Shown: one piece after another, positions 1-64,000 of the stretch
Position numbering within the stretch: the first letter of the stretch is position 1
Layout: every line of letters starts with the position of its first letter
Source: Hymenobacter jeollabukensis
GTDB taxonomy: Bacteria > Bacteroidota > Bacteroidia > Cytophagales > Hymenobacteraceae
Assembly: GCF_005771675.1 (NCBI RefSeq)
Contig: NZ_VAJM01000001.1
Span: 868,001-932,000 of the forward strand
Direction of reading: 5' to 3'
DNA length: 64,000 bases
Made by a program: the position numbers and the translations under genes
Notes under the pieces: generated by a model
What the model saw: only the letters and a program-made list of their open reading frames with translations
Database searches by the model: none
What the model was told of the DNA's origin: nothing

Positions 1-1
1 C

Positions 2-805
2 ATGCACCCCGACCGCGTGGTGGTGGGCGTGCAGGACGAAGCGGCCAAGGAAGTGCTGGCGGAGCTGTACCTGCCCTTCAACGCGCCGGTGCACTTCGTG
101 GACTTCAGCACGGCCGAGTTTGTCAAGTACCTCTCCAACACGCTGCTGTCGACCCTGGTGAGCTTCGCCAACGAAATGGCCATGATAGCCCACCACATCG
201 GCGGCATCGACGTGCCGGCGGCTTTCCAGCTGCTGCACCAGGACCGGCGCTGGTCGGGTACGCCGGCGGCCATGGCCAGCTACGTGTTTCCGGGCTGCGG
301 CTACGGCGGCTACTGCCTGCCCAAGGACACGGCCGCGCTCAACAGCATTGCCCAAACCCACGGCTACCAGCCCAAAATGCTGCCCGCCAACCTGCAGATC
401 AACGAGGACATCAAGGACTTCGTGGTCGAGCAGATTGCCGCTCAGGTCACGCCGCAGCAGCGCATCGGCATCCTGGGCCTCTCCTTCAAGAGCGGCTCCG
501 ACGACGTGCGCCTGAGCCCGAGCCGGGCCATCATCGAGAAGCTGCGCGCCCGCGGCTACACCCGCATCGTGGCCTACGACCCGATGGCCAACGAGGTCTT
601 TGCCCGCGAAACCCAGCTGCCCATTGCCTACGCCGACTCGCTGCCCGAGCTGGTGGAGCAGGTCGATGCGCTGGTGCTGCTCACCAGCTGGCCCGAGTTT
701 CGGCAGCGGCGCGAGCTGCTGGCCAGCAAGCCGCTGTTCGACTTCCGCTACGCCCTCACTGAGCAGCAGGTGCAGCACCCGCCGCTGGTACCGCTGGCCC
801 GGTAA
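2..805 (+). CDS. UDP-glucose/GDP-mannose 6-dehydrogenase family protein, 5' truncated by window edge
   Basis: The enzyme family oxidises the C6 hydroxyl of a nucleotide sugar to a carboxylate with two NAD+, giving for example UDP-glucuronate for cell-surface polysaccharides. The visible 267 residues hold the central helical domain (TAEFVKYLSN and SFANEMA, the family's dimerisation helix), the catalytic cysteine motif GCGYGGYCLPKD, and the C-terminal NAD-linked domain (GLSFKSGSDDVRLSPS). Family members have roughly 430-470 residues, so the N-terminal Rossmann domain lies before the window and the Met at position 2 is internal (the MHPDRVVVG stretch is a mid-protein motif). The gene converges on the minus-strand polysaccharide operon. 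The substrate (UDP-glucose, GDP-mannose or an amino sugar) cannot be told from this part. Confidence 0.92.
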   Translation: MHPDRVVVGVQDEAAKEVLAELYLPFNAPVHFVDFSTAEFVKYLSNTLLSTLVSFANEMAMIAHHIGGIDVPAAFQLLHQDRRWSGTPAAMASYVFPGCGYGGYCLPKDTAALNSIAQTHGYQPKMLPANLQINEDIKDFVVEQIAAQVTPQQRIGILGLSFKSGSDDVRLSPSRAIIEKLRARGYTRIVAYDPMANEVFARETQLPIAYADSLPELVEQVDALVLLTSWPEFRQRRELLASKPLFDFRYALTEQQVQHPPLVPLAR

Positions 806-813
806 TTCAAGCC

Positions 814-869
814 GGCCCATACGCAAAAGCCCGCTGCCGGTACCGGCAGCGGGCTTTTGCGTATGGGCC
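814..869. terminator. 56-bp perfect palindrome, bidirectional terminator
   Basis: Positions 814-841 are the exact reverse complement of 842-869, with no loop bases (the centre is GGTACC). The arms contain GCAAAAGC and GCTTTTGC, so either transcript would form a GC-rich hairpin interrupted by A/T runs. It lies 8 bp after the stop of the dehydrogenase gene and 9 bp beyond the stop of the minus-strand small ORF, as expected for a shared terminator between converging genes. Confidence 0.8.
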
Positions 870-878
870 AGCCACCAT

Positions 879-1121
879 TCATCCTCTGCTTTTCCAGTAG
901 GCGTAAATCCAGCCCACGGCTAATGCCGGCGGCCCGGCGTTGCGCAGGGCCCGGAAGAAGCCTGTCGGGCCATACTGCAGGCCGCAGCTCAGGCAGCAAA
1001 GCAGCAGCAGCGCCAGCAATAACCAGATAAAAGGCGGCAGTCGGGCAAACATGGTATCGGGGTCAATCCGCTTCGGGTAGTCCGGCAGCGTGAAGATATT
1101 GCCGGCAGCGGGCAATTCCAA
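879..1121 (-). CDS. Small hypothetical membrane protein
   Basis: I do not recognise this protein. Read from a TTG start at 1121 it has 80 residues; an in-frame ATG at 1052 would give 57. GGGAG about 7 bases before the TTG could be a ribosome binding site, while the ATG has no obvious one. Residues 29-46 (PPFIWLLLALLLLCCLSC) form one strong membrane segment and a second weaker one lies near AVGWIYAYW. It follows the aminotransferase gene by 112 bp and is the last gene of the polysaccharide operon before the shared terminator. It could be a small membrane accessory protein or a spurious frame. Confidence 0.4.
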   Translation of the reverse strand: MELPAAGNIFTLPDYPKRIDPDTMFARLPPFIWLLLALLLLCCLSCGLQYGPTGFFRALRNAGPPALAVGWIYAYWKSRG

Positions 1122-1233
1122 CTGGCTCCCGCCGGCCCCGGCTCACCTCTTGCGACTCGCCCGGAATAACAACGCCGCCGGCCTCTTGCGAGACCGACGG
1201 CGCGGCACCTAAGCATCGAAACTGCTCCACCTT

Positions 1234-2613
1234 TCAGTTTCGCACTCGGTACACGGGTTGCACGGCGCGGCCGTGCAGGTATTGGTCGAGGCCCTCGTCG
1301 ATGGCGCGGCGGTACACGGCCAGGGCTTCGTGAATTCGTTCGGCGGTTAGCTCAATGTCGGCGGGCTGGTGGGCGTAGCTCACGATGAGCGAGGGCAGCA
1401 GCAGGCCGCGGCGCAGCGTTTCCTGCAAAAACAGCGTGCGGAAGCCCTGCGAAGGCAGCCCGGCAGCGTCGCGGGTGACGTAGATCATGCACTGCGGTGG
1501 CCCCTGCAGACTGAAGTAGTCGGTCAGGCCGTGCTCGGCAATGGACTGCTCGAGCAGGCGGCGCAGGTAGTCGCCGGCCTGGCGCAGGTGCTCGATGACC
1601 GGCTCGCGGCGGTAGGTAGCCAGCACCTCGCGCATGGCGGCCAGGGCGTGGCTTTCGGCGCCGTAGGTGGTCGAGAGCAGGAACACGCGCTCCTTGTCGT
1701 GGTGCAGGCCGCCCAGCTCCATCAGCTCGCGCCGGCCGGTGAGGGCCGCGATGCTGAAGCCGTTGCCGAGGGCTTTGGCCCAGGTGCTCAGGTCGGGGCG
1801 CACGCCGTAGGCCGCCTGGGCGCCGCCCACGTGCCAGCGCAGGCCGGTGATGATTTCGTCGAAGATGAGCACGGTGCCGTGCTGGTCGCAGAGGCGGCGC
1901 AGGCCGGGCAGAAAGCCGGGCGCGGGCGGCACGTCCTTTTCGATTTCGAGGATCAGGCAGGCCACCTGCCCCGGATGCTCCCGAAACAGCTGCTCCACCG
2001 AGGCCAGGTCGTTGTAGCGGAAGGTCAGCGTCAGCGCGCGCACGGCCGCGGGAATACCCGCCCGCACCGCCGTGGTGCCGATAAACCAGTCGTCGCAGGA
2101 GAAAAAGGGGTGGTCCTGGCACAGGGCCACCAGGTCGCGGCCGGTAGCGGCACGGGCCAGCTTCACGGCGGAGGAGGTCACGTCGGAGCCGTTCTTGGCG
2201 AACTTCACCATGTCGCCGGCGCCGGTGGTGGCCAGAAAGTCCTCGGCGGCACGTAGCTCCAGCACGGTGGGCCGGCCCACGTTGGTGGTGCCCCGGCTGA
2301 TTTCGCGCTGGGCGGCCCGCACCACCGGGGCGTAGGCGTGGCCCAGCGTGACGGCGCGCAGCCCCATGCCGTACTCCACGAAGGCGTTGCCGTCGGCATC
2401 CCACACGCGGCAGCCGCGGCCCCGCACGAGGTAGGGCGCCAGGCCCTCGGGAAACTGGTCGTCGCCCTTGGCGTAGGTGTGGCTGCCGCCCGGAATGGCG
2501 GCGTGAAAGCGGGGCTGCAGCGCGTGCGAAGCCGTAAAGCGGCTGGGCAGCAGCTGATCGGGGGCCGTGACGGGCTGGCAGATCGGGGGCGAAGCAGAGT
2601 TGGAGAGGAGCAT
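1234..2613 (-). CDS. Class III PLP aminotransferase, glutamate-1-semialdehyde aminomutase-like
   Basis: A fold-type I PLP enzyme of 459 residues. The cofactor-binding aspartate is D252 in FDEIITG, and K280 in STWAKALGNGFS is the expected Schiff-base lysine. The N-terminal part (IPGGSHTYAKG, residues 40-50) resembles glutamate-1-semialdehyde 2,1-aminomutase relatives, a group that includes proteins found in surface polysaccharide clusters. True HemL is usually near 430 residues and sits with housekeeping genes, so a role in installing or moving an amino group on a sugar or a sugar-linked acyl group is more likely here. It is near the 3' end of the operon, 134 bp after the oxygenase gene. The substrate is unknown. 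Confidence 0.82.
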   Translation of the reverse strand: MLLSNSASPPICQPVTAPDQLLPSRFTASHALQPRFHAAIPGGSHTYAKGDDQFPEGLAPYLVRGRGCRVWDADGNAFVEYGMGLRAVTLGHAYAPVVRAAQREISRGTTNVGRPTVLELRAAEDFLATTGAGDMVKFAKNGSDVTSSAVKLARAATGRDLVALCQDHPFFSCDDWFIGTTAVRAGIPAAVRALTLTFRYNDLASVEQLFREHPGQVACLILEIEKDVPPAPGFLPGLRRLCDQHGTVLIFDEIITGLRWHVGGAQAAYGVRPDLSTWAKALGNGFSIAALTGRRELMELGGLHHDKERVFLLSTTYGAESHALAAMREVLATYRREPVIEHLRQAGDYLRRLLEQSIAEHGLTDYFSLQGPPQCMIYVTRDAAGLPSQGFRTLFLQETLRRGLLLPSLIVSYAHQPADIELTAERIHEALAVYRRAIDEGLDQYLHGRAVQPVYRVRN

Positions 2614-2747
2614 GAGCGAGGTGGTGGAGAGTGAGGCCGGCAGAAACCGGCAACTGGCAAGCAGTTAGGAGCATTTCCCGCGGGGCGCTGAGCCGGGGTT
2701 GGCGGGCCCACGGCCCAGCGCCTCGTCGGGCAGGCGTTCGGCCCCGG

Positions 2748-3668
2748 TCAGGCCGACACGGGCTGCATCACGGCCGGGTCGAGCAGCGGCGTGCCGGGCT
2801 CGTACTCGTCGGTCAGCTCCTTGGGCAGTCGGGCCAGATCCGACACCCGGAAGAAGTCAATCAGGTTGGTGCCCGTGCTGGCCGAGTCGTGGTTCGGGGC
2901 GCCGCGGTGGGCCCGCACGTCGTCGATGTGCACGGTGCGGAAATCGATGCTGTAGCGGGTGCGGCCGGTTTGGTTGACCACGGTGGAGTGCATCTGCGCG
3001 GCCGAGAAGATGGTGACGCCGCCGGGGGGCAGCACCAGCCGCAGCTGCGGCTCCAGCAGCTCCAGCTCGTCGTAGGCGCGGGGCCGCTCGCGGCGGTCCG
3101 GCTCGCCGCTGGCGGCCAGGCGGGCGCCCTCGGCGTACCACTCGTGCATATGGTAGTTTTCCGAGCCGTTGGCAACGCCCCGGTCCCAGTAATTGGGATG
3201 GAAGGCCAGCGCATTACCGGACTCGTGCTCGTACATCGGGAACCACCAGTTCAGTTGGTTCAGCGGGGCCGAAAACCAGGTGTCGCGGTGCGTATCGAAG
3301 CGGTAGGCCAGGCCGTGGGTCAGGAAGTTGTTGCTGGTCACGGTGCGCATGCGGGGCACGTCGAAGTAGGTTTTCTCCGGGTCGCAGCCGAAGTCGAGCA
3401 GCAGCTGCTGCACCAGGAGCTTGGACCGCTCGTGGTTGATGAAGCGCGGCTTGAAATCGGCCAGGATGGCGTTGTAGGCCTCGGGCGTCATGGTGTGCTG
3501 GGCCAGGGCGGGGTCGATGTCGCCGAAGGCTTCGCGCACGAATTCGCGGCCGAACTCCACCAGCGCCAACACGCTGGGCCGGGGCTGGTAGGCAAACAGC
3601 TGCCCCCGGTAAAGCTGCTCCCGCCGCTGGTCGTCGGACATGGGCGAGTCGAAGTACACGGTATTCAT
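2748..3668 (-). CDS. 2-oxoglutarate/Fe(II)-dependent oxygenase, phytanoyl-CoA dioxygenase-like
   Basis: This 306-residue protein has the metal triad of the cupin-fold oxygenases: H127 and D129 in THRDTW, and distal H227 in AQMHSTV. Arginines follow in RTRYSIDFR (residues 236-244), a likely 2-oxoglutarate anchor. NQLNWWFPMYEHESGNALAFHP (139-158) is the strand region that lines the active site in this superfamily. Such enzymes hydroxylate or otherwise oxidise unactivated carbons. The position between a methyltransferase and an aminotransferase suggests it acts on the operon's sugar or on an acyl decoration. The assignment as an oxygenase is good; the substrate is inference. Confidence 0.75.
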   Translation of the reverse strand: MNTVYFDSPMSDDQRREQLYRGQLFAYQPRPSVLALVEFGREFVREAFGDIDPALAQHTMTPEAYNAILADFKPRFINHERSKLLVQQLLLDFGCDPEKTYFDVPRMRTVTSNNFLTHGLAYRFDTHRDTWFSAPLNQLNWWFPMYEHESGNALAFHPNYWDRGVANGSENYHMHEWYAEGARLAASGEPDRRERPRAYDELELLEPQLRLVLPPGGVTIFSAAQMHSTVVNQTGRTRYSIDFRTVHIDDVRAHRGAPNHDSASTGTNLIDFFRVSDLARLPKELTDEYEPGTPLLDPAVMQPVSA

Positions 3669-3730
3669 ATAGCTACTTTGGGTTGGAGTGGTCTGGAGCG
3701 GAAAGCGGGGTTGGCGAAGCGGGCGAGGCT

Positions 3731-4960
3731 TCAGAGCACGAGGAACTCGCCCTCGAAGCCGAGCTGGCGGGCCTGGGTGCGGATTTCGTCGGCGTAGGTC
3801 GGGTTGGTGATGAATATCACGTCGGGCCGGTAGTCCATGATGGCCTCCGGCGCGATGACCGGGTGGGCCGTCAGCGGCATGAACTGGCCCTGCCGGCGCG
3901 GGTAGATGTCGACCACGGCCAGCACGGTGTCGGCCAGGTCGAAGGTGTTCAGGAAGGTGATGGCGCGCGAGCCGGCGCCCCAGGCGAGGACGCGCTTGCC
4001 GCTGCTACGCAGCTCGTCGACGCGGTCCTGCCACTGCTCCATCACGGCCCGGGCCGAGCGGCCGAAGGCGCGCACGGCGGCGGGCGTTTCGGGGTCGTCG
4101 GTGGGCGCGAGGGTGGCCGGGTCGGGCACGGTGGTGGGGCGGGCCGTCAGGCCCAGGTACTCGCCGTGCCAGCAGGGCTGCACGTCCAGCACCTCGAAGC
4201 CGGCGCTGCGGAACAGGTACGAAAGCGAAGCGGGCGTAAACCAGGACGCGTGCTCGTTGACGATGTTCCACACCACCTGCTGGCCGATGTCGTAGAGCGC
4301 GTTGGGCACTTCCACGTACACGATGGGCGCGGTGCCGGCCGGAATGGCGGCCCGTAGGTCGCGCACAAACTGCGTGACGTGGCCGGCCAGCACGTTGAGC
4401 ATGTGGCGGCAGCTGATGAAGGTGGCCCCTTCGAGCACGTGCGCGGTGGCCGGGCCGAAGTAGTCCTTCACGAACGTAACGCCCAGCGCTTCGTTGGTGC
4501 CCTCGGGCAGGCCGAACGGCGACGCGTAGCCCGGGTCGATGCCCAGGCCGGTGTTGGGGCCCAGGCGGCAGAGCGTGCGCAGGAAGTCCCCGTCGCCGCA
4601 GCCGATGTCCACGATGCGGCCGTTGCGCAGGTTGTAGCGCTCGATCAGGTCGGTGGCCAGCCCCAGCGTGAAGGCCCGGAACGAGGGCGAAAACTCCAGG
4701 GAGAAGTCGTTGCGGGTGTGGGTGATTTTGCTGGCCTCGTAGGCCTCGTTGTGGATGTAGTGGCAGTGCGGGCAGAAGGCCAGCCTGATGTCGGTGGTCG
4801 GCGCGTGCCGGGCCGCCTCGACGGTGGGCCAGAGGATGCCCGACTGCGTGGGTACGCCGTGGGTTTCGAAAAACACTTCGCCGGCGGCGGAGCCGCACAC
4901 CGGGCAGGGCTGGGTGGCCGCAGTCGTGGCCGGGGCAGTGGTAAGCAGTTCGGTTTCCAT
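3731..4960 (-). CDS. Class I SAM methyltransferase with zinc-binding N-terminus and C-methyltransferase C-terminal domain
   Basis: This 409-residue protein has three parts. A CxxC/CxxC zinc-binding domain uses C19, C22, C63 and C66. A SAM-binding Rossmann domain has motif I VDIGCGDGDF (about 117-126). The C-terminal domain has a second nucleotide-fold signature (VLAWGAGSRAITFLN). This is the architecture of NDP-hexose C-methyltransferases such as TylC3. It is the most divergent of the three copies in the operon: the YHEHFSY and THGGSLR signatures of the other two are absent, and VNEHASW stands where YHEHFSY would be. It may therefore act on another substrate or perform another transfer. Start ATG at 4960, 47 bp after the DUF4910 gene. 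Confidence 0.82.
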   Translation of the reverse strand: METELLTTAPATTAATQPCPVCGSAAGEVFFETHGVPTQSGILWPTVEAARHAPTTDIRLAFCPHCHYIHNEAYEASKITHTRNDFSLEFSPSFRAFTLGLATDLIERYNLRNGRIVDIGCGDGDFLRTLCRLGPNTGLGIDPGYASPFGLPEGTNEALGVTFVKDYFGPATAHVLEGATFISCRHMLNVLAGHVTQFVRDLRAAIPAGTAPIVYVEVPNALYDIGQQVVWNIVNEHASWFTPASLSYLFRSAGFEVLDVQPCWHGEYLGLTARPTTVPDPATLAPTDDPETPAAVRAFGRSARAVMEQWQDRVDELRSSGKRVLAWGAGSRAITFLNTFDLADTVLAVVDIYPRRQGQFMPLTAHPVIAPEAIMDYRPDVIFITNPTYADEIRTQARQLGFEGEFLVL

Positions 4961-5007
4961 AAGGCTGGTGGACGCTAATGGTGGTGGAAGAATATGACAG
5001 CGGCGGC

Positions 5008-6375
5008 TCAGGCGACGGCCGGAAGGGGCGCAAGCAGGTCGGTGGCGAGGAGCTGGTCGGCGGCGCGGCGGATGACGGCGAAGGGCAGCCCGCTGCGCTC
5101 GGCAATGGCCAGCAGGTCGTGGTGGCCGTCGGCGTAGCTGAGCACCCAGAGCAGGGCCATTTCGGCTTCGCGGGGGTTGCCCTGGCCCTTCACGGCGCCG
5201 TAGAGGCCGCGGCGGCCGAGCTGCGGCTCGCCGTAGGGCTGCCGGTTCTGGTAGCGCTGGTTGCCTTCGAGCACCTGCACCACCCGCTCGTACAGCGCCA
5301 GCGACTCATCCAGCTGGTCCGGCCGCACGAACTGGCAGTTGTCGGCCGAAGTGTGGTACTCCGGAAACTCGCCGTGCGGGGTGCGCGACAGGCAGCCCAC
5401 CGGCAAATCGAAGCCCGGGGAGCAGAATTGCCGCTCGTCGTAGCCGTAGGGCACGTAGTCGCGCAGCTCGTGGGGGTAGCCTTCGCGGCGCAGCACGTGG
5501 GCCACTACCCTATCGATGTCGGCCTGGCCCAGACGGGTGCGCTTGTAAGTGAAGGCGCCGGGGCCGCCGAGCAGCGTGGTCACCAGTCCGTGCCGGATGC
5601 GGGCCAGCGTGGCGGGCGTCTGCCGGCTCAGCCAGGTGATGGAGCCAATGGTGCCGGGCGCGAACAGGAACCGGTACGACAGCCGGTGCGGGCGCTGGCT
5701 CAGGGCCTGGGCCAGGTGCGCGGCCACCACGATGCCGGAGAGGTTGTCGTTGGCCAGCGAGGGGTGGCAGACGTGGCAGGAAATCAGCACCTCATCCTCC
5801 ACCTCGCCGGGCAGCAGCAGCTCGCCGTAGGTGAGGCTGCCGTGCGGGTCCAGCTCGGTGTCGATGCAGACTTCGTAGATCGGTTCGTCCAGCGCCTCAA
5901 GCTGCCGCTGCGTGAGGCAGAAGCCCCAGTTGGCGTGGTAGTAGGAGGTGCGGTAGGGAATCAGATCGGGCTGCTCGGGCAGGGCGTAGAGGTGCGGGCG
6001 CAGCTCGTCCAGCGTCAGCCAGCTGTGCACCGGCTGGCTGTAGCCGAGCACGTGCAGGTTGTGGGCGTGCCAGTCGATAACCCGCTCGCCCTCGGCCGTG
6101 GCCACGTACGCGTCGCGGATGCGCCACTCGGCGGGCACGGTCCAGTCGAGCACCGCAGTGCCGCTGGGCACTTCGTGGACGACGAGGCCAGGCAGCAGGC
6201 GCTCCTGCAGCAGGCGCAGCGTCTGGCGCACACCGTCGCCGGTCAGGCTGCGCGGCAGGGGGTACAGCTCCCGCAGCAGCGCGTGCAGGGCCTCGCCCCG
6301 CTCCGACGCGGTGGCCGAGGCCAGCGCCGGCTCAGCAAACGGGGGCGGTGCGGGCGCGGCTTGCATGGCCTTCAC
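5008..6375 (-). CDS. DUF4910 family protein, M28 aminopeptidase-like fold with winged-helix tail
   Basis: This 455-residue protein matches the DUF4910 family, which combines a DUF2172/M28-peptidase-like zinc domain with a C-terminal winged helix. The motif HVCHPSLANDNLSG (201-214) supplies a His and Asp of a binuclear zinc site, and YHTSADN further on supplies another His. The last 80 residues (EMALLWVLSYADGHHDLLAIAERSGLPFAVIRRAADQL) look like a winged helix. Family members are often encoded in polysaccharide clusters, but I know of no firmly established reaction; a hydrolase or deacylase acting on a sugar-linked amide is a reasonable guess. A GTG at 6375 gives the longest form and an ATG at 6366 is an alternative. 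Its start overlaps the end of the preceding methyltransferase gene, so translation is probably coupled. Confidence 0.8.
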   Translation of the reverse strand: MKAMQAAPAPPPFAEPALASATASERGEALHALLRELYPLPRSLTGDGVRQTLRLLQERLLPGLVVHEVPSGTAVLDWTVPAEWRIRDAYVATAEGERVIDWHAHNLHVLGYSQPVHSWLTLDELRPHLYALPEQPDLIPYRTSYYHANWGFCLTQRQLEALDEPIYEVCIDTELDPHGSLTYGELLLPGEVEDEVLISCHVCHPSLANDNLSGIVVAAHLAQALSQRPHRLSYRFLFAPGTIGSITWLSRQTPATLARIRHGLVTTLLGGPGAFTYKRTRLGQADIDRVVAHVLRREGYPHELRDYVPYGYDERQFCSPGFDLPVGCLSRTPHGEFPEYHTSADNCQFVRPDQLDESLALYERVVQVLEGNQRYQNRQPYGEPQLGRRGLYGAVKGQGNPREAEMALLWVLSYADGHHDLLAIAERSGLPFAVIRRAADQLLATDLLAPLPAVA

Positions 6376-7603
6376 TGAAGATGTGCAGGCTCGGAATGGC
6401 CGTCACGAATTGCCCGCCCCAGGTGCGGATGTAGCTCAGGTTATCGGCCACTTCGGCGCTGATGTTCCAGGGCAGAATGACCACGAAATCAGGTTTTTCC
6501 TCGCGAATGGCCTCCGGCGACAATACCGGAATGTGGCTGCCGGGCAGGTACTTGCCCTGCTTGTAGGGCGAGGCGTCGACCACGATGGGCATCAGGTCGG
6601 TGCCCTGAATGCCGCAGTAGTTGAGCAGGGTGTTGCCCTTGGCGGCGGCGCCGTAGCCGACGACCTTTTTGCCCGCGCGGCGCTGCTCCAGCAGGAACTC
6701 CAAGAACTCGGCCCGCACCGTGTCGAGGCGCGGCTGGAAATCCTGGTAGTACTCCAGCGTGAGCATGCCGGCGGCCCGCTCCCGGGCCAGCAGCTCGCGC
6801 ACCGCGTCGGTTACGGGCTTGCTGCGGTCGGCCGAGTGCCGGGCGAAGACGCGCAACGACCCGCCGTGGGTGGGCAGCTCCTGCACGTCGAAGACGGTGA
6901 GGCCCTGGGCGGCGAAGACGCGGGCCACGGTGTTCAGCGAGAGGTAGCTGAAGTGCTCGTGGTAGATGGTATCGAACTGGCAGTCGTCGACCAGGTTCAG
7001 CAGGTGCGGAAATTCCAGGGTAGCCACGCCGCCGGGCTTGAGCACTAGCTGCATGCCGCCCACGAAGTCGTTCATGTCGGGCACGTGGGCCAGCACGTTA
7101 TTGCAGATCAGCAGGTCGGCCTTCTGCCCGTCGGCGGCCAGCTCGCGGGCCAGGCGGGTGGTGAAGAAGTCGACCAGGGTGCGCACGCCGCGGCCGGCGG
7201 CAATGCGCGCGGTGTTGGCCGTGGGGTCGATGCCGAGCACCGGCACGCCGTGCTGGTGGAAGTACTGCAGCAGGTAGCCGTCGTTGCTGGCGGCTTCCAT
7301 CACCAGGGAGTCTTCGGTGTAGCCGAAGCGCGCCATCATCATGTCCACGTAGCGGCGGGCATGGTCCAGCCAGGAGGTCGAGTACGAGGAGAAGTAGGTG
7401 TACTCCTCGCCGAAAATCTCGACGGCTTTTTTCACTTCCCCGATCTGCACCAGCCAGCAGTTGTCGCAGACGTAGGTTTTCAGCGGGTAGTGCTGTTCGG
7501 GTTCTTCCAGCTGCGTGGCGCTTAGCATGGAGTTGGACGGCGGGCAGTGGCCGAGGTCAGCAAACACGTGGGTCAGCTCGGTTCCGCAGTGACGGCAGTT
7601 CAT
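6332..7603 (-). CDS. NDP-sugar C-methyltransferase, TylC3-like
   Basis: This 423-residue protein has the full architecture of C-methyltransferases that add a branch methyl to a keto-sugar nucleotide. It has an N-terminal zinc site (C3, C6, C46, C49), a SAM domain with MEAASNDGYLLQYF, the signatures YHEHFSY and ELPTHGGSLR, and a C-terminal GYGAAAKGNTLLNY nucleotide-fold domain. It is closely similar in all of these motifs to the protein at 9277-10611, so the two look like paralogues. The SAM-dependent methyl transfer from the family is well supported; the sugar substrate is not known. Its 3' end overlaps the DUF4910 gene. Confidence 0.88.
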   Translation of the reverse strand: MNCRHCGTELTHVFADLGHCPPSNSMLSATQLEEPEQHYPLKTYVCDNCWLVQIGEVKKAVEIFGEEYTYFSSYSTSWLDHARRYVDMMMARFGYTEDSLVMEAASNDGYLLQYFHQHGVPVLGIDPTANTARIAAGRGVRTLVDFFTTRLARELAADGQKADLLICNNVLAHVPDMNDFVGGMQLVLKPGGVATLEFPHLLNLVDDCQFDTIYHEHFSYLSLNTVARVFAAQGLTVFDVQELPTHGGSLRVFARHSADRSKPVTDAVRELLARERAAGMLTLEYYQDFQPRLDTVRAEFLEFLLEQRRAGKKVVGYGAAAKGNTLLNYCGIQGTDLMPIVVDASPYKQGKYLPGSHIPVLSPEAIREEKPDFVVILPWNISAEVADNLSYIRTWGGQFVTAIPSLHIFSEGHASRARTAPVC

Positions 7604-7696
7604 GGCTCAGGTAACGTTAAAAGGCGGAGAGGTCAGAAGGAAAGCAACCGCGAATGAGGAGCGGCCAGTGGGAGTGTTTCAGGCAGGTTATCAGAC

Positions 7697-8359
7697 TTAT
7701 AAAAGCACCTTGCGGGTGTAAAAGGCTTCGGCGTATCGGCCCGAACAGGCGGCCTGCATGCCCCGCAGCCGGGGCAGGGCCCGAAACGTTTCGGCGTCAA
7801 ACCAGTGCTTGCCGGCCTGCGAGGGGAAGTGCCGGAGCAGCAGCTCCACTTTGCGGTCGAGCACCGCGGCGGGCAGCTCCACGAAGCAGCCGGGGTTGCC
7901 CAGGTCGCCGTCGTACTTCGGAATCTCGTATTCGAGCACCAAGTGGCTGCGAAACGTATTCCAGGTCAGCTCCGAGAGCAGGCGGTGGTCCTGGTGCAGG
8001 TCGTGGCGGTAGTGGGTCAGGATCAGGTCGGGGTTGAAGGCTTTGAGCTGCTCGAAAATGGCTTTGACCTCGGGCACCAGCTGGGGCAGCAGCCCGTCGG
8101 TGAAGGCCAGGATGCGGATGTCGCGCGGCAGGCTGGCCGGGGCGTCGGCCAGGAAGGCCTCGGCGCTGGCCCGGGCCTCGCGGGCCCGCTCGGGCGTGCT
8201 GCTGAACACCACCCAGGTCACGGCCGCCACCTGTTTGTCGGCCAGCAGCCGCAGCAGCGTGCCCCCGGCCCCAATCTCGATGTCGTCGGCGTGGGCTCCG
8301 AGGCAGAGCACGCGCAGGCCGGCGGCTCCGGCGGGCGGCACGGGCAGCAGCCGGATCAT
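7697..8359 (-). CDS. PIG-L family N-deacetylase
   Basis: A 220-residue zinc-dependent deacetylase of the PIG-L/LmbE fold. The metal motif AHADDIE (H23, D25, D26) follows the first strand, and a second metal-binding stretch THYRHDLHQDHR lies in the middle. The family removes acetyl groups from N-acetylamino sugars or related molecules. The start at 8359 is chosen because its ATG shares bases with the TGA of the preceding nucleotidyltransferase gene (ATGA overlap) and because the zinc motif then sits at the usual distance from the N-terminus; an open frame continues upstream but overlaps the neighbour. It probably exposes an amine for later modification. Confidence 0.85.
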   Translation of the reverse strand: MIRLLPVPPAGAAGLRVLCLGAHADDIEIGAGGTLLRLLADKQVAAVTWVVFSSTPERAREARASAEAFLADAPASLPRDIRILAFTDGLLPQLVPEVKAIFEQLKAFNPDLILTHYRHDLHQDHRLLSELTWNTFRSHLVLEYEIPKYDGDLGNPGCFVELPAAVLDRKVELLLRHFPSQAGKHWFDAETFRALPRLRGMQAACSGRYAEAFYTRKVLL

Positions 8360-9189
8360 GCCGCCAGCTGCGGGGTTTTCGGGACGACTTTGCGCATTGC
8401 CTCCCTGGCCTCCGGCTGCCGCCACACTTCCCAGGGCGCCGGTCCGTTTGCGTGTAGCTCGTCGAGCGTTTGCTTGTCCTTGAAGGTGTCCATGGCGGCC
8501 CAGAAGCCCCGGTGCCGGTGGGCCAGCAGGCGGTCCTTGGCAATCAGCCGCTGAAACGGCTGCTCCACCAGCTCCTCGCCGGGCCGCATGTAATCGAAGA
8601 TTTCGGAGCGCAGCACGAAGTAGCCCGCGTTGATCCACAGCCCCGACTGGGCAATGGGGCTGATGTAGTCCACCCGCGAGTCCTCGCCCAGCGACACCAC
8701 GTGGAAGCTTTGCGTGGGCTGGTAGGCCATGAAGCTGGCCACGGCGTTGGAGCGCGTCAGCTCGGCCACCGTCTCGTTCACGTTCACGTCGGAGAGGCCG
8801 TCGGCGTAGTTGGCCAGAAACATGTCCTCCCCTTCCAGCAGATGGCGCACGGCCAGCAGGCGCTGCCCGATGGAGGCCGTCAGCCCGGTATCCACGAAGG
8901 TGATGTTCCAGTCGTCGATGTCGGTTGTGAGGGGTTTCACGTCCTTGCCGCCATTCGAAAACACGAAGTCATTGGAGAGGCACTCGTTGTAGTTCATGAA
9001 GTACTGCTTGATGCTGTCGGCCTTGTAGCCCAGGCAGAGGATGAAATCGGTGTGGCCGAAGTGAGCGTAATAGCGCATGATGTGCCAGAGGATGGGCCGG
9101 TAGCCCAGGGGCACCATGGGCTTGGGGGTCGATTCGGAGTATTCGCGCAGGCGCATTCCAAAACCGCCGCAAAACAGCACGACTTTCAT
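8356..9189 (-). CDS. Sugar-1-phosphate nucleotidyltransferase, glucose-1-phosphate cytidylyltransferase-like
   Basis: This 277-residue protein joins an NTP and a sugar 1-phosphate to make an NDP-sugar. The N-terminal signature is CGGFGMRLREYSESTPKPM, with KPM as the usual phosphate-binding lysine region. ANYADGLSDV (metal-binding Asp) and WINAGYFVL match the RfbF-type subgroup. It is a paralogue of the protein at 12565-13455 but clearly diverged: GFGMRL replaces GYGTRI, and an insertion lies near residues 80-90. It may accept another sugar or nucleotide. The stop codon overlaps the PIG-L start, which suggests the two enzymes act in sequence. Confidence 0.85.
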   Translation of the reverse strand: MKVVLFCGGFGMRLREYSESTPKPMVPLGYRPILWHIMRYYAHFGHTDFILCLGYKADSIKQYFMNYNECLSNDFVFSNGGKDVKPLTTDIDDWNITFVDTGLTASIGQRLLAVRHLLEGEDMFLANYADGLSDVNVNETVAELTRSNAVASFMAYQPTQSFHVVSLGEDSRVDYISPIAQSGLWINAGYFVLRSEIFDYMRPGEELVEQPFQRLIAKDRLLAHRHRGFWAAMDTFKDKQTLDELHANGPAPWEVWRQPEAREAMRKVVPKTPQLAA

Positions 9190-9276
9190 AGCGAGGAGGG
9201 TTGTTAGGGGGAGGGAGACTACATGTCAGGAGGCAGACAATAGCTCAGCGCGCGGCATTCGGAGCAATAAGTGGGG

Positions 9277-10611
9277 TCAATCCAGGACGGTTACTTTGGG
9301 TATGGGCACCACGAAGCGGCCGCCCCAGTCGTGGATGTCGGCCATTTGCTGCCGGATTTCGGTGCTCAGGTTCCAGGGCAGGATGAGCACGAAATCGGGC
9401 CGCGTCTGGCGGATGCGCTCGGGCGGGTAAATCGGGATGCGCGTGCCGGGCAGGTACAGCCCGTGCTTGTGGGGGTTGGCGTCGACGGTGTAGTCGAGGA
9501 AATCGGTGCGGATGCCGCAGTAGTTGAGCAGGGTGTTGCCCTTGCCGGGCGCGCCATAGCCCACCACCGTTTGGCCCGCGTTTTTGGCCTCGATGAGAAA
9601 CTGCAGCAGCTCGCGCTTGGCCTGCTTCACCGTTTCGGCAAAACCGGTGTAGAAGGCCTCGGTGCACACGCCGGCCTCGATTTCGCGGCGGCGCAGTTCC
9701 CCTACCCGCTCGCCCACCGGCTGGCTGGCGTCGGCCGCGTGGCGGGCGAAGATGCGCAGCGACCCACCGTGGGTGGGCAGCTCCTGTACGTCGAAGACGG
9801 TGAGGCCGTGGTGGGCGAAAATGCGCTCCACAGTGTAGAGCGAGAGGTAGCTGAAGTGCTCGTGGTAGATGGTGTCGAACTGCCGGCCCTCGATCAGGCG
9901 CAGCAGGTGCGGAAACTCCATGGTGATGACGCCGCCAGCCTTGAGCAGGATCGGCAGCCCGCCCACGAAGTCGTTGATGTCGGGCACGTGGGCCAGCACG
10001 TTGTTGCCGATCAGCAGGTCGGCCTGGCCGTGGCTGAGGGCCACCTGGCGCGCCGTTTTGCGCCCGAAGAACTTGCTGATGGTTTCGATGCCCCGGGCCC
10101 GGGCCGCGTCGGCCACATTGCCGGCCGGCTCGATGCCGAGCACCGGCACGCCCTTTTCCAGGAAGTACTGCAGCAGGTAGCCGTCGTTGCTGGCCACCTC
10201 CACCACCCGCTGCGCCGGCCCGATACCAAAGCGCGCTGTCACCTCGTCGGTGTAGCGGCGGGCGTGCTGCAGCCAGGAGGTCGAGAACGAGGAGAAGTAC
10301 GGGTACTCGTCGCGGAAAATGTCTTCGGGCCGCACGAAGTCGCCCACCTGCACCAGCCAGCACTGCCCGCAGACGCGGGCGTGCAGCGGGTACACCGGCT
10401 CGGCGCGGTTGAAGTGCTCGGGCCGCACCAGGTCTTCGCACAGCGGCGAGGTACCCAGGTCGACGAAGGTGGTGCGCAGCGTGGCCCCGCAGAAGCGGCA
10501 GCCGGGCTCGGCCGCCGCGGGCACCGGGCTGCTCGTCAGCAGACGGCGGGCCTTGCCCAGGAGCAGCGGACGGGCCGGGGCAGCGGAAGCAGACGGGAGC
10601 GAGACGGACAT
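9277..10611 (-). CDS. NDP-sugar C-methyltransferase, TylC3-like (paralogue)
   Basis: This 444-residue protein has the same three-domain layout as the 6332-7603 protein. Zinc ligands are C38, C41, C81 and C84. The SAM motif is VVEVASNDGYLLQYF, followed by FPHLL, YHEHFSYLSL and ELPTHGGSLRIFARH, and a C-terminal GYGAPGKGNTLLNY. An extra Ala/Pro-rich stretch of about 35 residues precedes the zinc domain. Two near-identical methyltransferase architectures in one operon suggest either two methyl branches on one sugar or two different branched sugars. It follows the RmlC-like gene by 42 bp. Confidence 0.88.
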   Translation of the reverse strand: MSVSLPSASAAPARPLLLGKARRLLTSSPVPAAAEPGCRFCGATLRTTFVDLGTSPLCEDLVRPEHFNRAEPVYPLHARVCGQCWLVQVGDFVRPEDIFRDEYPYFSSFSTSWLQHARRYTDEVTARFGIGPAQRVVEVASNDGYLLQYFLEKGVPVLGIEPAGNVADAARARGIETISKFFGRKTARQVALSHGQADLLIGNNVLAHVPDINDFVGGLPILLKAGGVITMEFPHLLRLIEGRQFDTIYHEHFSYLSLYTVERIFAHHGLTVFDVQELPTHGGSLRIFARHAADASQPVGERVGELRRREIEAGVCTEAFYTGFAETVKQAKRELLQFLIEAKNAGQTVVGYGAPGKGNTLLNYCGIRTDFLDYTVDANPHKHGLYLPGTRIPIYPPERIRQTRPDFVLILPWNLSTEIRQQMADIHDWGGRFVVPIPKVTVLD

Positions 10612-10653
10612 GGCAGGCGCTGGTTGCGGAGGAGGATCGGACGACCCGTTGGC

Positions 10654-11202
10654 TTAGGAGGAATGGTGCACCAACTGCTGGAAATCGGGGTGCCGCCGGT
10701 CTTTTTCAGAAATCAGGGTGGGCACGGCGGGCCACTCAATACCGATGGCCGGGTCGTTCCAGCGCAGGCCGCGCTCGTAGCCCGGCGCATACTTGGCCGA
10801 CACCTGGTAGCACACGTCGGTATGGTCCTGCAGCGTGATGAAGCCGTGGGCGAAGCAGGCCGGCACGAACAACATGCGGAAGGAGTCGGCCGTCAGCTCC
10901 ACGCCCAGCCACTGGCCGTAGGTGGGCGACTCCTCGCGCAGGTCCACGATGACGTCGTAGATGGCGCCGCGGGTGCAGCGCACCAGCTTGGTTTCGCCGT
11001 AGGGCTCCAGCTGGTAGTGCATGCCGCGCAGCGTGCCGCGCCGGGGGTTCGAGGAGAGGTTGGCCTGCACCGGCGGCATGAGGATGCCGTGGGCGGCAAA
11101 CTCGTCTTCGCACCAGGAGCGGGCAAAGAAGCCCCGCTCGTCGGACATGCGGTCCACGTCGATGATGAAGGCGCCGGCGAGTTCGGTTTCGGTGAAAATC
11201 AT
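10654..11202 (-). CDS. dTDP-4-dehydrorhamnose 3,5-epimerase family protein (RmlC-like)
   Basis: A 182-residue cupin epimerase of typical RmlC length. H62 in RGMHYQ is the expected catalytic base and Y132 in CYQVSAKY the expected acid. FFARSW (25-30) and FVPACFAHGF (112-121) are conserved family segments. In the rhamnose pathway it inverts C3 and C5 of a 4-keto-6-deoxy sugar nucleotide. Here there is no RmlA, RmlB or RmlD, and the neighbours are a CDP-sugar synthase and C-methyltransferases, so it more likely epimerises a keto-sugar intermediate of a branched deoxysugar pathway. Confidence 0.88.
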   Translation of the reverse strand: MIFTETELAGAFIIDVDRMSDERGFFARSWCEDEFAAHGILMPPVQANLSSNPRRGTLRGMHYQLEPYGETKLVRCTRGAIYDVIVDLREESPTYGQWLGVELTADSFRMLFVPACFAHGFITLQDHTDVCYQVSAKYAPGYERGLRWNDPAIGIEWPAVPTLISEKDRRHPDFQQLVHHSS

Positions 11203-11215
11203 AGCGGTGGAAGTA

Positions 11216-11333
11216 GTGAGATGGTGAATTGGTGAAATGGTGAGTTTCGTTCTGAAGGAGCGGCCGGTAAGAACGGTGCGAAACAGTGCCGCGTGGGCAT
11301 CAACTCACCATTTCACCATCTCACCAGTTCACC
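11216..11333. repeat. Inverted array of degenerate GGTGAAxT octamers around a gene junction
   Basis: Positions 11216-11244 contain successive octamers of the type GGTGAGAT, GGTGAATT, GGTGAAAT. Positions 11304-11333 contain the reverse complement type (CTCACCAT, TTCACCAT, CTCACCAG). The right arm abuts the stop codon of the epimerase gene (11336-11338). A transcript would form a long imperfect hairpin between the epimerase and RmlC-like genes. A second copy of the same design lies at 12454-12567. Confidence 0.6.
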
Positions 11334-11335
11334 GC

Positions 11336-12439
11336 TTAGGCCACCAGCTCCGGGTCGGCGGTGATGAGCGGACGGACCACGGCCACGGGGCTGCGCTGCC
11401 ACTCCAGCTGGTCGTTGAGGCGGCCGGCTTCGCGCAGGGCCGTGAGCACCCGCAGGCGCATGAGCTGGGAGGCGCGGAACTCGGCGTCGTGGAAGCCCAT
11501 GTCCAGCAGCTGGTCGCGCAGCTCGGCAATGGTATCGGTCAGGCTGCGCTGGGGCTGGTGGAAAGGCGCCAGGCGGCGGAATAAGCTGAAATCGACGCGG
11601 TAGGAGCGTTTGTCGGGCGGGGCTTCGTGGTTGAGCGTCACCTCGGTACCGGGCACGCCGGCGGCCACGGCGGCGGCCAGCTCGTGCACCTGGTAGTTCC
11701 AGCTGTCGGCGCCCACGTTCACGGCCAGGAAGGCGCCGCCGTTGGCCGCCGGCCGCTCCACGGCCCACTCGATGGCCCGGGCCATGTCCTGCACGTGAAT
11801 GAGCGGGCGCCAGGGCGTGCCGTCGCTGAGAATGTTGATGCGCCCGGTGGCCACGGCCCCCGCCACGAAGTCGTTGACGACCAGATCCAGCCGCAGCCGC
11901 TCGCTCCAGCCGCAGGCCGTGGCGAAGCGCAGGCAGGTCACGCGGAAGTGCTCGTCGGCCAGCGGGGCCAGGTCCTGCTCGCTAAGCACTTTGCTGCGGG
12001 CGTAGGCCGTGAGCGGGTTCAGCACGGCCGATTCGGTGCGCGGGGCGTCGGCACCGGCGCCGTACATGCTGCACGAGGAGGCAAAGACGAAGCTGCGCAC
12101 GCCCGCGGCCTTGGCCTGGCGGGCCAGCTCGATGCCGGCACGGTGGTTTACGGCCAGGGTCACTTCCTCGAAGGCGTGGCTCATCGGGTCGTTGCTGATG
12201 GCGGCCAGGTTCACCACCACCTCGACGCCCGTCAGCAGATCCTGCGGCAGGTGGCGCAGGTCGCCGAACACCTGGCGGTCCAGGCGGATTTCGGGCAGGC
12301 AGTCGGCCCCGGTGAGGCAGTGGGCAAAGAAGCCCAGGTCGTAACCAATCAGCTCGGCACCGGGAAAAGCCTGGCGCAGACGCCGCACGACGCCCGGTCC
12401 CACATAGCCCATGTTGCCAGTAATCAGGATGCGTTTCAT
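11336..12439 (-). CDS. NAD-dependent epimerase/dehydratase (extended SDR)
   Basis: A 367-residue extended short-chain dehydrogenase. TGNMGYVG (7-14) is the NAD-binding GxxGxxG-type motif, and Y146-x3-K150 in TAYARSK with serines in SSCSMYG form the catalytic set. The family acts on nucleotide sugars as 4-epimerase, 4,6-dehydratase or 4-reductase. The protein is not a clear match to RfbG/GalE, and TerminalSequence YRVDFSLFRRL with the C-terminal tail after residue 290 is unassigned. The ATG at 12439 is chosen because TGNMGYVG then starts at residue 7; a longer frame runs into the upstream repeat. It lies between RfbF and the RmlC-like gene and probably modifies the CDP-sugar. Confidence 0.85.
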   Translation of the reverse strand: MKRILITGNMGYVGPGVVRRLRQAFPGAELIGYDLGFFAHCLTGADCLPEIRLDRQVFGDLRHLPQDLLTGVEVVVNLAAISNDPMSHAFEEVTLAVNHRAGIELARQAKAAGVRSFVFASSCSMYGAGADAPRTESAVLNPLTAYARSKVLSEQDLAPLADEHFRVTCLRFATACGWSERLRLDLVVNDFVAGAVATGRINILSDGTPWRPLIHVQDMARAIEWAVERPAANGGAFLAVNVGADSWNYQVHELAAAVAAGVPGTEVTLNHEAPPDKRSYRVDFSLFRRLAPFHQPQRSLTDTIAELRDQLLDMGFHDAEFRASQLMRLRVLTALREAGRLNDQLEWQRSPVAVVRPLITADPELVA

Positions 12440-12453
12440 GTGGTGGAGAAAGA

Positions 12454-12567
12454 AGTGAGATAGTGGAATGGTGAGATGGTGAGTTTGATGTTTGGGAGGC
12501 GCGAACCGCGCATGGTGCGCAGGCAGAACGACACTCACCAATTCACCATCTCACCAGTTCACCGCTA
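12454..12567. repeat. Second inverted octamer array at a stop codon
   Basis: Positions 12454-12483 hold GTGAGAT/GTGGAAT/GGTGAGAT-type units, and 12534-12567 the complementary CTCACCAAT/TCACCATC/TCACCAGT units. The end of the right arm is TTCACCGCTAG, which contains the complement of the RfbF stop codon. The order and spacing match the copy at 11216-11333, with a different 50-bp centre. Confidence 0.6.
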
Positions 12568-13455
12568 GTCTATGGGCAGTACCGTGGGCCCGGCCACGCG
12601 CTGCCCCTTCGGAGCCTGCACCGGCGAGGTCAGAATTTCGGCCAGCACGGGGTCTTCGTGGGCGGATTCGGGCTGGTCGCTCCACACTTTCCAGCGGGCT
12701 TTGCCGCTCTGCCACAGCTCCTCCAGCAGGTTTCGGTCGCGCAGCGTGTCCATGGGCTGCCAGAAGCCCTGGTGGCGGTAGGCGGCCAGCTGCCCGGCAC
12801 TGGCCAGGCGCTCCAGCGGTGCTTTTTCCCAGATGGTATTGTCGCCGTCGAGGTAATCGAACACGCCGGGCTCCAGCACGAAGAAGCCCCCGTTGATCCA
12901 GGGCGTTTCGCCACCCTCGGGCTTTTCGGTGAAGGAATTGACGGCGCCGGAGCCTTCCGCGAGGTTGAATACGCCGAAGCGGCCCGGCTGGCGCACGGCC
13001 GTGAGCGTGGCCAGTACGCCCTGCTGCCGGTGGTAGCGGATGGCTTCGCGGATGTTCACGTCGCCCACCCCGTCGCCGTAGGTCAGGCAGAAGGTTTCGT
13101 CGCCCACGTATTCCCGCACGCGGCGCAGGCGGCCGCCGGTCATGGTTTCCTGCCCGGTGTCCACCAGCGTCACCGTCCAGGGCTCGGCGTGGTGGCGGTG
13201 CACCTGCATTTCGTTGCGGTCCATGCGGAACGTCACGTCGGCACTGTGCAGGAAGTAATCGGCGAAGTACTGCTTGATCAGGTGGCCCTTGTAGCCGCAG
13301 CACACCACGAAGTCGCGGATGCCGTGGTGGGCGTAGATCTTCATGATGTGCCACAGAATGGGCTTGCCGCCCACTTCGACCATGGGCTTGGGTCGGATGC
13401 CGCTTTCTTCGCTGATGCGGGTGCCGTAGCCCCCGGCGAGTAGAACTGCTTTCAT
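12565..13455 (-). CDS. rfbF: Glucose-1-phosphate cytidylyltransferase
   Basis: This 296-residue enzyme makes CDP-glucose from CTP and glucose 1-phosphate, the entry to CDP-dideoxy- and branched deoxyhexoses. [20 protein letters not shown] at the N-terminus is nearly canonical for Rfb[11 protein letters not shown] holds the metal-binding Asp, and FTEKPEGG and [11 protein letters not shown] are family motifs. The ATG at 13455 places the nucleotide-binding loop at residue 7. The extra 30 residues at the C-terminus (after VLAEIL) are not typical. It is the first gene after an AT-rich promoter-like gap, so it may begin a transcript. The usual partner, CDP-glucose 4,6-dehydratase, is not in the window. 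Confidence 0.92.
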
Positions 13456-13550
13456 CGCGCAGAATGAAATAAAGGTGGAGAAAAGCCGAAGCGGTGAGAA
13501 AACCTTATCCACTCAGGGAGCAATGCTTTTAGTACCGCTATCATTATAAC

Positions 13551-13582
13551 TAAAGGTATTTTTAATTATAATTTATCAACAA
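13551..13582 (-). promoter_or_regulatory. Candidate promoter for the rfbF operon
   Basis: The gap 13456-13639 contains an AT-rich island (about 13535-13640) in very GC-rich surroundings. On the minus strand TACCTTTA (13558-13551) is one base from the Bacteroidetes -7 element TAnnTTTG, and TTG (13582-13580) lies 21 bp upstream. This would place the start of transcription about 90 bp before rfbF. TACTTTTG at 13610-13603 is a perfect -7 match but lacks a TTG at the right distance. Confidence 0.35.
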
Positions 13583-13639
13583 TTAATAAGCCTAAATATT
13601 TTCAAAAGTATAATTACAATTCAAATAGTTATAAAACTA

Positions 13640-14416
13640 TCACCAAGTGGCTGGCTCAGATTCCTTGCGCCCGACTTGGGCCGCCGCATGGCGCAGCATC
13701 AGCCACACGAAGCGCGAATTGGTGACGAGGTAGCGCCGCCACAGCCGCCGGGGCTCCAGCCACAGCCGGTAGGCCCATTCCAGCCACAGGCGGCGGGCCC
13801 AGGCGGGCAGGCGCTTTTCCAGGCCGGCGTAGGTCATGAAGGCCTGGCCCACGCCCAGCATACAGGCGCGCACGCGGCCCTGGTGGGCGGCCATCCACTG
13901 CTCCTGCCGCGGGCAGCCCAGGGCCACAAACAGCAGATCGGGGTCGGCGGCGTTGATGCGGGCCACGTCTTCGGCGTCTTCCTCGGGCGTGAGCGGCCGG
14001 AAGGGCGGGGCGTGCAGGCCGGCCAGGCGCAGCTCGGGCAGCTCCTGCCGGATGCGGGCTTCGATGGCGCCCAGCACTTCGGGCGTGGTACCGTAGAAAT
14101 ACACCGACTGCCCGCGCCGCGCGGCCTCGGCCAGCAGCAGGGGCAGCGCATCCATGCCGGCCACGCGGGGCTGAGCGGGGCCGCCAAACCAGCGCACCGC
14201 CGCCGCCACCGGGCTGCCGTCGGGCGCTACCAGGGCGGCGCGGTTGACCACCTGCCCAAACGCGGGCTGGCGGTGGGCTTCCACCACCATGTGCACGTTG
14301 GCAAAACAGACGTACGAAGAGGAGCGGGCCGCCCCCAGCCGCAGCACGGCATCCACGAATGCCGGGGCCGGGCCGGTCGAAATCCAGGACGAGAGAACGG
14401 GGTAGCGCGGTAGCAC
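13640..14416 (-). CDS. WecG/TagA/CpsF family glycosyltransferase
   Basis: This 258-residue glycosyltransferase (family GT26) adds a sugar to a polyprenyl-diphosphate-linked acceptor at the inner face of the membrane. APDGSPV (64-70) contains the proposed catalytic Asp D66, GCPRQEQWM (167-175) is the family signature, and the C-terminal WARRLWLEWAYRLWLEPRR stretch is the amphipathic membrane-attachment segment. The start is GTG at 14416. It lies directly after the lipid-linked phosphotransferase gene, which fits it adding the second sugar of the repeat unit. Confidence 0.9.
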   Translation of the reverse strand: MLPRYPVLSSWISTGPAPAFVDAVLRLGAARSSSYVCFANVHMVVEAHRQPAFGQVVNRAALVAPDGSPVAAAVRWFGGPAQPRVAGMDALPLLLAEAARRGQSVYFYGTTPEVLGAIEARIRQELPELRLAGLHAPPFRPLTPEEDAEDVARINAADPDLLFVALGCPRQEQWMAAHQGRVRACMLGVGQAFMTYAGLEKRLPAWARRLWLEWAYRLWLEPRRLWRRYLVTNSRFVWLMLRHAAAQVGRKESEPATW

Positions 14417-14452
14417 GGCTCGGATAGGAAGTGAGGCGAGAAAACGGAGCGG

Positions 14453-14517
14453 CCGGGGACCAACGTCCTGACGTCACTACACTCGGAAGCGCAATCAGCC
14501 AGAACGTTGGTACCCCG
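14453..14517. repeat. Hairpin upstream of the WecG gene
   Basis: CCGGGGACCAACGT (14453-14466) pairs with ACGTTGGTACCCCGG (14504-14518), leaving a single bulged base and a 37-nt loop. It lies in the 227-bp gap between the phosphotransferase and WecG-type genes. It could attenuate or stabilise the transcript; no T-run follows. Confidence 0.4.
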
Positions 14518-14555
14518 GTCCACCTCCGGGGTTTCGGATGCGGTGTCTGAGTAGG

Positions 14556-14628
14556 TTTAGCGACTTCGTGAGGACGGATTGCTCGCGCCGGCTGCGTTGG
14601 CAGAAGGCTGTTTCACGAAGTCGCTAAA
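14556..14628. repeat. 16-bp perfect inverted repeat
   Basis: TTTAGCGACTTCGTGA (14556-14571) and its exact complement (14613-14628) flank a 41-bp GC-rich centre. Directly after it, CTTCACCGCTTAG leads into the stop codon of the phosphotransferase gene, the same tail that closes the octamer arrays at 11336 and 12567. It may serve as a terminator or belong to the same family of gap elements. Confidence 0.5.
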
Positions 14629-14643
14629 TCACTACTTCACCGC

Positions 14644-16041
14644 TTAGTAGGCATTCTTTTCGCCGCGGACCATGTTCCACACGGTCTGGCCGATGATTTT
14701 CATGTCGAGCCCGAACGACCAGTTTTCCATGTATTTCAGGTCGTACTCCACGCGTTTTTCCATGGTGCCGGCCTCGCGGGTTTCGCCGCGGTAGCCGTTG
14801 ACCTGGGCGTAGCCGGTGATGCCGGGCGGCACGGCGTGGCGCATCTGGTACTGGCTGATGTGCTTGGAGTACTCTTCCAGCTGCGAAATCATGTTGGGCC
14901 GCGGCCCCACCACCGACATATGGCCCAGCAGCACGTTGAAGAACTGGGGCAGCTCGTCGAGGTTGTATTTGCGCAGGTAAGTGCCCACACGGGTGATGCG
15001 CACGTCGTTTTTGGTAGCCTGCAGCTCGGCGCGGCCGTGGTCGGTGCGCATGGTGCGCAGCTTGAAGCAGGGGAACAGCTGGTTGCGCTTGCCCGGCCGC
15101 ATCTGCTTGAAGAACACCGGCCCGGGCGAATCCAGCTTGATAATCAGGGCCAGGATGGGCAGCAGGATGGGGAAAACCGTGAGGATGACCGTCAGCGAGA
15201 AGCCGATATCGAACACCCGCTTAAGCACCTGGTTGGTGCGGATGCCCAGCGGCGCGTGCCGGATGGTAAGGATGGGCAGGTGGTCGTAGAAGTACACGTT
15301 CACGTCCTTGCGCACGGTGCCGCTGAAATCGGGCACGATGCGGAACGAGAGGAAGTGCTGGTCGGCAAACTGCGAGAAGTCCTCGATCAGGTCGCGGCGG
15401 TCCAGGGGCAGCGAGAAGTAGATTTCGTCGACCTGGCTGCGCTGGCAGTATTCCTTGAGGTCGGCCAGCCGGCCGCGCACCAGGGGGCGCAGGCCGCCGG
15501 GAATGGGCTCGTCGGCGAAGAAACCGGCGAATTCGTTGCCGTCGGGGTCGTGCGAGGCCAGGAAGCGGTACAGGCTCTGCCCGCTCTCCCCCACCCCCAC
15601 GATGACGTAGCGGCTAATGGGCCGGGAGAGGTACTGCATGTACTTGCGGTAGCCGAAGGTGAGCAGGAAGCGCCCCGTCACGATGGCAACTACCGAAAGG
15701 CTGTAGACCGAGAGCAGGTAGCGCGCGGGCACCCAATATTGACCGAGCAACACGGCTCCCACCAGCAGCAGCACGGCGTGCAGCAGGAAGGTGCGTACCA
15801 GGTACAGCAGCTTCTCGGGGTAGGTGATGAGCTTGTCGACGCGGTAGATATTGGCGTAGTGGCCCGAGAGAATCCACCACAGCAGCGCGAATACGGCGAA
15901 CAAGGCCGGGTACAACCCATCGAATGACCAATAACCGGCGGCAATGTAGCCGGCAACGCGGAAGGCGCCCAAGATGAGCAGCACATCCACAATGGGCAGC
16001 ACGATGCGGGAGGCATCGGAATAGTGGCGGTAGCGTTCCAT
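14644..16041 (-). CDS. Exopolysaccharide polyprenyl glycosylphosphotransferase (WcaJ/WbaP type)
   Basis: A 465-residue initiating transferase that moves a sugar 1-phosphate from an NDP-sugar onto undecaprenyl phosphate. The N-terminal 150 residues contain four or so membrane helices, a CoA-binding-like Rossmann module follows (YVIVGVGESGQSLYRFLA), and the C-terminal catalytic domain has KLDSPGPVFFKQMRPG, FKLRTM and YNLDELPQFFNVLLGHMSVVGPRP with the catalytic Asp-Glu pair. The length and layout are those of full-size WcaJ-like enzymes. It is the first gene of the polysaccharide cluster on this strand and starts synthesis of the repeat unit. Confidence 0.93.
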   Translation of the reverse strand: MERYRHYSDASRIVLPIVDVLLILGAFRVAGYIAAGYWSFDGLYPALFAVFALLWWILSGHYANIYRVDKLITYPEKLLYLVRTFLLHAVLLLVGAVLLGQYWVPARYLLSVYSLSVVAIVTGRFLLTFGYRKYMQYLSRPISRYVIVGVGESGQSLYRFLASHDPDGNEFAGFFADEPIPGGLRPLVRGRLADLKEYCQRSQVDEIYFSLPLDRRDLIEDFSQFADQHFLSFRIVPDFSGTVRKDVNVYFYDHLPILTIRHAPLGIRTNQVLKRVFDIGFSLTVILTVFPILLPILALIIKLDSPGPVFFKQMRPGKRNQLFPCFKLRTMRTDHGRAELQATKNDVRITRVGTYLRKYNLDELPQFFNVLLGHMSVVGPRPNMISQLEEYSKHISQYQMRHAVPPGITGYAQVNGYRGETREAGTMEKRVEYDLKYMENWSFGLDMKIIGQTVWNMVRGEKNAY

Positions 16042-16291
16042 GGTCTGGCGGAGAGGGAGCTACGAGGACTGGACTCTGTCAGCAGCTTGCAGGCGGCTGA
16101 CTTTCGATAACCAAGGACGGCAATATTTATGCTTTAAACAATATTAATTTATACTTAAATTATAAATAGTCATACTACCATCGGCATTGTTCAACAAACA
16201 GGCTGATTATTGGCCAAAAGGGCCGGCTTTTGGTGCTTTTCAGGTTCGCGGGGCGCTTCCGGCTGAATCTTTTCTGCTGGCTCACAACGCA

Positions 16292-16327
16292 AACCGCCGC
16301 TCCAATCCGAGGATTAAAGCGGCGGTT
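16292..16327. terminator. Candidate terminator hairpin
   Basis: AACCGCCGCT (16292-16301) and AGCGGCGGTT (16318-16327) form a 10-bp perfect stem with a 16-nt loop, between the end of the GH3 gene and the upstream region of the phosphotransferase gene. The flanking T/A run is weak. Confidence 0.5.
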
Positions 16328-16441
16328 GAGCAGTTTGCCGGGCTGTATGAGTAGGCAGGCGGCTGAACTTGCCTGTTTTTACCTCAGGAGGAAGCCAACC
16401 GAACCAGAATCAGACGGTGGACAGGCACGTAAATCAAGAAT

Positions 16442-16541
16442 GTCATGCTGAGCTTGTCGAAGTATCTCTACCGCTTCGTTGAATAGTATTTGACGAAGCG
16501 GTAGAGATGCTTCGACAAGCGGACGCCAGATGAAGCATGAC
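16442..16541. repeat. Long dispersed inverted repeat with terminator-like stem
   Basis: Arms of 27 bp (16453-16479 and 16493-16519) pair with one G-T mismatch around a 13-nt loop. An outer GTCATGCT (16442-16449) pairs with AGCATGAC (16534-16541). The 21 bases at 16442-16462 are identical to 42441-42461, so it belongs to a dispersed repeat family. It lies 24 bp after the GH3 stop and may terminate that transcript. Confidence 0.65.
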
Positions 16542-16564
16542 GTTCTAATACCTTCTGGCGCAGC

Positions 16565-18967
16565 TTAGTTGGCCGAAGCCGAGCCGGAATCGGTCAGGGT
16601 CACCTTCTTCATCTGGTCGCCTACGCGGATTTCGAACTCGCCGGCTTCCAGCACTTTCTCCCCGTCGCGGCCGGTGTAGCCGAGTTCCTGGGCGGGCAGG
16701 GTGAAGGTCACGGTTTTGGTTTCGCCGGGTTTGAGGCTCACCTTATCGAAGCGGCGCAGGCGGCGCACGTCGGGGGCCACGTTGGCGGCTACCAGGTCGG
16801 AGCTGTAGAGATGCACGGCTTCCTGGCCTTCGCGCTGGCCGGTGTTGGTCACCTGCACTTTCACCGTCAGCTGCCCGTCCTTGGTCAGGCTGCTGCGGTC
16901 CAGCTCCAGGTTGGCGTACTTAAAGGTAGTGTAGCTCAGGCCGTGGCCGAATTCCCACTGCGGGTTGTAGTCGGCTTCGTAGTTGTACACGCCGTCGCCC
17001 TTCTTCTGCTCCTCGGCGTACTTGTGGATGTAGCTGACCAGGGCGTTGGGGTAGCGCGGGTAGGTGTAGGGCAGCTTGCCGGAGGGATTCACGTCGCCGA
17101 AAAGGATGTCGGCCAGCGCGTCGCCGCCGTGGTTGCCGGGCAAATAGGTCTGCACGATGGCGGGCATGTCGCGCTCAAAGGCCGAAATGACGCGCGGGCG
17201 GCCTTCGTTGAGCACCAGCACCACGGGCTTGCCGGTGGCCGCGAGGCGCCGGGCCAGCTCGATCTGCAGGGGCGAAATGGTCATGTCGTTCAGGTCGCCG
17301 GGCTTTTCGGCGTAGCTGTTTTCGCCCAGGCAGAGGATGACGGCGTCGACGTCCCTGGCGGCGGCCACAGCCTCGTCCATTTTATCGACCGATTCGTCGT
17401 AGTACTTGCCGTCCTGCTTGGGGTTGTAGCTCACGCCGGGCACGTAGCGCACGTTCTGGGCGCCGATTTCCTTTTGCACGGACTCCAGAATGGTGTTGTA
17501 CCTGGCGGCGAAGTCTTCCACCTTTTCGCCCTGCCAGGAGTAGGTCCAGGCGCCGTTGAGGGCGCGCATGGAGTTGGCGTTGGGGCCGGTCACGAGCACC
17601 TTGCTGGTTTTCTTCAGCGGCAGCAGCCCATTCTGGTTCTTGAGTAGCGTAATGGCCTCGGCGGCCATGTCGTAAGCGGCTTTTTCGTGCTCGGCGCTGG
17701 CGAATTTGGGGTAGTCCTTGGCGTGGGTGACGGGCTGCTCGAACAGGCCCAGCTGCATTTTCAGCCGCAGAATGCGCCGCACGGCGTCGTCCACGCGGGC
17801 CTGCTTCACCTTGCCCTCCCGCACGTTGGCCGCCAGGTTGTCGCAGAACTCCTCGTACTGGTAGGCCAGCATGCCCATGTCAATGCCCGAGTTGATGGCC
17901 AGGGCAATGGCCTCCTTCACGTTCGCCACGACGTGGTCCCGCTTATACAGGTTGTCGATGTCGCCCCAGTCCGTCACGATCAGGCCCTGGAAGCCCAGCC
18001 GCTCGCGCAGCAGCTTGGTGAGCATGTCGTAGTTGGCGTGCATGGGCACCCCGTTGATCAGGCCCGAGTTGATCATGATGGTGTGGGCCCCGGCGTCGAT
18101 GGCGGCTTTGAAGGACGGCAGGTGGTACTCGTAGAGCGACTCCAGCGGGATATAGGCGTTGGTGCGGTCCTTGCCCGACTGCGGCACCTGGTAGCCCATG
18201 AAGTGCTTGATGCTGGCAGCCACGTGCGTGGGGGCACCCACATTGTTTTGCTCGCCCTCGTAGCCCTTCACCACCTCGCGGCCCATTTCCGAAGCCAGGT
18301 AGGGGTCTTCGCCGTAGGTTTCCCACTGCCGGGGCGAGCGGGGGTCGGAGCCCAGGTCGAGCACCGGCGAAAAGGCCCAGGGAATGGCGCTGGCGCGGGT
18401 TTCGTAGGCCGTTATTTCGGCCCCGCGGCGCACCAGCTGGCGGTTGCGGGCGGCGGCCTGGGCTATCTGCTGCGGAAACATGGTGGCCCCGGCCGTGTAC
18501 GTCTCGCCGTGCACCGCGTCGATGCCGTAGAGCACCGGGATTTTCAGGCGGGTCTCCTTGGTGGCCACGTCCTGAATCTGCTGGATGATGCCCTCCCACA
18601 CCTGCGGGGTGCGGGCGCGGTTGTTGGCCGCGTTCAGGATGGAGCCCAGCTTGTACTTCGCCACCGCGTCGCGCAGCTTGGCCGGGTCCACGGCGAAGGG
18701 CTCGGCACTGCTGAAGCGGTTGGTGCCCACGCCGATGACGTCGAGCGTGACCTGGGCCATCTGCCCCACTTTTTCTTCCAGCGTCATCTGTGCCAGCAGG
18801 GCTTCCACGCGGCGCTCAATATCGGCGGCAGAAGGAGCAGCGGACGCAGCAGCCTGGCCGGCCTTGCTGGTTTTGGTCTTGACTTTTACTTTCTGCTGCT
18901 GGGCCTGGGCGCTGAGCGCGAGGCCGCCGGACAGCAGCGTGAGCAGGGCAATTCGGGAAAGATGCAT
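16565..18967 (-). CDS. GH3 beta-glucosidase, secreted
   Basis: This 800-residue enzyme releases glucose from the ends of beta-gluco-oligosaccharides. A signal peptide (LTLLSGGLALSAQA, ending near residue 22) points to the periplasm. The GH3 N-terminal barrel contains KHFMGY and the nucleophile D333 in IVTDWGDIDNL; the second alpha/beta domain and a fibronectin III-like C-terminal domain (from about residue 690) complete the BglX-like layout. Lys-rich residues 26-35 follow the signal peptide. The neighbouring GH16, GH5 and SusC/D genes suggest that its natural substrates are beta-1,3- or mixed-linkage glucan fragments. Confidence 0.9.
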   Translation of the reverse strand: MHLSRIALLTLLSGGLALSAQAQQQKVKVKTKTSKAGQAAASAAPSAADIERRVEALLAQMTLEEKVGQMAQVTLDVIGVGTNRFSSAEPFAVDPAKLRDAVAKYKLGSILNAANNRARTPQVWEGIIQQIQDVATKETRLKIPVLYGIDAVHGETYTAGATMFPQQIAQAAARNRQLVRRGAEITAYETRASAIPWAFSPVLDLGSDPRSPRQWETYGEDPYLASEMGREVVKGYEGEQNNVGAPTHVAASIKHFMGYQVPQSGKDRTNAYIPLESLYEYHLPSFKAAIDAGAHTIMINSGLINGVPMHANYDMLTKLLRERLGFQGLIVTDWGDIDNLYKRDHVVANVKEAIALAINSGIDMGMLAYQYEEFCDNLAANVREGKVKQARVDDAVRRILRLKMQLGLFEQPVTHAKDYPKFASAEHEKAAYDMAAEAITLLKNQNGLLPLKKTSKVLVTGPNANSMRALNGAWTYSWQGEKVEDFAARYNTILESVQKEIGAQNVRYVPGVSYNPKQDGKYYDESVDKMDEAVAAARDVDAVILCLGENSYAEKPGDLNDMTISPLQIELARRLAATGKPVVLVLNEGRPRVISAFERDMPAIVQTYLPGNHGGDALADILFGDVNPSGKLPYTYPRYPNALVSYIHKYAEEQKKGDGVYNYEADYNPQWEFGHGLSYTTFKYANLELDRSSLTKDGQLTVKVQVTNTGQREGQEAVHLYSSDLVAANVAPDVRRLRRFDKVSLKPGETKTVTFTLPAQELGYTGRDGEKVLEAGEFEIRVGDQMKKVTLTDSGSASAN

Positions 18968-19019
18968 CGCCGGGTAATCAGGGAAGTGAACAGTTCAGAG
19001 GAATGGGCAGCAGGCACTT

Positions 19020-19066
19020 GGTAGTCAGACACTCGCTTCTAAGCGCCTTGCTTAAAACTGACTACC
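19020..19066. terminator. Inverted repeat after the helix-turn-helix gene
   Basis: GGTAGTCAG (19020-19028) and CTGACTACC (19058-19066) bracket a loop that contains a smaller CGCTT/AAGCG stem. Direct copies of GACTACC follow at 19060-19066 and 19074-19080, the last one covering the stop codon of the helix-turn-helix gene. The design resembles the octamer arrays at 11216 and 12454. Confidence 0.45.
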
Positions 19067-19075
19067 GGGTACCGA

Positions 19076-19537
19076 CTACCCCGTGGCGGCTTCGGCCGGC
19101 AGCAGGGTGCGCAGGCGCTGCCAGGCTTTGGCCACGGTGGCCGGGCTGATGGAGTGCGTGCAGCCCTGCTCCACCAGGTAGGCGGCGAGGCGGCGCAGCG
19201 GCCAGTGGCTGGCTTCGTCGGCCTCGGGACCGGTGATGAGTGCGGCCAGGGCTTGTTCCACGGCCGGGGTCAGCTTGGTGGGGGCGCCGCCCTGGGGCGG
19301 GGCGTTGAGGTAAGCCTCCAGGCCTTGCAGGCGGTAGAGGCGGCGCAGGGCGTACACCCGGCCCACCGTCATGCCCAGCTGCCGGGCGGTGTCGGCCACG
19401 GGGCGGGCGGCGTCCCAGTCGAGCAGGGTGGCGGCGCGGTTGCGCTGGCGCGGGTCCAGCGCGGGCTGGGCCAGGCAGTGGCTGACGGCCGCCCGCTGGG
19501 CGGCCGTCAGCCGGAGCAAGTCGCGGTGGCGGCCCAT
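19076..19537 (-). CDS. Stand-alone helix-turn-helix protein resembling the N-terminus of IS630-type transposases
   Basis: The 153 residues read as two DNA-binding modules. A homeodomain-like helix-turn-helix lies at about 30-75 (RNRAATLLDWDAARPVADTARQLGMTVGRV). A linker with GGAPTKLTP leads to a winged helix at about 88-145 (HWPLRRLAAYLVEQG..ISPATVAKAWQRL). This is the order found at the front of IS630-family transposases. No DDE catalytic domain follows: only 108 bp separate the stop from the GH3 gene. The ATG is three bases after the stop of the MFS gene, so the two are probably translated together. It may be a sugar-locus regulator derived from a transposase, or a remnant. Confidence 0.65.
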   Translation of the reverse strand: MGRHRDLLRLTAAQRAAVSHCLAQPALDPRQRNRAATLLDWDAARPVADTARQLGMTVGRVYALRRLYRLQGLEAYLNAPPQGGAPTKLTPAVEQALAALITGPEADEASHWPLRRLAAYLVEQGCTHSISPATVAKAWQRLRTLLPAEAATG

Positions 19538-19540
19538 GCC

Positions 19541-20860
19541 TCAGACGCTTTGGATGGGTACGGCCACCGGCTCGGGGGCCGGGCGGTAGCCCCGCAGGCC
19601 GTACCAGGCAATGTAGAGGTAGCAGACGACCGGCAGCAGGAAGGCCAGGCGCAGGGCGTGCACTCCTCCCCCACCCAGGGCGCTGTCGGCCACCAGCCCG
19701 AACAGCGGCGGCACCACCGCCCCGCCCACGATGGCGGCCGAAAGCAGGCCCGAGGCGTCTTCGGTGTGGCGGCCGAGGCCGGCCACGGCCAGGGTGAAGA
19801 TGACCGGGAACATAATAGAGTTCATCAGCCCCACCAGCAGTAGGCTCCACATGGCCACCGCGCCGGTGGTATTGATGGAAATCAGCACCAGCAGCACCGC
19901 GCCCGCGGCGTTGAGGGCCAGCACCCGGCCGGGCGCCACGGCGCGCAGCAGGAAGATGCCGATGAAGCGGCCGACCATGGCGGCGCCCCAGTAGTAGGCC
20001 ACTTGGTAGCCGGCGGCCTGCGCGCTCAGGCCCATCACCTCGGGCTGGTTCAGGTAGCTCACGATGTGCGAGCCAATGGCCACTTCGGCCCCGACGTAGG
20101 TGAAGATGCCCACCAGCCCGAACAGCAGGTGGCCGTAGTGCCAAGCGCGGCGCGTGTCTCCGGCCACAGCCGGGGCGTGCTCGATGCGGGGCAGCTTCAG
20201 CACCAGCAGCAGCAGGCTGATGACCACCAGCACGGCCGCAATACCCAGGTAGAGGTACTGCACCGACGTCACGTCGAGGGCCGCGGCCTGGGCGGGCGTG
20301 AGCTGCTTGAGGTCGGGCAGGTGCGAGAGAATAAGCCGGGCGCCCAATACCGGGGCCACGGTGGTAGCCAGCGAATTGAAGGCCTGGGTGAGCGAGAGGC
20401 GCGACGAGGCCGTTTCGGGCGGGCCGAGGATGGCCACGTAGGGGTTGCCGGCCACCTGCAGGGTGACGATGCCCGTGGCCAGCACGAACAGCGCCCCCAG
20501 GAACAGCCCGAAGGTGCGGCTTTCGGCGGCCGGGAAGAAGAGCACCGCCCCGAGTGCCGCCACCAGGAAGCCGACCAGCATACCGCCCTTGTAGCCCACG
20601 CGCTGCACCAGCCGGCCGGCTGGCACGCCCATCACCAGGTAAGCCCCGAAAAAGCAGGAATTCACCAGGTTGACTTCGGCGTAGCTGAGCGTGAACAGCC
20701 CTTTCAGGTAGGGAATCAGGATGTCGTTCAGGCAGGTGATGAACCCCATCATGAAGAACAGCACCGTCAAAGAGGCCAGGGCCGGGGCGTAGTTGGCTTG
20801 GGGCGTGCCGGGCGGCGCGGCGGCCGGCGGCGCGGCGGCGGATACAACGGGAGCAGCCAT
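19541..20860 (-). CDS. Sugar:proton symporter of the FucP/GluP MFS family
   Basis: A 439-residue inner-membrane transporter. MMGFITCLNDILIPYLKGLFTLSY is the family's first membrane helix with the conserved Asn-Asp pair. About twelve hydrophobic segments follow, and an AGNPYVAILGPPETASSRLSLTQAFNSLAT stretch matches the glucose/galactose and fucose branch. The ATG at 20860 is chosen because the earlier in-frame part is Pro-rich and lacks family similarity. In the beta-glucan locus it probably imports glucose or a small oligosaccharide released by the GH3 and GH16 enzymes. Confidence 0.9.
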   Translation of the reverse strand: MAAPVVSAAAPPAAAPPGTPQANYAPALASLTVLFFMMGFITCLNDILIPYLKGLFTLSYAEVNLVNSCFFGAYLVMGVPAGRLVQRVGYKGGMLVGFLVAALGAVLFFPAAESRTFGLFLGALFVLATGIVTLQVAGNPYVAILGPPETASSRLSLTQAFNSLATTVAPVLGARLILSHLPDLKQLTPAQAAALDVTSVQYLYLGIAAVLVVISLLLLVLKLPRIEHAPAVAGDTRRAWHYGHLLFGLVGIFTYVGAEVAIGSHIVSYLNQPEVMGLSAQAAGYQVAYYWGAAMVGRFIGIFLLRAVAPGRVLALNAAGAVLLVLISINTTGAVAMWSLLLVGLMNSIMFPVIFTLAVAGLGRHTEDASGLLSAAIVGGAVVPPLFGLVADSALGGGGVHALRLAFLLPVVCYLYIAWYGLRGYRPAPEPVAVPIQSV

Positions 20861-21096
20861 AGGAAATGCTGGGTAATCGGTGGAAAAAAGCCAGCCGAGG
20901 TCCGCTTGCCGGTAAGGCGGCGTGCGGGGAGGTGGTTGGCGCAATGGAGGGGCCGGGTCAGTCGGGCTCAAAGCCGGGGCATTACGCGGCGTCGGCCTGC
21001 GCGGCGGCTTCGCCGGAACACGGCCGATGAAGTACCAGCCGGGCCCCTGCGGTGGGCTGGGTCAGCCGCAGCGGTGGCGCGTCGCGCAGAAAGGAC

Positions 21097-21900
21097 CTAG
21101 CGGCGCGGAGCCTTAGGAGCGGCCACTGGCACGAGCGTGCCGAAAATGCCCGCGTCGATCCAGCCCCGGTTTTTGTCCTCGCCGGTCACCACTTCGCTGC
21201 CGAAGAAGTTTTCCCGCTCGGGGCTGTGGTCGTTGTCGCAGTAGGCCAGGGCGAAGCCGATGGGCTGCCCGGCCCGGATGGTCAGCGGCCGGTTGGCCGC
21301 CGGGTTCTGGTCGTCGTAGGTGTCGGCGTACAGGGCTACTGAGGTTTCCCAGGTAGTCACCTTCCCCTGCTGGCGGTGCTTGCTCTGCACGTGCGCGTCG
21401 AAGAGGTGGCCTTTCTGGTCGCGGCCCATGTCCACCACGTGGCCGTCGAGGGCCACGTGGTAGGCCCAGGCGTTGTAGTTGTACTGATGGTCGCCCCGGG
21501 AGCGGTCCGGGTCGACGAAGATTTCCAGGCAGTCGTCGTCCCACCACTTGTCCAGCGGGTCGGGGTGAATGTCGATGAGCCGGTCATCGGTGATTTCGGC
21601 CAGCACGTAGAGCCGCGCGGGCGTCCAGACGACCTTGTAGCGGCCCTGGAAGTCGGCGGCCGTGGCGGGCGGGCCCACCCAGCGCTGGTCGAGCGGACGC
21701 CACTCGGCGCGGGCCCAGCAGGCGTCGGTGGCGCGGCCGTCGAGCACGGGCGCGGTGGTGGCCTGCGGGGCCTGGTAAGGCTGCCCCGCGGGTGCGGCCC
21801 CGACAAACGCCCCTGTTCCCAGAATGGCCAGTCCCACAACCAGCACATTCCACATTCGTTTGCCGCGGGCCGCCCCAAAGGACAGGTATTGCTTGGTCAT
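21097..21900 (-). CDS. CBM9-like carbohydrate-binding protein, exported
   Basis: This 267-residue protein starts at ATG 21900 (or 21855, which begins a cleaner signal peptide, MWNVLVVGLAILGTGAFVGA). The mature part is a single beta-sandwich of the CBM9/DOMON-like kind: APVLDGRATDACWARAEWRPL at its start, then LYVLAEITDD, DDDCLEIFVDPD and WETSVALY. Proteins of this type bind sugar chain ends and occur alone or attached to glycosidases. No catalytic domain is present. It lies between the transporter and the GH16 lipoprotein gene and may help hold glucan in the periplasm or at the surface. Confidence 0.72.
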   Translation of the reverse strand: MTKQYLSFGAARGKRMWNVLVVGLAILGTGAFVGAAPAGQPYQAPQATTAPVLDGRATDACWARAEWRPLDQRWVGPPATAADFQGRYKVVWTPARLYVLAEITDDRLIDIHPDPLDKWWDDDCLEIFVDPDRSRGDHQYNYNAWAYHVALDGHVVDMGRDQKGHLFDAHVQSKHRQQGKVTTWETSVALYADTYDDQNPAANRPLTIRAGQPIGFALAYCDNDHSPERENFFGSEVVTGEDKNRGWIDAGIFGTLVPVAAPKAPRR

Positions 21901-21992
21901 TAGTGCTTGGTGCTTGGTTGGTAGTGCCCGGTGAGGACTGCGGCGTGCTTCATTCGCATCGAAATCAGCACGCGCCAAGCCCTCTAAGCACT
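21901..21992. repeat. Inverted repeat built of GTGCTTG units
   Basis: TAGTGCTTGGTGCTTGG (21901-21917) is largely complementary to 21974-21992 (CCAAGC...TAAGCACTA). The short direct repetition of GTGCTTG within one arm, and the placement in a gap between codirectional genes, are shared with the arrays at 11216, 12454 and 19020. Confidence 0.45.
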
Positions 21993-22014
21993 ACGTACGA
22001 CGCCCGAAACGCCC

Positions 22015-22887
22015 CTACTCCGGGTACTGATAAAAGTGCACGTAGTCGACGAGCATTTCCTTGGGGAAGGGCTCCGAAGTCGTCGGGTCGCCGCCAAAGT
22101 CGCCGCCCACGGCCACGTTCAGGATGGTGTAGAACGGGTTGTTGAAGGGATAGGGCGACACCGTGCCGGACGTGACGGAGTAGACTTCCGTGCCGTCGAT
22201 AAACCAGCGCAGCTGATTCTCGCTGCGAATCAGGCTGAAGGTGTGGAAGGCCTCCGAAAAGTCGCCGCTGGCCAGGCGCCAGCTGGTGCCTTTCTGCTGG
22301 TGGGCGGTGGCGCTGGTGCCGTAGTGCACGGTCATCACGTTTTCGTTGGGCGTGTGGCCGCGCAGCTCCATGATGTCGATTTCGCCGCAGGCTGGCCAGC
22401 CCGTAGTGGCGTCGTCGATGCCCAGCATCCAGATGGCCGGCCAGATGCCCTGGCCCTTGGGTAGCTTGGCGCGCACGTCGAGGCGGCCGAAGCCGTAGTT
22501 CATCTTGCCCTTGGTGACGATGCGGGCCGAGGTGTACTGCCGGGCGCCGGACTGCTCGCGCCGGGCCACGATGTGCAGCTCGCCGTTGGTTACAAACAGA
22601 TTATTGGGCGAGCTGGTGGTGGCCTGCTTTTCGTTGTTGTACCAGTTTTCGCTCACCTCATAGCTCCACTTCTGCTGGTTCAGCGCGCTGCCGTCGAAAT
22701 CGTCGCTGTTGTCGGTAATCTTCCGGGAGTAGTCGGCAAAGGGCCGGGCGGCGGCGTTGGGCGCGGGCGCGGGCGGCACGGGCTTGGGCTTGGCGGGTTC
22801 TTCGGTGCAGCCCGCCAGGCTCAGCGCCAGCCCCAGGCCGGCGCTGGCCCGTAGCGTGCGGCACAGCAAATCAAAAACGGTAAGCAT
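22015..22887 (-). CDS. GH16 endo-beta-glucanase lipoprotein, laminarinase-like
   Basis: A 290-residue beta-jelly-roll glycosidase that cuts internal beta-1,3 (or mixed-linkage) glucan bonds. The catalytic motif is E169-IDIM-E174 in CGEIDIMEL, with D171 between. LSLAGC (C27) is a lipobox, followed by a Pro/Lys-rich linker that would extend the enzyme from a membrane. WPAIWML and HTFSLIRSENQLRWFIDG are conserved GH16 segments. It starts 34 bp after the PKD lipoprotein gene and probably works at the outer surface to cut glucan for the SusC/D importer. Confidence 0.92.
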   Translation of the reverse strand: MLTVFDLLCRTLRASAGLGLALSLAGCTEEPAKPKPVPPAPAPNAAARPFADYSRKITDNSDDFDGSALNQQKWSYEVSENWYNNEKQATTSSPNNLFVTNGELHIVARREQSGARQYTSARIVTKGKMNYGFGRLDVRAKLPKGQGIWPAIWMLGIDDATTGWPACGEIDIMELRGHTPNENVMTVHYGTSATAHQQKGTSWRLASGDFSEAFHTFSLIRSENQLRWFIDGTEVYSVTSGTVSPYPFNNPFYTILNVAVGGDFGGDPTTSEPFPKEMLVDYVHFYQYPE

Positions 22888-22921
22888 CAGGTAGCAAAGA
22901 AGGGTTCGGCAGCAAGAACGA

Positions 22922-24232
22922 TTACTTCACGCGCATCTTCATGGTAAACACGATGCCGCCCGCGCCGGTGGGCTTGTTGCGCCCGGCCCGCAGTACCATC
23001 AACGAGTCGTTGATGGAAATGATGCGATACAGCAGGTCGGGCGCATCCGTCACGCCGATGAAGGCGCCCGGGCGGCTCAGTTCAAACTGCGCCACGCCCG
23101 CTCCGCCACTCACTGCCCCGAACGTGAAGTTCGACGTGCCCGAAAGCGGTGCTTGGCAGCCCACCCCGCCTGCCACGAAGGTTTCGGTTTTGGCGTTGTA
23201 GGTGTACACGTTGGCGGCCGAGAAGGTAAACTCGTCGTCGGCCTGGCAGGGCGGCAGGGCTCCGGCCGCGCCGCCGCCGTAGTAGCCGCCCGGGCTGGCG
23301 TCGTTTTCGCCTACGATAATGGCGGCAGCCTTCCGGTTGTCCAGTATCCAGGTGCGCGAGGTGGTGCCCGTTAGCTGCAGCTTAATGAGTTCCAGCGCCG
23401 AAAGCTGGGGCAGCAGCGTCACTTCGGTCTTGGTGCCGTCGGGGTTGGTGCCCTGCAGGCGCAGGATGGTGGCCGACGCCTCCACGATGTTGTAGGTTTT
23501 ATTGACCACCGAGTCGGCCGTGCCGATGAAGGCGCCTTTGCCCTGCAGGATGATCTGGCCCAGCACGCTGCCGCTGCCGGTTTTGTAGACGAAGCCGGAA
23601 TTGGCCGTGCGGGCCGGGCCGCAGGTGCCGCCGCTGTAGGTGCCGGCGCCCGCGTTGTAGCTGTAGGAGTAGGTGTTGGCGAAAGAAAACTCGTCGTCGG
23701 TCAGGCAGGCATCCAGCGGCGCGGCGGAGGACGAGAGGACCGTCCCGCTGGCCGACAGGCGCTTGATGGCGCCGGGCTGGTCGCTCAGGCGCCAGGAGGC
23801 CGAGCCGGTGCTGCCGCTGCACTTGGTCAGGGCGTTGAAGGTCGCGTCGCCGCAGAGCGAGGGAATGGTGACCGTCTGGACCGGCGACACGGCCGTGCCG
23901 CCGCGTCCGGCCGCGGTCAACTTCACCTGGTAGGCCCCGGCGCGGGTGTAGGTGTGCTTCACCACCTCGCCGGCCCGGTGGGTTTCCAGGGCCGAGCCGT
24001 CGCCGAAGTTCCACTGCTCCAGAAAGTCATCCTGGCTGCTGCTGGTAAACGTCACCTCCACCGGGTACTGCGCGGTGTTGAGCTGGGTGCTGAAGGCGGC
24101 GGTGGGCACGGGGCCCTCCAGGCCGTCGGGGTCGTCTTCCTGGCAGCTGCCCAGCAGCAGGCCCCCGAGCAGCAGCGCCATGCTGCCGGCCAGGGCCGGG
24201 CGGCGCAAAGAGAAAAGCGTATCGAAATGCAT
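22922..24232 (-). CDS. PKD-domain surface lipoprotein with duplicated domain, probable glycan-binding protein
   Basis: The position straight after susD is that of SusE/SusF-type surface glycan-binding proteins. The 436 residues have a lipobox LLGSC (C30), an acidic QEDDPDG stretch that resembles a surface export signal, and a PKD domain (about 42-124, with WNFGDGS). Two homologous domains follow, at about 136-275 and 288-436. Both contain W-x-L near the start, Cys-x2-DDEF-x-F, YNA-x3-T, a second Cys, GAFIG, and a late LRL/LRAG strand. I do not recognise this repeated domain by name. No catalytic residues are apparent. Binding of beta-glucan is inference from context. Confidence 0.72.
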   Translation of the reverse strand: MHFDTLFSLRRPALAGSMALLLGGLLLGSCQEDDPDGLEGPVPTAAFSTQLNTAQYPVEVTFTSSSQDDFLEQWNFGDGSALETHRAGEVVKHTYTRAGAYQVKLTAAGRGGTAVSPVQTVTIPSLCGDATFNALTKCSGSTGSASWRLSDQPGAIKRLSASGTVLSSSAAPLDACLTDDEFSFANTYSYSYNAGAGTYSGGTCGPARTANSGFVYKTGSGSVLGQIILQGKGAFIGTADSVVNKTYNIVEASATILRLQGTNPDGTKTEVTLLPQLSALELIKLQLTGTTSRTWILDNRKAAAIIVGENDASPGGYYGGGAAGALPPCQADDEFTFSAANVYTYNAKTETFVAGGVGCQAPLSGTSNFTFGAVSGGAGVAQFELSRPGAFIGVTDAPDLLYRIISINDSLMVLRAGRNKPTGAGGIVFTMKMRVK

Positions 24233-24253
24233 GGGAATGATGCGGTAAGGCGG

Positions 24254-25741
24254 TTAGTACCCGGTATTTTGGGTCAGCTTGGGGTTGATGTCGCGCTCCG
24301 ACTGCGGGATGGGCAGCAGCGTGTTGAACTCCTGAATGTTTTTGCCGCGGGCCCGCATGGTCGAAACCAGCGTGTTGGTGCGCTTCAGGTCGTACCACCG
24401 GTCGTCCTCGAAGGCCAGCTCGTAGCGCCGCTCGCGCAGCACGGCCGCCTTGAAGTCGGGCGTGTTGGCGGGGGTCAGGTCGTGGGTGGTGTCGCCGAAG
24501 GCGCGGCGGCGCACGATGTTCAGGTTCTCGAAGCCCTCGGTGGTGGCACCCAGGGCCTCGGCCAGAATCAGGTGCATCTCGGCCAGGCGCAGCACCGGAA
24601 TGTTCAGCTCCGAGTCGTGGCAGCAGTTGTTGGCGCGGCCCACAAACCACTTCTTCACGTTCAGGCCGTTGGGCGAGCCGGGCAGCGAGTTGGGCTGCGC
24701 GGTGCCGGCGGTGGTGCCGGCTGGGTAGGCGTCGCCGGGGCGCCAGATGGTGACGGCGCGGCGGGTGTCGCCGGTTTCGTAGCCCTGGGCAAACTCCAGC
24801 ATCGGCACGTTGAAGCCGTAGCCGCTGTTGGGCGTCAGGCCCTGGCCGCGCGGGGCGAAGAACTCGTTGCCCTTGAAGCCCACGCCGTAGTCGTTCCAGG
24901 TGGTTACGCTCGACTTGAACTGCACCTCGAAAATGGATTCCTGCCCGTTTTCGGTGGCCACCTTGAAGTTGTTGCCGTAGTCCGACCAGAGCTGAAACTT
25001 GCCGGAGTTAATCACCTGGCGGGCGGCAGCGGCGGCTTCCGTCATCTTTCCGCGGGTCAGTTGCACCTTGGCCAGCAGGCCCACGGCCGACCACTTAGTG
25101 GCCCGGCCGGCGTCGTCGCCGGTGTACTTTTCGAAGGCGGCCAGGTTGGTGGCCGCGTCGTTCAGGTCCTTCACGATCTGGGTGTACACCTCTTCCTGCG
25201 GACTGCGGGCAATCAGCGCCTCGGCGGCCGATTTGGGCGGGGTTAGGATCAGCGGCACGTCGCCGTAGATGCGCACTAGGTGGAAGTAGTAGAGGGCCCG
25301 CAGAAACTGCGCCTCGCCCAGGCAACGCTTGCGGATGCTCTCCGTCATGCTGATGCCCGGTACGCGCTCCAGCACCAGGTTGGCCCGGCCGATGCCCAGG
25401 TAGCAGGCCGACCAGTGCTCGAAAATCAGCGGGTTGGTCGGGGCGATGGTGTAGTTGTCGAGCTGCACGTACTCGGCCCCGTCGCCGCCGCCGCCGCCGC
25501 CGGTTTCGGAGTTGTCGGCCATCACGTCGCCGAAGCCCCAGAGCGAGGCGTTGTAGAGGCCCTGCTGGGTGAGCACCCCGTAGGCCGCGTTGGTGGCCTG
25601 AATGGCGTCGGTTTCGGTTTTGTAGAAGCTGGCCTCCGTCAGGCGGTCGGTGGGCGCCTGGTCGAGGAATTTATCGCCGCAGCTGTTGAGCAGCAGGCTC
25701 GCAAGCAGCGCCGCGCCCAAAAAACGTTTGGTATGTAGCAT
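24254..25741 (-). CDS. SusD/RagB family outer-membrane glycan-binding lipoprotein (beta-glucan locus)
   Basis: A 495-residue SusD homologue, the lid that captures oligosaccharides above its SusC partner. The signal peptide ends in LLNSCGDKFLDQAPTDRLT, where C21 is the lipid-bearing residue and the FLDQAPT segment is typical. The C-terminal RAFGDTTHDL..ELAFEDDRWYDLKRTNTL matches the conserved RagB/SusD ending. The ATG at 25741 is 66 bp after the susC stop, the normal order. Confidence 0.94.
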   Translation of the reverse strand: MLHTKRFLGAALLASLLLNSCGDKFLDQAPTDRLTEASFYKTETDAIQATNAAYGVLTQQGLYNASLWGFGDVMADNSETGGGGGGDGAEYVQLDNYTIAPTNPLIFEHWSACYLGIGRANLVLERVPGISMTESIRKRCLGEAQFLRALYYFHLVRIYGDVPLILTPPKSAAEALIARSPQEEVYTQIVKDLNDAATNLAAFEKYTGDDAGRATKWSAVGLLAKVQLTRGKMTEAAAAARQVINSGKFQLWSDYGNNFKVATENGQESIFEVQFKSSVTTWNDYGVGFKGNEFFAPRGQGLTPNSGYGFNVPMLEFAQGYETGDTRRAVTIWRPGDAYPAGTTAGTAQPNSLPGSPNGLNVKKWFVGRANNCCHDSELNIPVLRLAEMHLILAEALGATTEGFENLNIVRRRAFGDTTHDLTPANTPDFKAAVLRERRYELAFEDDRWYDLKRTNTLVSTMRARGKNIQEFNTLLPIPQSERDINPKLTQNTGY

Positions 25742-25807
25742 GGGAATGAGAAGCTGGAAAGGGGAAGAGTGAAGCAGGCCGGACGGGCGCCGGCCCGCCG
25801 ACTACTG

Positions 25808-28800
25808 CTAGAACCCGATGTTGACGCCGCCCAGGAAGGTACGGGCCTGCGGGTAAGTGCCGCGGTCCACGGCGTTGCCGCCCACCTCGGGGTCGAAGCC
25901 CGAGTACTTGGTCAGCGTCAGCAGGTTCTGGGACGATACGTACACTCGCACCTGCTGCCCGCCGATGGCGCCGACCCACTTTTTGGGCAGCGAGTAGCCC
26001 AGCGTGAGGGCCTTAATGCGCATGTAGGAGCCGTCTTCCACATAGTAGCTGCTCACCCGCTGGTTTTGGTTTGGGTTGCTGGTGGTGGCGCGGGGCACGC
26101 TGTTGCTGGTGCCCGGGCCGGTCCAGCGCCCGAGCACGCGGGTGGTGGAGTTGCCGTTGCCGTTCAGGCCGCCCTCGGTGTAGAAGCGGTTCAGGTTGTA
26201 CACGTCGTTGCCCTGCGAGCCTTGCAGGAACACGTACAAATCGAAGCCCTTCCACGCCACGTTGTTGATCAGGCCGTAGGTGAAGTCCGGGTTGGGGTTG
26301 CCGATCTGCGTGCGGTCCAGGTCGTTGATGGTGCCGTCGCCGTTCACGTCTTTGAAGCGGATGTCGCCGGGGGCAGCGCCCGCCTGGGTGGCGTGGGCCT
26401 GTACGTCCTCCTCGGTCTGAAAGAGGCCGTCGGCCACGAAGCCGCGGAAGAAGCCGAAGGGGTGGCCCTTGTCGTAGCGCACCACGGCGCCGCTGCGGTA
26501 CACCTGCCCGTCGTAGGGCAGGCCCGAGCCCAGCGAAGTCAGCTCGTTTTTGTAAGTCGAGAAGTTCAGCGTGGTCGTCCAGGTCAGCTCACCCTTGGCA
26601 ATGTTGCGCGTGGTCAGAGCCAGGTCGATGCCGCGGTTGTAGGCCGAGGCGGCGTTGGTGGGCGGCGCTTCGTAGGTACCCGACACGCGCGAGGGCGGCA
26701 CGCCCGCAATCAGGTTGGGCGACTTGCGGTTGTACACGTCGATGATGGCCTCCACGCGGTTGTCCCAGAAGCCCAGGTCCAGGCCCACGTTCAGCTGCTG
26801 GTTTTTCTCCCACTTCAGCAGGTCGTTGGGCAGCCGCGTGGGGGCCGCGCCCTGGTTCACCGTCTGGCCCTGTTCGCCGAAGGGGTAGATAATGTCGGTG
26901 TTGATGGTGGGCAGCGAGGCAAAGGCCCCGGCGTTGGCGGGGTTGCCCACCACGCCGTAGCCGGCGCGCAGCTTCAGGTTGCTGATCAGGCGGTTGTCCT
27001 GCAGGAAGCCCTCCTCCGAGAGGCGCCAGCCGGCCGACACGCCGGGGAAGAAGCCGAACCGCTCCCCGCTCTTGAAGGCCGACGAGCCGTCGTAGCGCAC
27101 GATGGCGGCCAGCATGTACTTGCCGGCGTACTCGTAGTTGAAGCGGCCGAAGTACGAGGCCAGCGAGGTTTCGCTGCTGGTGCCGTTGTTGTAGCGCTTA
27201 TCGTTGCGCGGGCCGGCGTCGAGTTCCTGCAAGTCGGGCCGAACATAGTCGCTGCGGCCGCCGCCCAGGTTGTAGAAGTTGAACTGCTGCCCCGACTGCC
27301 CCAGCAGGGCCGTCACCTGGTGCTTGCCGGCGAACAGGTGGTCGTAGGTCAGCGTATTCTCGATCAGGTAGCTCGGCGAGTACGCGGAATTGGCGTTGGC
27401 GGTGATGGTGGCGTACTTCGGAATGCTCGGAATGCCGGGCCGGAAGTAGCGGCTGTAATCGAAAATCATGTCCACGCCCACGTTGGTGCGGAAGCGCAGC
27501 CCTTTCACGGGCTCCAGTTCGGCATAGAGCGTGCTGAGCACCCGGTTGCGGGTGAATTTCTTTTTGTCCAGCAGGGCTTCGATGAGCGGATTGGGCTCGG
27601 TGAAGGCATCGGCCACCGGGTCGGGCATGTTCCAGGTGCCGTCGGGCTTGTAGGGCTCCACCGTGGGCGGCATCTGCAGGGCCAGCGTCACGATGCCGTT
27701 GAACTCGTCGGTGGTGTTTACCTGCCGGTCGCTCAGGTGCGTGAGCGAGAGGCTGTTGCCCATCCGAAACCACTTGTTCACGTCCAGGTCGCCGTTGGCG
27801 CGCAGCGTGAACCGCTCGAAGTTCGAGCCAACGATGGTGCCATCCTGTTTGTAGTAGCTACCCGCCACAGCGTAGCGGGCCTTGTCGCTGCCGCCGGTGG
27901 CCGTCAGGGAGTAGTTCTGAATGGCGGCCCGGCGGAAAATCTGGTCCTGCCAGTCGGTGCCTTCGCCCAAGGACTGCGGGTTCTGCAGCTTGGGCAGCAG
28001 GGCCGTGTTGCCCGCGATGCGCCCCTCGTTGTTGATGACGGCGTACTCCCGGGCGTTGAGCATGTCCAGCTTGCGCCACACCTGCTGCACGCCGCGGTAG
28101 GCATCCAGGTTGATGCTGGCTTTGCCCGCCTTGCCGCGCTTGGTGGTGATGATGACCACGCCGTTGGCGGCGCGCACCCCGTAAATCGAGGCCTGCGCAG
28201 CGTCCTTCAGCACGTCGATGCTCTCGATGTCGTTGGGGCTGATGGCGTTCAGTTGGTTTTCGTCGCCGGGGGGCAGCGGAAAGCCGTCCACCACGTACAG
28301 CGGCGCGTTGTAGCCGGCCGAGGTCACGCCGCGCACCCGCACCGAGGTACCACCCGCGCCACCCGGCGCGCCGGAGTTCTGCGTCACGGTCACGCCGGCG
28401 GCCCGGCCCTGCAGCGCCTGCGTGGGGTCCGAAATCGGCTGCTGCCGAATTTCCTGGCCCGATACCGAGGCTACCGCCCCCGTCACGCTGCTGCGTTGCT
28501 GGGTGCCGTAGCCCACCACCACCACTTCGCCCAGCGCCTGCAGATCTTCCTGCAGCTTCACGTCCAGGCCCGTCGTGGCGCCCGAAACGGGAATTTCCTG
28601 CTTCATAAAGCCCACCGCGCTGATGACCAGCGTGCTGCCTTCGGGCACGTTCAGCGAAAACTGGCCTTCGGCGTTGGTGCTGGTGCCCAGCGTGGTGCCT
28701 TTCACGATGACGGTGACGCCGGGCATCGGCGCCCCATCGGTCTGGGTCACGCGGCCCGACACGGGCACGTCGGCCACGGCAGGGCGGTGGCTGCGGGCGT

Positions 28801-28909
28801 CGCCGGGGCTGGCAGCAGCTAGCGCGGGGGCGGCCAGCGTCAGCAGGCCGCAGGCTGCCAGGGGTACCGCCCGCCGCAGTATGGAATGCGGGTAAAAGTG
28901 GTAGCTCAT
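25808..28909 (-). CDS. SusC/RagA family TonB-dependent oligosaccharide importer (beta-glucan locus)
   Basis: A 1033-residue outer-membrane barrel that imports oligosaccharides using TonB. After the signal peptide (ending near APALA) comes a CarboxypepD-like domain (VSGRVTQTDGAPMPGVTVIVKGTTLGTSTNAEGQF), then the VVVGYGTQ segment, the plug domain (VRVRGVTSAGYNAPLYVVDGFP) and the barrel, ending in FLGGVNIGF. The ATG at 28909 is chosen since the signal peptide follows it; upstream in-frame codons add only an odd leader. The 330-bp leader to the predicted promoter is discussed under that feature. Confidence 0.94.
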   Translation of the reverse strand: MSYHFYPHSILRRAVPLAACGLLTLAAPALAAASPGDARSHRPAVADVPVSGRVTQTDGAPMPGVTVIVKGTTLGTSTNAEGQFSLNVPEGSTLVISAVGFMKQEIPVSGATTGLDVKLQEDLQALGEVVVVGYGTQQRSSVTGAVASVSGQEIRQQPISDPTQALQGRAAGVTVTQNSGAPGGAGGTSVRVRGVTSAGYNAPLYVVDGFPLPPGDENQLNAISPNDIESIDVLKDAAQASIYGVRAANGVVIITTKRGKAGKASINLDAYRGVQQVWRKLDMLNAREYAVINNEGRIAGNTALLPKLQNPQSLGEGTDWQDQIFRRAAIQNYSLTATGGSDKARYAVAGSYYKQDGTIVGSNFERFTLRANGDLDVNKWFRMGNSLSLTHLSDRQVNTTDEFNGIVTLALQMPPTVEPYKPDGTWNMPDPVADAFTEPNPLIEALLDKKKFTRNRVLSTLYAELEPVKGLRFRTNVGVDMIFDYSRYFRPGIPSIPKYATITANANSAYSPSYLIENTLTYDHLFAGKHQVTALLGQSGQQFNFYNLGGGRSDYVRPDLQELDAGPRNDKRYNNGTSSETSLASYFGRFNYEYAGKYMLAAIVRYDGSSAFKSGERFGFFPGVSAGWRLSEEGFLQDNRLISNLKLRAGYGVVGNPANAGAFASLPTINTDIIYPFGEQGQTVNQGAAPTRLPNDLLKWEKNQQLNVGLDLGFWDNRVEAIIDVYNRKSPNLIAGVPPSRVSGTYEAPPTNAASAYNRGIDLALTTRNIAKGELTWTTTLNFSTYKNELTSLGSGLPYDGQVYRSGAVVRYDKGHPFGFFRGFVADGLFQTEEDVQAHATQAGAAPGDIRFKDVNGDGTINDLDRTQIGNPNPDFTYGLINNVAWKGFDLYVFLQGSQGNDVYNLNRFYTEGGLNGNGNSTTRVLGRWTGPGTSNSVPRATTSNPNQNQRVSSYYVEDGSYMRIKALTLGYSLPKKWVGAIGGQQVRVYVSSQNLLTLTKYSGFDPEVGGNAVDRGTYPQARTFLGGVNIGF

Positions 28910-29238
28910 GTGTGTGGGAATGGATGTGATTGAGTGAGGTGTTTTTCGGCAAACCGATGCCGGGCCCGTGGGCTTCGGCAAGGCAAAGAGGCAGCCGGGC
29001 TCCGGGCCACGGCGGGCCGGAACGGGCAGTAAGTAGCAAAGGCGGGGAGCCCGCGAGAGGCCTGGGCTCAGGAAAGTGCGGCGGGCAGCTTCAGCTCTTT
29101 AATAGAAGCACGCACCAGGGGCGCCGAAGCGGCGCCCACGCAGGAGGCCGGGCGGGCGGCCATGGCCGCGGGCTGGACTGGGGTGCGTTGATCGAGCCAG
29201 CGAGTGAGGCAGGAGATTAATGGCGTATTAAGGTTGGT

Positions 29239-29270
29239 CAAATATAGCGGCGTTGTTTTTGAAAAATCAA
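29239..29270 (-). promoter_or_regulatory. Candidate promoter of the beta-glucan susC operon
   Basis: On the minus strand TTG (29270-29268) is followed after 21 bp by TATATTTG (29246-29239), a perfect TAnnTTTG element. Transcription would start about 320 bp before the susC ATG, leaving a long leader with room for further control. The TTG is exactly 40 bp from the shared CGCTTACGT motif described at 29308. Confidence 0.6.
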
Positions 29271-29307
29271 GCGACAAAAATGCGCCTATAGCCTAAAAAC
29301 AGCGTTT

Positions 29308-29346
29308 TTCGCTTACGTCGCACTTTCGTCTGTACGCTTAGAGCAC
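29308..29346. promoter_or_regulatory. Putative regulator-binding site with TACGCTTA repeats (susC copy)
   Basis: CGCTTACGT (29310-29318) and TGTACGCTTAGAGCAC (29331-29346) are shared with the region before the multimodular GH16 gene, where the second element matches at 15 of 16 bases (38449-38464). The core (T/TA)CGCTTA occurs twice in the same direction 25 bp apart. Location just upstream of the predicted -33 element suits an activator. Confidence 0.5.
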
Positions 29347-29375
29347 CCTCTTTTCCGGTCGATTATGCGGCTACT

Positions 29376-29387
29376 GCAATCGTTTGC
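29376..29387. promoter_or_regulatory. Imperfect LacI-type operator-like sequence
   Basis: GCAATCGTTTGC has 5 of 6 palindromic base pairs and differs by one base from GCAAACGTTTGC at 38513. Both lie upstream of the shared TACGCTTA motifs. LacI-family proteins favour palindromes with a central CG. On its own the match is weak. Confidence 0.3.
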
Positions 29388-29425
29388 GCCATTCAGCCAC
29401 TCCGGCCCTTACGGGTAAAAAACAC

Positions 29426-29458
29426 AAAAAAAAGTGGGGGTTTAGCCCACTTTTTTTT
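29426..29458 (-). terminator. Intrinsic terminator overlapping the end of the 7TM sensor gene
   Basis: A 13-bp perfect stem (29426-29438 with 29446-29458) made of GTGGG and an eight-base A/T run, with a 7-nt loop. The stop codon (29442-29444) lies in the loop, so one arm encodes the last residues KKVG. On the minus strand the hairpin ends with eight Ts. It isolates the sensor gene from the susC control region. Confidence 0.8.
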
Positions 29459-31517
29459 CACTAGTTTTTGCTTTACTCGCCCACGTCTCCACTTTCCTTG
29501 CCAACACCGGCACGGAGGTTACTTCCTCCTCTCCTGTCTCGTCCGAATCAGCCGCCGTATCGTCGAGCAGCAGGTCGGTCCAGCTCTCGTCTTCGGCGGC
29601 GTCGGCGGCTTGGCGGCGCATGGCTTCCAGCACTTTCTGGCTGAAGCTCCAGCAGGTGGCGCGGCGCAGATCGAGCACGCGCGAGAGTTCCTGCGCGGGG
29701 TAGTTGCCCTTGTGCGTGTGCAGCAGGAACACCGCGTAGAAAGCCTTGACAATGGGAAACTTGCACTTCTGCAGCAAGGTGTACGCCGTGGCCGACTCCA
29801 CGTAGCGGCAGCGGGTGCAGCGGCGGGAGTGCGGCTCGCGGCCTTCGCAGAAGTTGTCGTGGCCGCACTTGCGGCAGTGGTAGCCCTGGGCCCATTTCAG
29901 GTCGGCCAGGTAGCTCAGACAGGCATCCTTGTCGGGGTAGATCTGGCTGAACTCGCCAAAATCCACTTCCTGCGCCAGCACCCGGGCGGCCTGGGCCTTT
30001 TGCAGGTCGCGCTGCAGGTCACCGTTCAGCTTCTCGATGGCGGCCGACTGCAGGGCCAGCAGCCCGTTGGCCTGTAGCAGCTCGCGGTTCTGGGCGGCAA
30101 TGGTTTCGCCCTGCTCGCGCAACTCCTCGGTGCGCTGGGCTACCAGGCCTTCTAGCTCGGTATTGAGTTGATCCTTAAGCTCATCGTTCTGCCGCAGCTG
30201 CTCCACCAGCTGCTCCTGCACCTCGTGCTTTTTGCGCAGCTGCTTCACCAGGCGCTGTTGCGCTCTAAGCGTCGCGTCTTGGATGCCCTTGATTTTCTCG
30301 CCCAGCGCGTAGGACAGAATCACCACTTCCAGCACGAAGGCGGCGTTCATGCTGTACACCGTGAAGGTGTTGGTGAAGGTGTCGATGCCGAGCTTGCGCA
30401 GGATGAGGAAGCCCACGCTGACTACCACCAGCGTGTGGGAAAGCAGGAAAAACCGCGCCGGCCGAAAGCCCCCGCGCCACACCCGCAGGGCAGCCACGAA
30501 CAGCATCCCGTAGGGCAGCAGATACAGCCAGAAGCTCAGGTCCGACTGCCACCACAGCGCGTCGACCAGCAGGGCGGCGGCGCTGAGCAGCACCACGTTG
30601 CGCACCCAGGGGTCGTAGTGCGGCAGGCGCTGCGGGGCATCGAGGAAGTGGCGGGCGTAGTAGCTGAAGGTGAGCAGCAGCAGCGGCGCCGAGCTGATAA
30701 TCACCAGCTGATTGAACCAGGGGTGGCCGGGCCAGAGGTACTGAAAGCCCAGGCCGTCTTCGGAGAGAAACACGAGGCTGCAGCTGAGCACGTAGAGTAC
30801 GTAGCGCAGGTAGGTTTGCTCGTGGGTGAAGAAGTACAGGCACAGGTTGTACACCACCATGATGAGCAGGATGCCGTAGAAGCCGCCCAGCAGGCCATAT
30901 TCCTGCTGAAAACGCTCTACCAGGCCCTGCTCGGTGCGCAGACGGGCCAGGAAGCTGGTCTTGGAGTTGGCCTGCAGGCGCAGGTAGTAGGTCTGCGTCT
31001 GGTCGGCGCGCAGGGGCAGGCGCAGCAGGAAGTTCTTGTAGCCGTAGGGCCGCGAGAAAAACGACCGGTCGGCGCCGGTGTGCACGGCGCTGGCGGGGTC
31101 GGCGGCATCGGGGAAGAACACGACGTCGCTCAGGTGCGAATCGTACAGCTCCAGGTACCAGTGCTGGGGCAGCGGACCGCGGGCCTGCACCGTCAGGCGC
31201 AGCCAGTAGGCCGCGCCGGTGTGCTGCATGTTGGTGGAAATGGTGGAGCCGGCCACGAAGCGGGCGGCATTCACGCCCAGCTGCACGTCGGTCAGCGTCA
31301 TCTTGCCGCCGGGGTCTTCGAGCACGCTGTAGTTGGGCGGCAGAATCAGAACCTCCTCCTGCCGGGCGCTGACGGTCAGCGGCTTCTCAGGGCCCAGCGG
31401 CGCGGCGGTGCTGAAACCGCTGAGCAGCACCCCGACCAGCAGGGTGACGAGCCAGCGCAGCGGGCCAGAGCGGGCAAGGAACAAGAACGTGTTGGGAATG
31501 GGCAAGGTGGGGCGCAT
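29442..31517 (-). CDS. 7TM (7TMR-DISM) membrane sensor fused to an IS1595-transposase-like zinc ribbon and helix-turn-helix
   Basis: This 691-residue protein has a signal peptide (19-39), an extracellular 7TMR-DISM sensing domain (about 45-195, with GAAYWLRLTV and WYLELYDSHLSDVVFF), and a seven-helix membrane domain (about 203-407). A long coiled coil runs from about 408 to 512. Where such receptors normally carry a kinase, cyclase or LytTR domain, this one has a zinc ribbon (C548, C551, C567, C570) and a helix-turn-helix (about 604-636, ELSRVLDLRRATCWSFSQKVLEAMRR). The ribbon plus the KFPIVKAFYAVFLLHTHKG linker match the front of IS1595-family transposases; the DDE domain is missing and an acidic tail follows. 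The likely role is a membrane-bound one-step transcription regulator of the adjacent glucan genes. Domain identities are by eye; DNA binding is inference. Confidence 0.78.
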   Translation of the reverse strand: MRPTLPIPNTFLFLARSGPLRWLVTLLVGVLLSGFSTAAPLGPEKPLTVSARQEEVLILPPNYSVLEDPGGKMTLTDVQLGVNAARFVAGSTISTNMQHTGAAYWLRLTVQARGPLPQHWYLELYDSHLSDVVFFPDAADPASAVHTGADRSFFSRPYGYKNFLLRLPLRADQTQTYYLRLQANSKTSFLARLRTEQGLVERFQQEYGLLGGFYGILLIMVVYNLCLYFFTHEQTYLRYVLYVLSCSLVFLSEDGLGFQYLWPGHPWFNQLVIISSAPLLLLTFSYYARHFLDAPQRLPHYDPWVRNVVLLSAAALLVDALWWQSDLSFWLYLLPYGMLFVAALRVWRGGFRPARFFLLSHTLVVVSVGFLILRKLGIDTFTNTFTVYSMNAAFVLEVVILSYALGEKIKGIQDATLRAQQRLVKQLRKKHEVQEQLVEQLRQNDELKDQLNTELEGLVAQRTEELREQGETIAAQNRELLQANGLLALQSAAIEKLNGDLQRDLQKAQAARVLAQEVDFGEFSQIYPDKDACLSYLADLKWAQGYHCRKCGHDNFCEGREPHSRRCTRCRYVESATAYTLLQKCKFPIVKAFYAVFLLHTHKGNYPAQELSRVLDLRRATCWSFSQKVLEAMRRQAADAAEDESWTDLLLDDTAADSDETGEEEVTSVPVLARKVETWASKAKTSEKKVG

Positions 31518-31750
31518 GGGAGTCTACAAGTTAGAGAAACTACCCGCAGCGCACGCAGTCGGCCGAATAAGCAAAGGGCCCCGCCCGCGCGGCGGGTAAA
31601 CCGTAGAGTATTCGTAATTAACAACTTACCATACAACTCGAATTGATCAGTATACCGAAGACTGAAAGTAAGTACTAGCTCACTTACACGCCAATTATGA
31701 CGGCTTGTGTTGGGTAGCCGAGCATCACCCGGCTGGACTCGCCCAAAGCA
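31518..31750. other. Gap between GH5 and 7TM sensor genes
   Basis: This 233-bp gap should hold the sensor promoter and the GH5 terminator. Near the GH5 end, GTGTTGGG (31708-31715) and CCCAAAGCAC (31742-31751) could form an imperfect hairpin. I find no clear TAnnTTTG, and the TACGCTTA motif of the susC region is absent here. Confidence 0.4.
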
Positions 31751-33652
31751 CTACTGCCCGCCCTGGGTAGCAGCTTTGGCCTCGCTGAAGCGCAGCCAGC
31801 TGAGCACGGCGCCCGGCTGCTCCACCACGAGGCGCAGCATGTGCGTACCCGCCGGCAGCGCGACCGTACCGCCACTGATGGTCTGCCAGCCAGCCGCTTC
31901 CGTCGCAGCCGGTGCCACGGTGAAGCGGCCCACGACGGTATCGTTCAGCTTCAGCAGCAGCCGGGCCGGGGTGGCGCCGGCGTTGGTGGCACGCAGCTGC
32001 AGGGCGTAGGCGCCGGCTTTGGGCACCGTCACGGTGTAGCTGAGCCACTCGCCGGCCTCGGTGTGACCCACGCCGAAACCGTTGCCGCCCGCGTCCTGGA
32101 TAGGCTGCACGTCGACGCCGTCGTTGCGGTAGGCGTTGCCGCTGTTGGTGGGCTTCAGCTCGCGGTAGTCGATGCGGGCGTTGTAGGTGTCGTGGTAGGC
32201 CAGGCCCTCGCGGCCCAGGTCGTAGTCGGCGGCCAAGAGGGTGCCGGGCAGCCGGTACGCGGCGAAGGGCTGACGAGCGTCGGCGGGCTGGGTGAGGGCG
32301 AAGAGGGCGTCGCGGTTCACCGCGCAGCTGGCAAACTGGGCGTTGCGCAGCAGGGCGGCCCGGCCGGCGGCCGTGAGGATGCTGCCGTAGGGCGACACCC
32401 GCAGCAGGCTACTGCCGGCGTCCACGCGCTTCAGGTTCCAGTGGCACCAGCCGATGTGTTGGGCATTCAGCTGCTGCACGGCGGCGGCAAACCACTCGTT
32501 GGAGTTTTCGCCCGTCTCCCCTACCCACACCGGCACCTGCCACCGGTCCCGGAACGCGGCCAGGTTCTTCACCAGGTTGATCTGGCTGGGGTTCGGGTCG
32601 CCGGCCGTGGCGTCGTTGGGGCACCAGTAGCGGTGGGCGTTGTAGACGAGGCCGGTTTTGTCCTGGCTTTTCAGCTTGTCCGGCGTCAGGTTGGTGTACT
32701 CGTTGCCGTAGCCGTTGCCTTCCAGCAGCAGCAGGTGCCGGTCCTGCTGGGCCCGCACCGCGTCGATGAGGCGGCTGTACAAAGCGTTCAGCTCTTGATT
32801 ATCAGCCGAAAGTCCGTGCTCGGCGTTGAGGTTGTGCGGCTCGTTGATCAGGTCATACATGGCCACGCGTGCATCGTTTTTATACCGTTTGGCCAGCTGC
32901 TCCCAGAGGCGCACGGTCACGTCCTGGTAAATCAGGCGGCCCCGGGCGTCGCGGCGCTTCCAGAGGTCCAGGGGGCGGAAGTTGTCGTTGATGTTGGCGT
33001 CGGTGCCTTGGCCGCCGGGCGCCGCGTGCAGGTCGAAAACGACGTACATCTTATTCGCCGCGCACCAGTCGAGCACCTGGTCGAGGTGGCGGAAGCCGTC
33101 GAGCGTCTTCGGGTCGGCGGTGAACAGCTCGTTCGCGTCGTACCAGCGGCCGAGCGCCTGCACGTAGGCGTCCACGGCGGCGTCGCTATTGGGGTTCTGC
33201 AGGGCTTTGGTACGGGCGCGGCGCTGCTCTGCGGTCAGAAACAAGTCATAGTGAAACGGCAGGCGCACGCAGTTGAAGCCCTGCCGGGCCAGCCAGTCGA
33301 TGTCGGCCCGGGTGACAAAACCGGCGCGGTACTGGCGGTAGAATTCCTCCACCTCGCGCTCGGGCATCGTCCGCAGCAGGCCCTGCTGGATGCGGCGCTG
33401 GCAGCCGAGGGTATCGGTTTTGAGGATGTAGCTTTCCTGCAGCAGCCAGCCGCCCACGTTGCAGCCGCGCAGCACCACCGGCCGGCCCTGGGCATCCACG
33501 ATTTGCGGCCCCCGAGCCTTCAGCCAGCTCAGCTGCTGGGCCGATGATGAGAGGCTGGGCAGCCCCAGCAGCGCCGTGAGGGCCAGGGCGCCGGCGCGCC
33601 GCAGGCTAGTCGCTACCGAAGGAAAAAAAAGGCGGGTAGTACGCTGATTCAT
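31751..33652 (-). CDS. GH5 family glycoside hydrolase with C-terminal CBM, secreted
   Basis: A 633-residue retaining glycosidase. The acid/base is E271 in YDLINEPHN and the nucleophile E379 in WVGETGEN, the standard GH5 pair. A signal peptide lies in residues 1-39 (ALALTALLGLPSLSSSAQ). The start of the mature enzyme (LRGCNVGGWLLQESYI) resembles exo-1,3-beta-glucanase-type GH5 members. From about residue 480 a CBM6/CBM35-like beta-sandwich follows (GVGHTEAGEWLSYTVTVPKAGAYALQLRATN). The ATG at 33652 gives the signal peptide a normal start. The activity on beta-1,3-glucan is inferred from the locus. Confidence 0.85.
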   Translation of the reverse strand: MNQRTTRLFFPSVATSLRRAGALALTALLGLPSLSSSAQQLSWLKARGPQIVDAQGRPVVLRGCNVGGWLLQESYILKTDTLGCQRRIQQGLLRTMPEREVEEFYRQYRAGFVTRADIDWLARQGFNCVRLPFHYDLFLTAEQRRARTKALQNPNSDAAVDAYVQALGRWYDANELFTADPKTLDGFRHLDQVLDWCAANKMYVVFDLHAAPGGQGTDANINDNFRPLDLWKRRDARGRLIYQDVTVRLWEQLAKRYKNDARVAMYDLINEPHNLNAEHGLSADNQELNALYSRLIDAVRAQQDRHLLLLEGNGYGNEYTNLTPDKLKSQDKTGLVYNAHRYWCPNDATAGDPNPSQINLVKNLAAFRDRWQVPVWVGETGENSNEWFAAAVQQLNAQHIGWCHWNLKRVDAGSSLLRVSPYGSILTAAGRAALLRNAQFASCAVNRDALFALTQPADARQPFAAYRLPGTLLAADYDLGREGLAYHDTYNARIDYRELKPTNSGNAYRNDGVDVQPIQDAGGNGFGVGHTEAGEWLSYTVTVPKAGAYALQLRATNAGATPARLLLKLNDTVVGRFTVAPAATEAAGWQTISGGTVALPAGTHMLRLVVEQPGAVLSWLRFSEAKAATQGGQ

Positions 33653-33735
33653 AGCTGAAATCGAAAGCGGCAAAAGCGAGAAACGGGGCGAGGAAACCCC
33701 GCCCCGTTGCCCTCGCATTCACTCACTTCAAAAGG

Positions 33736-36700
33736 TTATTCCTTGATGATTTTCTGGGTCTGAACGCTCGTCGCGCTGCGCACCGAGAGCTGGTACACGC
33801 CGCGGCGCAGCGCCTGAACATCCAGCGTAGCGGTGGCCTGCTTGGCGGCCGTGGTCTGCGTCAGCACCACCCGGCCGAGGGCGTCGGTGAGGGTAATGGT
33901 GGCGGCTTCGGCGGTGGGCAGCGGCACGGTCAGCTGCTCGCGCACCGGGTTCGGGTAAGCCAGCGGGGCCGCTTGCGCCCGGGCCGCTTTGCTGGCCAGG
34001 GCCGGGCGGCTGCCGGTGCAGGTGCTGCCGGCGGTGTAGCTGTGCGGGGTGGCGCTGGAGTTGCGCTCGGCGGTGCTGGTGCCCACGCGGTAGGTGAAGT
34101 AGAACGACAGCGCCGCGCCGGCCGCCTGGGCCTGCGAGAAGGTGAAGTTGCTGCCCGCGGCCGTCATCTGGTAGCCCGCGTAGCCGCCGGTGCCCACTTT
34201 CACATAGATCAGGGCCATGGTGCTGCCGGCAATGGGCGTGAGCGGGATGAACTTCCAGCTTACCGTGCCGCTGGTGGTCGACACTTCGTAGCTGTAGTCG
34301 CCATTGGCGACGGTGCCGGTGCAGAGGCCGGTGCCGCCCGGGTTGGTGCCGCCGGCGGCCGTGCCGTACACCTCCAGCTCGTAGAGCGAGTAGCCGTAGG
34401 CGGTGCCGCGGGCCGTGCCGTAGATGCGCACGTAGCGGCCGGTGCCCGTCAGGCCGGTGTGGTCGTTGACGAGCGTGGCGTTGCCCGCCACGGTCCTGAT
34501 GGTGGTCCAGGTGGCCGCATCGGCCGATACCTGCACCAGGTAATCCTTGCCGTAGGCGCCTTCCCAGGTTAGCTTCACCCGGCTCACGCTGTAGCTGGCG
34601 CCCAGGTCCACGTACAGCCACTGCGGGTCGGAGAAGGCGCTGCTCCAGCGGGTACTCGTAGCGTTGCCGTCGACGGCGGCCGAGCCGGGCGTGCCCGCGT
34701 TTTCGGTCGAGGAGGTGAAGGTCGGCTTGTTCAGGGCCAGGTTGGGGGCCGCCGCTGCGGCCGTGAAATTCAGCCAGTTCACGTTGCAGCCCGTCGAGGC
34801 CGCGGCGTACAGGCGCAGGGTCTGCGCGCCGGCGGGCAGGGTCACGGTGGTGCTGAGGGTCTGCCAGTTCTGCCAGCCGCCGGTGTTGCCCACGTTGATG
34901 CTGCCGAGCACCGTGCCGCCGCTGTTGCGCAGCTGCAGGGTGGCGCCGCCGTTGGCCGAGGCCACCCGGAAATCCACCGTGTACTGCCCGGCCGCGGCCA
35001 CGTTCACGCTGTAGTCCAGCCAGTCGCCGGTTTCAAACCAGTCCACGTTCACCCCGCCGCCGGTATCGGTGGTGGCTTCCGTCTGCGTGCCCGACTGCGT
35101 GCTGAAGCTTTCCGCCTCTATCTTGCCCGGAATGGCCTGCGCGGTCGGTGCGGCCGATACGGTGACGCTCACGGCGGCCGAGGTCGTCACGGCGCCGGCG
35201 TTGTCGGTGGCTTTGGCCGAGAGGCTGTAATTGCCCGCGCCTACGCCCGTCCAGGTGTAGCTGTAGGGGCTCGTGGTGGCGGTGCCGAGCAGGGTGCTGC
35301 CGTTGTAGAACTCCACCTTGCTGATCGAGCCATCCGAATCCGAAGCGCTGGCCGTGAGGCCGATGCTGGCCGGCGCCGCGAATGAAGCGCCGCTCACCGG
35401 CGAGGTCAGGCTGACGCTCGGGGCGGCGTTGGTAGCGCCGTTCTTCGTCAGGCTGCGCAGGTTGTCGATGTAGAACGTGGCGCCCGTCAGCGTATTCGGG
35501 GCGAAGAGGAACACCGAGTTGTCCACGTCGGCGTCGGGCGTGCCGGGGTCGGGGGCGCTGGCGAAGGTGAAGACGAGCGTGTGCCAGGCGTTGGTTTGCT
35601 TGACGACGGCCTGGTAGATGCTGTGGCGGCCGGTGGGGTAATTCTGGGGCCGGGAGGCCGCGTTGCTTTCCAGCTGCCAGGACACGACCGTACCGGCCGG
35701 GGCTGAGGTATACACGTCCATGGCAAACGCCTTGTCGCCATTCTTGTAGGCCGCGCCGTCCTTGGTCAGCAGGTTGCGGAAAGCCAGCACGTCGTATTGC
35801 TCGCTCGCGTTGCGGGCGTACTGCCCCACCTTGGTCGAGGTGTTGATGCCCGTGGCCGAAGGGTTGTTCACCACGGCCGCGTAGGTGCCGTTGGCGCTCA
35901 GCAGGGTCAGGTTGCGCGTCGCGTCGTAGTTCTCGAAGGTGGCGGCGACGGCGTAGGTCGGCGCGGCGGCCCGCTTCACGATGCGGATGTTGTCGACGTA
36001 ATAAGTGTCGCCGGTCAGCGAGTTGTTGCCGAACAGGAAGGCCAGCTCGTCGATGGCCACGTTGGCCGTGCCGCCGTCGGGCGAGGTTACGTAGTTGAAC
36101 GTCAGCGTCTGCCACTGGTTCTGCACCGTGGTGCGCGCCTCGTAGGTGCTGTTGCGCCCGGCCGGGTAGGTATTGGCGGCGGCCGCCTTGTTCTGCAGGT
36201 TTAGCAGCACGGCGGTGCCCACCGGCGCGGCCGTGTACACGTCGGCCTGAATCTGGTAGGTCTGGTTCTTAAACAGCGCCGCGTCCTCGATGATGGTGCC
36301 CGCCGGCGTGGCGTCGAAGAACAGCACGTCGTACTGCTCCGCGCTGTTGCGCACGTACTTAGCCACCCGGGCCGAGGTATTCACGCCCGTCGCCGCGGGG
36401 TTGGCGAAGTTGGCCGTGTAGGCGCCGTTGGTCTTGGCGGCGTTCTGGCTGATGCGGGCCGCGCCGTCGTAGTTGATCAGCACGTCGGTGCTCACGATGG
36501 CCGGCACGGGCTGCTGCTTCACCAGCAGGTTGTCGAAGTAGAACGTGGCGCCGGAGTTGGTGGCGGGCTGAAACAGCAGGGTCACGTTGTCGATGCTGTA
36601 GATGCTGGTGCCCGCGTCGATGCTGCGCTCCAGGTCGAATTCCAGGGTTTCCCAGGCGTTCTGCCGGCTGGTGTAGGCGCGGTAGGCGCTGTGCCGGCCC

Positions 36701-38133
36701 AGCGGGAAGTTGGTGGCCGTCGTCACCGCGCTGTTTTCCAGCTGCAGGGTCACCTTGCTGCCCACCGGCGCCGTGGAATACACGTCGAGGTAGATTTTCT
36801 TGCGCCCGGCCACGAAGTCGTTGGCGTTGCCGACGGTGAGGTTGCGCAGCGAAATCACGTCGTACTGCTCGGCGGTGTTGCGCACGTACTTCGCCACCTT
36901 GGCCGAGGTGTTCTGCCCCCCGCTCACCGGGTTGGTCAAGGCCTGGGTGAGCACGCCGGTGGCCGAGGCGTAGGTGATGAAGCGGTTGGCCTCGAAATCC
37001 TCGTAGAGCTTTTCCAGCTGCAGGGCCGGGCTGACCGTCACGCCCAGCGCGTAAGTCCCGGTCGGGCAGCCGCTCACGGCCGTTGTCACCGTCACGTTGC
37101 CGCCCGCCGACGAGCCCCAGCTCACCTGAATGGCGTTGGTGCCCTGCCCGGCGGTAATCGTCGCGCCGGCCGGCACCGACCAGCTGTACGTGGCCCCCGT
37201 CACCGCGTCGAGGCGGTAGGTTTTGTTGGTATCGTTCTGGTACACCGTCTCGTCGCCGAGCACGGCGTAGTTGTAGCTGCCCTTGTAGACGCGCACGAAA
37301 TCCACCTGCATGGTGGTGGGGTAATCGGCCGGGTTGGGGTTCTGGTAGCCGGTGAAGCCGGTGCCGGGCCCGCCCACGGCGGCGTTGAGCATCAGGTAGA
37401 AGTTGCCGTCGTTGAAGGGCCAGGAGCCGCCCGAAGTGGTCTTGGGCGAGGCCGTGTGGTAGAGCGTGTTGTCGATAAACCACTTGATCTGGTTGGGGCT
37501 CCACTCCACCGCGTAGGTGTGAAAGCCGGTGCTCAGATCCACCGTGCCCGTGGCTTCGCGGCCGGTGAAGTGCCAGCCGTTGTCGTCGTAGTGAATGGTG
37601 CCGGCGACGGAGGTCGGGTTCTTGTGCTTGGCCTCCATGATGTCAATTTCGCCGGTGCTGGGCCAGTTGCCGGGGTCGGGCAGCATCCAGAACGCGGGCC
37701 ACACGCCCTGCCCCGAGGGCAGCTTGATGCTGGCTTCGATGCGGCCGTACCTGAAGGTCTGCAGCGCGCCGGCGGCCGTTTTCGAAAACAGCTTGGCCGA
37801 GGTGTAGGCATAGTTGCGCCCGCCCACGGTGCTCGGCTCGTAGCGGGTGGTGATGGTGAGGTAGCCGCCGGCCACGGCGGCGTTGGCGGCGCGGTAGGCC
37901 TGCAGTTCGGCGTTGCCGAAGTTGCAGTTGCCCTCGGCGCAGCCGTCGCCCTCGTACACGCGCCACTTGCTCAGGTCGCCGGCAGTGTTGAACTCGTCCT
38001 GCCACACAATCTGGTTGCACTGGGCCAGGGCGGTGCTCGGGCTGAGCGCGGCGAGACCTGCGCCGGCGGCCAGCGCCTGGGCGCTGCGGCGGAGCCACTG
38101 CCCGGCCCGCCCGGTGAGTAGAAGTGTTGTCAT
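33736..38133 (-). CDS. Giant multimodular GH16 beta-glucanase with Ig, CBM6, CBM32-like and CBM56-like modules and type IX sorting tail
   Basis: A 1465-residue secreted enzyme. In order: signal peptide (1-38), GH16 catalytic domain (about 40-285, E162/D164/E167 in GEIDIMEAKH), a PKD-like domain (290-370), and three homologous modules of about 165 residues (372-540, 548-722, 728-896). Each of these has AKYVRN-x-AEQYDV, a later APVG or APAG loop and a closing YxDN strand. Then come an Ig-like domain (902-994), CBM6 (1000-1125), an F5/8-type or CBM32 domain (1128-1257), a module like CBM56 (1268-1374) and a type IX secretion sorting domain (1390-1465, AYPNPVREQLTV). CBM56 is known to bind beta-1,3-glucan, which supports laminarin or curdlan as substrate. 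ATG at 38133 is preferred over the longer frame because the signal peptide follows it. Confidence 0.9.
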   Translation of the reverse strand: MTTLLLTGRAGQWLRRSAQALAAGAGLAALSPSTALAQCNQIVWQDEFNTAGDLSKWRVYEGDGCAEGNCNFGNAELQAYRAANAAVAGGYLTITTRYEPSTVGGRNYAYTSAKLFSKTAAGALQTFRYGRIEASIKLPSGQGVWPAFWMLPDPGNWPSTGEIDIMEAKHKNPTSVAGTIHYDDNGWHFTGREATGTVDLSTGFHTYAVEWSPNQIKWFIDNTLYHTASPKTTSGGSWPFNDGNFYLMLNAAVGGPGTGFTGYQNPNPADYPTTMQVDFVRVYKGSYNYAVLGDETVYQNDTNKTYRLDAVTGATYSWSVPAGATITAGQGTNAIQVSWGSSAGGNVTVTTAVSGCPTGTYALGVTVSPALQLEKLYEDFEANRFITYASATGVLTQALTNPVSGGQNTSAKVAKYVRNTAEQYDVISLRNLTVGNANDFVAGRKKIYLDVYSTAPVGSKVTLQLENSAVTTATNFPLGRHSAYRAYTSRQNAWETLEFDLERSIDAGTSIYSIDNVTLLFQPATNSGATFYFDNLLVKQQPVPAIVSTDVLINYDGAARISQNAAKTNGAYTANFANPAATGVNTSARVAKYVRNSAEQYDVLFFDATPAGTIIEDAALFKNQTYQIQADVYTAAPVGTAVLLNLQNKAAAANTYPAGRNSTYEARTTVQNQWQTLTFNYVTSPDGGTANVAIDELAFLFGNNSLTGDTYYVDNIRIVKRAAAPTYAVAATFENYDATRNLTLLSANGTYAAVVNNPSATGINTSTKVGQYARNASEQYDVLAFRNLLTKDGAAYKNGDKAFAMDVYTSAPAGTVVSWQLESNAASRPQNYPTGRHSIYQAVVKQTNAWHTLVFTFASAPDPGTPDADVDNSVFLFAPNTLTGATFYIDNLRSLTKNGATNAAPSVSLTSPVSGASFAAPASIGLTASASDSDGSISKVEFYNGSTLLGTATTSPYSYTWTGVGAGNYSLSAKATDNAGAVTTSAAVSVTVSAAPTAQAIPGKIEAESFSTQSGTQTEATTDTGGGVNVDWFETGDWLDYSVNVAAAGQYTVDFRVASANGGATLQLRNSGGTVLGSINVGNTGGWQNWQTLSTTVTLPAGAQTLRLYAAASTGCNVNWLNFTAAAAAPNLALNKPTFTSSTENAGTPGSAAVDGNATSTRWSSAFSDPQWLYVDLGASYSVSRVKLTWEGAYGKDYLVQVSADAATWTTIRTVAGNATLVNDHTGLTGTGRYVRIYGTARGTAYGYSLYELEVYGTAAGGTNPGGTGLCTGTVANGDYSYEVSTTSGTVSWKFIPLTPIAGSTMALIYVKVGTGGYAGYQMTAAGSNFTFSQAQAAGAALSFYFTYRVGTSTAERNSSATPHSYTAGSTCTGSRPALASKAARAQAAPLAYPNPVREQLTVPLPTAEAATITLTDALGRVVLTQTTAAKQATATLDVQALRRGVYQLSVRSATSVQTQKIIKE

Positions 38134-38368
38134 GATGGTTGTGGAGGTTGGGGAATGAGCGGGCAATAGCCGGCTGTCTGCCTCACCAAGTGGAGCAGCA
38201 ACCTCTGCCGGCGCAAGCGGCCGGCAGGCTGGGGCGCGGCAGCCCGCGAGTAGCGGACCTTGCCGACGCCGGGCAGGAAGAGCGGGAAGGGTCCAGGGCC
38301 CCGGCCGTGGTTGGGGAAAAGGCGGGCAGCGGTGCAGCCGCGGCGGCCGGTCAGGGACTCTGGTTGAT

Positions 38369-38399
38369 CAAAGCTATGGGGGTTGTTAGCCAAAAGCAA
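38369..38399 (-). promoter_or_regulatory. Candidate promoter of the multimodular GH16 gene
   Basis: On the minus strand TTG (38399-38397) is followed after 20 bp by TAGCTTTG (38376-38369), a perfect TAnnTTTG match. It is about 235 bp before the GH16 ATG. The distance from TTG to the shared CGCTTACGT motif is 40 bp, the same as before susC. Confidence 0.6.
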
Positions 38400-38430
38400 G
38401 CATAAAAACTTCCTTCAGAAGCCAGAAACG

Positions 38431-38464
38431 CACTTTTACGCTTACGTATGTACGCTTAGCGCAC
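38431..38464. promoter_or_regulatory. Putative regulator-binding site with TACGCTTA repeats (GH16 copy)
   Basis: TACGCTTA occurs at 38437-38444 and again at 38451-38458, a direct repeat with 14-bp period. CGCTTACGT (38439-38447) and TGTACGCTTAGCGCAC (38449-38464) are the elements shared with 29308-29346. CGCACTTT, present at 38430-38437 here, also occurs at 29319-29326 in the susC copy. Confidence 0.5.
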
Positions 38465-38512
38465 ACGGTTGTGTCACGTATTTGCCGCGCCAACGCCCTT
38501 AAATCAGTGGCT

Positions 38513-38524
38513 GCAAACGTTTGC
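38513..38524. promoter_or_regulatory. Perfect LacI-type operator palindrome
   Basis: GCAAACGTTTGC is a perfect 12-bp palindrome with central CG, the form recognised by many LacI-family regulators. It shares GCAAACGTTT with the site at 62209 next to the LacI-family gene in this window. It lies about 115 bp upstream of the predicted GH16 promoter and 20 bp from the GH115 terminator. Confidence 0.5.
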
Positions 38525-38543
38525 GAAGCGGATAACAAACAAT

Positions 38544-38572
38544 AAAAAAAGTGAGCCATTGGCTCACTTTTT
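38544..38572 (-). terminator. Intrinsic terminator after the GH115 gene
   Basis: AAAAAGTGAGCC (38546-38557) pairs perfectly with GGCTCACTTTTT (38561-38572) around a 3-nt loop, and on the minus strand seven Ts close the hairpin. It ends the xylan operon and separates it from the beta-glucan locus control region. Confidence 0.85.
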
Positions 38573-38617
38573 CGGCAGCACCCCTACGTATGGCGGCAGC
38601 ACATCTGCTGGACTAGC

Positions 38618-41248
38618 TTACGGATTCTTCGTCGCGCCGCGTGGGCTTTCGGGTGGGCCGAGGTAGCTGGTCTTCAGCCCGCCACAGTCGATAACCAGCT
38701 TTTCCAATACCACCCCGGGGTCGACCAGCCAGAACTTCAGCGTGTGCGCCCCGGGCTGGCGGAACTGGTGCTGCGAGGTGCGAATGATGATGTTCTGGGC
38801 CACGGCCTGCTCCCAGGGCCGGTTGCCGTTGTCCGCCACCAAGCCGGGGTGCAGGTTGACGACCTGCGGGGCTTCGTCGTCGAAACTGACGGCGTAGCGC
38901 AGGCCGCCCTGGTGGCGGAAGTCCAGCGTGGGCGCCAGGTAAGCGTGCACCGTGACGGGCGCCGTGCCGCTGAACTGCACCTGGTACTGCAGGTGCGGGC
39001 TGCCGGCACCGAGCACCACGGCCGGGGCGGTGGCGGGCAGCACCGTCACACCCGAAAGCGTGCGGCCGAAGTCGGGTAGCACTTGCCAGCTCACGCCGTT
39101 GCCATTCACCGCCCGGCTGTAGTGCTCCGCCTCGATGCTCACGTAGCCGTCGGTTTCCACGAAGCCAACACCCGGGGCTACGGTGCTGGTAGCTGGGACG
39201 GGCGCGGAAGCTGGCACCAATGCCGGCGCTTTGGCCGCGCCGGCGGCCAGGGTTTGCACGACCGGCATGGCTTGCTGCTCGGGCTGCTGCCAGTAGGTGT
39301 AGCCGATGTGCGTCTGGTCCATCATGTGGTTCCACTTGCCGCCGGCCAGGGCGTGGTAGCGCCGGGTGATTTCCTGGTCCTTGGCAAACAGCACTTTGGC
39401 TTGCTCGGCCAGCTCATTGGTATTGGCCGCGCCGGCCTGGGCCGCGGCGCGGTTCAGGGCCACGGTGTAATACAGGTCGTTGAGGTTGGCGCAGGCCTGC
39501 ACCGGGTGCAGCACCAGTTGGTAGTAGGCATCCTGCTGCGCCGGGGTCACTTGCCGGCCCAGTTGTTCGGCCTGAGCCAGCAGTTGGCGCCAGTCGGCAG
39601 CCACGCCGGTCCACTCGCCGTAGTTGGCAAGGCTGTAGGTGTCCGCGTTGAGCAGTTCGGGCTTGCGGCGGGCGTTGTACTTGGTGTATTTGGCCAGAAT
39701 ATCGGCGATGCCGGCGGCGGACTTGGGGCCGAACTGCTGGGCGGCCCACTGCCGGGTGTAGTCCGCCACTTGGTCGGCGCCGATGCGGGCGGGGTTCCAG
39801 GCGTAGTCGAGGAAGAAGCTGATGGGCAGTTCCATGGGCTTCAGGTCGCCCACGTTCACAATCCAGATTTGATTGGCGCCGTGCTCGTGGGCTAGGTGCA
39901 TCTGCTCCCGGATGCGCGGCAGCGGGTTCGTGTTCAGCCACTTGTAGTTGCGTGGCCCGCCCACGTAGTCGAAGTGGTAATAGATGCCATAGCCGCCGGC
40001 GCGGGGCTTCTCTCCCACTTTGGGCAGCTTGCGCAGGTTGCCCCAGTTGTCGTCGCAGAGCAGCAGGGTCACGTCGTCGGGCACGCGCATGCCGCGGTCG
40101 TAGTAGTCCTGCACTTCCTTATAGAGGGCCCAGAGCTGGGGCGTTTGGGCGGCGGGCTTGCCAGTAGCCTCGGCCAAAATCTTGCGCTGGTCGGCCACGA
40201 TGCGTTCGAGCAGGGCAATGTTGCTTTCCTCGCTCATGGGCTCGTCGCCGTCGCCGCGCATGCCGACGGTGACGATGCTTTCGTGGGTGCCCATGTTCAC
40301 GATGCCCTGGCGCCAGAAGTCGGCCAGGGTTTTCTGGTTGGTCTGGTAGTTCCAGGGCCCCGAGCCGAAGCGCTTCCACTCCTGCTGGGCCCGCAGCATG
40401 GGCTCGTGGTGGGAAGTGCCCATCACCACGCCGTACTCGTCGGCCAGCACCGGGCTTTGCTTGTCGTCGTCGTTGAAGGCGTTGCCCCACATGGCGGGCC
40501 AGAGGTAGTTGCCCTTCAGGCGCAGAATCAGCTCGAACACGTGCACGTACATCTTGGAGTTGATGCCGCCGAACTTCTCCTTGGCCCAGCCGCTCAGCGC
40601 CGGCGCTTCGTCGTTGAGGAAGATGCCGCGGTACTTCACCGCCGGCTCGCCCAGCGTATGGCGGCCGGGCAGCACGTACAGCGCCTTTTGCGGGGTCACC
40701 GGCACGTCGGCCCACCAGTACCAGGGCGAGACGCCCATTTGCTGCGACAAATCATAGATGCCGTAAATGGTACCGCGCTTGTCGCTGCCGGCCACGACCA
40801 GGGCCCGCTCCACGCCCGGCAGCGGCTTATCCACCGTCTGCACCACGAAGGTTTCCCACTTGCCGGCCAGGCCGCTGGCATCGAGCTTCCCGGCCCGAAT
40901 CAGCCCGTCGATGAGCGGACTTTTGCCCACCGTGCCGATGAGCACGACTTCCTTGCCGCGCGGCGCCTGGTCGGTGGTCAGCGGCGGCGGAATTTTCGTC
41001 ACGCGGTTGACGTCGGCCTGCAGGTCGCGGGCGGCGCGCAGCACGCCGGGCCAGTCCTGGGCGCTGGCGAACAGCGGCGCGGCCTTGCCACCGGCCACCA
41101 GCGGGAAGCGGCCCTTGCCCTTATCGGGCGACACGTATACCTCACTGCCCGGCACGGTGGGTGCGGCCAGCGCGGGCGCGGCGGCCGTCAGCAGAAAAAG
41201 CAGCAGCAGTGGCCAGACGCGGCGGATTATGGATTCGGGGAAGGACAT
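38618..41248 (-). CDS. GH115 alpha-glucuronidase
   Basis: An 876-residue enzyme of the family that removes (4-O-methyl-)glucuronic acid from internal xylose residues of xylan. After the signal peptide (LLLLFLLTAAAPALA) comes the long GH115 body: GTIYGIYDLSQQMGVSPWYWWADVPV, EPMLRAQQEWKRFG and GYGIYYHFDYVGGPRNYKWLNTNPLPRIREQM. The last 200 residues form the C-terminal beta domain (EAEHYSRAVNGNGVSWQVLPDFGRT). Length and order are those of full family members. It complements GH67, which acts only on terminal positions, and is the last gene of the xylan transcript. Confidence 0.93.
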   Translation of the reverse strand: MSFPESIIRRVWPLLLLFLLTAAAPALAAPTVPGSEVYVSPDKGKGRFPLVAGGKAAPLFASAQDWPGVLRAARDLQADVNRVTKIPPPLTTDQAPRGKEVVLIGTVGKSPLIDGLIRAGKLDASGLAGKWETFVVQTVDKPLPGVERALVVAGSDKRGTIYGIYDLSQQMGVSPWYWWADVPVTPQKALYVLPGRHTLGEPAVKYRGIFLNDEAPALSGWAKEKFGGINSKMYVHVFELILRLKGNYLWPAMWGNAFNDDDKQSPVLADEYGVVMGTSHHEPMLRAQQEWKRFGSGPWNYQTNQKTLADFWRQGIVNMGTHESIVTVGMRGDGDEPMSEESNIALLERIVADQRKILAEATGKPAAQTPQLWALYKEVQDYYDRGMRVPDDVTLLLCDDNWGNLRKLPKVGEKPRAGGYGIYYHFDYVGGPRNYKWLNTNPLPRIREQMHLAHEHGANQIWIVNVGDLKPMELPISFFLDYAWNPARIGADQVADYTRQWAAQQFGPKSAAGIADILAKYTKYNARRKPELLNADTYSLANYGEWTGVAADWRQLLAQAEQLGRQVTPAQQDAYYQLVLHPVQACANLNDLYYTVALNRAAAQAGAANTNELAEQAKVLFAKDQEITRRYHALAGGKWNHMMDQTHIGYTYWQQPEQQAMPVVQTLAAGAAKAPALVPASAPVPATSTVAPGVGFVETDGYVSIEAEHYSRAVNGNGVSWQVLPDFGRTLSGVTVLPATAPAVVLGAGSPHLQYQVQFSGTAPVTVHAYLAPTLDFRHQGGLRYAVSFDDEAPQVVNLHPGLVADNGNRPWEQAVAQNIIIRTSQHQFRQPGAHTLKFWLVDPGVVLEKLVIDCGGLKTSYLGPPESPRGATKNP

Positions 41249-41278
41249 GCGAATGTGAAAATAAGCGGCTGGCAGCGC

Positions 41279-41308
41279 CGTAGCACGAACTGCAAAGTTC
41301 GCGCTACG
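41279..41308. repeat. Hairpin repeat between GH115 and GH10 genes
   Basis: CGTAGCACGAACT (41279-41291) pairs with AGTTCGCGCTACG (41296-41308) with one mismatch and a 4-nt loop. It may stabilise or separate the two messages. I believe similar hairpins occur in other Hymenobacter genomes, but this is from memory. Confidence 0.5.
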
Positions 41309-41320
41309 ACACAGGCGGTT

Positions 41321-42424
41321 CTAGAAACTCACCACCGCCTGAAAGGCCTTTTTCGGCTTCAGCTGCTGGTCGAAGAGCAGCGGGTAGTTTTTGCGGCCGG
41401 CCACGGGGTAGGTATCCAGCCAGCTGTAGCGGTCCGACACGTTCCAGAACGTGACGCCGGTGAGCACCTTGCGGTAGTCGCGGAACACGCGGAAGAACAT
41501 CCGGTACTGCTCGGCCTGCTTCTGCTCCAGCTCCGGCGTATAGGCATCCGACTCGCCCGGGCGCTTGGCGCGGCGCTCCTTTTCCCAGGGGTAGATGGAC
41601 ACGTCCAGCTCGGTAATCTGCACCTTCAGCCCCAGCGAGGCGTACCGCTCGATGGCCGCGCGCAGCTCCGGTTCGGTGGGTTCCTGCAAGGACCAGTGCC
41701 CCTGCAGCCCCACCGCGTGAATGGGCACCTTGGCGTCGACGAGCTGCTTGAGCAGCTTGTACACCCGCTCGCGCTTCTCGGGCCGCTCGGTGTTGTAGTC
41801 GTTGTAGAAGAGCACCGCGTCGGGGTCGGCCTCGTGGGCGTACTCGAAAGCCTTGGCAATGAACTCGGGCCCGCAGATCTGCAGCCACTCCGAGTTGCGC
41901 AGAAACTCCTGCGGGTTGTCGGCAATAGCTTCATTGACCACGTCCCAGGCGTAAATCTTGCCCTTGTAGCGCTTCACCACAGTGAAAATGTGGTCGTGCA
42001 GGCGCTTGAGCAGCACTTCTTTGCTGACCTGCTTGCCCTGCGCGTCCTTAAACAGCCATTTGGGCGTCTGTTCGTGCCAGAGCAGGTTGTGGCCGCGTAC
42101 CCGCAGCTGATTGGCCTGGGCGAAGCTCACGATGGCGTCGGCGTCGCGCCAGAAGTAGCGGTTTTCCTCCGGGTGAATCGGGCCCATTTTCATGGCATTT
42201 TCCGGCGTCACGCTGTTGAACTGCGCCTTGATGAGCGCGGCCTCTTCGCCCTGCAAGGACTGCGGCCCCACGGCCACCCCGACGGGGAAATAGTCTTTGT
42301 AGTAGTCTTTCAGGCCTTTGTCGGCTGCGGAGTGTTGGCTGCTGAGCAGCGCGGTGCTGCCCAGTAACAGGCCAGCCATCAGCAGGCGGTGGCCGAGGTG
42401 AGCGGGCAGATTAATCTTGGTCAT
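41321..42424 (-). CDS. GH10 endo-beta-1,4-xylanase
   Basis: A 367-residue single-domain xylanase. The acid/base is E165 in WDVVNEA and the nucleophile E272 in VQITELDVS. VTPENAMKMGPIHP (72-85) and RVRGHNLLWHEQTPKW (108-123) are the conserved GH10 substrate-binding segments. An N-terminal signal peptide (MAGLLLGSTALLSSQHSA) without a sorting tail suggests a periplasmic enzyme that trims imported xylo-oligosaccharides, in contrast to the larger exported GH10 at 45705. ATG at 42424 chosen for the signal peptide. Confidence 0.94.
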   Translation of the reverse strand: MTKINLPAHLGHRLLMAGLLLGSTALLSSQHSAADKGLKDYYKDYFPVGVAVGPQSLQGEEAALIKAQFNSVTPENAMKMGPIHPEENRYFWRDADAIVSFAQANQLRVRGHNLLWHEQTPKWLFKDAQGKQVSKEVLLKRLHDHIFTVVKRYKGKIYAWDVVNEAIADNPQEFLRNSEWLQICGPEFIAKAFEYAHEADPDAVLFYNDYNTERPEKRERVYKLLKQLVDAKVPIHAVGLQGHWSLQEPTEPELRAAIERYASLGLKVQITELDVSIYPWEKERRAKRPGESDAYTPELEQKQAEQYRMFFRVFRDYRKVLTGVTFWNVSDRYSWLDTYPVAGRKNYPLLFDQQLKPKKAFQAVVSF

Positions 42425-42438
42425 GGGACGAAAAAAGA

Positions 42439-42469
42439 ACGTCATGCTGAGCTTGTCGAAGCATGACGT
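42439..42469. repeat. Short copy of the dispersed GTCATGCT repeat
   Basis: ACGTCATGCT (42439-42448) and AGCATGACGT (42460-42469) form a 10-bp stem with an 11-nt loop. Bases 42441-42461 equal 16442-16462. It fills most of the gap between the GH51 and GH10 genes. Confidence 0.65.
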
Positions 42470-42490
42470 GCTAGAGAAATTGCGCAAGAA

Positions 42491-44248
42491 TCAGGAGCCG
42501 GTTTTGCCCGTAGGCGTCAGCTCCAATACCACCACCGATTTGGCCGGCAGCGTCACCACGAGCTGGTCGCCGTGCTTTTTGGCGCCCTTGAAGTCGGCCA
42601 ACTGCACGGCGTTGGGCTTGTCAAACGAGTTGTAGTCGCTGACCTTGGCCGAGGTCAGGATGCGGCCGCTCACGGCCTTCCAGCTGATGCCGGGCAAGGT
42701 TGTTTGCAGCGTCAGGGCCTGGTTGGGGTTGAGATTGACCAGCGAGATGTGCACCGCGCCGCTTTTGTCGCGGGAGGCCGAGGCGTTCAGGGCGGGGATT
42801 TTCTCGCCGCCGAGCTCGTACTCGGGGCTCTGAAACTGCACGGGCAGCCACTCCGCGTCCTGGTGCACCTGGTAGAGGTCGAAGACGTGGTAGGTGGGCG
42901 TGAGTAGCATCTTTTCCTTGTCGGTCAGGATGAGCGCCTGCAGCACGTTCACGGCCTGGGCGAGGTTAGCGCCGCGCACCCGGTCGCAGTGGTTGTTGAA
43001 GATGTTGAGCGTGGTGCCGGCCACTAGGGCGTCGCGCAGGGAGTTTTGCTGGTACAGGAAGCCGGGGTTGGTGCCCGGCTCCACGTCGGTCCACACGCCC
43101 CACTCGTCCACCAGCAGCGCCACCTGCTTTTTGGGGTCGTACTTATCCATGATGGCCGCGTGCTTGGCCACGATGGCGTCCATGCGCAGGCAGTTGCGCA
43201 CCGTGCTGAAGTACTCCGCTTCGCCGAAGCCGGTGGCGGGGCCTTTCTTGCCCCAGTCGCCGGTCGGCAGCGTGTACTGGTGCAGCGTGAGGCCCCACAT
43301 CATGCCCAGCGGGATGTTCTTCATGCACGTCTCCGTCCAGGCCGGGTCGTCGCCGTTGGCCCCGCTCACGATGCGCTTGAGGGGCGGGGAGCCGGGGTAG
43401 TTGTGGGCGAAGGTGGCGTAGCGCTTGTACACGTCGGTGTAGTAAGCGGGCGTCATGTTGCCGCCGCAGCCCCAGCTTTCGTTGCCGATGCCCCACATGG
43501 TCACGCCGTACGGCTCAGCATGGCCGTTCTGGCGGCGCTGCTGGGTGAGCGGGGTGTCGGCGTTGGAGTTCAGGTACTCCATCCAGTTGGCCATTTCCTG
43601 CACCGTGCCGCTGCCCACGTTGGCCGCCAGGTAGGGCTCGGCGCCGAGCAGCTGGCACAGCTCCAGAAACTCGTGCGTGCCGAAGCTATTATCCTCCACC
43701 GCGTCGCCCCACCAGGTGTTGATGGTGCGCGGGCGCTGGGCCGTGGGCCCCACCCCGTCGCGCCAGTGGTAGGCGTCGGCAAAGCAGCCGCCGGGCCAGC
43801 GCAGGTTGGCCACCTTGATTTTGCGCAGCGCCTCCACGATATCCAGCCGGATGCGGCCCTGCTTGGGCACGTTCAGCCCCGGGTCGGCCCAGAAGCCGTC
43901 GTACACGCAGCGGCCCAGGTGCTCGGCGAAGTGCCCGTAGATGTGCTTGCTGATGGTGGTTTTGGCGGCCGGCGCGGGCTGCACCGTCAGCTGCACGGGC
44001 TGCTGCGCCAGGGCCGCGGTGGCCGTCAGCGTCAGCAGCGCCAGGGCGGCGACGAGCCCGCGCAGGCGTGAAGCCTCACCCCCCGGCCCCCTCTCCAAAA
44101 GAGAGGGGGAGCCAGACGTCAGGGCTTGGGGGCGGCGCGGGGCCTGCGGCCGAGCAGATAAGCCGGGGCCCCGCACCGCCTCTGGTCCTGGGTTGACTAC
44201 GCTTCCTCGCTCGCAACTACGGAAGCCGGGGAATGAGATTCGCAGCAC
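42491..44248 (-). CDS. GH51 alpha-L-arabinofuranosidase, start uncertain
   Basis: A retaining enzyme that removes arabinose side chains from arabinoxylan. The catalytic domain has FAEHLGRCVYDGFW, NLRWPGGCFADAYHWRDGVGP, the acid/base in MWGIGNESWGCGG and the nucleophile in LLVDEWGVWTD. The C-terminal beta domain ends in LPAKSVVVLELTP. The open frame begins with GTG at 44248, three bases after the xylA stop, giving 585 residues. The hydrophobic signal segment (LRGLVAALALLTLTATAALA) does not begin until about residue 63. The intervening codons run through a hairpin repeat (44071-44112), so either a later non-ATG start is used or the repeat has disturbed the N-terminus. Confidence 0.88.
   Translation of the reverse strand: MLRISFPGFRSCERGSVVNPGPEAVRGPGLSARPQAPRRPQALTSGSPSLLERGPGGEASRLRGLVAALALLTLTATAALAQQPVQLTVQPAPAAKTTISKHIYGHFAEHLGRCVYDGFWADPGLNVPKQGRIRLDIVEALRKIKVANLRWPGGCFADAYHWRDGVGPTAQRPRTINTWWGDAVEDNSFGTHEFLELCQLLGAEPYLAANVGSGTVQEMANWMEYLNSNADTPLTQQRRQNGHAEPYGVTMWGIGNESWGCGGNMTPAYYTDVYKRYATFAHNYPGSPPLKRIVSGANGDDPAWTETCMKNIPLGMMWGLTLHQYTLPTGDWGKKGPATGFGEAEYFSTVRNCLRMDAIVAKHAAIMDKYDPKKQVALLVDEWGVWTDVEPGTNPGFLYQQNSLRDALVAGTTLNIFNNHCDRVRGANLAQAVNVLQALILTDKEKMLLTPTYHVFDLYQVHQDAEWLPVQFQSPEYELGGEKIPALNASASRDKSGAVHISLVNLNPNQALTLQTTLPGISWKAVSGRILTSAKVSDYNSFDKPNAVQLADFKGAKKHGDQLVVTLPAKSVVVLELTPTGKTGS
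44071..44112. repeat. CCCCTCTCC/GGAGAGGGG hairpin repeat inside the GH51 leader
   Basis: CCCCCTCTC (44088-44096) pairs with GAGAGGGGG (44101-44109) around a short AAAA-containing loop, preceded by CCTCACCCCCCGG. Sequences of this design are common intergenic repeats in several bacterial genomes, as far as I recall. Here it lies in the open reading frame before the GH51 signal peptide. Confidence 0.55.
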
Positions 44249-44251
44249 TGG

Positions 44252-45583
44252 TTAAATGTATTGGTTGATGATGTTTTCCAGCCACTCCTGCTTGCCGCTG
44301 CGCGGCGTCGGCTCGCCGTGCGCGTGGGCAATGCGGCGCAGATCTTCCAGGGTCAGCTGGCCTTTTTCAAATGCCGCGCCGTCGCCCGCGTCGAAGGAGG
44401 CGTAGCGCTGCTGGCGGAACTGGCGGTAGGGCGACTTTTCCAGGATGTCGTTGGCCACCACCAGGGCGCGGGCAAAGGCATCCATGCCGCCGATGTGGGC
44501 AATGAAAATGTCCTCCAGGTCGGTGCTATTGCGGCGGGTTTTGGCGTCGAAGTTGATGCCGCCGTGCTTGAACCCGCCGTGCTCCAGGATGATGAGCATG
44601 GATTCGGTCAGCTCGTTCAGGTTCACCGGAAACTGGTCGGTGTCCCAGCCGTTCTGGTAGTCGCCGCGGTTGGCGTCCATCGAGCCCAGCATATCGGCGT
44701 CGGCGGCCACCTGCAGCTCGTGCTGGAAGGTGTGGCCGGCCAGCGTGGCGTGGTTCACCTCCAGGTTCAGCATGAAGTCGTCCTGCAGGCCGTACTCCTT
44801 GAGGAAGCCGATGACGGTGGCCGCGTCGAAATCGTACTGGTGCTTGGTGGGCTCGGCCGGCTTGGGCTCGATGAAAAACTTGCCGGTGAAGCCCTGCTTG
44901 CGGGCGTAGTCGCGGGCCATGGTCAGGAAGCGGCCCATGTGCGCCAGCTCGCGCTTCATGTCGGTGTTGAGCAGGGTCATGTAGCCTTCGCGCCCGCCCC
45001 AGAACACGTAGTTCTCCCCGCCCAGCGCGATGGTCGCGTCCAGGGCGTTGAGCACCTGCGTGCCGGCGTGGGCCAGCACCTGAAAGTCGGGGTTGGTGCT
45101 GGCGCCGTTCATGTAGCGCGGGTTCGAAAACACGTTGGCCGTGCCCCAGAGCAGCTTCACGCCCGTTTCCTGCTGCTTCTGCCGGGCGTAGTCCACGATG
45201 GCGGCCAGGTTGCTTTCGTACTCGCGCAGCGAGGCGCCCTCGTCCACCAGGTCCACGTCGTGGAAGCAGTAGTAGGGCGTGCCGATTTTGGTGAAGAACT
45301 CGAAGGCGGCGTCCATTTTGTCCTGGGCGCGGCCGAGGATGTCGGCGTGCTGGTCCCAGGCAAACTGCTTGGTGCCGGGGCCGAACGGGTCGCCGCCGGT
45401 GCCCACGAAGGTGTGCCAGTAGGCCGTGGCGAAGCGCAGGTGCTCCTTCATCGTCTTGCCGGCCACGACGCGCGACTCGTCGTACCACTTAAAAGCCAGC
45501 GGGTTGTCCGACTCGCGGCCTTCGAACTGGATCGGCGCAATGCCCTTGAAATACTCGGTTTGGGAAAGCGTGCTCAGCGCCAT
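44252..45583 (-). CDS. xylA: Xylose isomerase
   Basis: A 443-residue class II xylose isomerase that converts D-xylose to D-xylulose in the cytoplasm. H108 and D111 in [10 protein letters not shown] are the catalytic His-Asp pair. [24 protein letters not shown] and [17 protein letters not shown] provide the two divalent metal sites. The ATG at 45583 gives the standard start (SQTEYFKGI); a longer frame upstream is not family-like. No xylulokinase gene is in the window, so the next step must be encoded elsewhere. Confidence 0.97.
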
Positions 45584-45633
45584 GATGAGGTAAGAAAAAA
45601 GGGTGTTAGGTAATGCTTGGTCAGGTTCCCGGA

Positions 45634-45679
45634 GCCGGCGGCGGGCCGCCGCACTCACCTTCGGCGGGCAGCCGCCGGC
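45634..45679. terminator. GC-rich hairpin after the exported GH10 gene
   Basis: GCCGGCGGC (45634-45642) pairs with GCCGCCGGC (45671-45679), with further inner pairing, in the gap between xylA and the GH10 gene. It may reduce read-through or protect the upstream message. Confidence 0.4.
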
Positions 45680-45704
45680 CCGGAAAGCCCGAAGTTCGGC
45701 GGGG

Positions 45705-47591
45705 TTATTCCACCAGCAGCTTGCTGGTAATCAGGCTGCCGTCCTGCTCGGTGAGCTGCACCACGTAGAGGCCGCGGGCCAACTGGAGCTGCAAATCCAC
45801 CGCCGGCTGCTGGCGCAGGGCCTGCTGGTGCACGGTGCGCCCCAGCCGGTCGACGATGCGCAGCTGCGTGATAGTCTGGGTGCCGGTCAGGCTGAAGCGG
45901 CCGTCGGCCGTGGGGTTCGGAAACAGGCGCACGGTGGTTTCCTGGCCGTTTTTGACCTTCAGCACGGTGGTGCGCACGTAATTCTGCAGCCACACGAAGG
46001 CCGTGCGCTCGGTGTTGTCGGCGTTGGCCAGGTAGGCGCCCTGGGCAGTGCGCCAGTGGCCGGGACGGTAGCCCCAGAGGGTGATGCCCTTCACGCCCGG
46101 GTGCGTCCACAAGGTGGGGAAGATGCGCTGGTACTCGGCCAGCTGAATGGCGTCGTCGAGGTTGCTGCTCGCGTCCACGCCGTCGATGTCCAGCTCGGTG
46201 ATGTAGAGCGGCTTGCCGGCCGAGGCCAGGGTGGTCAGATTGGCCGCCAGCGTGGTGGCCGGGATGCCACGCGTCTCAAACGCGTGGCCCTGAATGCCCA
46301 CGCCGTCCACCAGGTTGCGGGCCGTGAGCAGGTTGATCAGCGTGAGGTAGCGCTGGGCGTTGGTCGTGTTGGTGATGACGCCGTAGTCATTGATCATCAG
46401 CTGGGCGTTGGGGAAGTACTGCCGCGCCAGCGTGAACGAGGTGATGACCCAGTCCCAGCCGGTGGCGCCGGCCCCGCCGAGGGCGTTGTAGTAGTTGCCG
46501 GCGCCGCTGCCGGGCGTGTTCGGCCCGTTGTTGCCGGTCGAGCCGTTGAGCGGCAAGTCGTTCAGCGCCTCGTTCACCACTTCGATCTGCGCAATGTTGG
46601 GGTAGCGCTGGGCCACGGCCTGAAACCACTGGTTGATTTCGGCCAGCTGGTCGGCGTCCGACAGCGTCTCAATCCAGATGGGCTGCTGCGCCCCCCAGAT
46701 CAGCGTGTGCATCTTGAACGGAATGCCGTTGCGCTGGGCCAGGGCGTAGGTCGAGTCCAGCTCGGCCCAGTTCATCTGGTTGCGGGTGCCTTCCACCGAG
46801 CCCCATTTGCCCGCGTTTTCGGGCGTCACCTGGTTGAAGTACTTGTTGAAAAACGGCTTCTGCGGGGTGCTCCACACCCCGCCCAGGTACTTGGGCTTGC
46901 CCTGGGCCATCGGCGGGCCGCTGGGCGTGAAGGTGACGGGCGGCGTGGTCGAGCCCTGCTGGCCTGCATCGAGCTGGGCCGGGGTAAAGTAGATGCCGGT
47001 CTGGCCGAACACCAGTTTGTCGATGTCCAGGCCGTCTTCGCGGGCGCCGAGCTGGAAGGTCTGCGTCAGCGCCCCGGCGGCCACGGTGAAGCTGACGGGC
47101 GCTTCCCCGCCGTTGAACTTGGAAAGATTCAGCCACTTCCACACGCCCGTGCCCGCGCCGCCGGCCCCGTCCACGGCCACGTTGCCGGCGGTGCTGGCGT
47201 AGCCCACCGCGTTCAGGTTGTTGACGGTAATCCAGTTCGTGTCGTCGGCGGGCAGCTTCGTACCGAAGCCGTTGGCGTAGTAAAAGCTGTCGTCGTTGGC
47301 CCCGGCCGGCCCCACGCGCACCCGGGCGTAGAGGTCGTAAGAGCCCGCGCCGGGAAACGTCACGGAGTAGTTAATCACGCGCGCCGCCGTGCCGGGGTTC
47401 TGGGCGTTGATGGTGGCCGTGGGCGTGATGGTCACGTACTGCACCCCGCTGGCCGTCTGGCTCAGCCAGTCGGTGCCCAGCGTGCCGCCTTCGGCCTGCT
47501 GAATCACGGGCGCGTTTTGGGCCTGCGCAGTTTGGGTGCCCAGGCTCAGCAACCCGAGCAGGCCCAGCAGTAAAGTAGTGTTTCGGTTCAT
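45705..47591 (-). CDS. Secreted GH10 xylanase with N-terminal carbohydrate-binding-like domain and type IX sorting tail
   Basis: A 628-residue exported xylanase. A signal peptide (1-24) is followed by a beta-sandwich of about 170 residues (26-200; [26 protein letters not shown], and [19 protein letters not shown] near its end), which looks like a CBM6/CBM35-type module. The GH10 domain covers about 225-545 with acid/base E341 in EVVNEAL and nucleophile E466 in YITELDID. The last 80 residues ([15 protein letters not shown]...GLYVVQL) form a type IX secretion sorting domain, so the enzyme is probably released or anchored on the cell surface for the first cuts of xylan. Confidence 0.94.
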
Positions 47592-47697
47592 ATATGGTGT
47601 TGGGGATGCGGGCCGTAGGGCCCCGGTGGCAGTAGATTCGGAGGATAATTGCGGAGCGGCCCGGATGGGTTTAGCCCGCAGAAGGCGCGGAGGCCGA

Positions 47698-49911
47698 CTA
47701 TTTCACAGCCAGCTGGGCCGTAGCCGGCGCGGCGGCCCCCAATTGCTGACTGCGGGCCGAGGGCAACGAGCCGCCCACGGCCACCGTCACCGGCCCCGAG
47801 GGCGCCACGCTGCGGCCCTGATCATCGATGCGGGCCAGCTGCTCGGGCGTGAGGGTGAAGCGCAGCGTCTGGCTGGCGCCGGGGGCCAGCTGCACGCGGC
47901 GGAAGCTTTTCAGCGCGTAGAGCGGGGTTTGCTGACCTTTCGGAGCAGTGTGGGTGAGGTAGAGCTGCACCACTTCCTCGCCGGCCATTTTGCCGGTATT
48001 GGTCACGGTGGCTTCCACCTCCACCGGCTTGCCCTTGGCCAGTTTCTTGGGCAGCTTCAGGCCCGAGTACTCAAACTTGGCATAGCTCAGCCCGAAGCCG
48101 AAGGGGTACATCGGCTCGGCCTGCAGGTAGCGGTAGGTGCGCCCGGTCATGCCGTAGGCCTCGTAGGCGGGCAGTTGGTCCAGGCTCTTGGGAAAGGTTA
48201 TCGGCAGCTTGCCCGAGGGCGCGGCCTTGCCGAAGACCAGGTCGGCCACGGCGTTGCCGCCTTCCTCGCCGGGGTACCAGGCCAGCAGCACCGCGTCGGC
48301 CAGCTCGTGCACCTCCTGCAGGTTCATGGGCGAGCCGCCGGTGATGATGGCCACGATGGGCTTCTTGTTGTCCTTGCGCAGCTTGCGCAGGAATTCCAGC
48401 TGGTTGGCGGGCAGGTTGTAGTCGAGCCGGTCGCCGTAGGTCGTGGAGGAAATCGACTCGCCCTCCTCCCCTTCCATCAGCCCGTTGATGCCCAGTACCA
48501 CGAAGGTCGCGTCGGCTTCCTGGGCGGCTTTGGTGGTCCAGTCGATGGGGTTCTGGTTGGGTTTGTCGAGCAAAGTGCCCTGCCGGTACTGCACCTGGCT
48601 GCCGGCCGCCGCCCCGCCCACCAGGCCCTCCAGGATGGTGGTCATGTTGCGGTTCACGCCGTAGTAGTTGCCCAGCAGCGCCTCCAGGTTGCTGGCGTTG
48701 GGCCCGGTCACGAAGTACATCGGCAAGTCGTTGCGCAACGGGAGCACGCCGTTGTTTTTCAGCAGCACCATCGACTTCAGAGCCGCTTCCCGGGCCAGGG
48801 CGCGGTGCTCGGCGCTATTCACCACCGAGGCCGGAATCTTGTCGTAGGGCGAGGCGCCGGCCGGGTCGAACAGGCCCAGGCGGAAGCGGGTGCGCAGCAG
48901 CACGGCCAGGGAGCTGTCGATCTGGGTTTCGGTGACGAGGCCCTTCTGCACGGCTTCGGGCAGGTAGGGGTACACGCTGCCGCAGTTCAGGTTCACGCCC
49001 CGCTTGAGGGCCAGCGCGGCGGCCTCGGCGGGCGTTTTCACCACTTTGTGGCCCTCGTAAAGGTCCACCAGCGCCCAGCAGTCGGACACCACGTGACCCC
49101 GGAACTTCCACTCCTGCCGCAGTACCGTGTTGAGCAGGTACTGGTTGGCGCAGCACGGCTCGCCGTTGGTGGCGTTGTAGGCGCACATCACCGCTTCCAC
49201 CTTCGCCTCCTGCACCAGCGCCTGGAAGGCCGGCAGGTAGGTTTCGCGCAAATCGTGCGGGCTGGCCTGGGCGTTGAACTCGTGGCGCAGCTTTTCGGGT
49301 CCGCTGTGCACGGCGAAGTGCTTGGCGCAGGCCGCCACTTTCAGGTGCTCGGGGTCGGGGCCCTGCAGGCCGCGCACGAAGGCCACCCCCAGCCGCGAGG
49401 TCAGGTAGGGGTCTTCGCCGTAGGTTTCCTGGCCGCGGCCCCAGCGCGGGTCGCGGAAGATGTTCACGTTGGGCGTCCAGAACGTGAGGCCGCTGTAGCG
49501 CAGGCGGTGCCCTTTGGCCACGGCCGTGTTGTACATGGCCCGCGCCTCATCCGAAATGGCCGTCGATACGCGCAGGGCCAGGTCCTCGTCGAAGCTGGCG
49601 CCCAGGCCGATGGCCTGCGGAAACACCGTGGCCTCGCCGGCCCGGCCCACGCCGTGCAGGGCCTCGTTCCACCAGTTGTAGGCCGGCACGTTCAGCCGCT
49701 CGATGGCCTTGCTGTTGTACATCATCTGGTCGGCCTTTTCGGCCAGGGTCAGCTTGCTGATGTAGTCGTTGACGCGGGCGTTGAGCGGCTGGGCCGGGTC
49801 GAGGTAGAGCGGGGCCACGCTGGCGGGGGCCTGGGCCTGCGCGGCCAGTGGCAGCATCAGGGGCAGAGCCAGCAGCGCGGCGGCCAGCGGCAGGAAAGGC
49901 TTGGAATTCAT
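47698..49911 (-). CDS. GH3 beta-xylosidase
   Basis: A 737-residue GH3 enzyme. The nucleophile is D277 in VSDCWAL, and MCAYNATNGEPCCAN (242-256) together with that motif is typical of the beta-xylosidase branch rather than beta-glucosidases. KHFAVHSGPEKLRHEF (197-212) is the conserved loop, and a fibronectin III-like domain closes the protein. A signal peptide (LPLAAALLALPLMLPLAAQAQA) indicates the periplasm. It would convert xylobiose and short xylo-oligosaccharides to xylose for XylA. ATG at 49911 chosen for the signal peptide. Confidence 0.93.
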   Translation of the reverse strand: MNSKPFLPLAAALLALPLMLPLAAQAQAPASVAPLYLDPAQPLNARVNDYISKLTLAEKADQMMYNSKAIERLNVPAYNWWNEALHGVGRAGEATVFPQAIGLGASFDEDLALRVSTAISDEARAMYNTAVAKGHRLRYSGLTFWTPNVNIFRDPRWGRGQETYGEDPYLTSRLGVAFVRGLQGPDPEHLKVAACAKHFAVHSGPEKLRHEFNAQASPHDLRETYLPAFQALVQEAKVEAVMCAYNATNGEPCCANQYLLNTVLRQEWKFRGHVVSDCWALVDLYEGHKVVKTPAEAAALALKRGVNLNCGSVYPYLPEAVQKGLVTETQIDSSLAVLLRTRFRLGLFDPAGASPYDKIPASVVNSAEHRALAREAALKSMVLLKNNGVLPLRNDLPMYFVTGPNASNLEALLGNYYGVNRNMTTILEGLVGGAAAGSQVQYRQGTLLDKPNQNPIDWTTKAAQEADATFVVLGINGLMEGEEGESISSTTYGDRLDYNLPANQLEFLRKLRKDNKKPIVAIITGGSPMNLQEVHELADAVLLAWYPGEEGGNAVADLVFGKAAPSGKLPITFPKSLDQLPAYEAYGMTGRTYRYLQAEPMYPFGFGLSYAKFEYSGLKLPKKLAKGKPVEVEATVTNTGKMAGEEVVQLYLTHTAPKGQQTPLYALKSFRRVQLAPGASQTLRFTLTPEQLARIDDQGRSVAPSGPVTVAVGGSLPSARSQQLGAAAPATAQLAVK

Positions 49912-50052
49912 GGCAAACGGTGAAGAATTCGGCGGCAATGACTACGGCGAGAGTTAAAATCAGCGTGCTTTCGCAGCGGAGGGGCACAGGCTGTTATACC
50001 CGAGCTTGACGCGGCAGCTTGAATCGATAAAGGATCCGGCAGCGGCGGCAAA

Positions 50053-50095
50053 ACCGGCAGCTTCCCCTGTCACTCACCAGGAGGAAGCTGCCGGT
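50053..50095. terminator. 13-bp inverted repeat in the esterase-GH3 gap
   Basis: ACCGGCAGCTTCC (50053-50065) and GGAAGCTGCCGGT (50083-50095) are perfectly complementary with a 17-nt loop. No strong T-run follows on the minus strand. Confidence 0.45.
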
Positions 50096-50296
50096 GTCAG
50101 TCAGAGCCCCACTGACTCTGAGCTGCGCCGCAACCATCGGCACGGGGCACCCAGCGCAGCCGCCGAAAGCAGTGTTTCGGGCGCTGCGCCGCTACATTCC
50201 CCTGTTCCCGCCGCCGCGTGGCGGCAAGTGCGCGGCACCGGGCCGACGAGTTCCCACGCTCGTCGGCTGGTCGGGCGCATCCGTGCCGGGGTTGCT

Positions 50297-50319
50297 ATCC
50301 GGCCCGCAGTGGGCCGGAT
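50297..50319 (-). terminator. Compact hairpin after the acetyl esterase gene
   Basis: ATCCGGCCC (50297-50305) and GGGCCGGAT (50311-50319) form a perfect 9-bp stem, extended by a G-C-type inner pair, with a tiny loop, 40 bp after the esterase stop. It could terminate or pause the transcript. Confidence 0.5.
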
Positions 50320-50358
50320 GCTCGGGGCGCCGCCACATTGAGGCGACGCCGGTAGTTG

Positions 50359-52293
50359 TTAGTTGGAAGTTCGGAAGGGCGAGGCCGGCAGCCCCGCCTT
50401 GTTGTAGAGGTTGGCGCCCTCGGGGTTGTCGGCCCAGGCGTAGCGTACGGCCACGGGGTTGGGCACCTGCTCGCTCCAGACGACCACTTTGTCGCCCTCG
50501 ATGCGGGCCTGGGCCCACTGCCACTGCTGGTCGGCCCCGGCAATGGCAAACTGCTTCAGCTCGCCGCCGCCCTTGGCCACCAGCCCGCCGCCCAGCTCCG
50601 TGAAGCTGAGCGTGACTTTGTTGCCGCTGACTTTCATGCCCTGGTACAGCGGCCCGGAGGCTTCTACTTTCTCGCCGTAGGCTTCGCGCTCGGCCTGCAA
50701 AGCCAGGCGGTGGCCCACGGTAGCCTTGTCGAGCGGGTGAATGTCGTTCCACTCACCCAGGTCGATGGCCACGGCCATACCGGTGTGGGGCACGGCCAGG
50801 GTGCGGCGCTGCTGGTCGCGCAGCTCGGCCCAGCTGCTTTCGGTGGGCTGCGGCTTCACGGCCATAAAATTGGCCAGCTGCACGTACAGGAAGGGCAGGT
50901 TCGGCTGTTGCCAGGTGCGGCGCCAGTCCCCAATCAGGCTGGTCATCAGCGGCAGATATTCCTTGGGCGCCTTGGTATTCGATTCGCCCTGGTACCAGAT
51001 GACGCCCTTCACGGCGTAGGGTGCCAGCGGGGTCACCATACCGTTGTAGAGCACGCCGGGCTGCCACTGCCAGAAGGTAGGCCCCGCCAGCGGTTCCGAT
51101 TTCATGCCCAGGCGCATCTGCCACTCCCCGCGCAAATCCACTTTCTGGCCGGCGGCCTGCAGCTCGTAGGTTTTTTCGGGGGTGAAGCCGCCCCGGCCGG
51201 CGCTGTTGATGACGCGCACCACCAGCAGGTTTTTGCCCGGCTTGAGCGTCGTGGCCGGCAGCTCGTACTTGCGGGGCGGGTACTGGTAGCCCGTCGTGCC
51301 CACGAACTTACCGTTCAGGTACACCGAGTCGGCATCGACGATGGTACCTAGCTCCAGGCGGGCGGGCTGCCCCACCATGCTGGCCGGCACTTCGATTTCG
51401 CGGCGCAGCCACACCACGCCGTTCACCGGGCCCAACCCTTGTTCGGACCAGTAGCCGGGAATGCGCATGGGCTGCCAGCCCGAGGCGTCGGCGGTGGGCA
51501 GGTACCAGGGCGTCTGGCCCTTGGCCGAGCCTTGGTCCTGCTGGCGCGCGTTGCGGTACCAGGCCACGTCGCGGGCCCGCTCCTGCTGCTGCACGCCGGC
51601 CACGTAGAGGCTGTCCTTGATCTGCTGGGCGCGTTTTTCGTAAACGGGGAAGCTTTTCAGGGCGTCGGCGCTCAGCCAGGCTTCGGCCGGCGAGCCGCCC
51701 ACGGCGGCCCGGATCAGGCCGATGGGCACTTTGTATTTGGCGTGCAGCTCCTTGGCGAAGAAGTAGCCCACGGCCGTGAATTGCAGCACCGATTTGGGGT
51801 CGGCGGCGGTCCAGCGGCCCGAGGGCAGGTCGTTCTGCGGCCCGCGGTTGCTGTAGCGGGTCGGCGCGTCGAACTGCCGGATCTGCGGGTTCGTGGCCTG
51901 GGCCACCACCTCGGGGTACTTGTCGCGCACCCGCGCCATGGGCAGCTCCATGTTCGACTGGCCCGAGCACAGCCACACGTCGCCGACGAGAATATCTTTG
52001 AGGTCCAGCTGGTTGCTGGCCTTAATGATCATGGTAAAGGGGCCGCCCGGCTTCAGCTCGGGCAGCTGCACCTGCCACTTGCCGTCTTGGCCGGCGGTGG
52101 CGCGGTAGGCTTTGCCCTGAAAGCTCAGCGTCACGGCTTCGCCCTTGTCGGCCCAGCCCCACACCGGCACCGAGGTACCGCGTTGCAGCACCATCCCGTC
52201 GCTGATGAGGCGGGGCAGGCGCACGGCGGCGTAGGCCGGGGCAGCAGTAGTGAGGGTGGCGGCGCAGAGCACCAGACGAAACAAGTTGGGCAT
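50359..52293 (-). CDS. SGNH-type acetyl esterase, sialate O-acetylesterase family
   Basis: A 644-residue esterase. The catalytic serine is S113 in CSGQSNMEL, and WNDIHPLDK near the C-terminus provides the Asp-x2-His of the triad. The N-terminal RLISDGMVLQRG and the inserted jelly-roll segment (GVVWLRREIEVPASMVGQPARLELG) are typical of the sialate O-acetylesterase family. Members in xylan loci act as acetylxylan esterases, and that is the most likely role here since no sialic acid genes are present. A signal peptide (LVLCAATLTTAAPAYA) places it in the periplasm. Confidence 0.88.
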   Translation of the reverse strand: MPNLFRLVLCAATLTTAAPAYAAVRLPRLISDGMVLQRGTSVPVWGWADKGEAVTLSFQGKAYRATAGQDGKWQVQLPELKPGGPFTMIIKASNQLDLKDILVGDVWLCSGQSNMELPMARVRDKYPEVVAQATNPQIRQFDAPTRYSNRGPQNDLPSGRWTAADPKSVLQFTAVGYFFAKELHAKYKVPIGLIRAAVGGSPAEAWLSADALKSFPVYEKRAQQIKDSLYVAGVQQQERARDVAWYRNARQQDQGSAKGQTPWYLPTADASGWQPMRIPGYWSEQGLGPVNGVVWLRREIEVPASMVGQPARLELGTIVDADSVYLNGKFVGTTGYQYPPRKYELPATTLKPGKNLLVVRVINSAGRGGFTPEKTYELQAAGQKVDLRGEWQMRLGMKSEPLAGPTFWQWQPGVLYNGMVTPLAPYAVKGVIWYQGESNTKAPKEYLPLMTSLIGDWRRTWQQPNLPFLYVQLANFMAVKPQPTESSWAELRDQQRRTLAVPHTGMAVAIDLGEWNDIHPLDKATVGHRLALQAEREAYGEKVEASGPLYQGMKVSGNKVTLSFTELGGGLVAKGGGELKQFAIAGADQQWQWAQARIEGDKVVVWSEQVPNPVAVRYAWADNPEGANLYNKAGLPASPFRTSN

Positions 52294-52475
52294 GGGTGGT
52301 TGGGAATTGGAGCGGTGGTAGCGCGGTTTTAGCCGCAAGTCCGGTTGAGCTGGCCGGGGCAGCCCGCCGACGGATGGCAGTCGGGAGCTAACCCTGGCAC
52401 AACGTGCCGGGTTGAGTAAGCGCCTTTGCGGCGCAGGCTTGGTCTAAATTGGCAGCCGATAGCCTGCCCCGGCAG

Positions 52476-52504
52476 CCCGGTGCGTGCGACCCGCACGCAC
52501 CGGG
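52476..52504. repeat. GC-rich hairpin upstream of the esterase gene
   Basis: CCGGTGCGTGCG (52477-52488) pairs perfectly with CGCACGCACCGG (52492-52503) with a 3-nt loop, extended by one C-G pair. It precedes the terminator at 52520 and may be a second stop signal for transcription coming from susD. Confidence 0.5.
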
Positions 52505-52519
52505 GCAGCGCGGACGGCC

Positions 52520-52556
52520 AAAAGCATGGCTGCTCAGGTTGAGCAGCCATGCTTTT
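52520..52556 (-). terminator. Strong intrinsic terminator after xylan susD
   Basis: A 17-bp perfect stem (52520-52536 with 52540-52556) with a 3-nt loop begins 7 bp after the susD stop, and AAAAGC/GCTTTT ends flank it. It should separate the susCD message from the downstream hydrolase genes, setting different expression levels. Confidence 0.8.
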
Positions 52557-52563
52557 CATTGCC

Positions 52564-54501
52564 CTATTGGTAGTTAGGGTTCTGGTACGTCGCTTTTACA
52601 TCAGCTGACACGTCCATGCGGTCGAGCTGCACCTGCGGGATGGGGCGCAGGTAGTGGTAGGGCATGATGGTCCGCGTGACGGTCTGCGGCGTATGGTCGC
52701 CGTAGTTGACGCCGCCGATGCTGTAGGTGCCGGCCAGCTCGTTCCACTTCTGGGTGCGCACCAGGTCGAACCAACGGTAGCCTTCGCCGAAGTACTCGCG
52801 CGAGCGTTCGGCCAGGATGTAGTTGATGTCGATGGTGGCCGGGGTGGCCGCTACCATGGCGGCGCTGTTGTCCTGGTTCTTGACCACGTTGCCGTTGTTA
52901 TCGAAGCGCCACTTGCCGGCGCGGGCCCGAATCACGTTGATCAGCTCCCGGGCCGTTTTGCCCGAGCGCGGCGTGGCGCCCTTCACGGCGGCTTCGGCCG
53001 CTACGAAGTACAGCTCCGAGAACTTGGCGATGTTGAACGGGCGGGTGCTGCCGGCGTTGGGCTGGCCCAGGCCGGTGCCGTTGTCGGTGCGGTAGGGACC
53101 CAGCTTCCACAGGCCCGGGTACACGATGCGGCTGATGCCGCGCGGTCCAACCACGTAGTCGGCCCGGCCGGGCAGCGTGCCGGCCCCGACGCCGCTGGCC
53201 CCGCCCCCGGAGCCGTAGTTAATGGGCGTAGCCGGCTCGGCATCCAGGAACGTCAGCACCGCGTTGCCCGGCGTTATCGGCAGGCCGTTGGCGTTGTTCA
53301 GGGTGGCCGCCGTTACGCCCGTACCGGTTTTCAGCCAGTTGCCGCGGTACACCGTGGTGAAGGTGCCGTCGTAGCGCGAGTCGTTGGTTTTGTCGGCGAA
53401 GGTATTTTCGATGGCGCCGATGGTGGGCGCCATGCGCACCCAGGGGCGGCCCAGCGGCTGCACGGCTTCGCGCTGCACCGAGGATACCCCGTTGCTGCGG
53501 ATGGCGGTGTAGTTCCAGGTCAGCATCCAGCCGGCGAAGTTGTCGGGGGCGCCGCCGCTGCCGAAGGTGAGGCTACCGCCGTTGTACTGCTCGCTGGCTT
53601 CGGTGTGGTCGGCGTACAGCAGCATTTCGCTGTTGCGGTCGTTGGTGGCCACGTTCACGTCGTAGTACGTGGGCTGCAGGCGGAACAGCCCCGGGTTGTC
53701 GATGGCGTCGGCGGCTACGTCGTAGGCCTTCTGGTAGTACCACTGGGCGTTGTGGCCGTCCGGGTCGGTGCGCGGGGTGGCCGGGTAGGTCGGGATGTTG
53801 TTCGGGTTTTCCAGCCACCAGGCGTAGGTCAGGTAGGCTTTGGCCAAGTGCAGGCGGGCCGCCGTTTTGGTTACGCCGCCCGTCACCCGCCCATTGGCCG
53901 GCAGGTCGTTGATGGCCTGCAGCAGGTCGGGGAAAATGGCTTTGGTGTACACCTCGGGCACCGTGTTGCGCACCGAGGTCCGGACCGGGTTGTTGTTGAA
54001 CTTCAGCTCGCCCGCCCCCAGGTCCAGCGGCACGCCGCCGAAAGTCTGCACCAGCAGGAAGTAGTCGAAGGCGCGGAAAAACTTGGCCTCGGCAATCAGG
54101 GCCGGCGAGATGGTGCCGACCGCCGTGGCATTCTCGATGATGCCGCTGGCGGTGTTGATGTTCGGAAACGCCGCCACCCAGAGGGCGTCGGCCCGGCTGT
54201 TGGTGGCGTTGAGCGCCGCCCGGCCGGAGTAGTCCATGGCCAGGAAGTTTTCGTCGGCGCTCTGCCCGTAGGTTACTTCATCCGTCCCGGTCAGGGTGGT
54301 GTTGTAGTAGTAGGCGTTGCCGTAGATGTAGCGCAGGTGGGCGTACAGGGCCGTCAGGCCGCCGCTGACGCCCCGCTCCGTCTGGAAGTAGCTCGGGTCG
54401 TAGGTGGCGCGGGGCTGTTCGTCCAGCAGTTTGTTGCAGCCAGGCGTGGCCAGCGAGATGACGGCCGCCCCGATCAGAAAAGTTAGGTTAACGCGTTTCA
54501 T
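52564..54501 (-). CDS. SusD/RagB family lipoprotein (xylan locus)
   Basis: A 645-residue SusD homologue, longer than the beta-glucan locus copy. The lipobox is ATPGCNKLLDEQPRATYDPSYF (C22), with the usual LLDEQP segment. The C-terminal conserved region is NYILAERSREYFGEGYRWFDLVRTQKW. It starts 15 bp after the susC stop, indicating tight co-expression. It should bind xylan oligosaccharides above the SusC pore. Confidence 0.94.
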   Translation of the reverse strand: MKRVNLTFLIGAAVISLATPGCNKLLDEQPRATYDPSYFQTERGVSGGLTALYAHLRYIYGNAYYYNTTLTGTDEVTYGQSADENFLAMDYSGRAALNATNSRADALWVAAFPNINTASGIIENATAVGTISPALIAEAKFFRAFDYFLLVQTFGGVPLDLGAGELKFNNNPVRTSVRNTVPEVYTKAIFPDLLQAINDLPANGRVTGGVTKTAARLHLAKAYLTYAWWLENPNNIPTYPATPRTDPDGHNAQWYYQKAYDVAADAIDNPGLFRLQPTYYDVNVATNDRNSEMLLYADHTEASEQYNGGSLTFGSGGAPDNFAGWMLTWNYTAIRSNGVSSVQREAVQPLGRPWVRMAPTIGAIENTFADKTNDSRYDGTFTTVYRGNWLKTGTGVTAATLNNANGLPITPGNAVLTFLDAEPATPINYGSGGGASGVGAGTLPGRADYVVGPRGISRIVYPGLWKLGPYRTDNGTGLGQPNAGSTRPFNIAKFSELYFVAAEAAVKGATPRSGKTARELINVIRARAGKWRFDNNGNVVKNQDNSAAMVAATPATIDINYILAERSREYFGEGYRWFDLVRTQKWNELAGTYSIGGVNYGDHTPQTVTRTIMPYHYLRPIPQVQLDRMDVSADVKATYQNPNYQ

Positions 54502-54516
54502 GGTGGGAAGCAGTGC

Positions 54517-57500
54517 TTAGAAGGTGACGTTGAGCCCGGCCAGGAAGGTGCGGGTGGCCGGCGCGTTGGTGCCGATGGTGAGCAGACGGCGCGGGACGCC
54601 CGTCGTCACGGCCACGTTTTGGTCGGCGTACGAGTTGGTTTCCGGGTCCATGCCCGACTCTTTCTTGTAGGGCGAGAAGAACACGAAGGGGTTCTGCGCC
54701 GTCACGTACAGCCGCAGGCGGCTCACCCCGGCATTCTTCAGCCAGTCCATCCGGTCGAAGTTGTAGCCCAGCGTGATGGTGCGGATTTTCAGGTAGGAAG
54801 CGTCGAAGTAGCCGAGCGTAGAGGCGTACTTGAGGTTGTCGCCGCTGCGGATGCTGGCGGGGTTGGGGTACTGGGCGTCGGTGTTTTCGGGCGTCCAGTA
54901 GTCCACTTTCACGTTGCCGCGCCGGCCGTTCATCAGGTTCAGGTAGCCCGAGGCGCCGTAGAGGGTGCTGTTGAGCAGGCCGCCGTTCTGGAAGGCCCCC
55001 ACCGCGGTCAGGTCAAAGCCTTTGTAGGCCAGCCGGGTGTTGAAGCCGCCCTGAAACTTGGGGTTGGTATCCAGCACCTGCCGGTCGTCGGCCCCAATGG
55101 CGCGGGTCGGGGTGCCGTCGGGGTTGGTCGGGCCGGTGTACTTCACCTTGATCATGCCCACGGTGTTGGTGCCGGGCTCCAGGATGCTGCGGTACGGGTC
55201 GTCCTGCTGCCACAGGCCCTGCTTTTCGTAGTCGTAGATGACGTTGATGGGCTTGCCCACGAACCACCAGTTGTTCTTGTCGTCGGGCTGCGAGCCGGCC
55301 AGCGAGGTAATCTTGTTGCGGTTGGTGTACAGGTTCAAGCCCGCTTCCCAGGTAAAGCCGTCGGGGTTGCTTAGAATGACCCCGTTCAACGACAGCTCAA
55401 CCCCCTTGTTCTGGGTCGAGCCGATGTTGGTGGTGAAGGTTTCCACGCCGGACGTGTAGGGCAGCGGCAGCCCCAGCAGCACGTTCTCGGTATTGGTCAC
55501 GTAGTACTCCACCGTACCCGACAGCCGGTTTTTCAGCAGCGCGAAGTCCAAGCCGTAGTTCCAGGTGTTGGAATATTCCCAGCCCAGCTTGGGGTTGGGC
55601 AGCTGGCTCACGTACAGGCCGGTCTGGAAGTCGGAGCCGAAGTTGTACGGCCGGGTCGAGAGCAGGCCCAGGGTGGCGTACGGCCCGATGGACTGGTTGG
55701 ACGTGCGGCCGAAGCCGGCGCGCAGCTTGAGCATGTCCACCACCGACAAGTTCTGCATAAACCCTTCCCGGGCCACGTTCCAGCCCACCGATACGGCCGG
55801 GTAGGTGTTCCACTGGTAGCCCTTGGCCAGCACCGAGGAAGCGTCCGAGCGCACCGTGGCCGACAGCAGGTACCGGTCGTCGTAGGAGTACATTACCCGT
55901 CCCATGTACGAGAGCAGGCCGAATTTGCGGTAGAGCTGCTGGTTGGGGTCGACGGTGATGTTTTTCGCGTCGGCCTGGCCGATGTTGTAGTACTGGAAGG
56001 CGTCGTACGGAATGTCGCGGGCCGCCAGCTGCGTCTGGTTGAACAGGTTATTGGACGCCGAGTACAGGCCCACCGCGCTGATGGTGTGCTTCTCGGCGAA
56101 GGTGCGGTCGTACATCAGCAGGTTTTCCACCGTCCAGTCGGTGGTCACCTGGTTGCTCACCGAGCCCGTGGACACGTTTGCCGGGTCGATGGCATTGACG
56201 CCCCGGCCGGTGAAGGCCCCGTTCTGGCTCTGGCGGTAGTTCACGCCCAGGTTGAGGCGGTAGCGCAAGCCCTCAATTCCCGGAATCTTCAACTCGCCGA
56301 AGAGGGTGTTGTAGCTGGCCAGGCTCTTCGTTTCGTTCAGAAACTTGTCCTTGTTGGCCTCAATTGTCTCTTTCGTGTACACCCACTGGTCATCCGCCGC
56401 CATCTTAATGACGCGCTTCAGCGAGCCGTCGGGGTTGTAGGGATTGGCGATGGGCGAGGAGTTCAGCGTGGGGTACAGCCCGATGTTGGCGCCCTGGGTG
56501 CGGTTGTAGCTGTTGTTGACGGTGAAGCCCAGGCGCACGTACTTGCCCACGCCCTGGTCCAAGGAGCCGCGCACGGTGTAGCGGGTGTACTTCTGGGTCG
56601 GCACCACGCCGTCTTCCTGGTAGTAGCCCGCGTTGAAGTTGTAGCGCCCGTCCTGGGTGCCGCCGTTGATGCCCACGTTGTGGTTCATCTGCCGGCCGGT
56701 CTTGTAGAGCAGGTCCTGCCAGTCGGTATCGACGTCGTTGGCTTCGTCGGTCCCGTTGGCGGGGTACAGGTTGGCCGCCTTGCGCAGGGCCACAAACTCG
56801 GGCCCGGTCATCATCGGGTAGCGGGAAAACACCGTCTTCACGCCCACGAACCCGTCGTACGACACTTGCGGCTTTTGCCCGCTCTTGCCCTTCTTCGTCG
56901 TCACCAGGATAACCCCGTTGGCGCCCCGCGAGCCGTAAATGGCCGTGGCCGAGGCGTCTTTCAGGATGTCGACGCTCTGGATGTCGTTGGGGTTGATGTC
57001 GCCGATGGAGCCCGGGAACGGAATGCCGTCGAGCACCACTAGCGGGTCGTTGGTGGCCAGGAGCGAGCGGGTACCCCGAATCCGGATTTGGGTGGCCGCG
57101 CCCGGCTGCGAGGACGACTGCGAGAACTGCACGCCCGGCAACCGGCCCTGCAACGACTGCGAGATGTTGGCCGCCGGCACTTCGCGCAGGTTGTCCCCGC
57201 TGATCGACGCCACCGAGCCCGTTACGGCCTCGGCCCGCTGCGTGCCGTAGCCCACCACCACCACTTCGTTGATGTTCTGCACGTCCTCCAGCAGCTTCAC
57301 GTCGACCGCGCTGCGGCCGTCCATCGGGATGCGCTGGGAGCTGTAGCCCACGAAGGAGTAGGTGAGCGTGGCCCCGGCGGGCACGTTCTGCAGGTTGTAG
57401 ATGCCCTCGGCGTTGGTAGTCGTACCCTGCGAGGTGCCGGTCACCACTACGCTCACGCCCGGCAGGCCGGAGCCATCGGCGCCGGTCACGCGGCCCGATA

Positions 57501-57621
57501 CCGATTGCGTAGCTTGGGCCACGGCGCTCAGCGGCGCCCCGGCAAAGGCGAGCGGCAGGGCCGCGGCCGTCAGCAGCGGCCAGCTGAGTTGCAGGGCCGT
57601 TCTGCGTAAAGGTGTAGTCAT
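54517..57621 (-). CDS. SusC/RagA family TonB-dependent importer (xylan locus)
   Basis: A 1034-residue outer-membrane importer. After the signal peptide (to about AVAQA) come the carboxypeptidase-like domain (VSGRVTGADGSGLPGVSVVV), VVVGYGTQRAEAVTGSVASI, the plug (IRIRGTRSLLATNDPLVVLDGIPFPG) and the barrel ending in TFLAGLNVTF. It follows the SDR gene by 55 bp. Compared with the 25808-28909 importer it has the same layout but differs widely in the barrel, as expected for another glycan. Confidence 0.94.
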   Translation of the reverse strand: MTTPLRRTALQLSWPLLTAAALPLAFAGAPLSAVAQATQSVSGRVTGADGSGLPGVSVVVTGTSQGTTTNAEGIYNLQNVPAGATLTYSFVGYSSQRIPMDGRSAVDVKLLEDVQNINEVVVVGYGTQRAEAVTGSVASISGDNLREVPAANISQSLQGRLPGVQFSQSSSQPGAATQIRIRGTRSLLATNDPLVVLDGIPFPGSIGDINPNDIQSVDILKDASATAIYGSRGANGVILVTTKKGKSGQKPQVSYDGFVGVKTVFSRYPMMTGPEFVALRKAANLYPANGTDEANDVDTDWQDLLYKTGRQMNHNVGINGGTQDGRYNFNAGYYQEDGVVPTQKYTRYTVRGSLDQGVGKYVRLGFTVNNSYNRTQGANIGLYPTLNSSPIANPYNPDGSLKRVIKMAADDQWVYTKETIEANKDKFLNETKSLASYNTLFGELKIPGIEGLRYRLNLGVNYRQSQNGAFTGRGVNAIDPANVSTGSVSNQVTTDWTVENLLMYDRTFAEKHTISAVGLYSASNNLFNQTQLAARDIPYDAFQYYNIGQADAKNITVDPNQQLYRKFGLLSYMGRVMYSYDDRYLLSATVRSDASSVLAKGYQWNTYPAVSVGWNVAREGFMQNLSVVDMLKLRAGFGRTSNQSIGPYATLGLLSTRPYNFGSDFQTGLYVSQLPNPKLGWEYSNTWNYGLDFALLKNRLSGTVEYYVTNTENVLLGLPLPYTSGVETFTTNIGSTQNKGVELSLNGVILSNPDGFTWEAGLNLYTNRNKITSLAGSQPDDKNNWWFVGKPINVIYDYEKQGLWQQDDPYRSILEPGTNTVGMIKVKYTGPTNPDGTPTRAIGADDRQVLDTNPKFQGGFNTRLAYKGFDLTAVGAFQNGGLLNSTLYGASGYLNLMNGRRGNVKVDYWTPENTDAQYPNPASIRSGDNLKYASTLGYFDASYLKIRTITLGYNFDRMDWLKNAGVSRLRLYVTAQNPFVFFSPYKKESGMDPETNSYADQNVAVTTGVPRRLLTIGTNAPATRTFLAGLNVTF

Positions 57622-57676
57622 GGAAGTGAGAGTGGGAATTGTGGAAAGGTAGGAGTCAGTCAGGGCTCCGGCCGCG

Positions 57677-58513
57677 CTAGAAGCCGATGGAGTTGCCGCC
57701 GTCGACGGGCAGCGAGGCGCCGGTGATGTAGCGGGCCGCGTCAGAGGCCAGGAAGGCGGCGGCGCGGCCGATGTCCTCGGGCTGGCCGAAGGAGCCCATC
57801 GGGGTGCGGCGCAGGGCGCGGCTTTTGCGGTCGGGGTCGGCGTTCATGGCCGTGCGGCTCATCTCCGTCTCGATAAAGCCCGGAGCAATGGCGTTGACGC
57901 GCACGCCGTGGGCCGAAAACTCGGAGGCCAGCACCTTCACCATGCCTTCCACCGCCGATTTGGAGGCCGCGTAGGCCACCACGCGGTCGATGCCGTAGTA
58001 GGCGGCCATCGACGAAATCATCAGGATGACGCCCTGGCGCCGGGCCACCATGCGCTGGGCCGCGGCCCGCGTGAGGGCGAAGACCGCGTTGAGGTTGGTA
58101 TTGATGATGCGGGCAAATTCCTCGTCGGTGACCTGCAGGGCCGGCTTTTTCATGTTGATGCCGGCGTTGTTGACCAGCACGTCGAGCGGGCCGTAGGTGG
58201 CTTCGATGTGCGCCACGAGCCCGTCGAGCCCGGCCAGGTCGCACACGTCGTTGACGAGGTACTCAGCCCGCTCGCCCAGGGCTTGCTTGGCGTCCTTCAG
58301 CACGTCCTCGCGGCGGCCGGTGATGATGACCGTGGCGCCGGCTTGCGTCATGCAGCGCGCTATTTCCAGCCCGATGCCGCTGCCGCCCCCGGTCACCAGG
58401 GCCAGGCGCCCCTCCAGCGAAAACGCCTGCTCGTGCGCCACCTGGCCGGTGGTTTTCGGTCCCAGGGCGTCGTGGTGACCGTGTTGGCTGAGGAGTTCGA
58501 CAATGTTTTCCAT
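57677..58513 (-). CDS. SDR oxidoreductase, probable mannonate/fructuronate or gluconate-type dehydrogenase
   Basis: A 278-residue classical SDR. TGGGSGIG (41-48) binds NAD(P), NNAG (115-118) is the structural motif, and S168, Y181 and K185 in YAASK form the catalytic set; the end LPVDGGNSIGF is typical of the gluconate 5-dehydrogenase/KduD group. Its place between the GH67 and susC genes, one gene from uxuA, suggests it reduces fructuronate to mannonate in glucuronate catabolism. The first 30 residues before SLEGRLALVTG are unusual. ATG at 58513 is used because upstream frame codes overlap GH67 out of frame. Confidence 0.82.
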   Translation of the reverse strand: MENIVELLSQHGHHDALGPKTTGQVAHEQAFSLEGRLALVTGGGSGIGLEIARCMTQAGATVIITGRREDVLKDAKQALGERAEYLVNDVCDLAGLDGLVAHIEATYGPLDVLVNNAGINMKKPALQVTDEEFARIINTNLNAVFALTRAAAQRMVARRQGVILMISSMAAYYGIDRVVAYAASKSAVEGMVKVLASEFSAHGVRVNAIAPGFIETEMSRTAMNADPDRKSRALRRTPMGSFGQPEDIGRAAAFLASDAARYITGASLPVDGGNSIGF

Positions 58514-58554
58514 CAGGAAGCGGAAATAAAGGAGTTGAAGCGGGGGAAGAAGGA

Positions 58555-60675
58555 TTAGCGCAGCTGGTAGATGTCGACCAGCCGCTTCACGTCGGCGAGG
58601 GTGCGCTGGGGCGGCGCGAAGGGCGCCGGAATGGGCCGGCGGGCGTAGGTCTGGAAGTAGAGCACGCAGGCGTCGCGCCACCAGAGGGCTTCCTTGTATT
58701 GGGTTTGCAGGCGGGCCGTCACGTCGGCGTGCAGGGCCGGGTCCACCTTGGGCTGCACCTGCGCCCACTGCCGCTGCAGCCACAGCACCGAGTCGGCGCC
58801 GGTGTAGTAGCGGGTGCACAGCTCGTCCCAGAGGGTGCGGCCGGTGCGCAGACGCTGGCGCCAGGGCACGTGGTGAAACCAGAGCAGGTAGTCCGGCGCA
58901 ATCGTTTGCGCGTTGCCCCACAATTGTTGCACCTCCGGCTTGTACAGGGCCAGGGCGTTGGAGCCGGTGGCCGTGCGGTCGAAGCCCAGGCCCACGGAGT
59001 CGGCGCGGTGGTAGTAGATGGCCGTCCAGTCGGGGCGGGCGCTGCGCTCCAGCCAGGGCTGCGGGCCGTAGTGAATACCTTCGCCCATGATGTGGTGCAG
59101 GCCCAGCGGCGCGGTGTAGCGCACGTAGATGCGGCGTGTCTGCTGCAGGAGGCCGGCAATGGTCTGCACCGCCGGCGGGTCGGTGGTGAGGGTCTGCCGG
59201 GTCCATTCTGCGGCAATGGCTTCCGAACCGAGCGTGTGGTCCCAGGCCAGGCGGCCGAAGGCGTACCAGTTGGCCTGCCCGATAGGGTGGCCGGTCCAGT
59301 TGCGGTCGGCGCCGATGTTGGCTACGCCCGCCATGCCGCTCACCGCGTGCTGGTCCACCGAGCCGTCGACCACGCGGGCCACCGTCGAGCCTTTGCCCTG
59401 GGCGTAGGTATCCGAATCCAGGCACTCCTTGATGAGCGGGGCCAGGTACACGGCGTGGGTGGCAAAGCCCAGGTATTCCTGCGTGAGCTGCACTTCCAGC
59501 ACCAGCGGGGTGCGCGGCATGGCCCCGAACAGCGGGTGAAACGGCTCCCGGGCCTGAAAGTCAATCGGCCCGTTCTTGACCTGCACCAGCACCTTCGGGG
59601 CGAACTTGCCGTCGAGGGGCAGAAACTCAGCCGAGGCGGCCTTGAACCGGTCACCCTTGGGGTCGGCTTTGTAGACGAAGGCCCGCCACATCACCAGCCC
59701 GTCGTGGCCTTCCAGGGCGGCGGCCAGCATGTTGGCCCCGTCGGCGTGGTTGCGGCCGTAGTCCTGCGGGCCGGGCTCCCCTTCCGAGTTGGCCTTCACC
59801 AGAAAGCCGCCGAAATCGGGAATGATCTGGTAAATCTCGTCGGTCTTGGCCTTCCACCACTGCCGCACCTGCGGGTCGAGCGGGTCGGCGGTGGGCAGCC
59901 CGCCGATAACCTTGGGCGCGGCCCAGAACACCGACAGGTACACGCGCTGCCCGTAGGGGCGCAGCACGCCGGCCACGGCGGCCACCTTGTGCAGGTACTC
60001 GGTGGTGAGCAGGCGCGGCGAGGCGTTGACGTTGTTGAGCACCGCCCCGTTGATGCCCACCGAGGCGTTGGCGCGGGCGTAGTCGCGGTAGCGCGGGTCC
60101 ACCACTTCCGGCAGCTCGTACCACTTCCAGATCGAAGAGCCCGCGTAGCCGCGCTCCACCGTGCCGTTGGGGTTGTCCCAGTGGTTGAGCAGGCGGCGCT
60201 GAATCTTCGGTACGCTGCTGATTTTCAGACCTTCAAGCAGCTGCCGCGTCTGCACCTGCCGCAGCAGGGCAAAGGCGCCGTAGAGCACGGCCACGTCGCG
60301 GCGGCCGGTAATGACGAGGTTGTTTTTGTCGTCGTAGAGGCGGTAGCCCTCCTCCCCCAGCCCGGCGTTGTCGGGCGCCTGGGCGTCGACCCGCAGAATG
60401 ATGCCGCCCTTCCTGCCCTTGGCGTCGCCGATGACCGGCACCGGCTGGCCCAACAGGCCGCTGAGGCCCGTTTGCAGCTCGTCAGCGGCGGCTTTCAGCG
60501 TCGCCGATTGGCCGCTGACGCTGACGAACTGCGCCGCCTGCTGGTACTGCTTGCGCTGCCCCGCGTCCCCGATCAGGTCGTACTTCAGCCACAGGCGGTA
60601 GCCGTCATCGGCCACGCCGCGGGTGGCGGCGCAAACGAAGAGGCATAGCAAAAGCAGGCAGGTACGCAGGGACAT
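58555..60675 (-). CDS. GH67 alpha-glucuronidase
   Basis: A 706-residue enzyme that frees (4-O-methyl-)glucuronic acid from the non-reducing end of xylo-oligosaccharides. The family signature FLVKANSEGEPGPQDYGRNHADGANMLA covers about 291-318, with E298 in a position expected for the catalytic acid. LYGAFALLRQ, NHWDN-x2-GTVERGYAGSSIW and the C-terminal region with HHVPWRQRLRTGRTLWDELC are also GH67 features. A signal peptide (1-22) suggests a periplasmic location. Together with GH115 it removes glucuronate at both chain ends and internal sites. ATG at 60675 chosen for the signal peptide. Confidence 0.95.
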   Translation of the reverse strand: MSLRTCLLLLCLFVCAATRGVADDGYRLWLKYDLIGDAGQRKQYQQAAQFVSVSGQSATLKAAADELQTGLSGLLGQPVPVIGDAKGRKGGIILRVDAQAPDNAGLGEEGYRLYDDKNNLVITGRRDVAVLYGAFALLRQVQTRQLLEGLKISSVPKIQRRLLNHWDNPNGTVERGYAGSSIWKWYELPEVVDPRYRDYARANASVGINGAVLNNVNASPRLLTTEYLHKVAAVAGVLRPYGQRVYLSVFWAAPKVIGGLPTADPLDPQVRQWWKAKTDEIYQIIPDFGGFLVKANSEGEPGPQDYGRNHADGANMLAAALEGHDGLVMWRAFVYKADPKGDRFKAASAEFLPLDGKFAPKVLVQVKNGPIDFQAREPFHPLFGAMPRTPLVLEVQLTQEYLGFATHAVYLAPLIKECLDSDTYAQGKGSTVARVVDGSVDQHAVSGMAGVANIGADRNWTGHPIGQANWYAFGRLAWDHTLGSEAIAAEWTRQTLTTDPPAVQTIAGLLQQTRRIYVRYTAPLGLHHIMGEGIHYGPQPWLERSARPDWTAIYYHRADSVGLGFDRTATGSNALALYKPEVQQLWGNAQTIAPDYLLWFHHVPWRQRLRTGRTLWDELCTRYYTGADSVLWLQRQWAQVQPKVDPALHADVTARLQTQYKEALWWRDACVLYFQTYARRPIPAPFAPPQRTLADVKRLVDIYQLR

Positions 60676-60771
60676 CGTGGTGCGGGAATGCGGGGAAGCG
60701 GAGGCGGGAAACTGGCCCGGGAAGGCCGGCAGTAGTGCGCGCAGCGGCGCGGGCGCAAGGGGCACGTGGGT

Positions 60772-62031
60772 TTAGTTCAGCAACCAGGCCGCGGCGTGGG
60801 CCGCCGAGCTGGCCGAGGCTGCAGGCGCCGGCTCGATTTCGAGGGAGCGGCGGATGCCCAGCTCCAGGCCGCGCAGCTCGGCCAGGCCGCGCAGGCGGCC
60901 GATGGCAGAGTAGCCGGGGTAGGTTTTCTTGTTCAGGTCGTCGAGCATCTGGTGGCCGTGGTCGGGGCGCATGGGCAGCTGCGGCTGCCCGAAGCCCTTG
61001 CGCTGCCGGCGCTGCTCCTGCAGCACCAGCTCGCGCACCACCGCGTACATGTCCACGTCGCCGGTGAGGTGGTCGGCCTCGTGGAAGTTGCGCGGGTTGT
61101 CCTCGCGCTTGGTGGCCCGCAAGTGCACGAAGTGAATGCGGTGCCCGAGTCGGCGCACGATGCCCGGCAGGTCGTTGTCGGCGCGCACGCCCAAGGAGCC
61201 GGTGCAGTAGGTGATGCCGTTGCTGGGGTGGTCGTAGGCAGTCAGCAGGGCCGTCAGATCGGCTTCGGTGCTCACCACGCGGGGCAGGCCCAGCAGCGGG
61301 TAGGGCGGGTCGTCGGGGTGAATGCAGAGGTTCACGCCCGCTTCGGCGGCCACCGGGCCCACCTGCTGAATGAAGTAGTGCAGGTTGGCGCGCAGCGCGT
61401 CGGCGTCGATGGCGGCGTACTCGTCGAGCAGCTGCTGGAAGCCGGCCAACTCGAAGGCTTCTTCCGAGCCGGGCAGGCCCAGCAGCACGGTGTCGGCGAG
61501 GTGCTGGCGCTCGGCGTCGCTCATCTGCGCGTACTGGTCGCGGGCGGCGGCCCGCACCTGGGGCTCGTAGTCGGCCGCGGCGCCGGGGCGCTGCAGGATG
61601 TGGAGGTCGAACACGGCAAAGTCCTGCCACACGAAGCGCAGGGCCCGCGAGCCGTCGGGCATTTCGAAGTCCAGGTTGGTGCGCGACCAGTCGAGCACCG
61701 GCATGAAGTTGTAGCAGACGGTGCGCAGGCCGCAGGCGGCCAGGTTGCGCAGCGAGGCCTTGTAGTTTTCGATGTACGCGTCGCGCGCCGGCAGGCCCTT
61801 CTTGATGGCCTCGTGCACCGGCAGGCTCTCCACCACTAGCCAGTGCAGCGGTGAGTACTCACTATTGCCGGCTTCGATTAGCTGCTGCCGGGCCCGAATA
61901 TCTTCGACCGACCACATCTCCCCTACCGGAATCTGGTGCAGGGCCGTTACGATGCCGGTGCAGCCCGCCTGGCGGATGTGGGACAAGGGAACCGGGTCGG
62001 TGGGGCCGAACCAGCGCATGGTGGGAAGCAT
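60772..62031 (-). CDS. uxuA: Mannonate dehydratase
   Basis: A 419-residue TIM-barrel enzyme that removes water from D-mannonate to give 2-keto-3-deoxygluconate. MRWFGPTDPVPLSHIRQAGCTGIVTALHQIPVGE (5-38) is the conserved N-terminus. CIHPDDPPYPLLGLPRVVST and FVHLRATKRED contain metal-binding and substrate residues, and MRPDHGHQ near the end is a typical motif. Two ATGs are possible, 62031 and 62019; neither has a clear ribosome site. It is the first gene of the xylan operon and its upstream region holds the operator pair shared with the LacI-type regulator. Confidence 0.95.
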   Translation of the reverse strand: MLPTMRWFGPTDPVPLSHIRQAGCTGIVTALHQIPVGEMWSVEDIRARQQLIEAGNSEYSPLHWLVVESLPVHEAIKKGLPARDAYIENYKASLRNLAACGLRTVCYNFMPVLDWSRTNLDFEMPDGSRALRFVWQDFAVFDLHILQRPGAAADYEPQVRAAARDQYAQMSDAERQHLADTVLLGLPGSEEAFELAGFQQLLDEYAAIDADALRANLHYFIQQVGPVAAEAGVNLCIHPDDPPYPLLGLPRVVSTEADLTALLTAYDHPSNGITYCTGSLGVRADNDLPGIVRRLGHRIHFVHLRATKREDNPRNFHEADHLTGDVDMYAVVRELVLQEQRRQRKGFGQPQLPMRPDHGHQMLDDLNKKTYPGYSAIGRLRGLAELRGLELGIRRSLEIEPAPAASASSAAHAAAWLLN

Positions 62032-62208
62032 ACGCGTACTATGGTAAAGTACAATTGAACAGCTGCCTACCCAGGTTGTTGCCGCAATTTGCGTGGGAAC
62101 GTTGCGGGGGTGGGTGAGTGCTGACTTATGACCGAAGATAGCCGAACGATTTCCGGAAAATCCAGTCCGAAAACCGCTATAACTCGCTGATTTCAAATAA
62201 AAAATACC

Positions 62209-62232
62209 GCAAACGTTTCCGAAAACGGTTTC
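62209..62232. promoter_or_regulatory. Tandem LacI-type operators between uxuA and the regulator gene
   Basis: Two adjacent 12-bp near-palindromes with central CG: GCAAACGTTTCC (62209-62220) and GAAAACGGTTTC (62221-62232), centre to centre 12 bp. They lie directly before a predicted -7 element of the regulator (62239-62246) and upstream of uxuA, so a single complex could control both directions. Autoregulation is the likely arrangement. Confidence 0.6.
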
Positions 62233-62238
62233 GATAGG

Positions 62239-62246
62239 TATCTTTA
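62239..62246 (+). promoter_or_regulatory. Candidate -7 element of the LacI-type regulator
   Basis: TATCTTTA differs by one base from TAnnTTTG. About 20 bp upstream is TTTCC rather than a clear TTG, and that stretch is inside the operator pair. The start codon is 124 bp downstream. Confidence 0.35.
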
Positions 62247-62369
62247 GCGCCCGGCCATGGAAAAAATTTTCCTACGTCTATCTTCAAATAATCAAAGGCC
62301 ACCTGGCCCTTGATTTTCGCTCCACCTGCCCCGGATTTTCAAAAAATCCCATTCCCACGCCCTACTTCT

Positions 62370-63548
62370 ATGATGAAGTGCAGCAAATGCAACTCCCCCG
62401 ACGGAGTGCAGCGCGCCGGCTTTATTCGCGGCCGGCAGCGTTACTTCTGCAAGCTCTGCGACTACCATTTCATTGACCAGAAGCTGCCCCGTACCCCGGA
62501 GCGCCGCAGCCACCAAACTACCATCAGCGACGTGGCCAAGGTGCTCGGCGTGGCGCCCAGCACCGTTTCGCGCGCGCTCAACGGCCACGCCGACATCAAC
62601 ACCAACACCCGGCAGGCCATTCTGGAAGTGGCCCGGCAGCTCGACTACCAGCCCAACCTGCTGGCCCAGAGCCTGAAAAGCAGCGCCACCCACACCATCG
62701 GCGTGGTCATCCCCGACATCGAGCGGCCGTTTTTCGCCACCTGCGTGAGCGGGATTCAGCAGGTAGCCTCGGAGGCGGGCTACCGCGTGATGATCTGCCA
62801 GTCGAAGGAGTCGTACGAAATGGAGGTCAGCAACGTGCAGGCCCTCATTGCCTCGCGCGTCGACGGGCTGCTGATCTGCCACTCGCGCGAGACGGAAAAC
62901 TTCGACCACGTGCGCCCGGCCGCCACCCGCGGCGTGCCGGTGGTGCACTTCGACCGGGTGTGCGACGAGGTGGAAACGGCCAAGGTGATACTGGACGACT
63001 GGAACGGCGCGTACAACGTGACGGAGCACCTGATTGAGCAGGGCGCCCGGCGCATTGCCATTCTGGCCGGCCCCGAAAGCCTGCTCATCAGCCGCAACCG
63101 CCTGGCGGGCTACCTCAGCGCCCTGACCAAGCACCGGCTGCCGGCCCTGCCCGAGCTGCGGACCCACATCAACTTCCGGCCCGAATCGGCGGTGGCGGCC
63201 CTGGACCGCTGGCTGGCCCTGCCCGAGCCGCCCGACGCCATTTTTGCCATCAACTACACCAACGCCTTTGACTTGCTGGTGGCCCTGAAGGAACGCCAGG
63301 TGCGCGTGCCCGAGGAAATAGCGGTGGTGGGCTTCGGCGACGAGTTTATGGCCGCCATGATCGAGCCCGGCCTGACCACCGTCAACCTGCACCCGCACCG
63401 CATCGGGCAGCAGGCGGCCCGACTGTTCCTGGAACAGGTGGAGCAAAAGGAGCGGTTTCAGCCCCGCACCTTCGTCGTCAGCGGCGACCTGATCATCCGC
63501 AAATCCTCGCTGAAAGGCCTGGGCGGCGTGTTTTCGCTGGACATTTAG
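62370..63548 (+). CDS. LacI family regulator with N-terminal IS1-like zinc ribbon
   Basis: This 392-residue regulator starts at ATG 62370 (a second ATG follows at once). Residues 1-36 form a zinc ribbon with C4, C7, C27 and C30 and the string GRQRYFCKLC, closely resembling the InsA-type ribbon at the front of IS1 transposases. The LacI headpiece follows at about 50-100 (TTISDVAKVLGVAPSTVSRALNGHADIN), then the sugar-binding domain (TIGVVIPDIERPFFATCVSGIQ to the C-terminus). Ordinary LacI proteins have about 330-345 residues and begin at the headpiece. It is divergent from uxuA and probably senses a xylan or glucuronate breakdown product. The extra ribbon may widen or strengthen DNA contact, or mediate another interaction. 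Confidence 0.88.
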   Translation: MMKCSKCNSPDGVQRAGFIRGRQRYFCKLCDYHFIDQKLPRTPERRSHQTTISDVAKVLGVAPSTVSRALNGHADINTNTRQAILEVARQLDYQPNLLAQSLKSSATHTIGVVIPDIERPFFATCVSGIQQVASEAGYRVMICQSKESYEMEVSNVQALIASRVDGLLICHSRETENFDHVRPAATRGVPVVHFDRVCDEVETAKVILDDWNGAYNVTEHLIEQGARRIAILAGPESLLISRNRLAGYLSALTKHRLPALPELRTHINFRPESAVAALDRWLALPEPPDAIFAINYTNAFDLLVALKERQVRVPEEIAVVGFGDEFMAAMIEPGLTTVNLHPHRIGQQAARLFLEQVEQKERFQPRTFVVSGDLIIRKSSLKGLGGVFSLDI

Positions 63549-63775
63549 ACCCGGCCCGGCATCCACTGTCATCCGCTTGCCAAAGCCGCGCTACTGCTGG
63601 AAATCAGCTGCCTCGTGGTGAGTGAATGAGCCCTTCTGACGAAGCGGTAGCGCAGCTTCGGCGGCGCGGATGGCAGCGGAAGCAGGCCGGTCTTTTGTAG
63701 TTCGGGCAACCTGCCGGACAAGCTCTTTTCTGCGTCGGGGCGGCCAGCCTGCCACCGACCTTCTAAACAGCTTCT

Positions 63776-64000
63776 ATGCAACGATTCCTTTTATTGGCCG
63801 CGGGCGCCTGCCTGCTGACTCGGTTGAGCCCAGGGCAGTCGGCTGCGCTGCAACGCTTTCCGGCCACGGCCGTGGAGCTGCTGCCGGGCCCGTTTCAGCA
63901 GGCGCAGCAAACCGACAAGGCCTATCTGCTGGCCCTCGACGCCGACCGGCTGCTGGCGCCTTACCGGCTGGAGGCGGGCCTGCCCTCGAAGGCAGCGCGC
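63776..64000 (+). CDS. Probable GH127-type beta-L-arabinofuranosidase, 3' truncated by window edge
   Basis: An ATG at 63776 opens a frame that runs to the end of the window (75 codons). The first 24 residues are a signal peptide (MQRFLLLAAGACLLTRL). The following VELLPGPFQQAQQTDKAYLLALDADRLLAPYRLEAGLP is characteristic of the start of GH127 (former DUF1680) proteins: GPF-x2-A, then YLL-x-LD-x-DRLL and AGLP. The family removes arabinofuranose residues. The catalytic part lies beyond the window. It is 227 bp after the regulator gene on the same strand. Confidence 0.7.
   Translation, partial: MQRFLLLAAGACLLTRLSPGQSAALQRFPATAVELLPGPFQQAQQTDKAYLLALDADRLLAPYRLEAGLPSKAAR

Follow-up and report, generated by a model that had tools for sequence, protein, structure and literature searches.

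The gene at positions 29442-31517 of the window encodes a 7TMR-DISM receptor whose C-terminal part is homologous to the zinc ribbon and helix-turn-helix (HTH) of IS1595-family transposases. At the level of sequence, a membrane part and a predicted DNA-binding domain are joined in one chain. Probably, the receptor acts as a membrane-bound one-component transcription regulator of the beta-1,3-glucan locus in which it is encoded, with DNA binding and a ligand that we infer. The window is a stretch of 64 kb from Hymenobacter jeollabukensis (assembly GCF_005771675.1, contig NZ_VAJM01000001.1, positions 868,001-932,000 of the forward strand).

Domain organization of the receptor

An earlier note on this DNA described the order signal peptide, 7TMR-DISM ectodomain, seven helices and coiled coil. 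This order is borne out by the Pfam matches, the helices of the AlphaFold2 model and a heptad count; the signal peptide was assigned by eye. Both the seven-helix domain (PF07695) and a DISMED ectodomain (PF07696 type), by which 7TMR-DISM proteins are recognized, are present.

29442-31517, minus strand: receptor gene, 691 aa, a single uninterrupted frame without internal stop
30939-31334, minus strand: extracellular 7TMR-DISMED2 domain, aa 62-193 (Pfam, E 3.3e-24)
30297-30899, minus strand: 7TMR-DISM_7TM seven-helix domain (PF07695), aa 207-407 (Pfam, E 1.8e-43; helices in the model)
29973-30296, minus strand: linker helix and coiled coil, aa 408-515 (unbroken helix 384-495 in the AlphaFold2 model)
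29802-29933, minus strand: IS1595-type zinc ribbon, aa 529-572, with Cys548/551/567/570 (Pfam PF12760)
29601-29786, minus strand: IS1595-type HTH, aa 578-639 (NF033547 match; model helices 588-601, 608-615 and 619-639)
29445-29600, minus strand: C-terminal tail with a conserved Trp (W646) and an LLLD-like motif (alignments)

The top Foldseek match of the ectodomain is the periplasmic domain of RetS (3jyb, E 1.2e-4). The AlphaFold2 model of the full-length receptor (mean pLDDT 68.1, pTM 0.46) consists of a beta ectodomain, seven membrane helices, the long helix 384-495 and then the ribbon strands and the HTH helices. Within residues 384-520, 61% of the a/d positions are hydrophobic in the best heptad phase, compared with 35% elsewhere. 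Confidence in the model is low for the ribbon-HTH (pLDDT ~53-67), and the C-terminal domain alone reached a mean pLDDT of 51.6 in AlphaFold. W646 of the tail is invariant in the 14-row alignment of the module and in the 16-row Hymenobacter alignment.

The C-terminal module is of the IS1595 transposase type

The Zn_ribbon_IS1595 match (PF12760) of residues 529-572 scores 26.0 bits (E 9.3e-6), barely above the curated cut-off of 25.4. Residues 585-638 match profile positions 2-56 of 215 of the NCBIfam model for IS1595 transposases (NF033547; E 3.8e-7, 30.2 bits). The cut-off of this model, 75 bits, is set for the full transposase, and the score necessarily lies far below it because the match covers the HTH part alone. 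Thus, the likeness of the C-terminus to the start of IS1595 transposases, initially noticed by inspection of the sequence, is confirmed by HMM searches for both the ribbon and the HTH. The four cysteines had been named correctly as well and are retained in 35/35 sensor rows and 19/19 transposase rows. T621 of the HTH is kept in 97% of the sensor rows and 89% of the transposase rows, W623 in 89% and 95%, respectively; the truncated transposase frames L091 and L096 are left out of all these counts. A chance zinc-ribbon match was rejected on the basis of the Pfam ribbon above its cut-off, the invariant cysteines and the separate NCBIfam match of the HTH.

The DDE nuclease (PF12762), already reported as missing, gave no match in the Pfam scan of the receptor, and the chain stops about 50 residues past the HTH. 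Therefore, the protein is not a transposase. The IS1595 ribbon is C-terminal in the receptor, whereas it is N-terminal in the transposases. No HisKA, HATPase, receiver or AraC HTH domain was found in the receptor among the Pfam matches up to E 10. A PDB sequence search with the module profile stayed at chance level (best E 0.17 for a phage protein, followed by a MarR HTH with 0.25) and revealed no solved relative.

The ribbon-HTH could have lost DNA binding and serve as a protein-protein output, for example by contacting another regulator or RNA polymerase. The conserved C-terminal Trp could be such a protein contact and the low-confidence model lends no support to a DNA-binding surface, but this explanation is improbable, as the constraint on the four cysteines (35/35), T621 and W623 over class-wide divergence fits a retained DNA-binding fold.

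Origin of the module

Ten module-bearing proteins were scanned for the nuclease. Four of them (L109, L110, L092 and L094) have DDE_Tnp_IS1595 above the cut-off. In L086, one of nine copies in genome G521, the DDE match is below the Pfam cut-off, yet the protein scores above that of the NCBIfam IS1595 model. The short frame L091 lacks DDE, and the remaining four are sensors.

In a tree of 56 rows, the 35 sensor modules group without exception in a single clade (support 100/99) that is nested within the 21 transposase rows; a root on 12 typical transposases was assumed, and frame length served to class most of the transposase rows. The transposases nearest to the sensor clade are those of G037 and G521 (joint group 97/84). 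Fragments L093, L104 and L117, most near-identical Hymenobacter rows, L030 and L025 are left out of this tree. The position of the sensor modules inside the IS1595 transposases agrees with the captured transposase module postulated in the earlier note.

The sensor clade contains 30 7TM receptors, three short proteins (L112, L116 and L089) and two Reg_prop/Y_Y_Y beta-propeller proteins (L113 and L114). The latter two also end in the module, and susC-susD follow one of them. Reg_prop/Y_Y_Y is an ectodomain type of glycan-sensing hybrid two-component systems. One capture from IS1595 transposases followed by re-use in other sensors would be the simplest history.

The receptor gene is present in one copy in its own genome, which together with the kept synteny described below speaks against mobility of the receptor module. 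Given the descent of the module from the IS1595 transposase family, the receptor might compete for the ends of resident IS1595 elements and thereby govern their transposition. This is very improbable and was rejected, since its own genome has no other PF12760 match above the cut-off (two weaker matches reach 18.8 and 17.4 bits) and the receptor gene stays with SusC/SusD.

Distribution of the fusion

Searches with the whole protein gave some match in 63/98 genomes, many of them other 7TMR-DISM proteins that match in the receptor part only. The full-length fusion is present in 16 named Hymenobacter loci from separate assemblies (56-95% identity) and in other families of the order (G067, G070, G073, G077, G078, G089 and G091; ~27-34% identity). 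Receptor-length frames with the module also occur in other orders of the class (G607 and G498). This recurrence of the fusion argues against a sequencing artefact. A frameshift that joined two adjacent genes, considered in the earlier note, is virtually excluded and was rejected. Some genomes of the same genus, among them G003, G004 and G005, are without the receptor.

The module profile A1, built from 14 rows, has matches in 155/341 genomes of the order (61/121 genera) and in 57/395 genomes of the phylum, both tallies including transposases. Inspection of 80 sampled carriers outside Hymenobacter showed that 77 match a 7TM profile made from Hymenobacter proteins. Two of the three others (L134 and L135) are of the beta-propeller type; the third, L133 (611 aa), aligned with the window receptor over residues 102-652.

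The beta-glucan locus and its conservation

The receptor gene is located between the GH5 gene and susC, that is, in the beta-glucan locus and directly before the susC control region, as had been noticed from the sequence alone.

22015-22887, minus strand: GH16 glucanase (Pfam)
22922-24232, minus strand: PKD-domain protein (Pfam), a lipoprotein by eye
24254-25741, minus strand: susD, probable target (Pfam)
25808-28909, minus strand: susC-type TonB-dependent transporter, probable target (Pfam Plug and barrel; ATG start chosen by eye)
31751-33718, minus strand: GH5 and CBM6 glucanase (Pfam)
33736-38133, minus strand: GH16 and CBM6 glucanase with secretion tail (Pfam; ATG start chosen by eye)

The GH16, GH5, GH3 and CBM families of the window genes fit beta-1,3/1,4-glucan. 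A glucuronoxylan gene set begins beyond 38618.

SusC and SusD are encoded downstream on the same strand in 14/16 Hymenobacter loci, and the two others are cut by contig ends (inside SusC in L040, just past the receptor in L047). A GH16 gene follows SusC-SusD in 12 of these 14 loci; in L043 and L048, where a GH3 gene lies between receptor and SusC, the contig ends first. Outside Hymenobacter, 80 loci were taken, of which 20 were chosen for spread and 60 come from the best matches listed for the module profile; some genomes contribute several loci. Downstream room of at least 3 kb made 76 of these testable; four were without such room. In 27/76 testable hand-picked loci, SusC is directly downstream on the same strand (155-656 bp), compared with at most ~3% expected from a generous estimate based on SusC density (binomial P 5e-22, kinship and hand-picking ignored). 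SusD is present in all 27, which include the beta-propeller variant L114/L135. The remaining 49 receptors have no adjacent SusC. The position of the fusion beside SusC/SusD, to which the earlier note had drawn attention, is thus found in both samples. Furthermore, a close orthologue of the window SusC is missing from seven receptor-less genomes (best identity 44%, versus 66% in two genomes with the receptor).

Candidate operators in the promoters of the locus

The control regions of susC and of the GH16-GH5 genes contain the following elements.

29426-29458, minus strand: terminator-like hairpin that ends the receptor gene and parts it from susC (consensus scan)
29416-29425, minus strand: T-tract element GTGTTTTTTA upstream of the operator-like element (motif comparison)
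29375-29388, no strand: palindrome CGCAAACGATTGCA, candidate site of a second regulator (sequence scan)
29330-29346, minus strand: candidate operator GTGCTCTAAGCGTACAG upstream of susC (motif comparison)
29310-29315, minus strand: second TAAGCG repeat, 25 bp from the first (sequence scan)
29239-29270, minus strand: susC promoter, TTGATT ... TATATTTG (consensus)
38448-38464, minus strand: GTGCGCTAAGCGTACAT, the other candidate operator, upstream of GH16-GH5 and at 88 bp from the downstream TAGCTTTG (motif comparison)
38512-38525, no strand: palindrome CGCAAACGTTTGCA in the GH16 promoter (sequence scan)

Given the hairpin at the end of the receptor gene, susC is probably transcribed from a separate promoter, TTGATT ... 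TATATTTG, which we take to be of the Bacteroidetes-type consensus. The T-tract reads TTGTTTTTTA in many relatives. Candidate operators are present in both regions that had been named as possible targets, 28910-29441 and 38134-38530.

An GTGNNNTAAGCGTA-like element is found 99 or 100 bp before TAnnTTTG in 15/15 Hymenobacter susC-operon promoters. The pattern GTGNNN[TC]A[AG]N[CT]GTA was derived from the same 15 loci (the window, L035-L039, L041-L046 and L048-L050), and the point of this count is therefore the near-constant spacing between element and promoter across a divergent background. In L043 and L048 the element precedes the GH3-susC operon. L040, outside this set, has the element core with a spacer shorter by one base and is missed by the pattern. 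The GH16/GH5 promoters allow a test beyond the pattern-building loci: the window and 6/6 examined relatives carry the element (7/7). Here the element lies 88 bp before TAnnTTTG in six cases and 100 bp before it in the seventh, a difference of about one helical turn. The T-tract lies at a near-constant ~77 bp upstream of the element in 15/15 susC-type and 6/7 GH16/GH5-type promoters.

In the 6.2-Mb genome of the organism, the sole perfect match to the 17-bp pattern is the one at susC. With up to two mismatches, 34 places match, compared with 12 for the reversed pattern. Four matches have one mismatch: at GH16 of the locus, upstream of a GH64 beta-1,3-glucanase on another contig, and two inside open frames with no glycan link seen. 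The latter two have the full 14-base core, as at GH16. The 16 Hymenobacter loci (535,314 strand-bases) contain 26 matches, 14 of them in the susC-operon promoters from which the pattern was derived, six in GH16/GH5 promoters and six elsewhere. GH64 was rejected as a conserved member of the regulon and is regarded as a lead: the element occurs in 3/10 GH64 loci (those of this genome and of two close relatives), with TAnnTTTG and the T-tract off their usual places.

On the sense strand, the element was found in 0/25 SusC genes not known to be receptor-adjacent (high-scoring SusC from 18 genomes) and in 0/16 of a second such set (1/16 on the other strand). Over the two comparisons together, receptor-linked Hymenobacter SusC carried it in 5/5 cases, mostly the same loci again. 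Outside Hymenobacter, 0/2 receptor-linked SusC promoters carried the element, and a matrix trained on Hymenobacter gave a weak enrichment in 27 receptor-susC gaps (Fisher p 0.026, kinship ignored) that is not counted as support. The element is not clearly conserved beyond this genus.

Both promoters of the locus contain the palindrome GCAAACG[AT]TTGC, which also precedes a different SusC gene of the genome. Allowing at most one mismatch to the 14-base form, GCAAACGWTTGC has six genomic places, two in the locus and one upstream of that other SusC. As it is shared with an unlinked SusC, the palindrome was set aside as the receptor's own site. It points to a second regulator of these promoters, perhaps of the LacI type at GCAAACGWTTGC; the likeness of GCAAACGWTTGC and CGCAAACGATTGCA to LacI-type sites is presumed. 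It is rather unlikely that such a protein at GCAAACGWTTGC, or another protein at the GTGNNNTAAGCGTA element, runs the locus while the receptor signals elsewhere. This alternative would account for the palindrome common to both locus promoters and a different SusC, and the tie between element and receptor is one of linkage. On the other hand, unlinked SusC promoters showed no GTGNNNTAAGCGTA element on their sense strand, whereas the palindrome does occur at an unlinked SusC, and the genes of the receptor and its SusC stay neighbours throughout Hymenobacter.

Proposed mode of action

If the receptor regulates the locus, the probable ligand of its DISMED2 ectodomain is an oligosaccharide released from beta-1,3-glucan. 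A conformational change would be relayed through the seven-helix bundle and the continuous helix with the coiled coil to the cytoplasmic zinc ribbon-HTH, a module presumably taken once from an IS1595-family transposase. Having lost the DDE nuclease, the module could bind DNA but no longer cut it. Its probable sites in Hymenobacter are the GTGNNNTAAGCGTA-like elements that precede the susC-susD-GH16 and GH16-GH5 promoters by 88-100 bp, and binding there probably activates the respective genes. Two ribbon-HTH heads of a putative dimer would be set on the TAAGCG repeats (25 bp apart at susC) upstream of RNA polymerase. By analogy with 7TMR-DISM receptors and the ChiS-domain 7TMR-DISM proteins (PMC8092284), we infer that the ligand moves the helix bundle and the coiled coil and thereby places the two heads. 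If true, the receptor would be a compact single-protein sensor with a predicted operator, which makes the regulator reading directly testable.

Relation to known systems

The hybrid two-component systems (HTCS) of Bacteroidetes are membrane proteins that join periplasmic sensing to a DNA-binding domain and are encoded beside SusC/SusD. The receptor shares this plan and this setting, whereas it has no kinase, receiver or AraC HTH matches. A general description of HTCS is contained in a review of hemicellulase control (PMC10766802), which in the part considered here presents HTCS, ECF-sigma/anti-sigma systems and catabolite repression as the canonical mechanisms. A receptor family with transposase-derived output would, if true, provide another membrane route beside these and could explain how many SusC/SusD loci are switched on in these bacteria. 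It would also exemplify, for bacteria, the conversion of the DNA-binding domain of a transposase into a transcription regulator.

One-component action from the membrane, as proposed here, is shared with the transmembrane transcription regulators ToxR and CadC. In a census of such regulators that uses the DNA-binding domains listed in MiST (PMC10269533), ~56% are single-pass and 11 common domains cover ~91%; the words zinc, transposase and 7TM are absent from its main text. 7TMR-DISM proteins with a C-terminal DNA-binding domain of the ChiS family are already in print (PMC8092284) and follow the same working plan as the receptor. They are proteobacterial and their domain, of ~100 aa, is of the helix-sheet-helix type; neither a zinc ribbon nor a transposase origin is mentioned in the part of that paper considered here. 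Thus, the plan of a membrane receptor that itself carries a DNA-binding domain is known. The new form of one-component glycan sensing proposed in the earlier note therefore needs qualification: a DNA-binding domain on a 7TMR-DISM protein is not new, whereas the transposase-derived output seems to be. This output, its descent from one capture, its presence in sensors of several types and its association with SusC/SusD did not show up among the matches listed from the open-licence PMC literature (titles and abstract openings), which contained no report of a 7TMR-DISM protein fused to a transposase module.

The receptor is homologous to IS1595/ISXO2 transposases over ~125 residues, with the ribbon followed by the HTH. 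It differs from them in having no DDE nuclease, in the fusion of the module behind a receptor and in its conserved chromosomal neighbourhood. With 7TMR-DISM receptors such as RetS and RgsP (PF07695/PF07696) it has the ectodomain, the seven helices and the long output helix in common. The transposase-type output is unlike those of four other 7TMR-DISM proteins of its own and related genomes, of which one ends in HisKA/HATPase/receiver domains, two in a SpoIIE phosphatase and one in a glycosyltransferase.

Receptor module and its relatives

The transposase-derived module of the receptor also forms the C-terminus of two proteins encoded elsewhere:

L113, 891-3893 (+), Reg_prop/Y_Y_Y beta-propeller protein
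L114, 1006-4209 (+), Reg_prop/Y_Y_Y beta-propeller protein

In both, it occupies the position where kinase, receiver and AraC domains would otherwise stand, and L114 is followed by susC-susD. Among the closest kin of the module are the IS1595-type transposases of genome G521, present in nine copies (including L086, L107 and L108). The Pfam DDE match of L086 lies below the cut-off. In L033 (1390-3975, +), a family-2-type glycosyltransferase serves as the output of a 7TMR-DISM receptor, which is an unusual pairing.

Outside the zinc ribbon and helix-turn-helix, Trp646 is invariant across the 14 aligned modules. It is located in a C-terminal helix:

29550-29600, C-terminal helix region with Trp646 (residues 640-656)

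Trp646 is a possible RNA polymerase contact. Several close relatives of the receptor terminate in EKK[VM]G. A terminator-like hairpin (29426-29458) contains the final codons and the stop codon of the receptor gene itself.

Promoter elements

The promoters contain further elements besides the operator-like element:

29416-29425, T-tract
L040 6903 (-), additional operator-like element with T-tract
29375-29388, palindrome GCAAACGWTTGC, promoter in the receptor/susC locus
38512-38525, palindrome GCAAACGWTTGC, second promoter of this locus
G000:C23:107891-107904, palindrome GCAAACGWTTGC, upstream of a different SusC

The T-tract is identical to TGTTTTTTA in the window and, at the corresponding place, in 13 of the 14 Hymenobacter relatives; the operator-like element lies ~77 bp downstream of the tract. 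A similar tract is present upstream of GH16/GH5 and within the divergent promoter of L040. There, the additional element faces the divergent side, away from the receptor gene, and a GH16-like match is located on that side.

The palindrome is rare, with six places in the genome (≤1 mismatch to the 14-base form); it may mark a LacI-type regulon.

Neighboring genes

The receptor locus is adjoined by a glucuronoxylan gene set:

38618-62196, GH115, two GH10, arabinofuranosidase, GH3, esterase, second SusC/SusD pair, GH67 and UxuA
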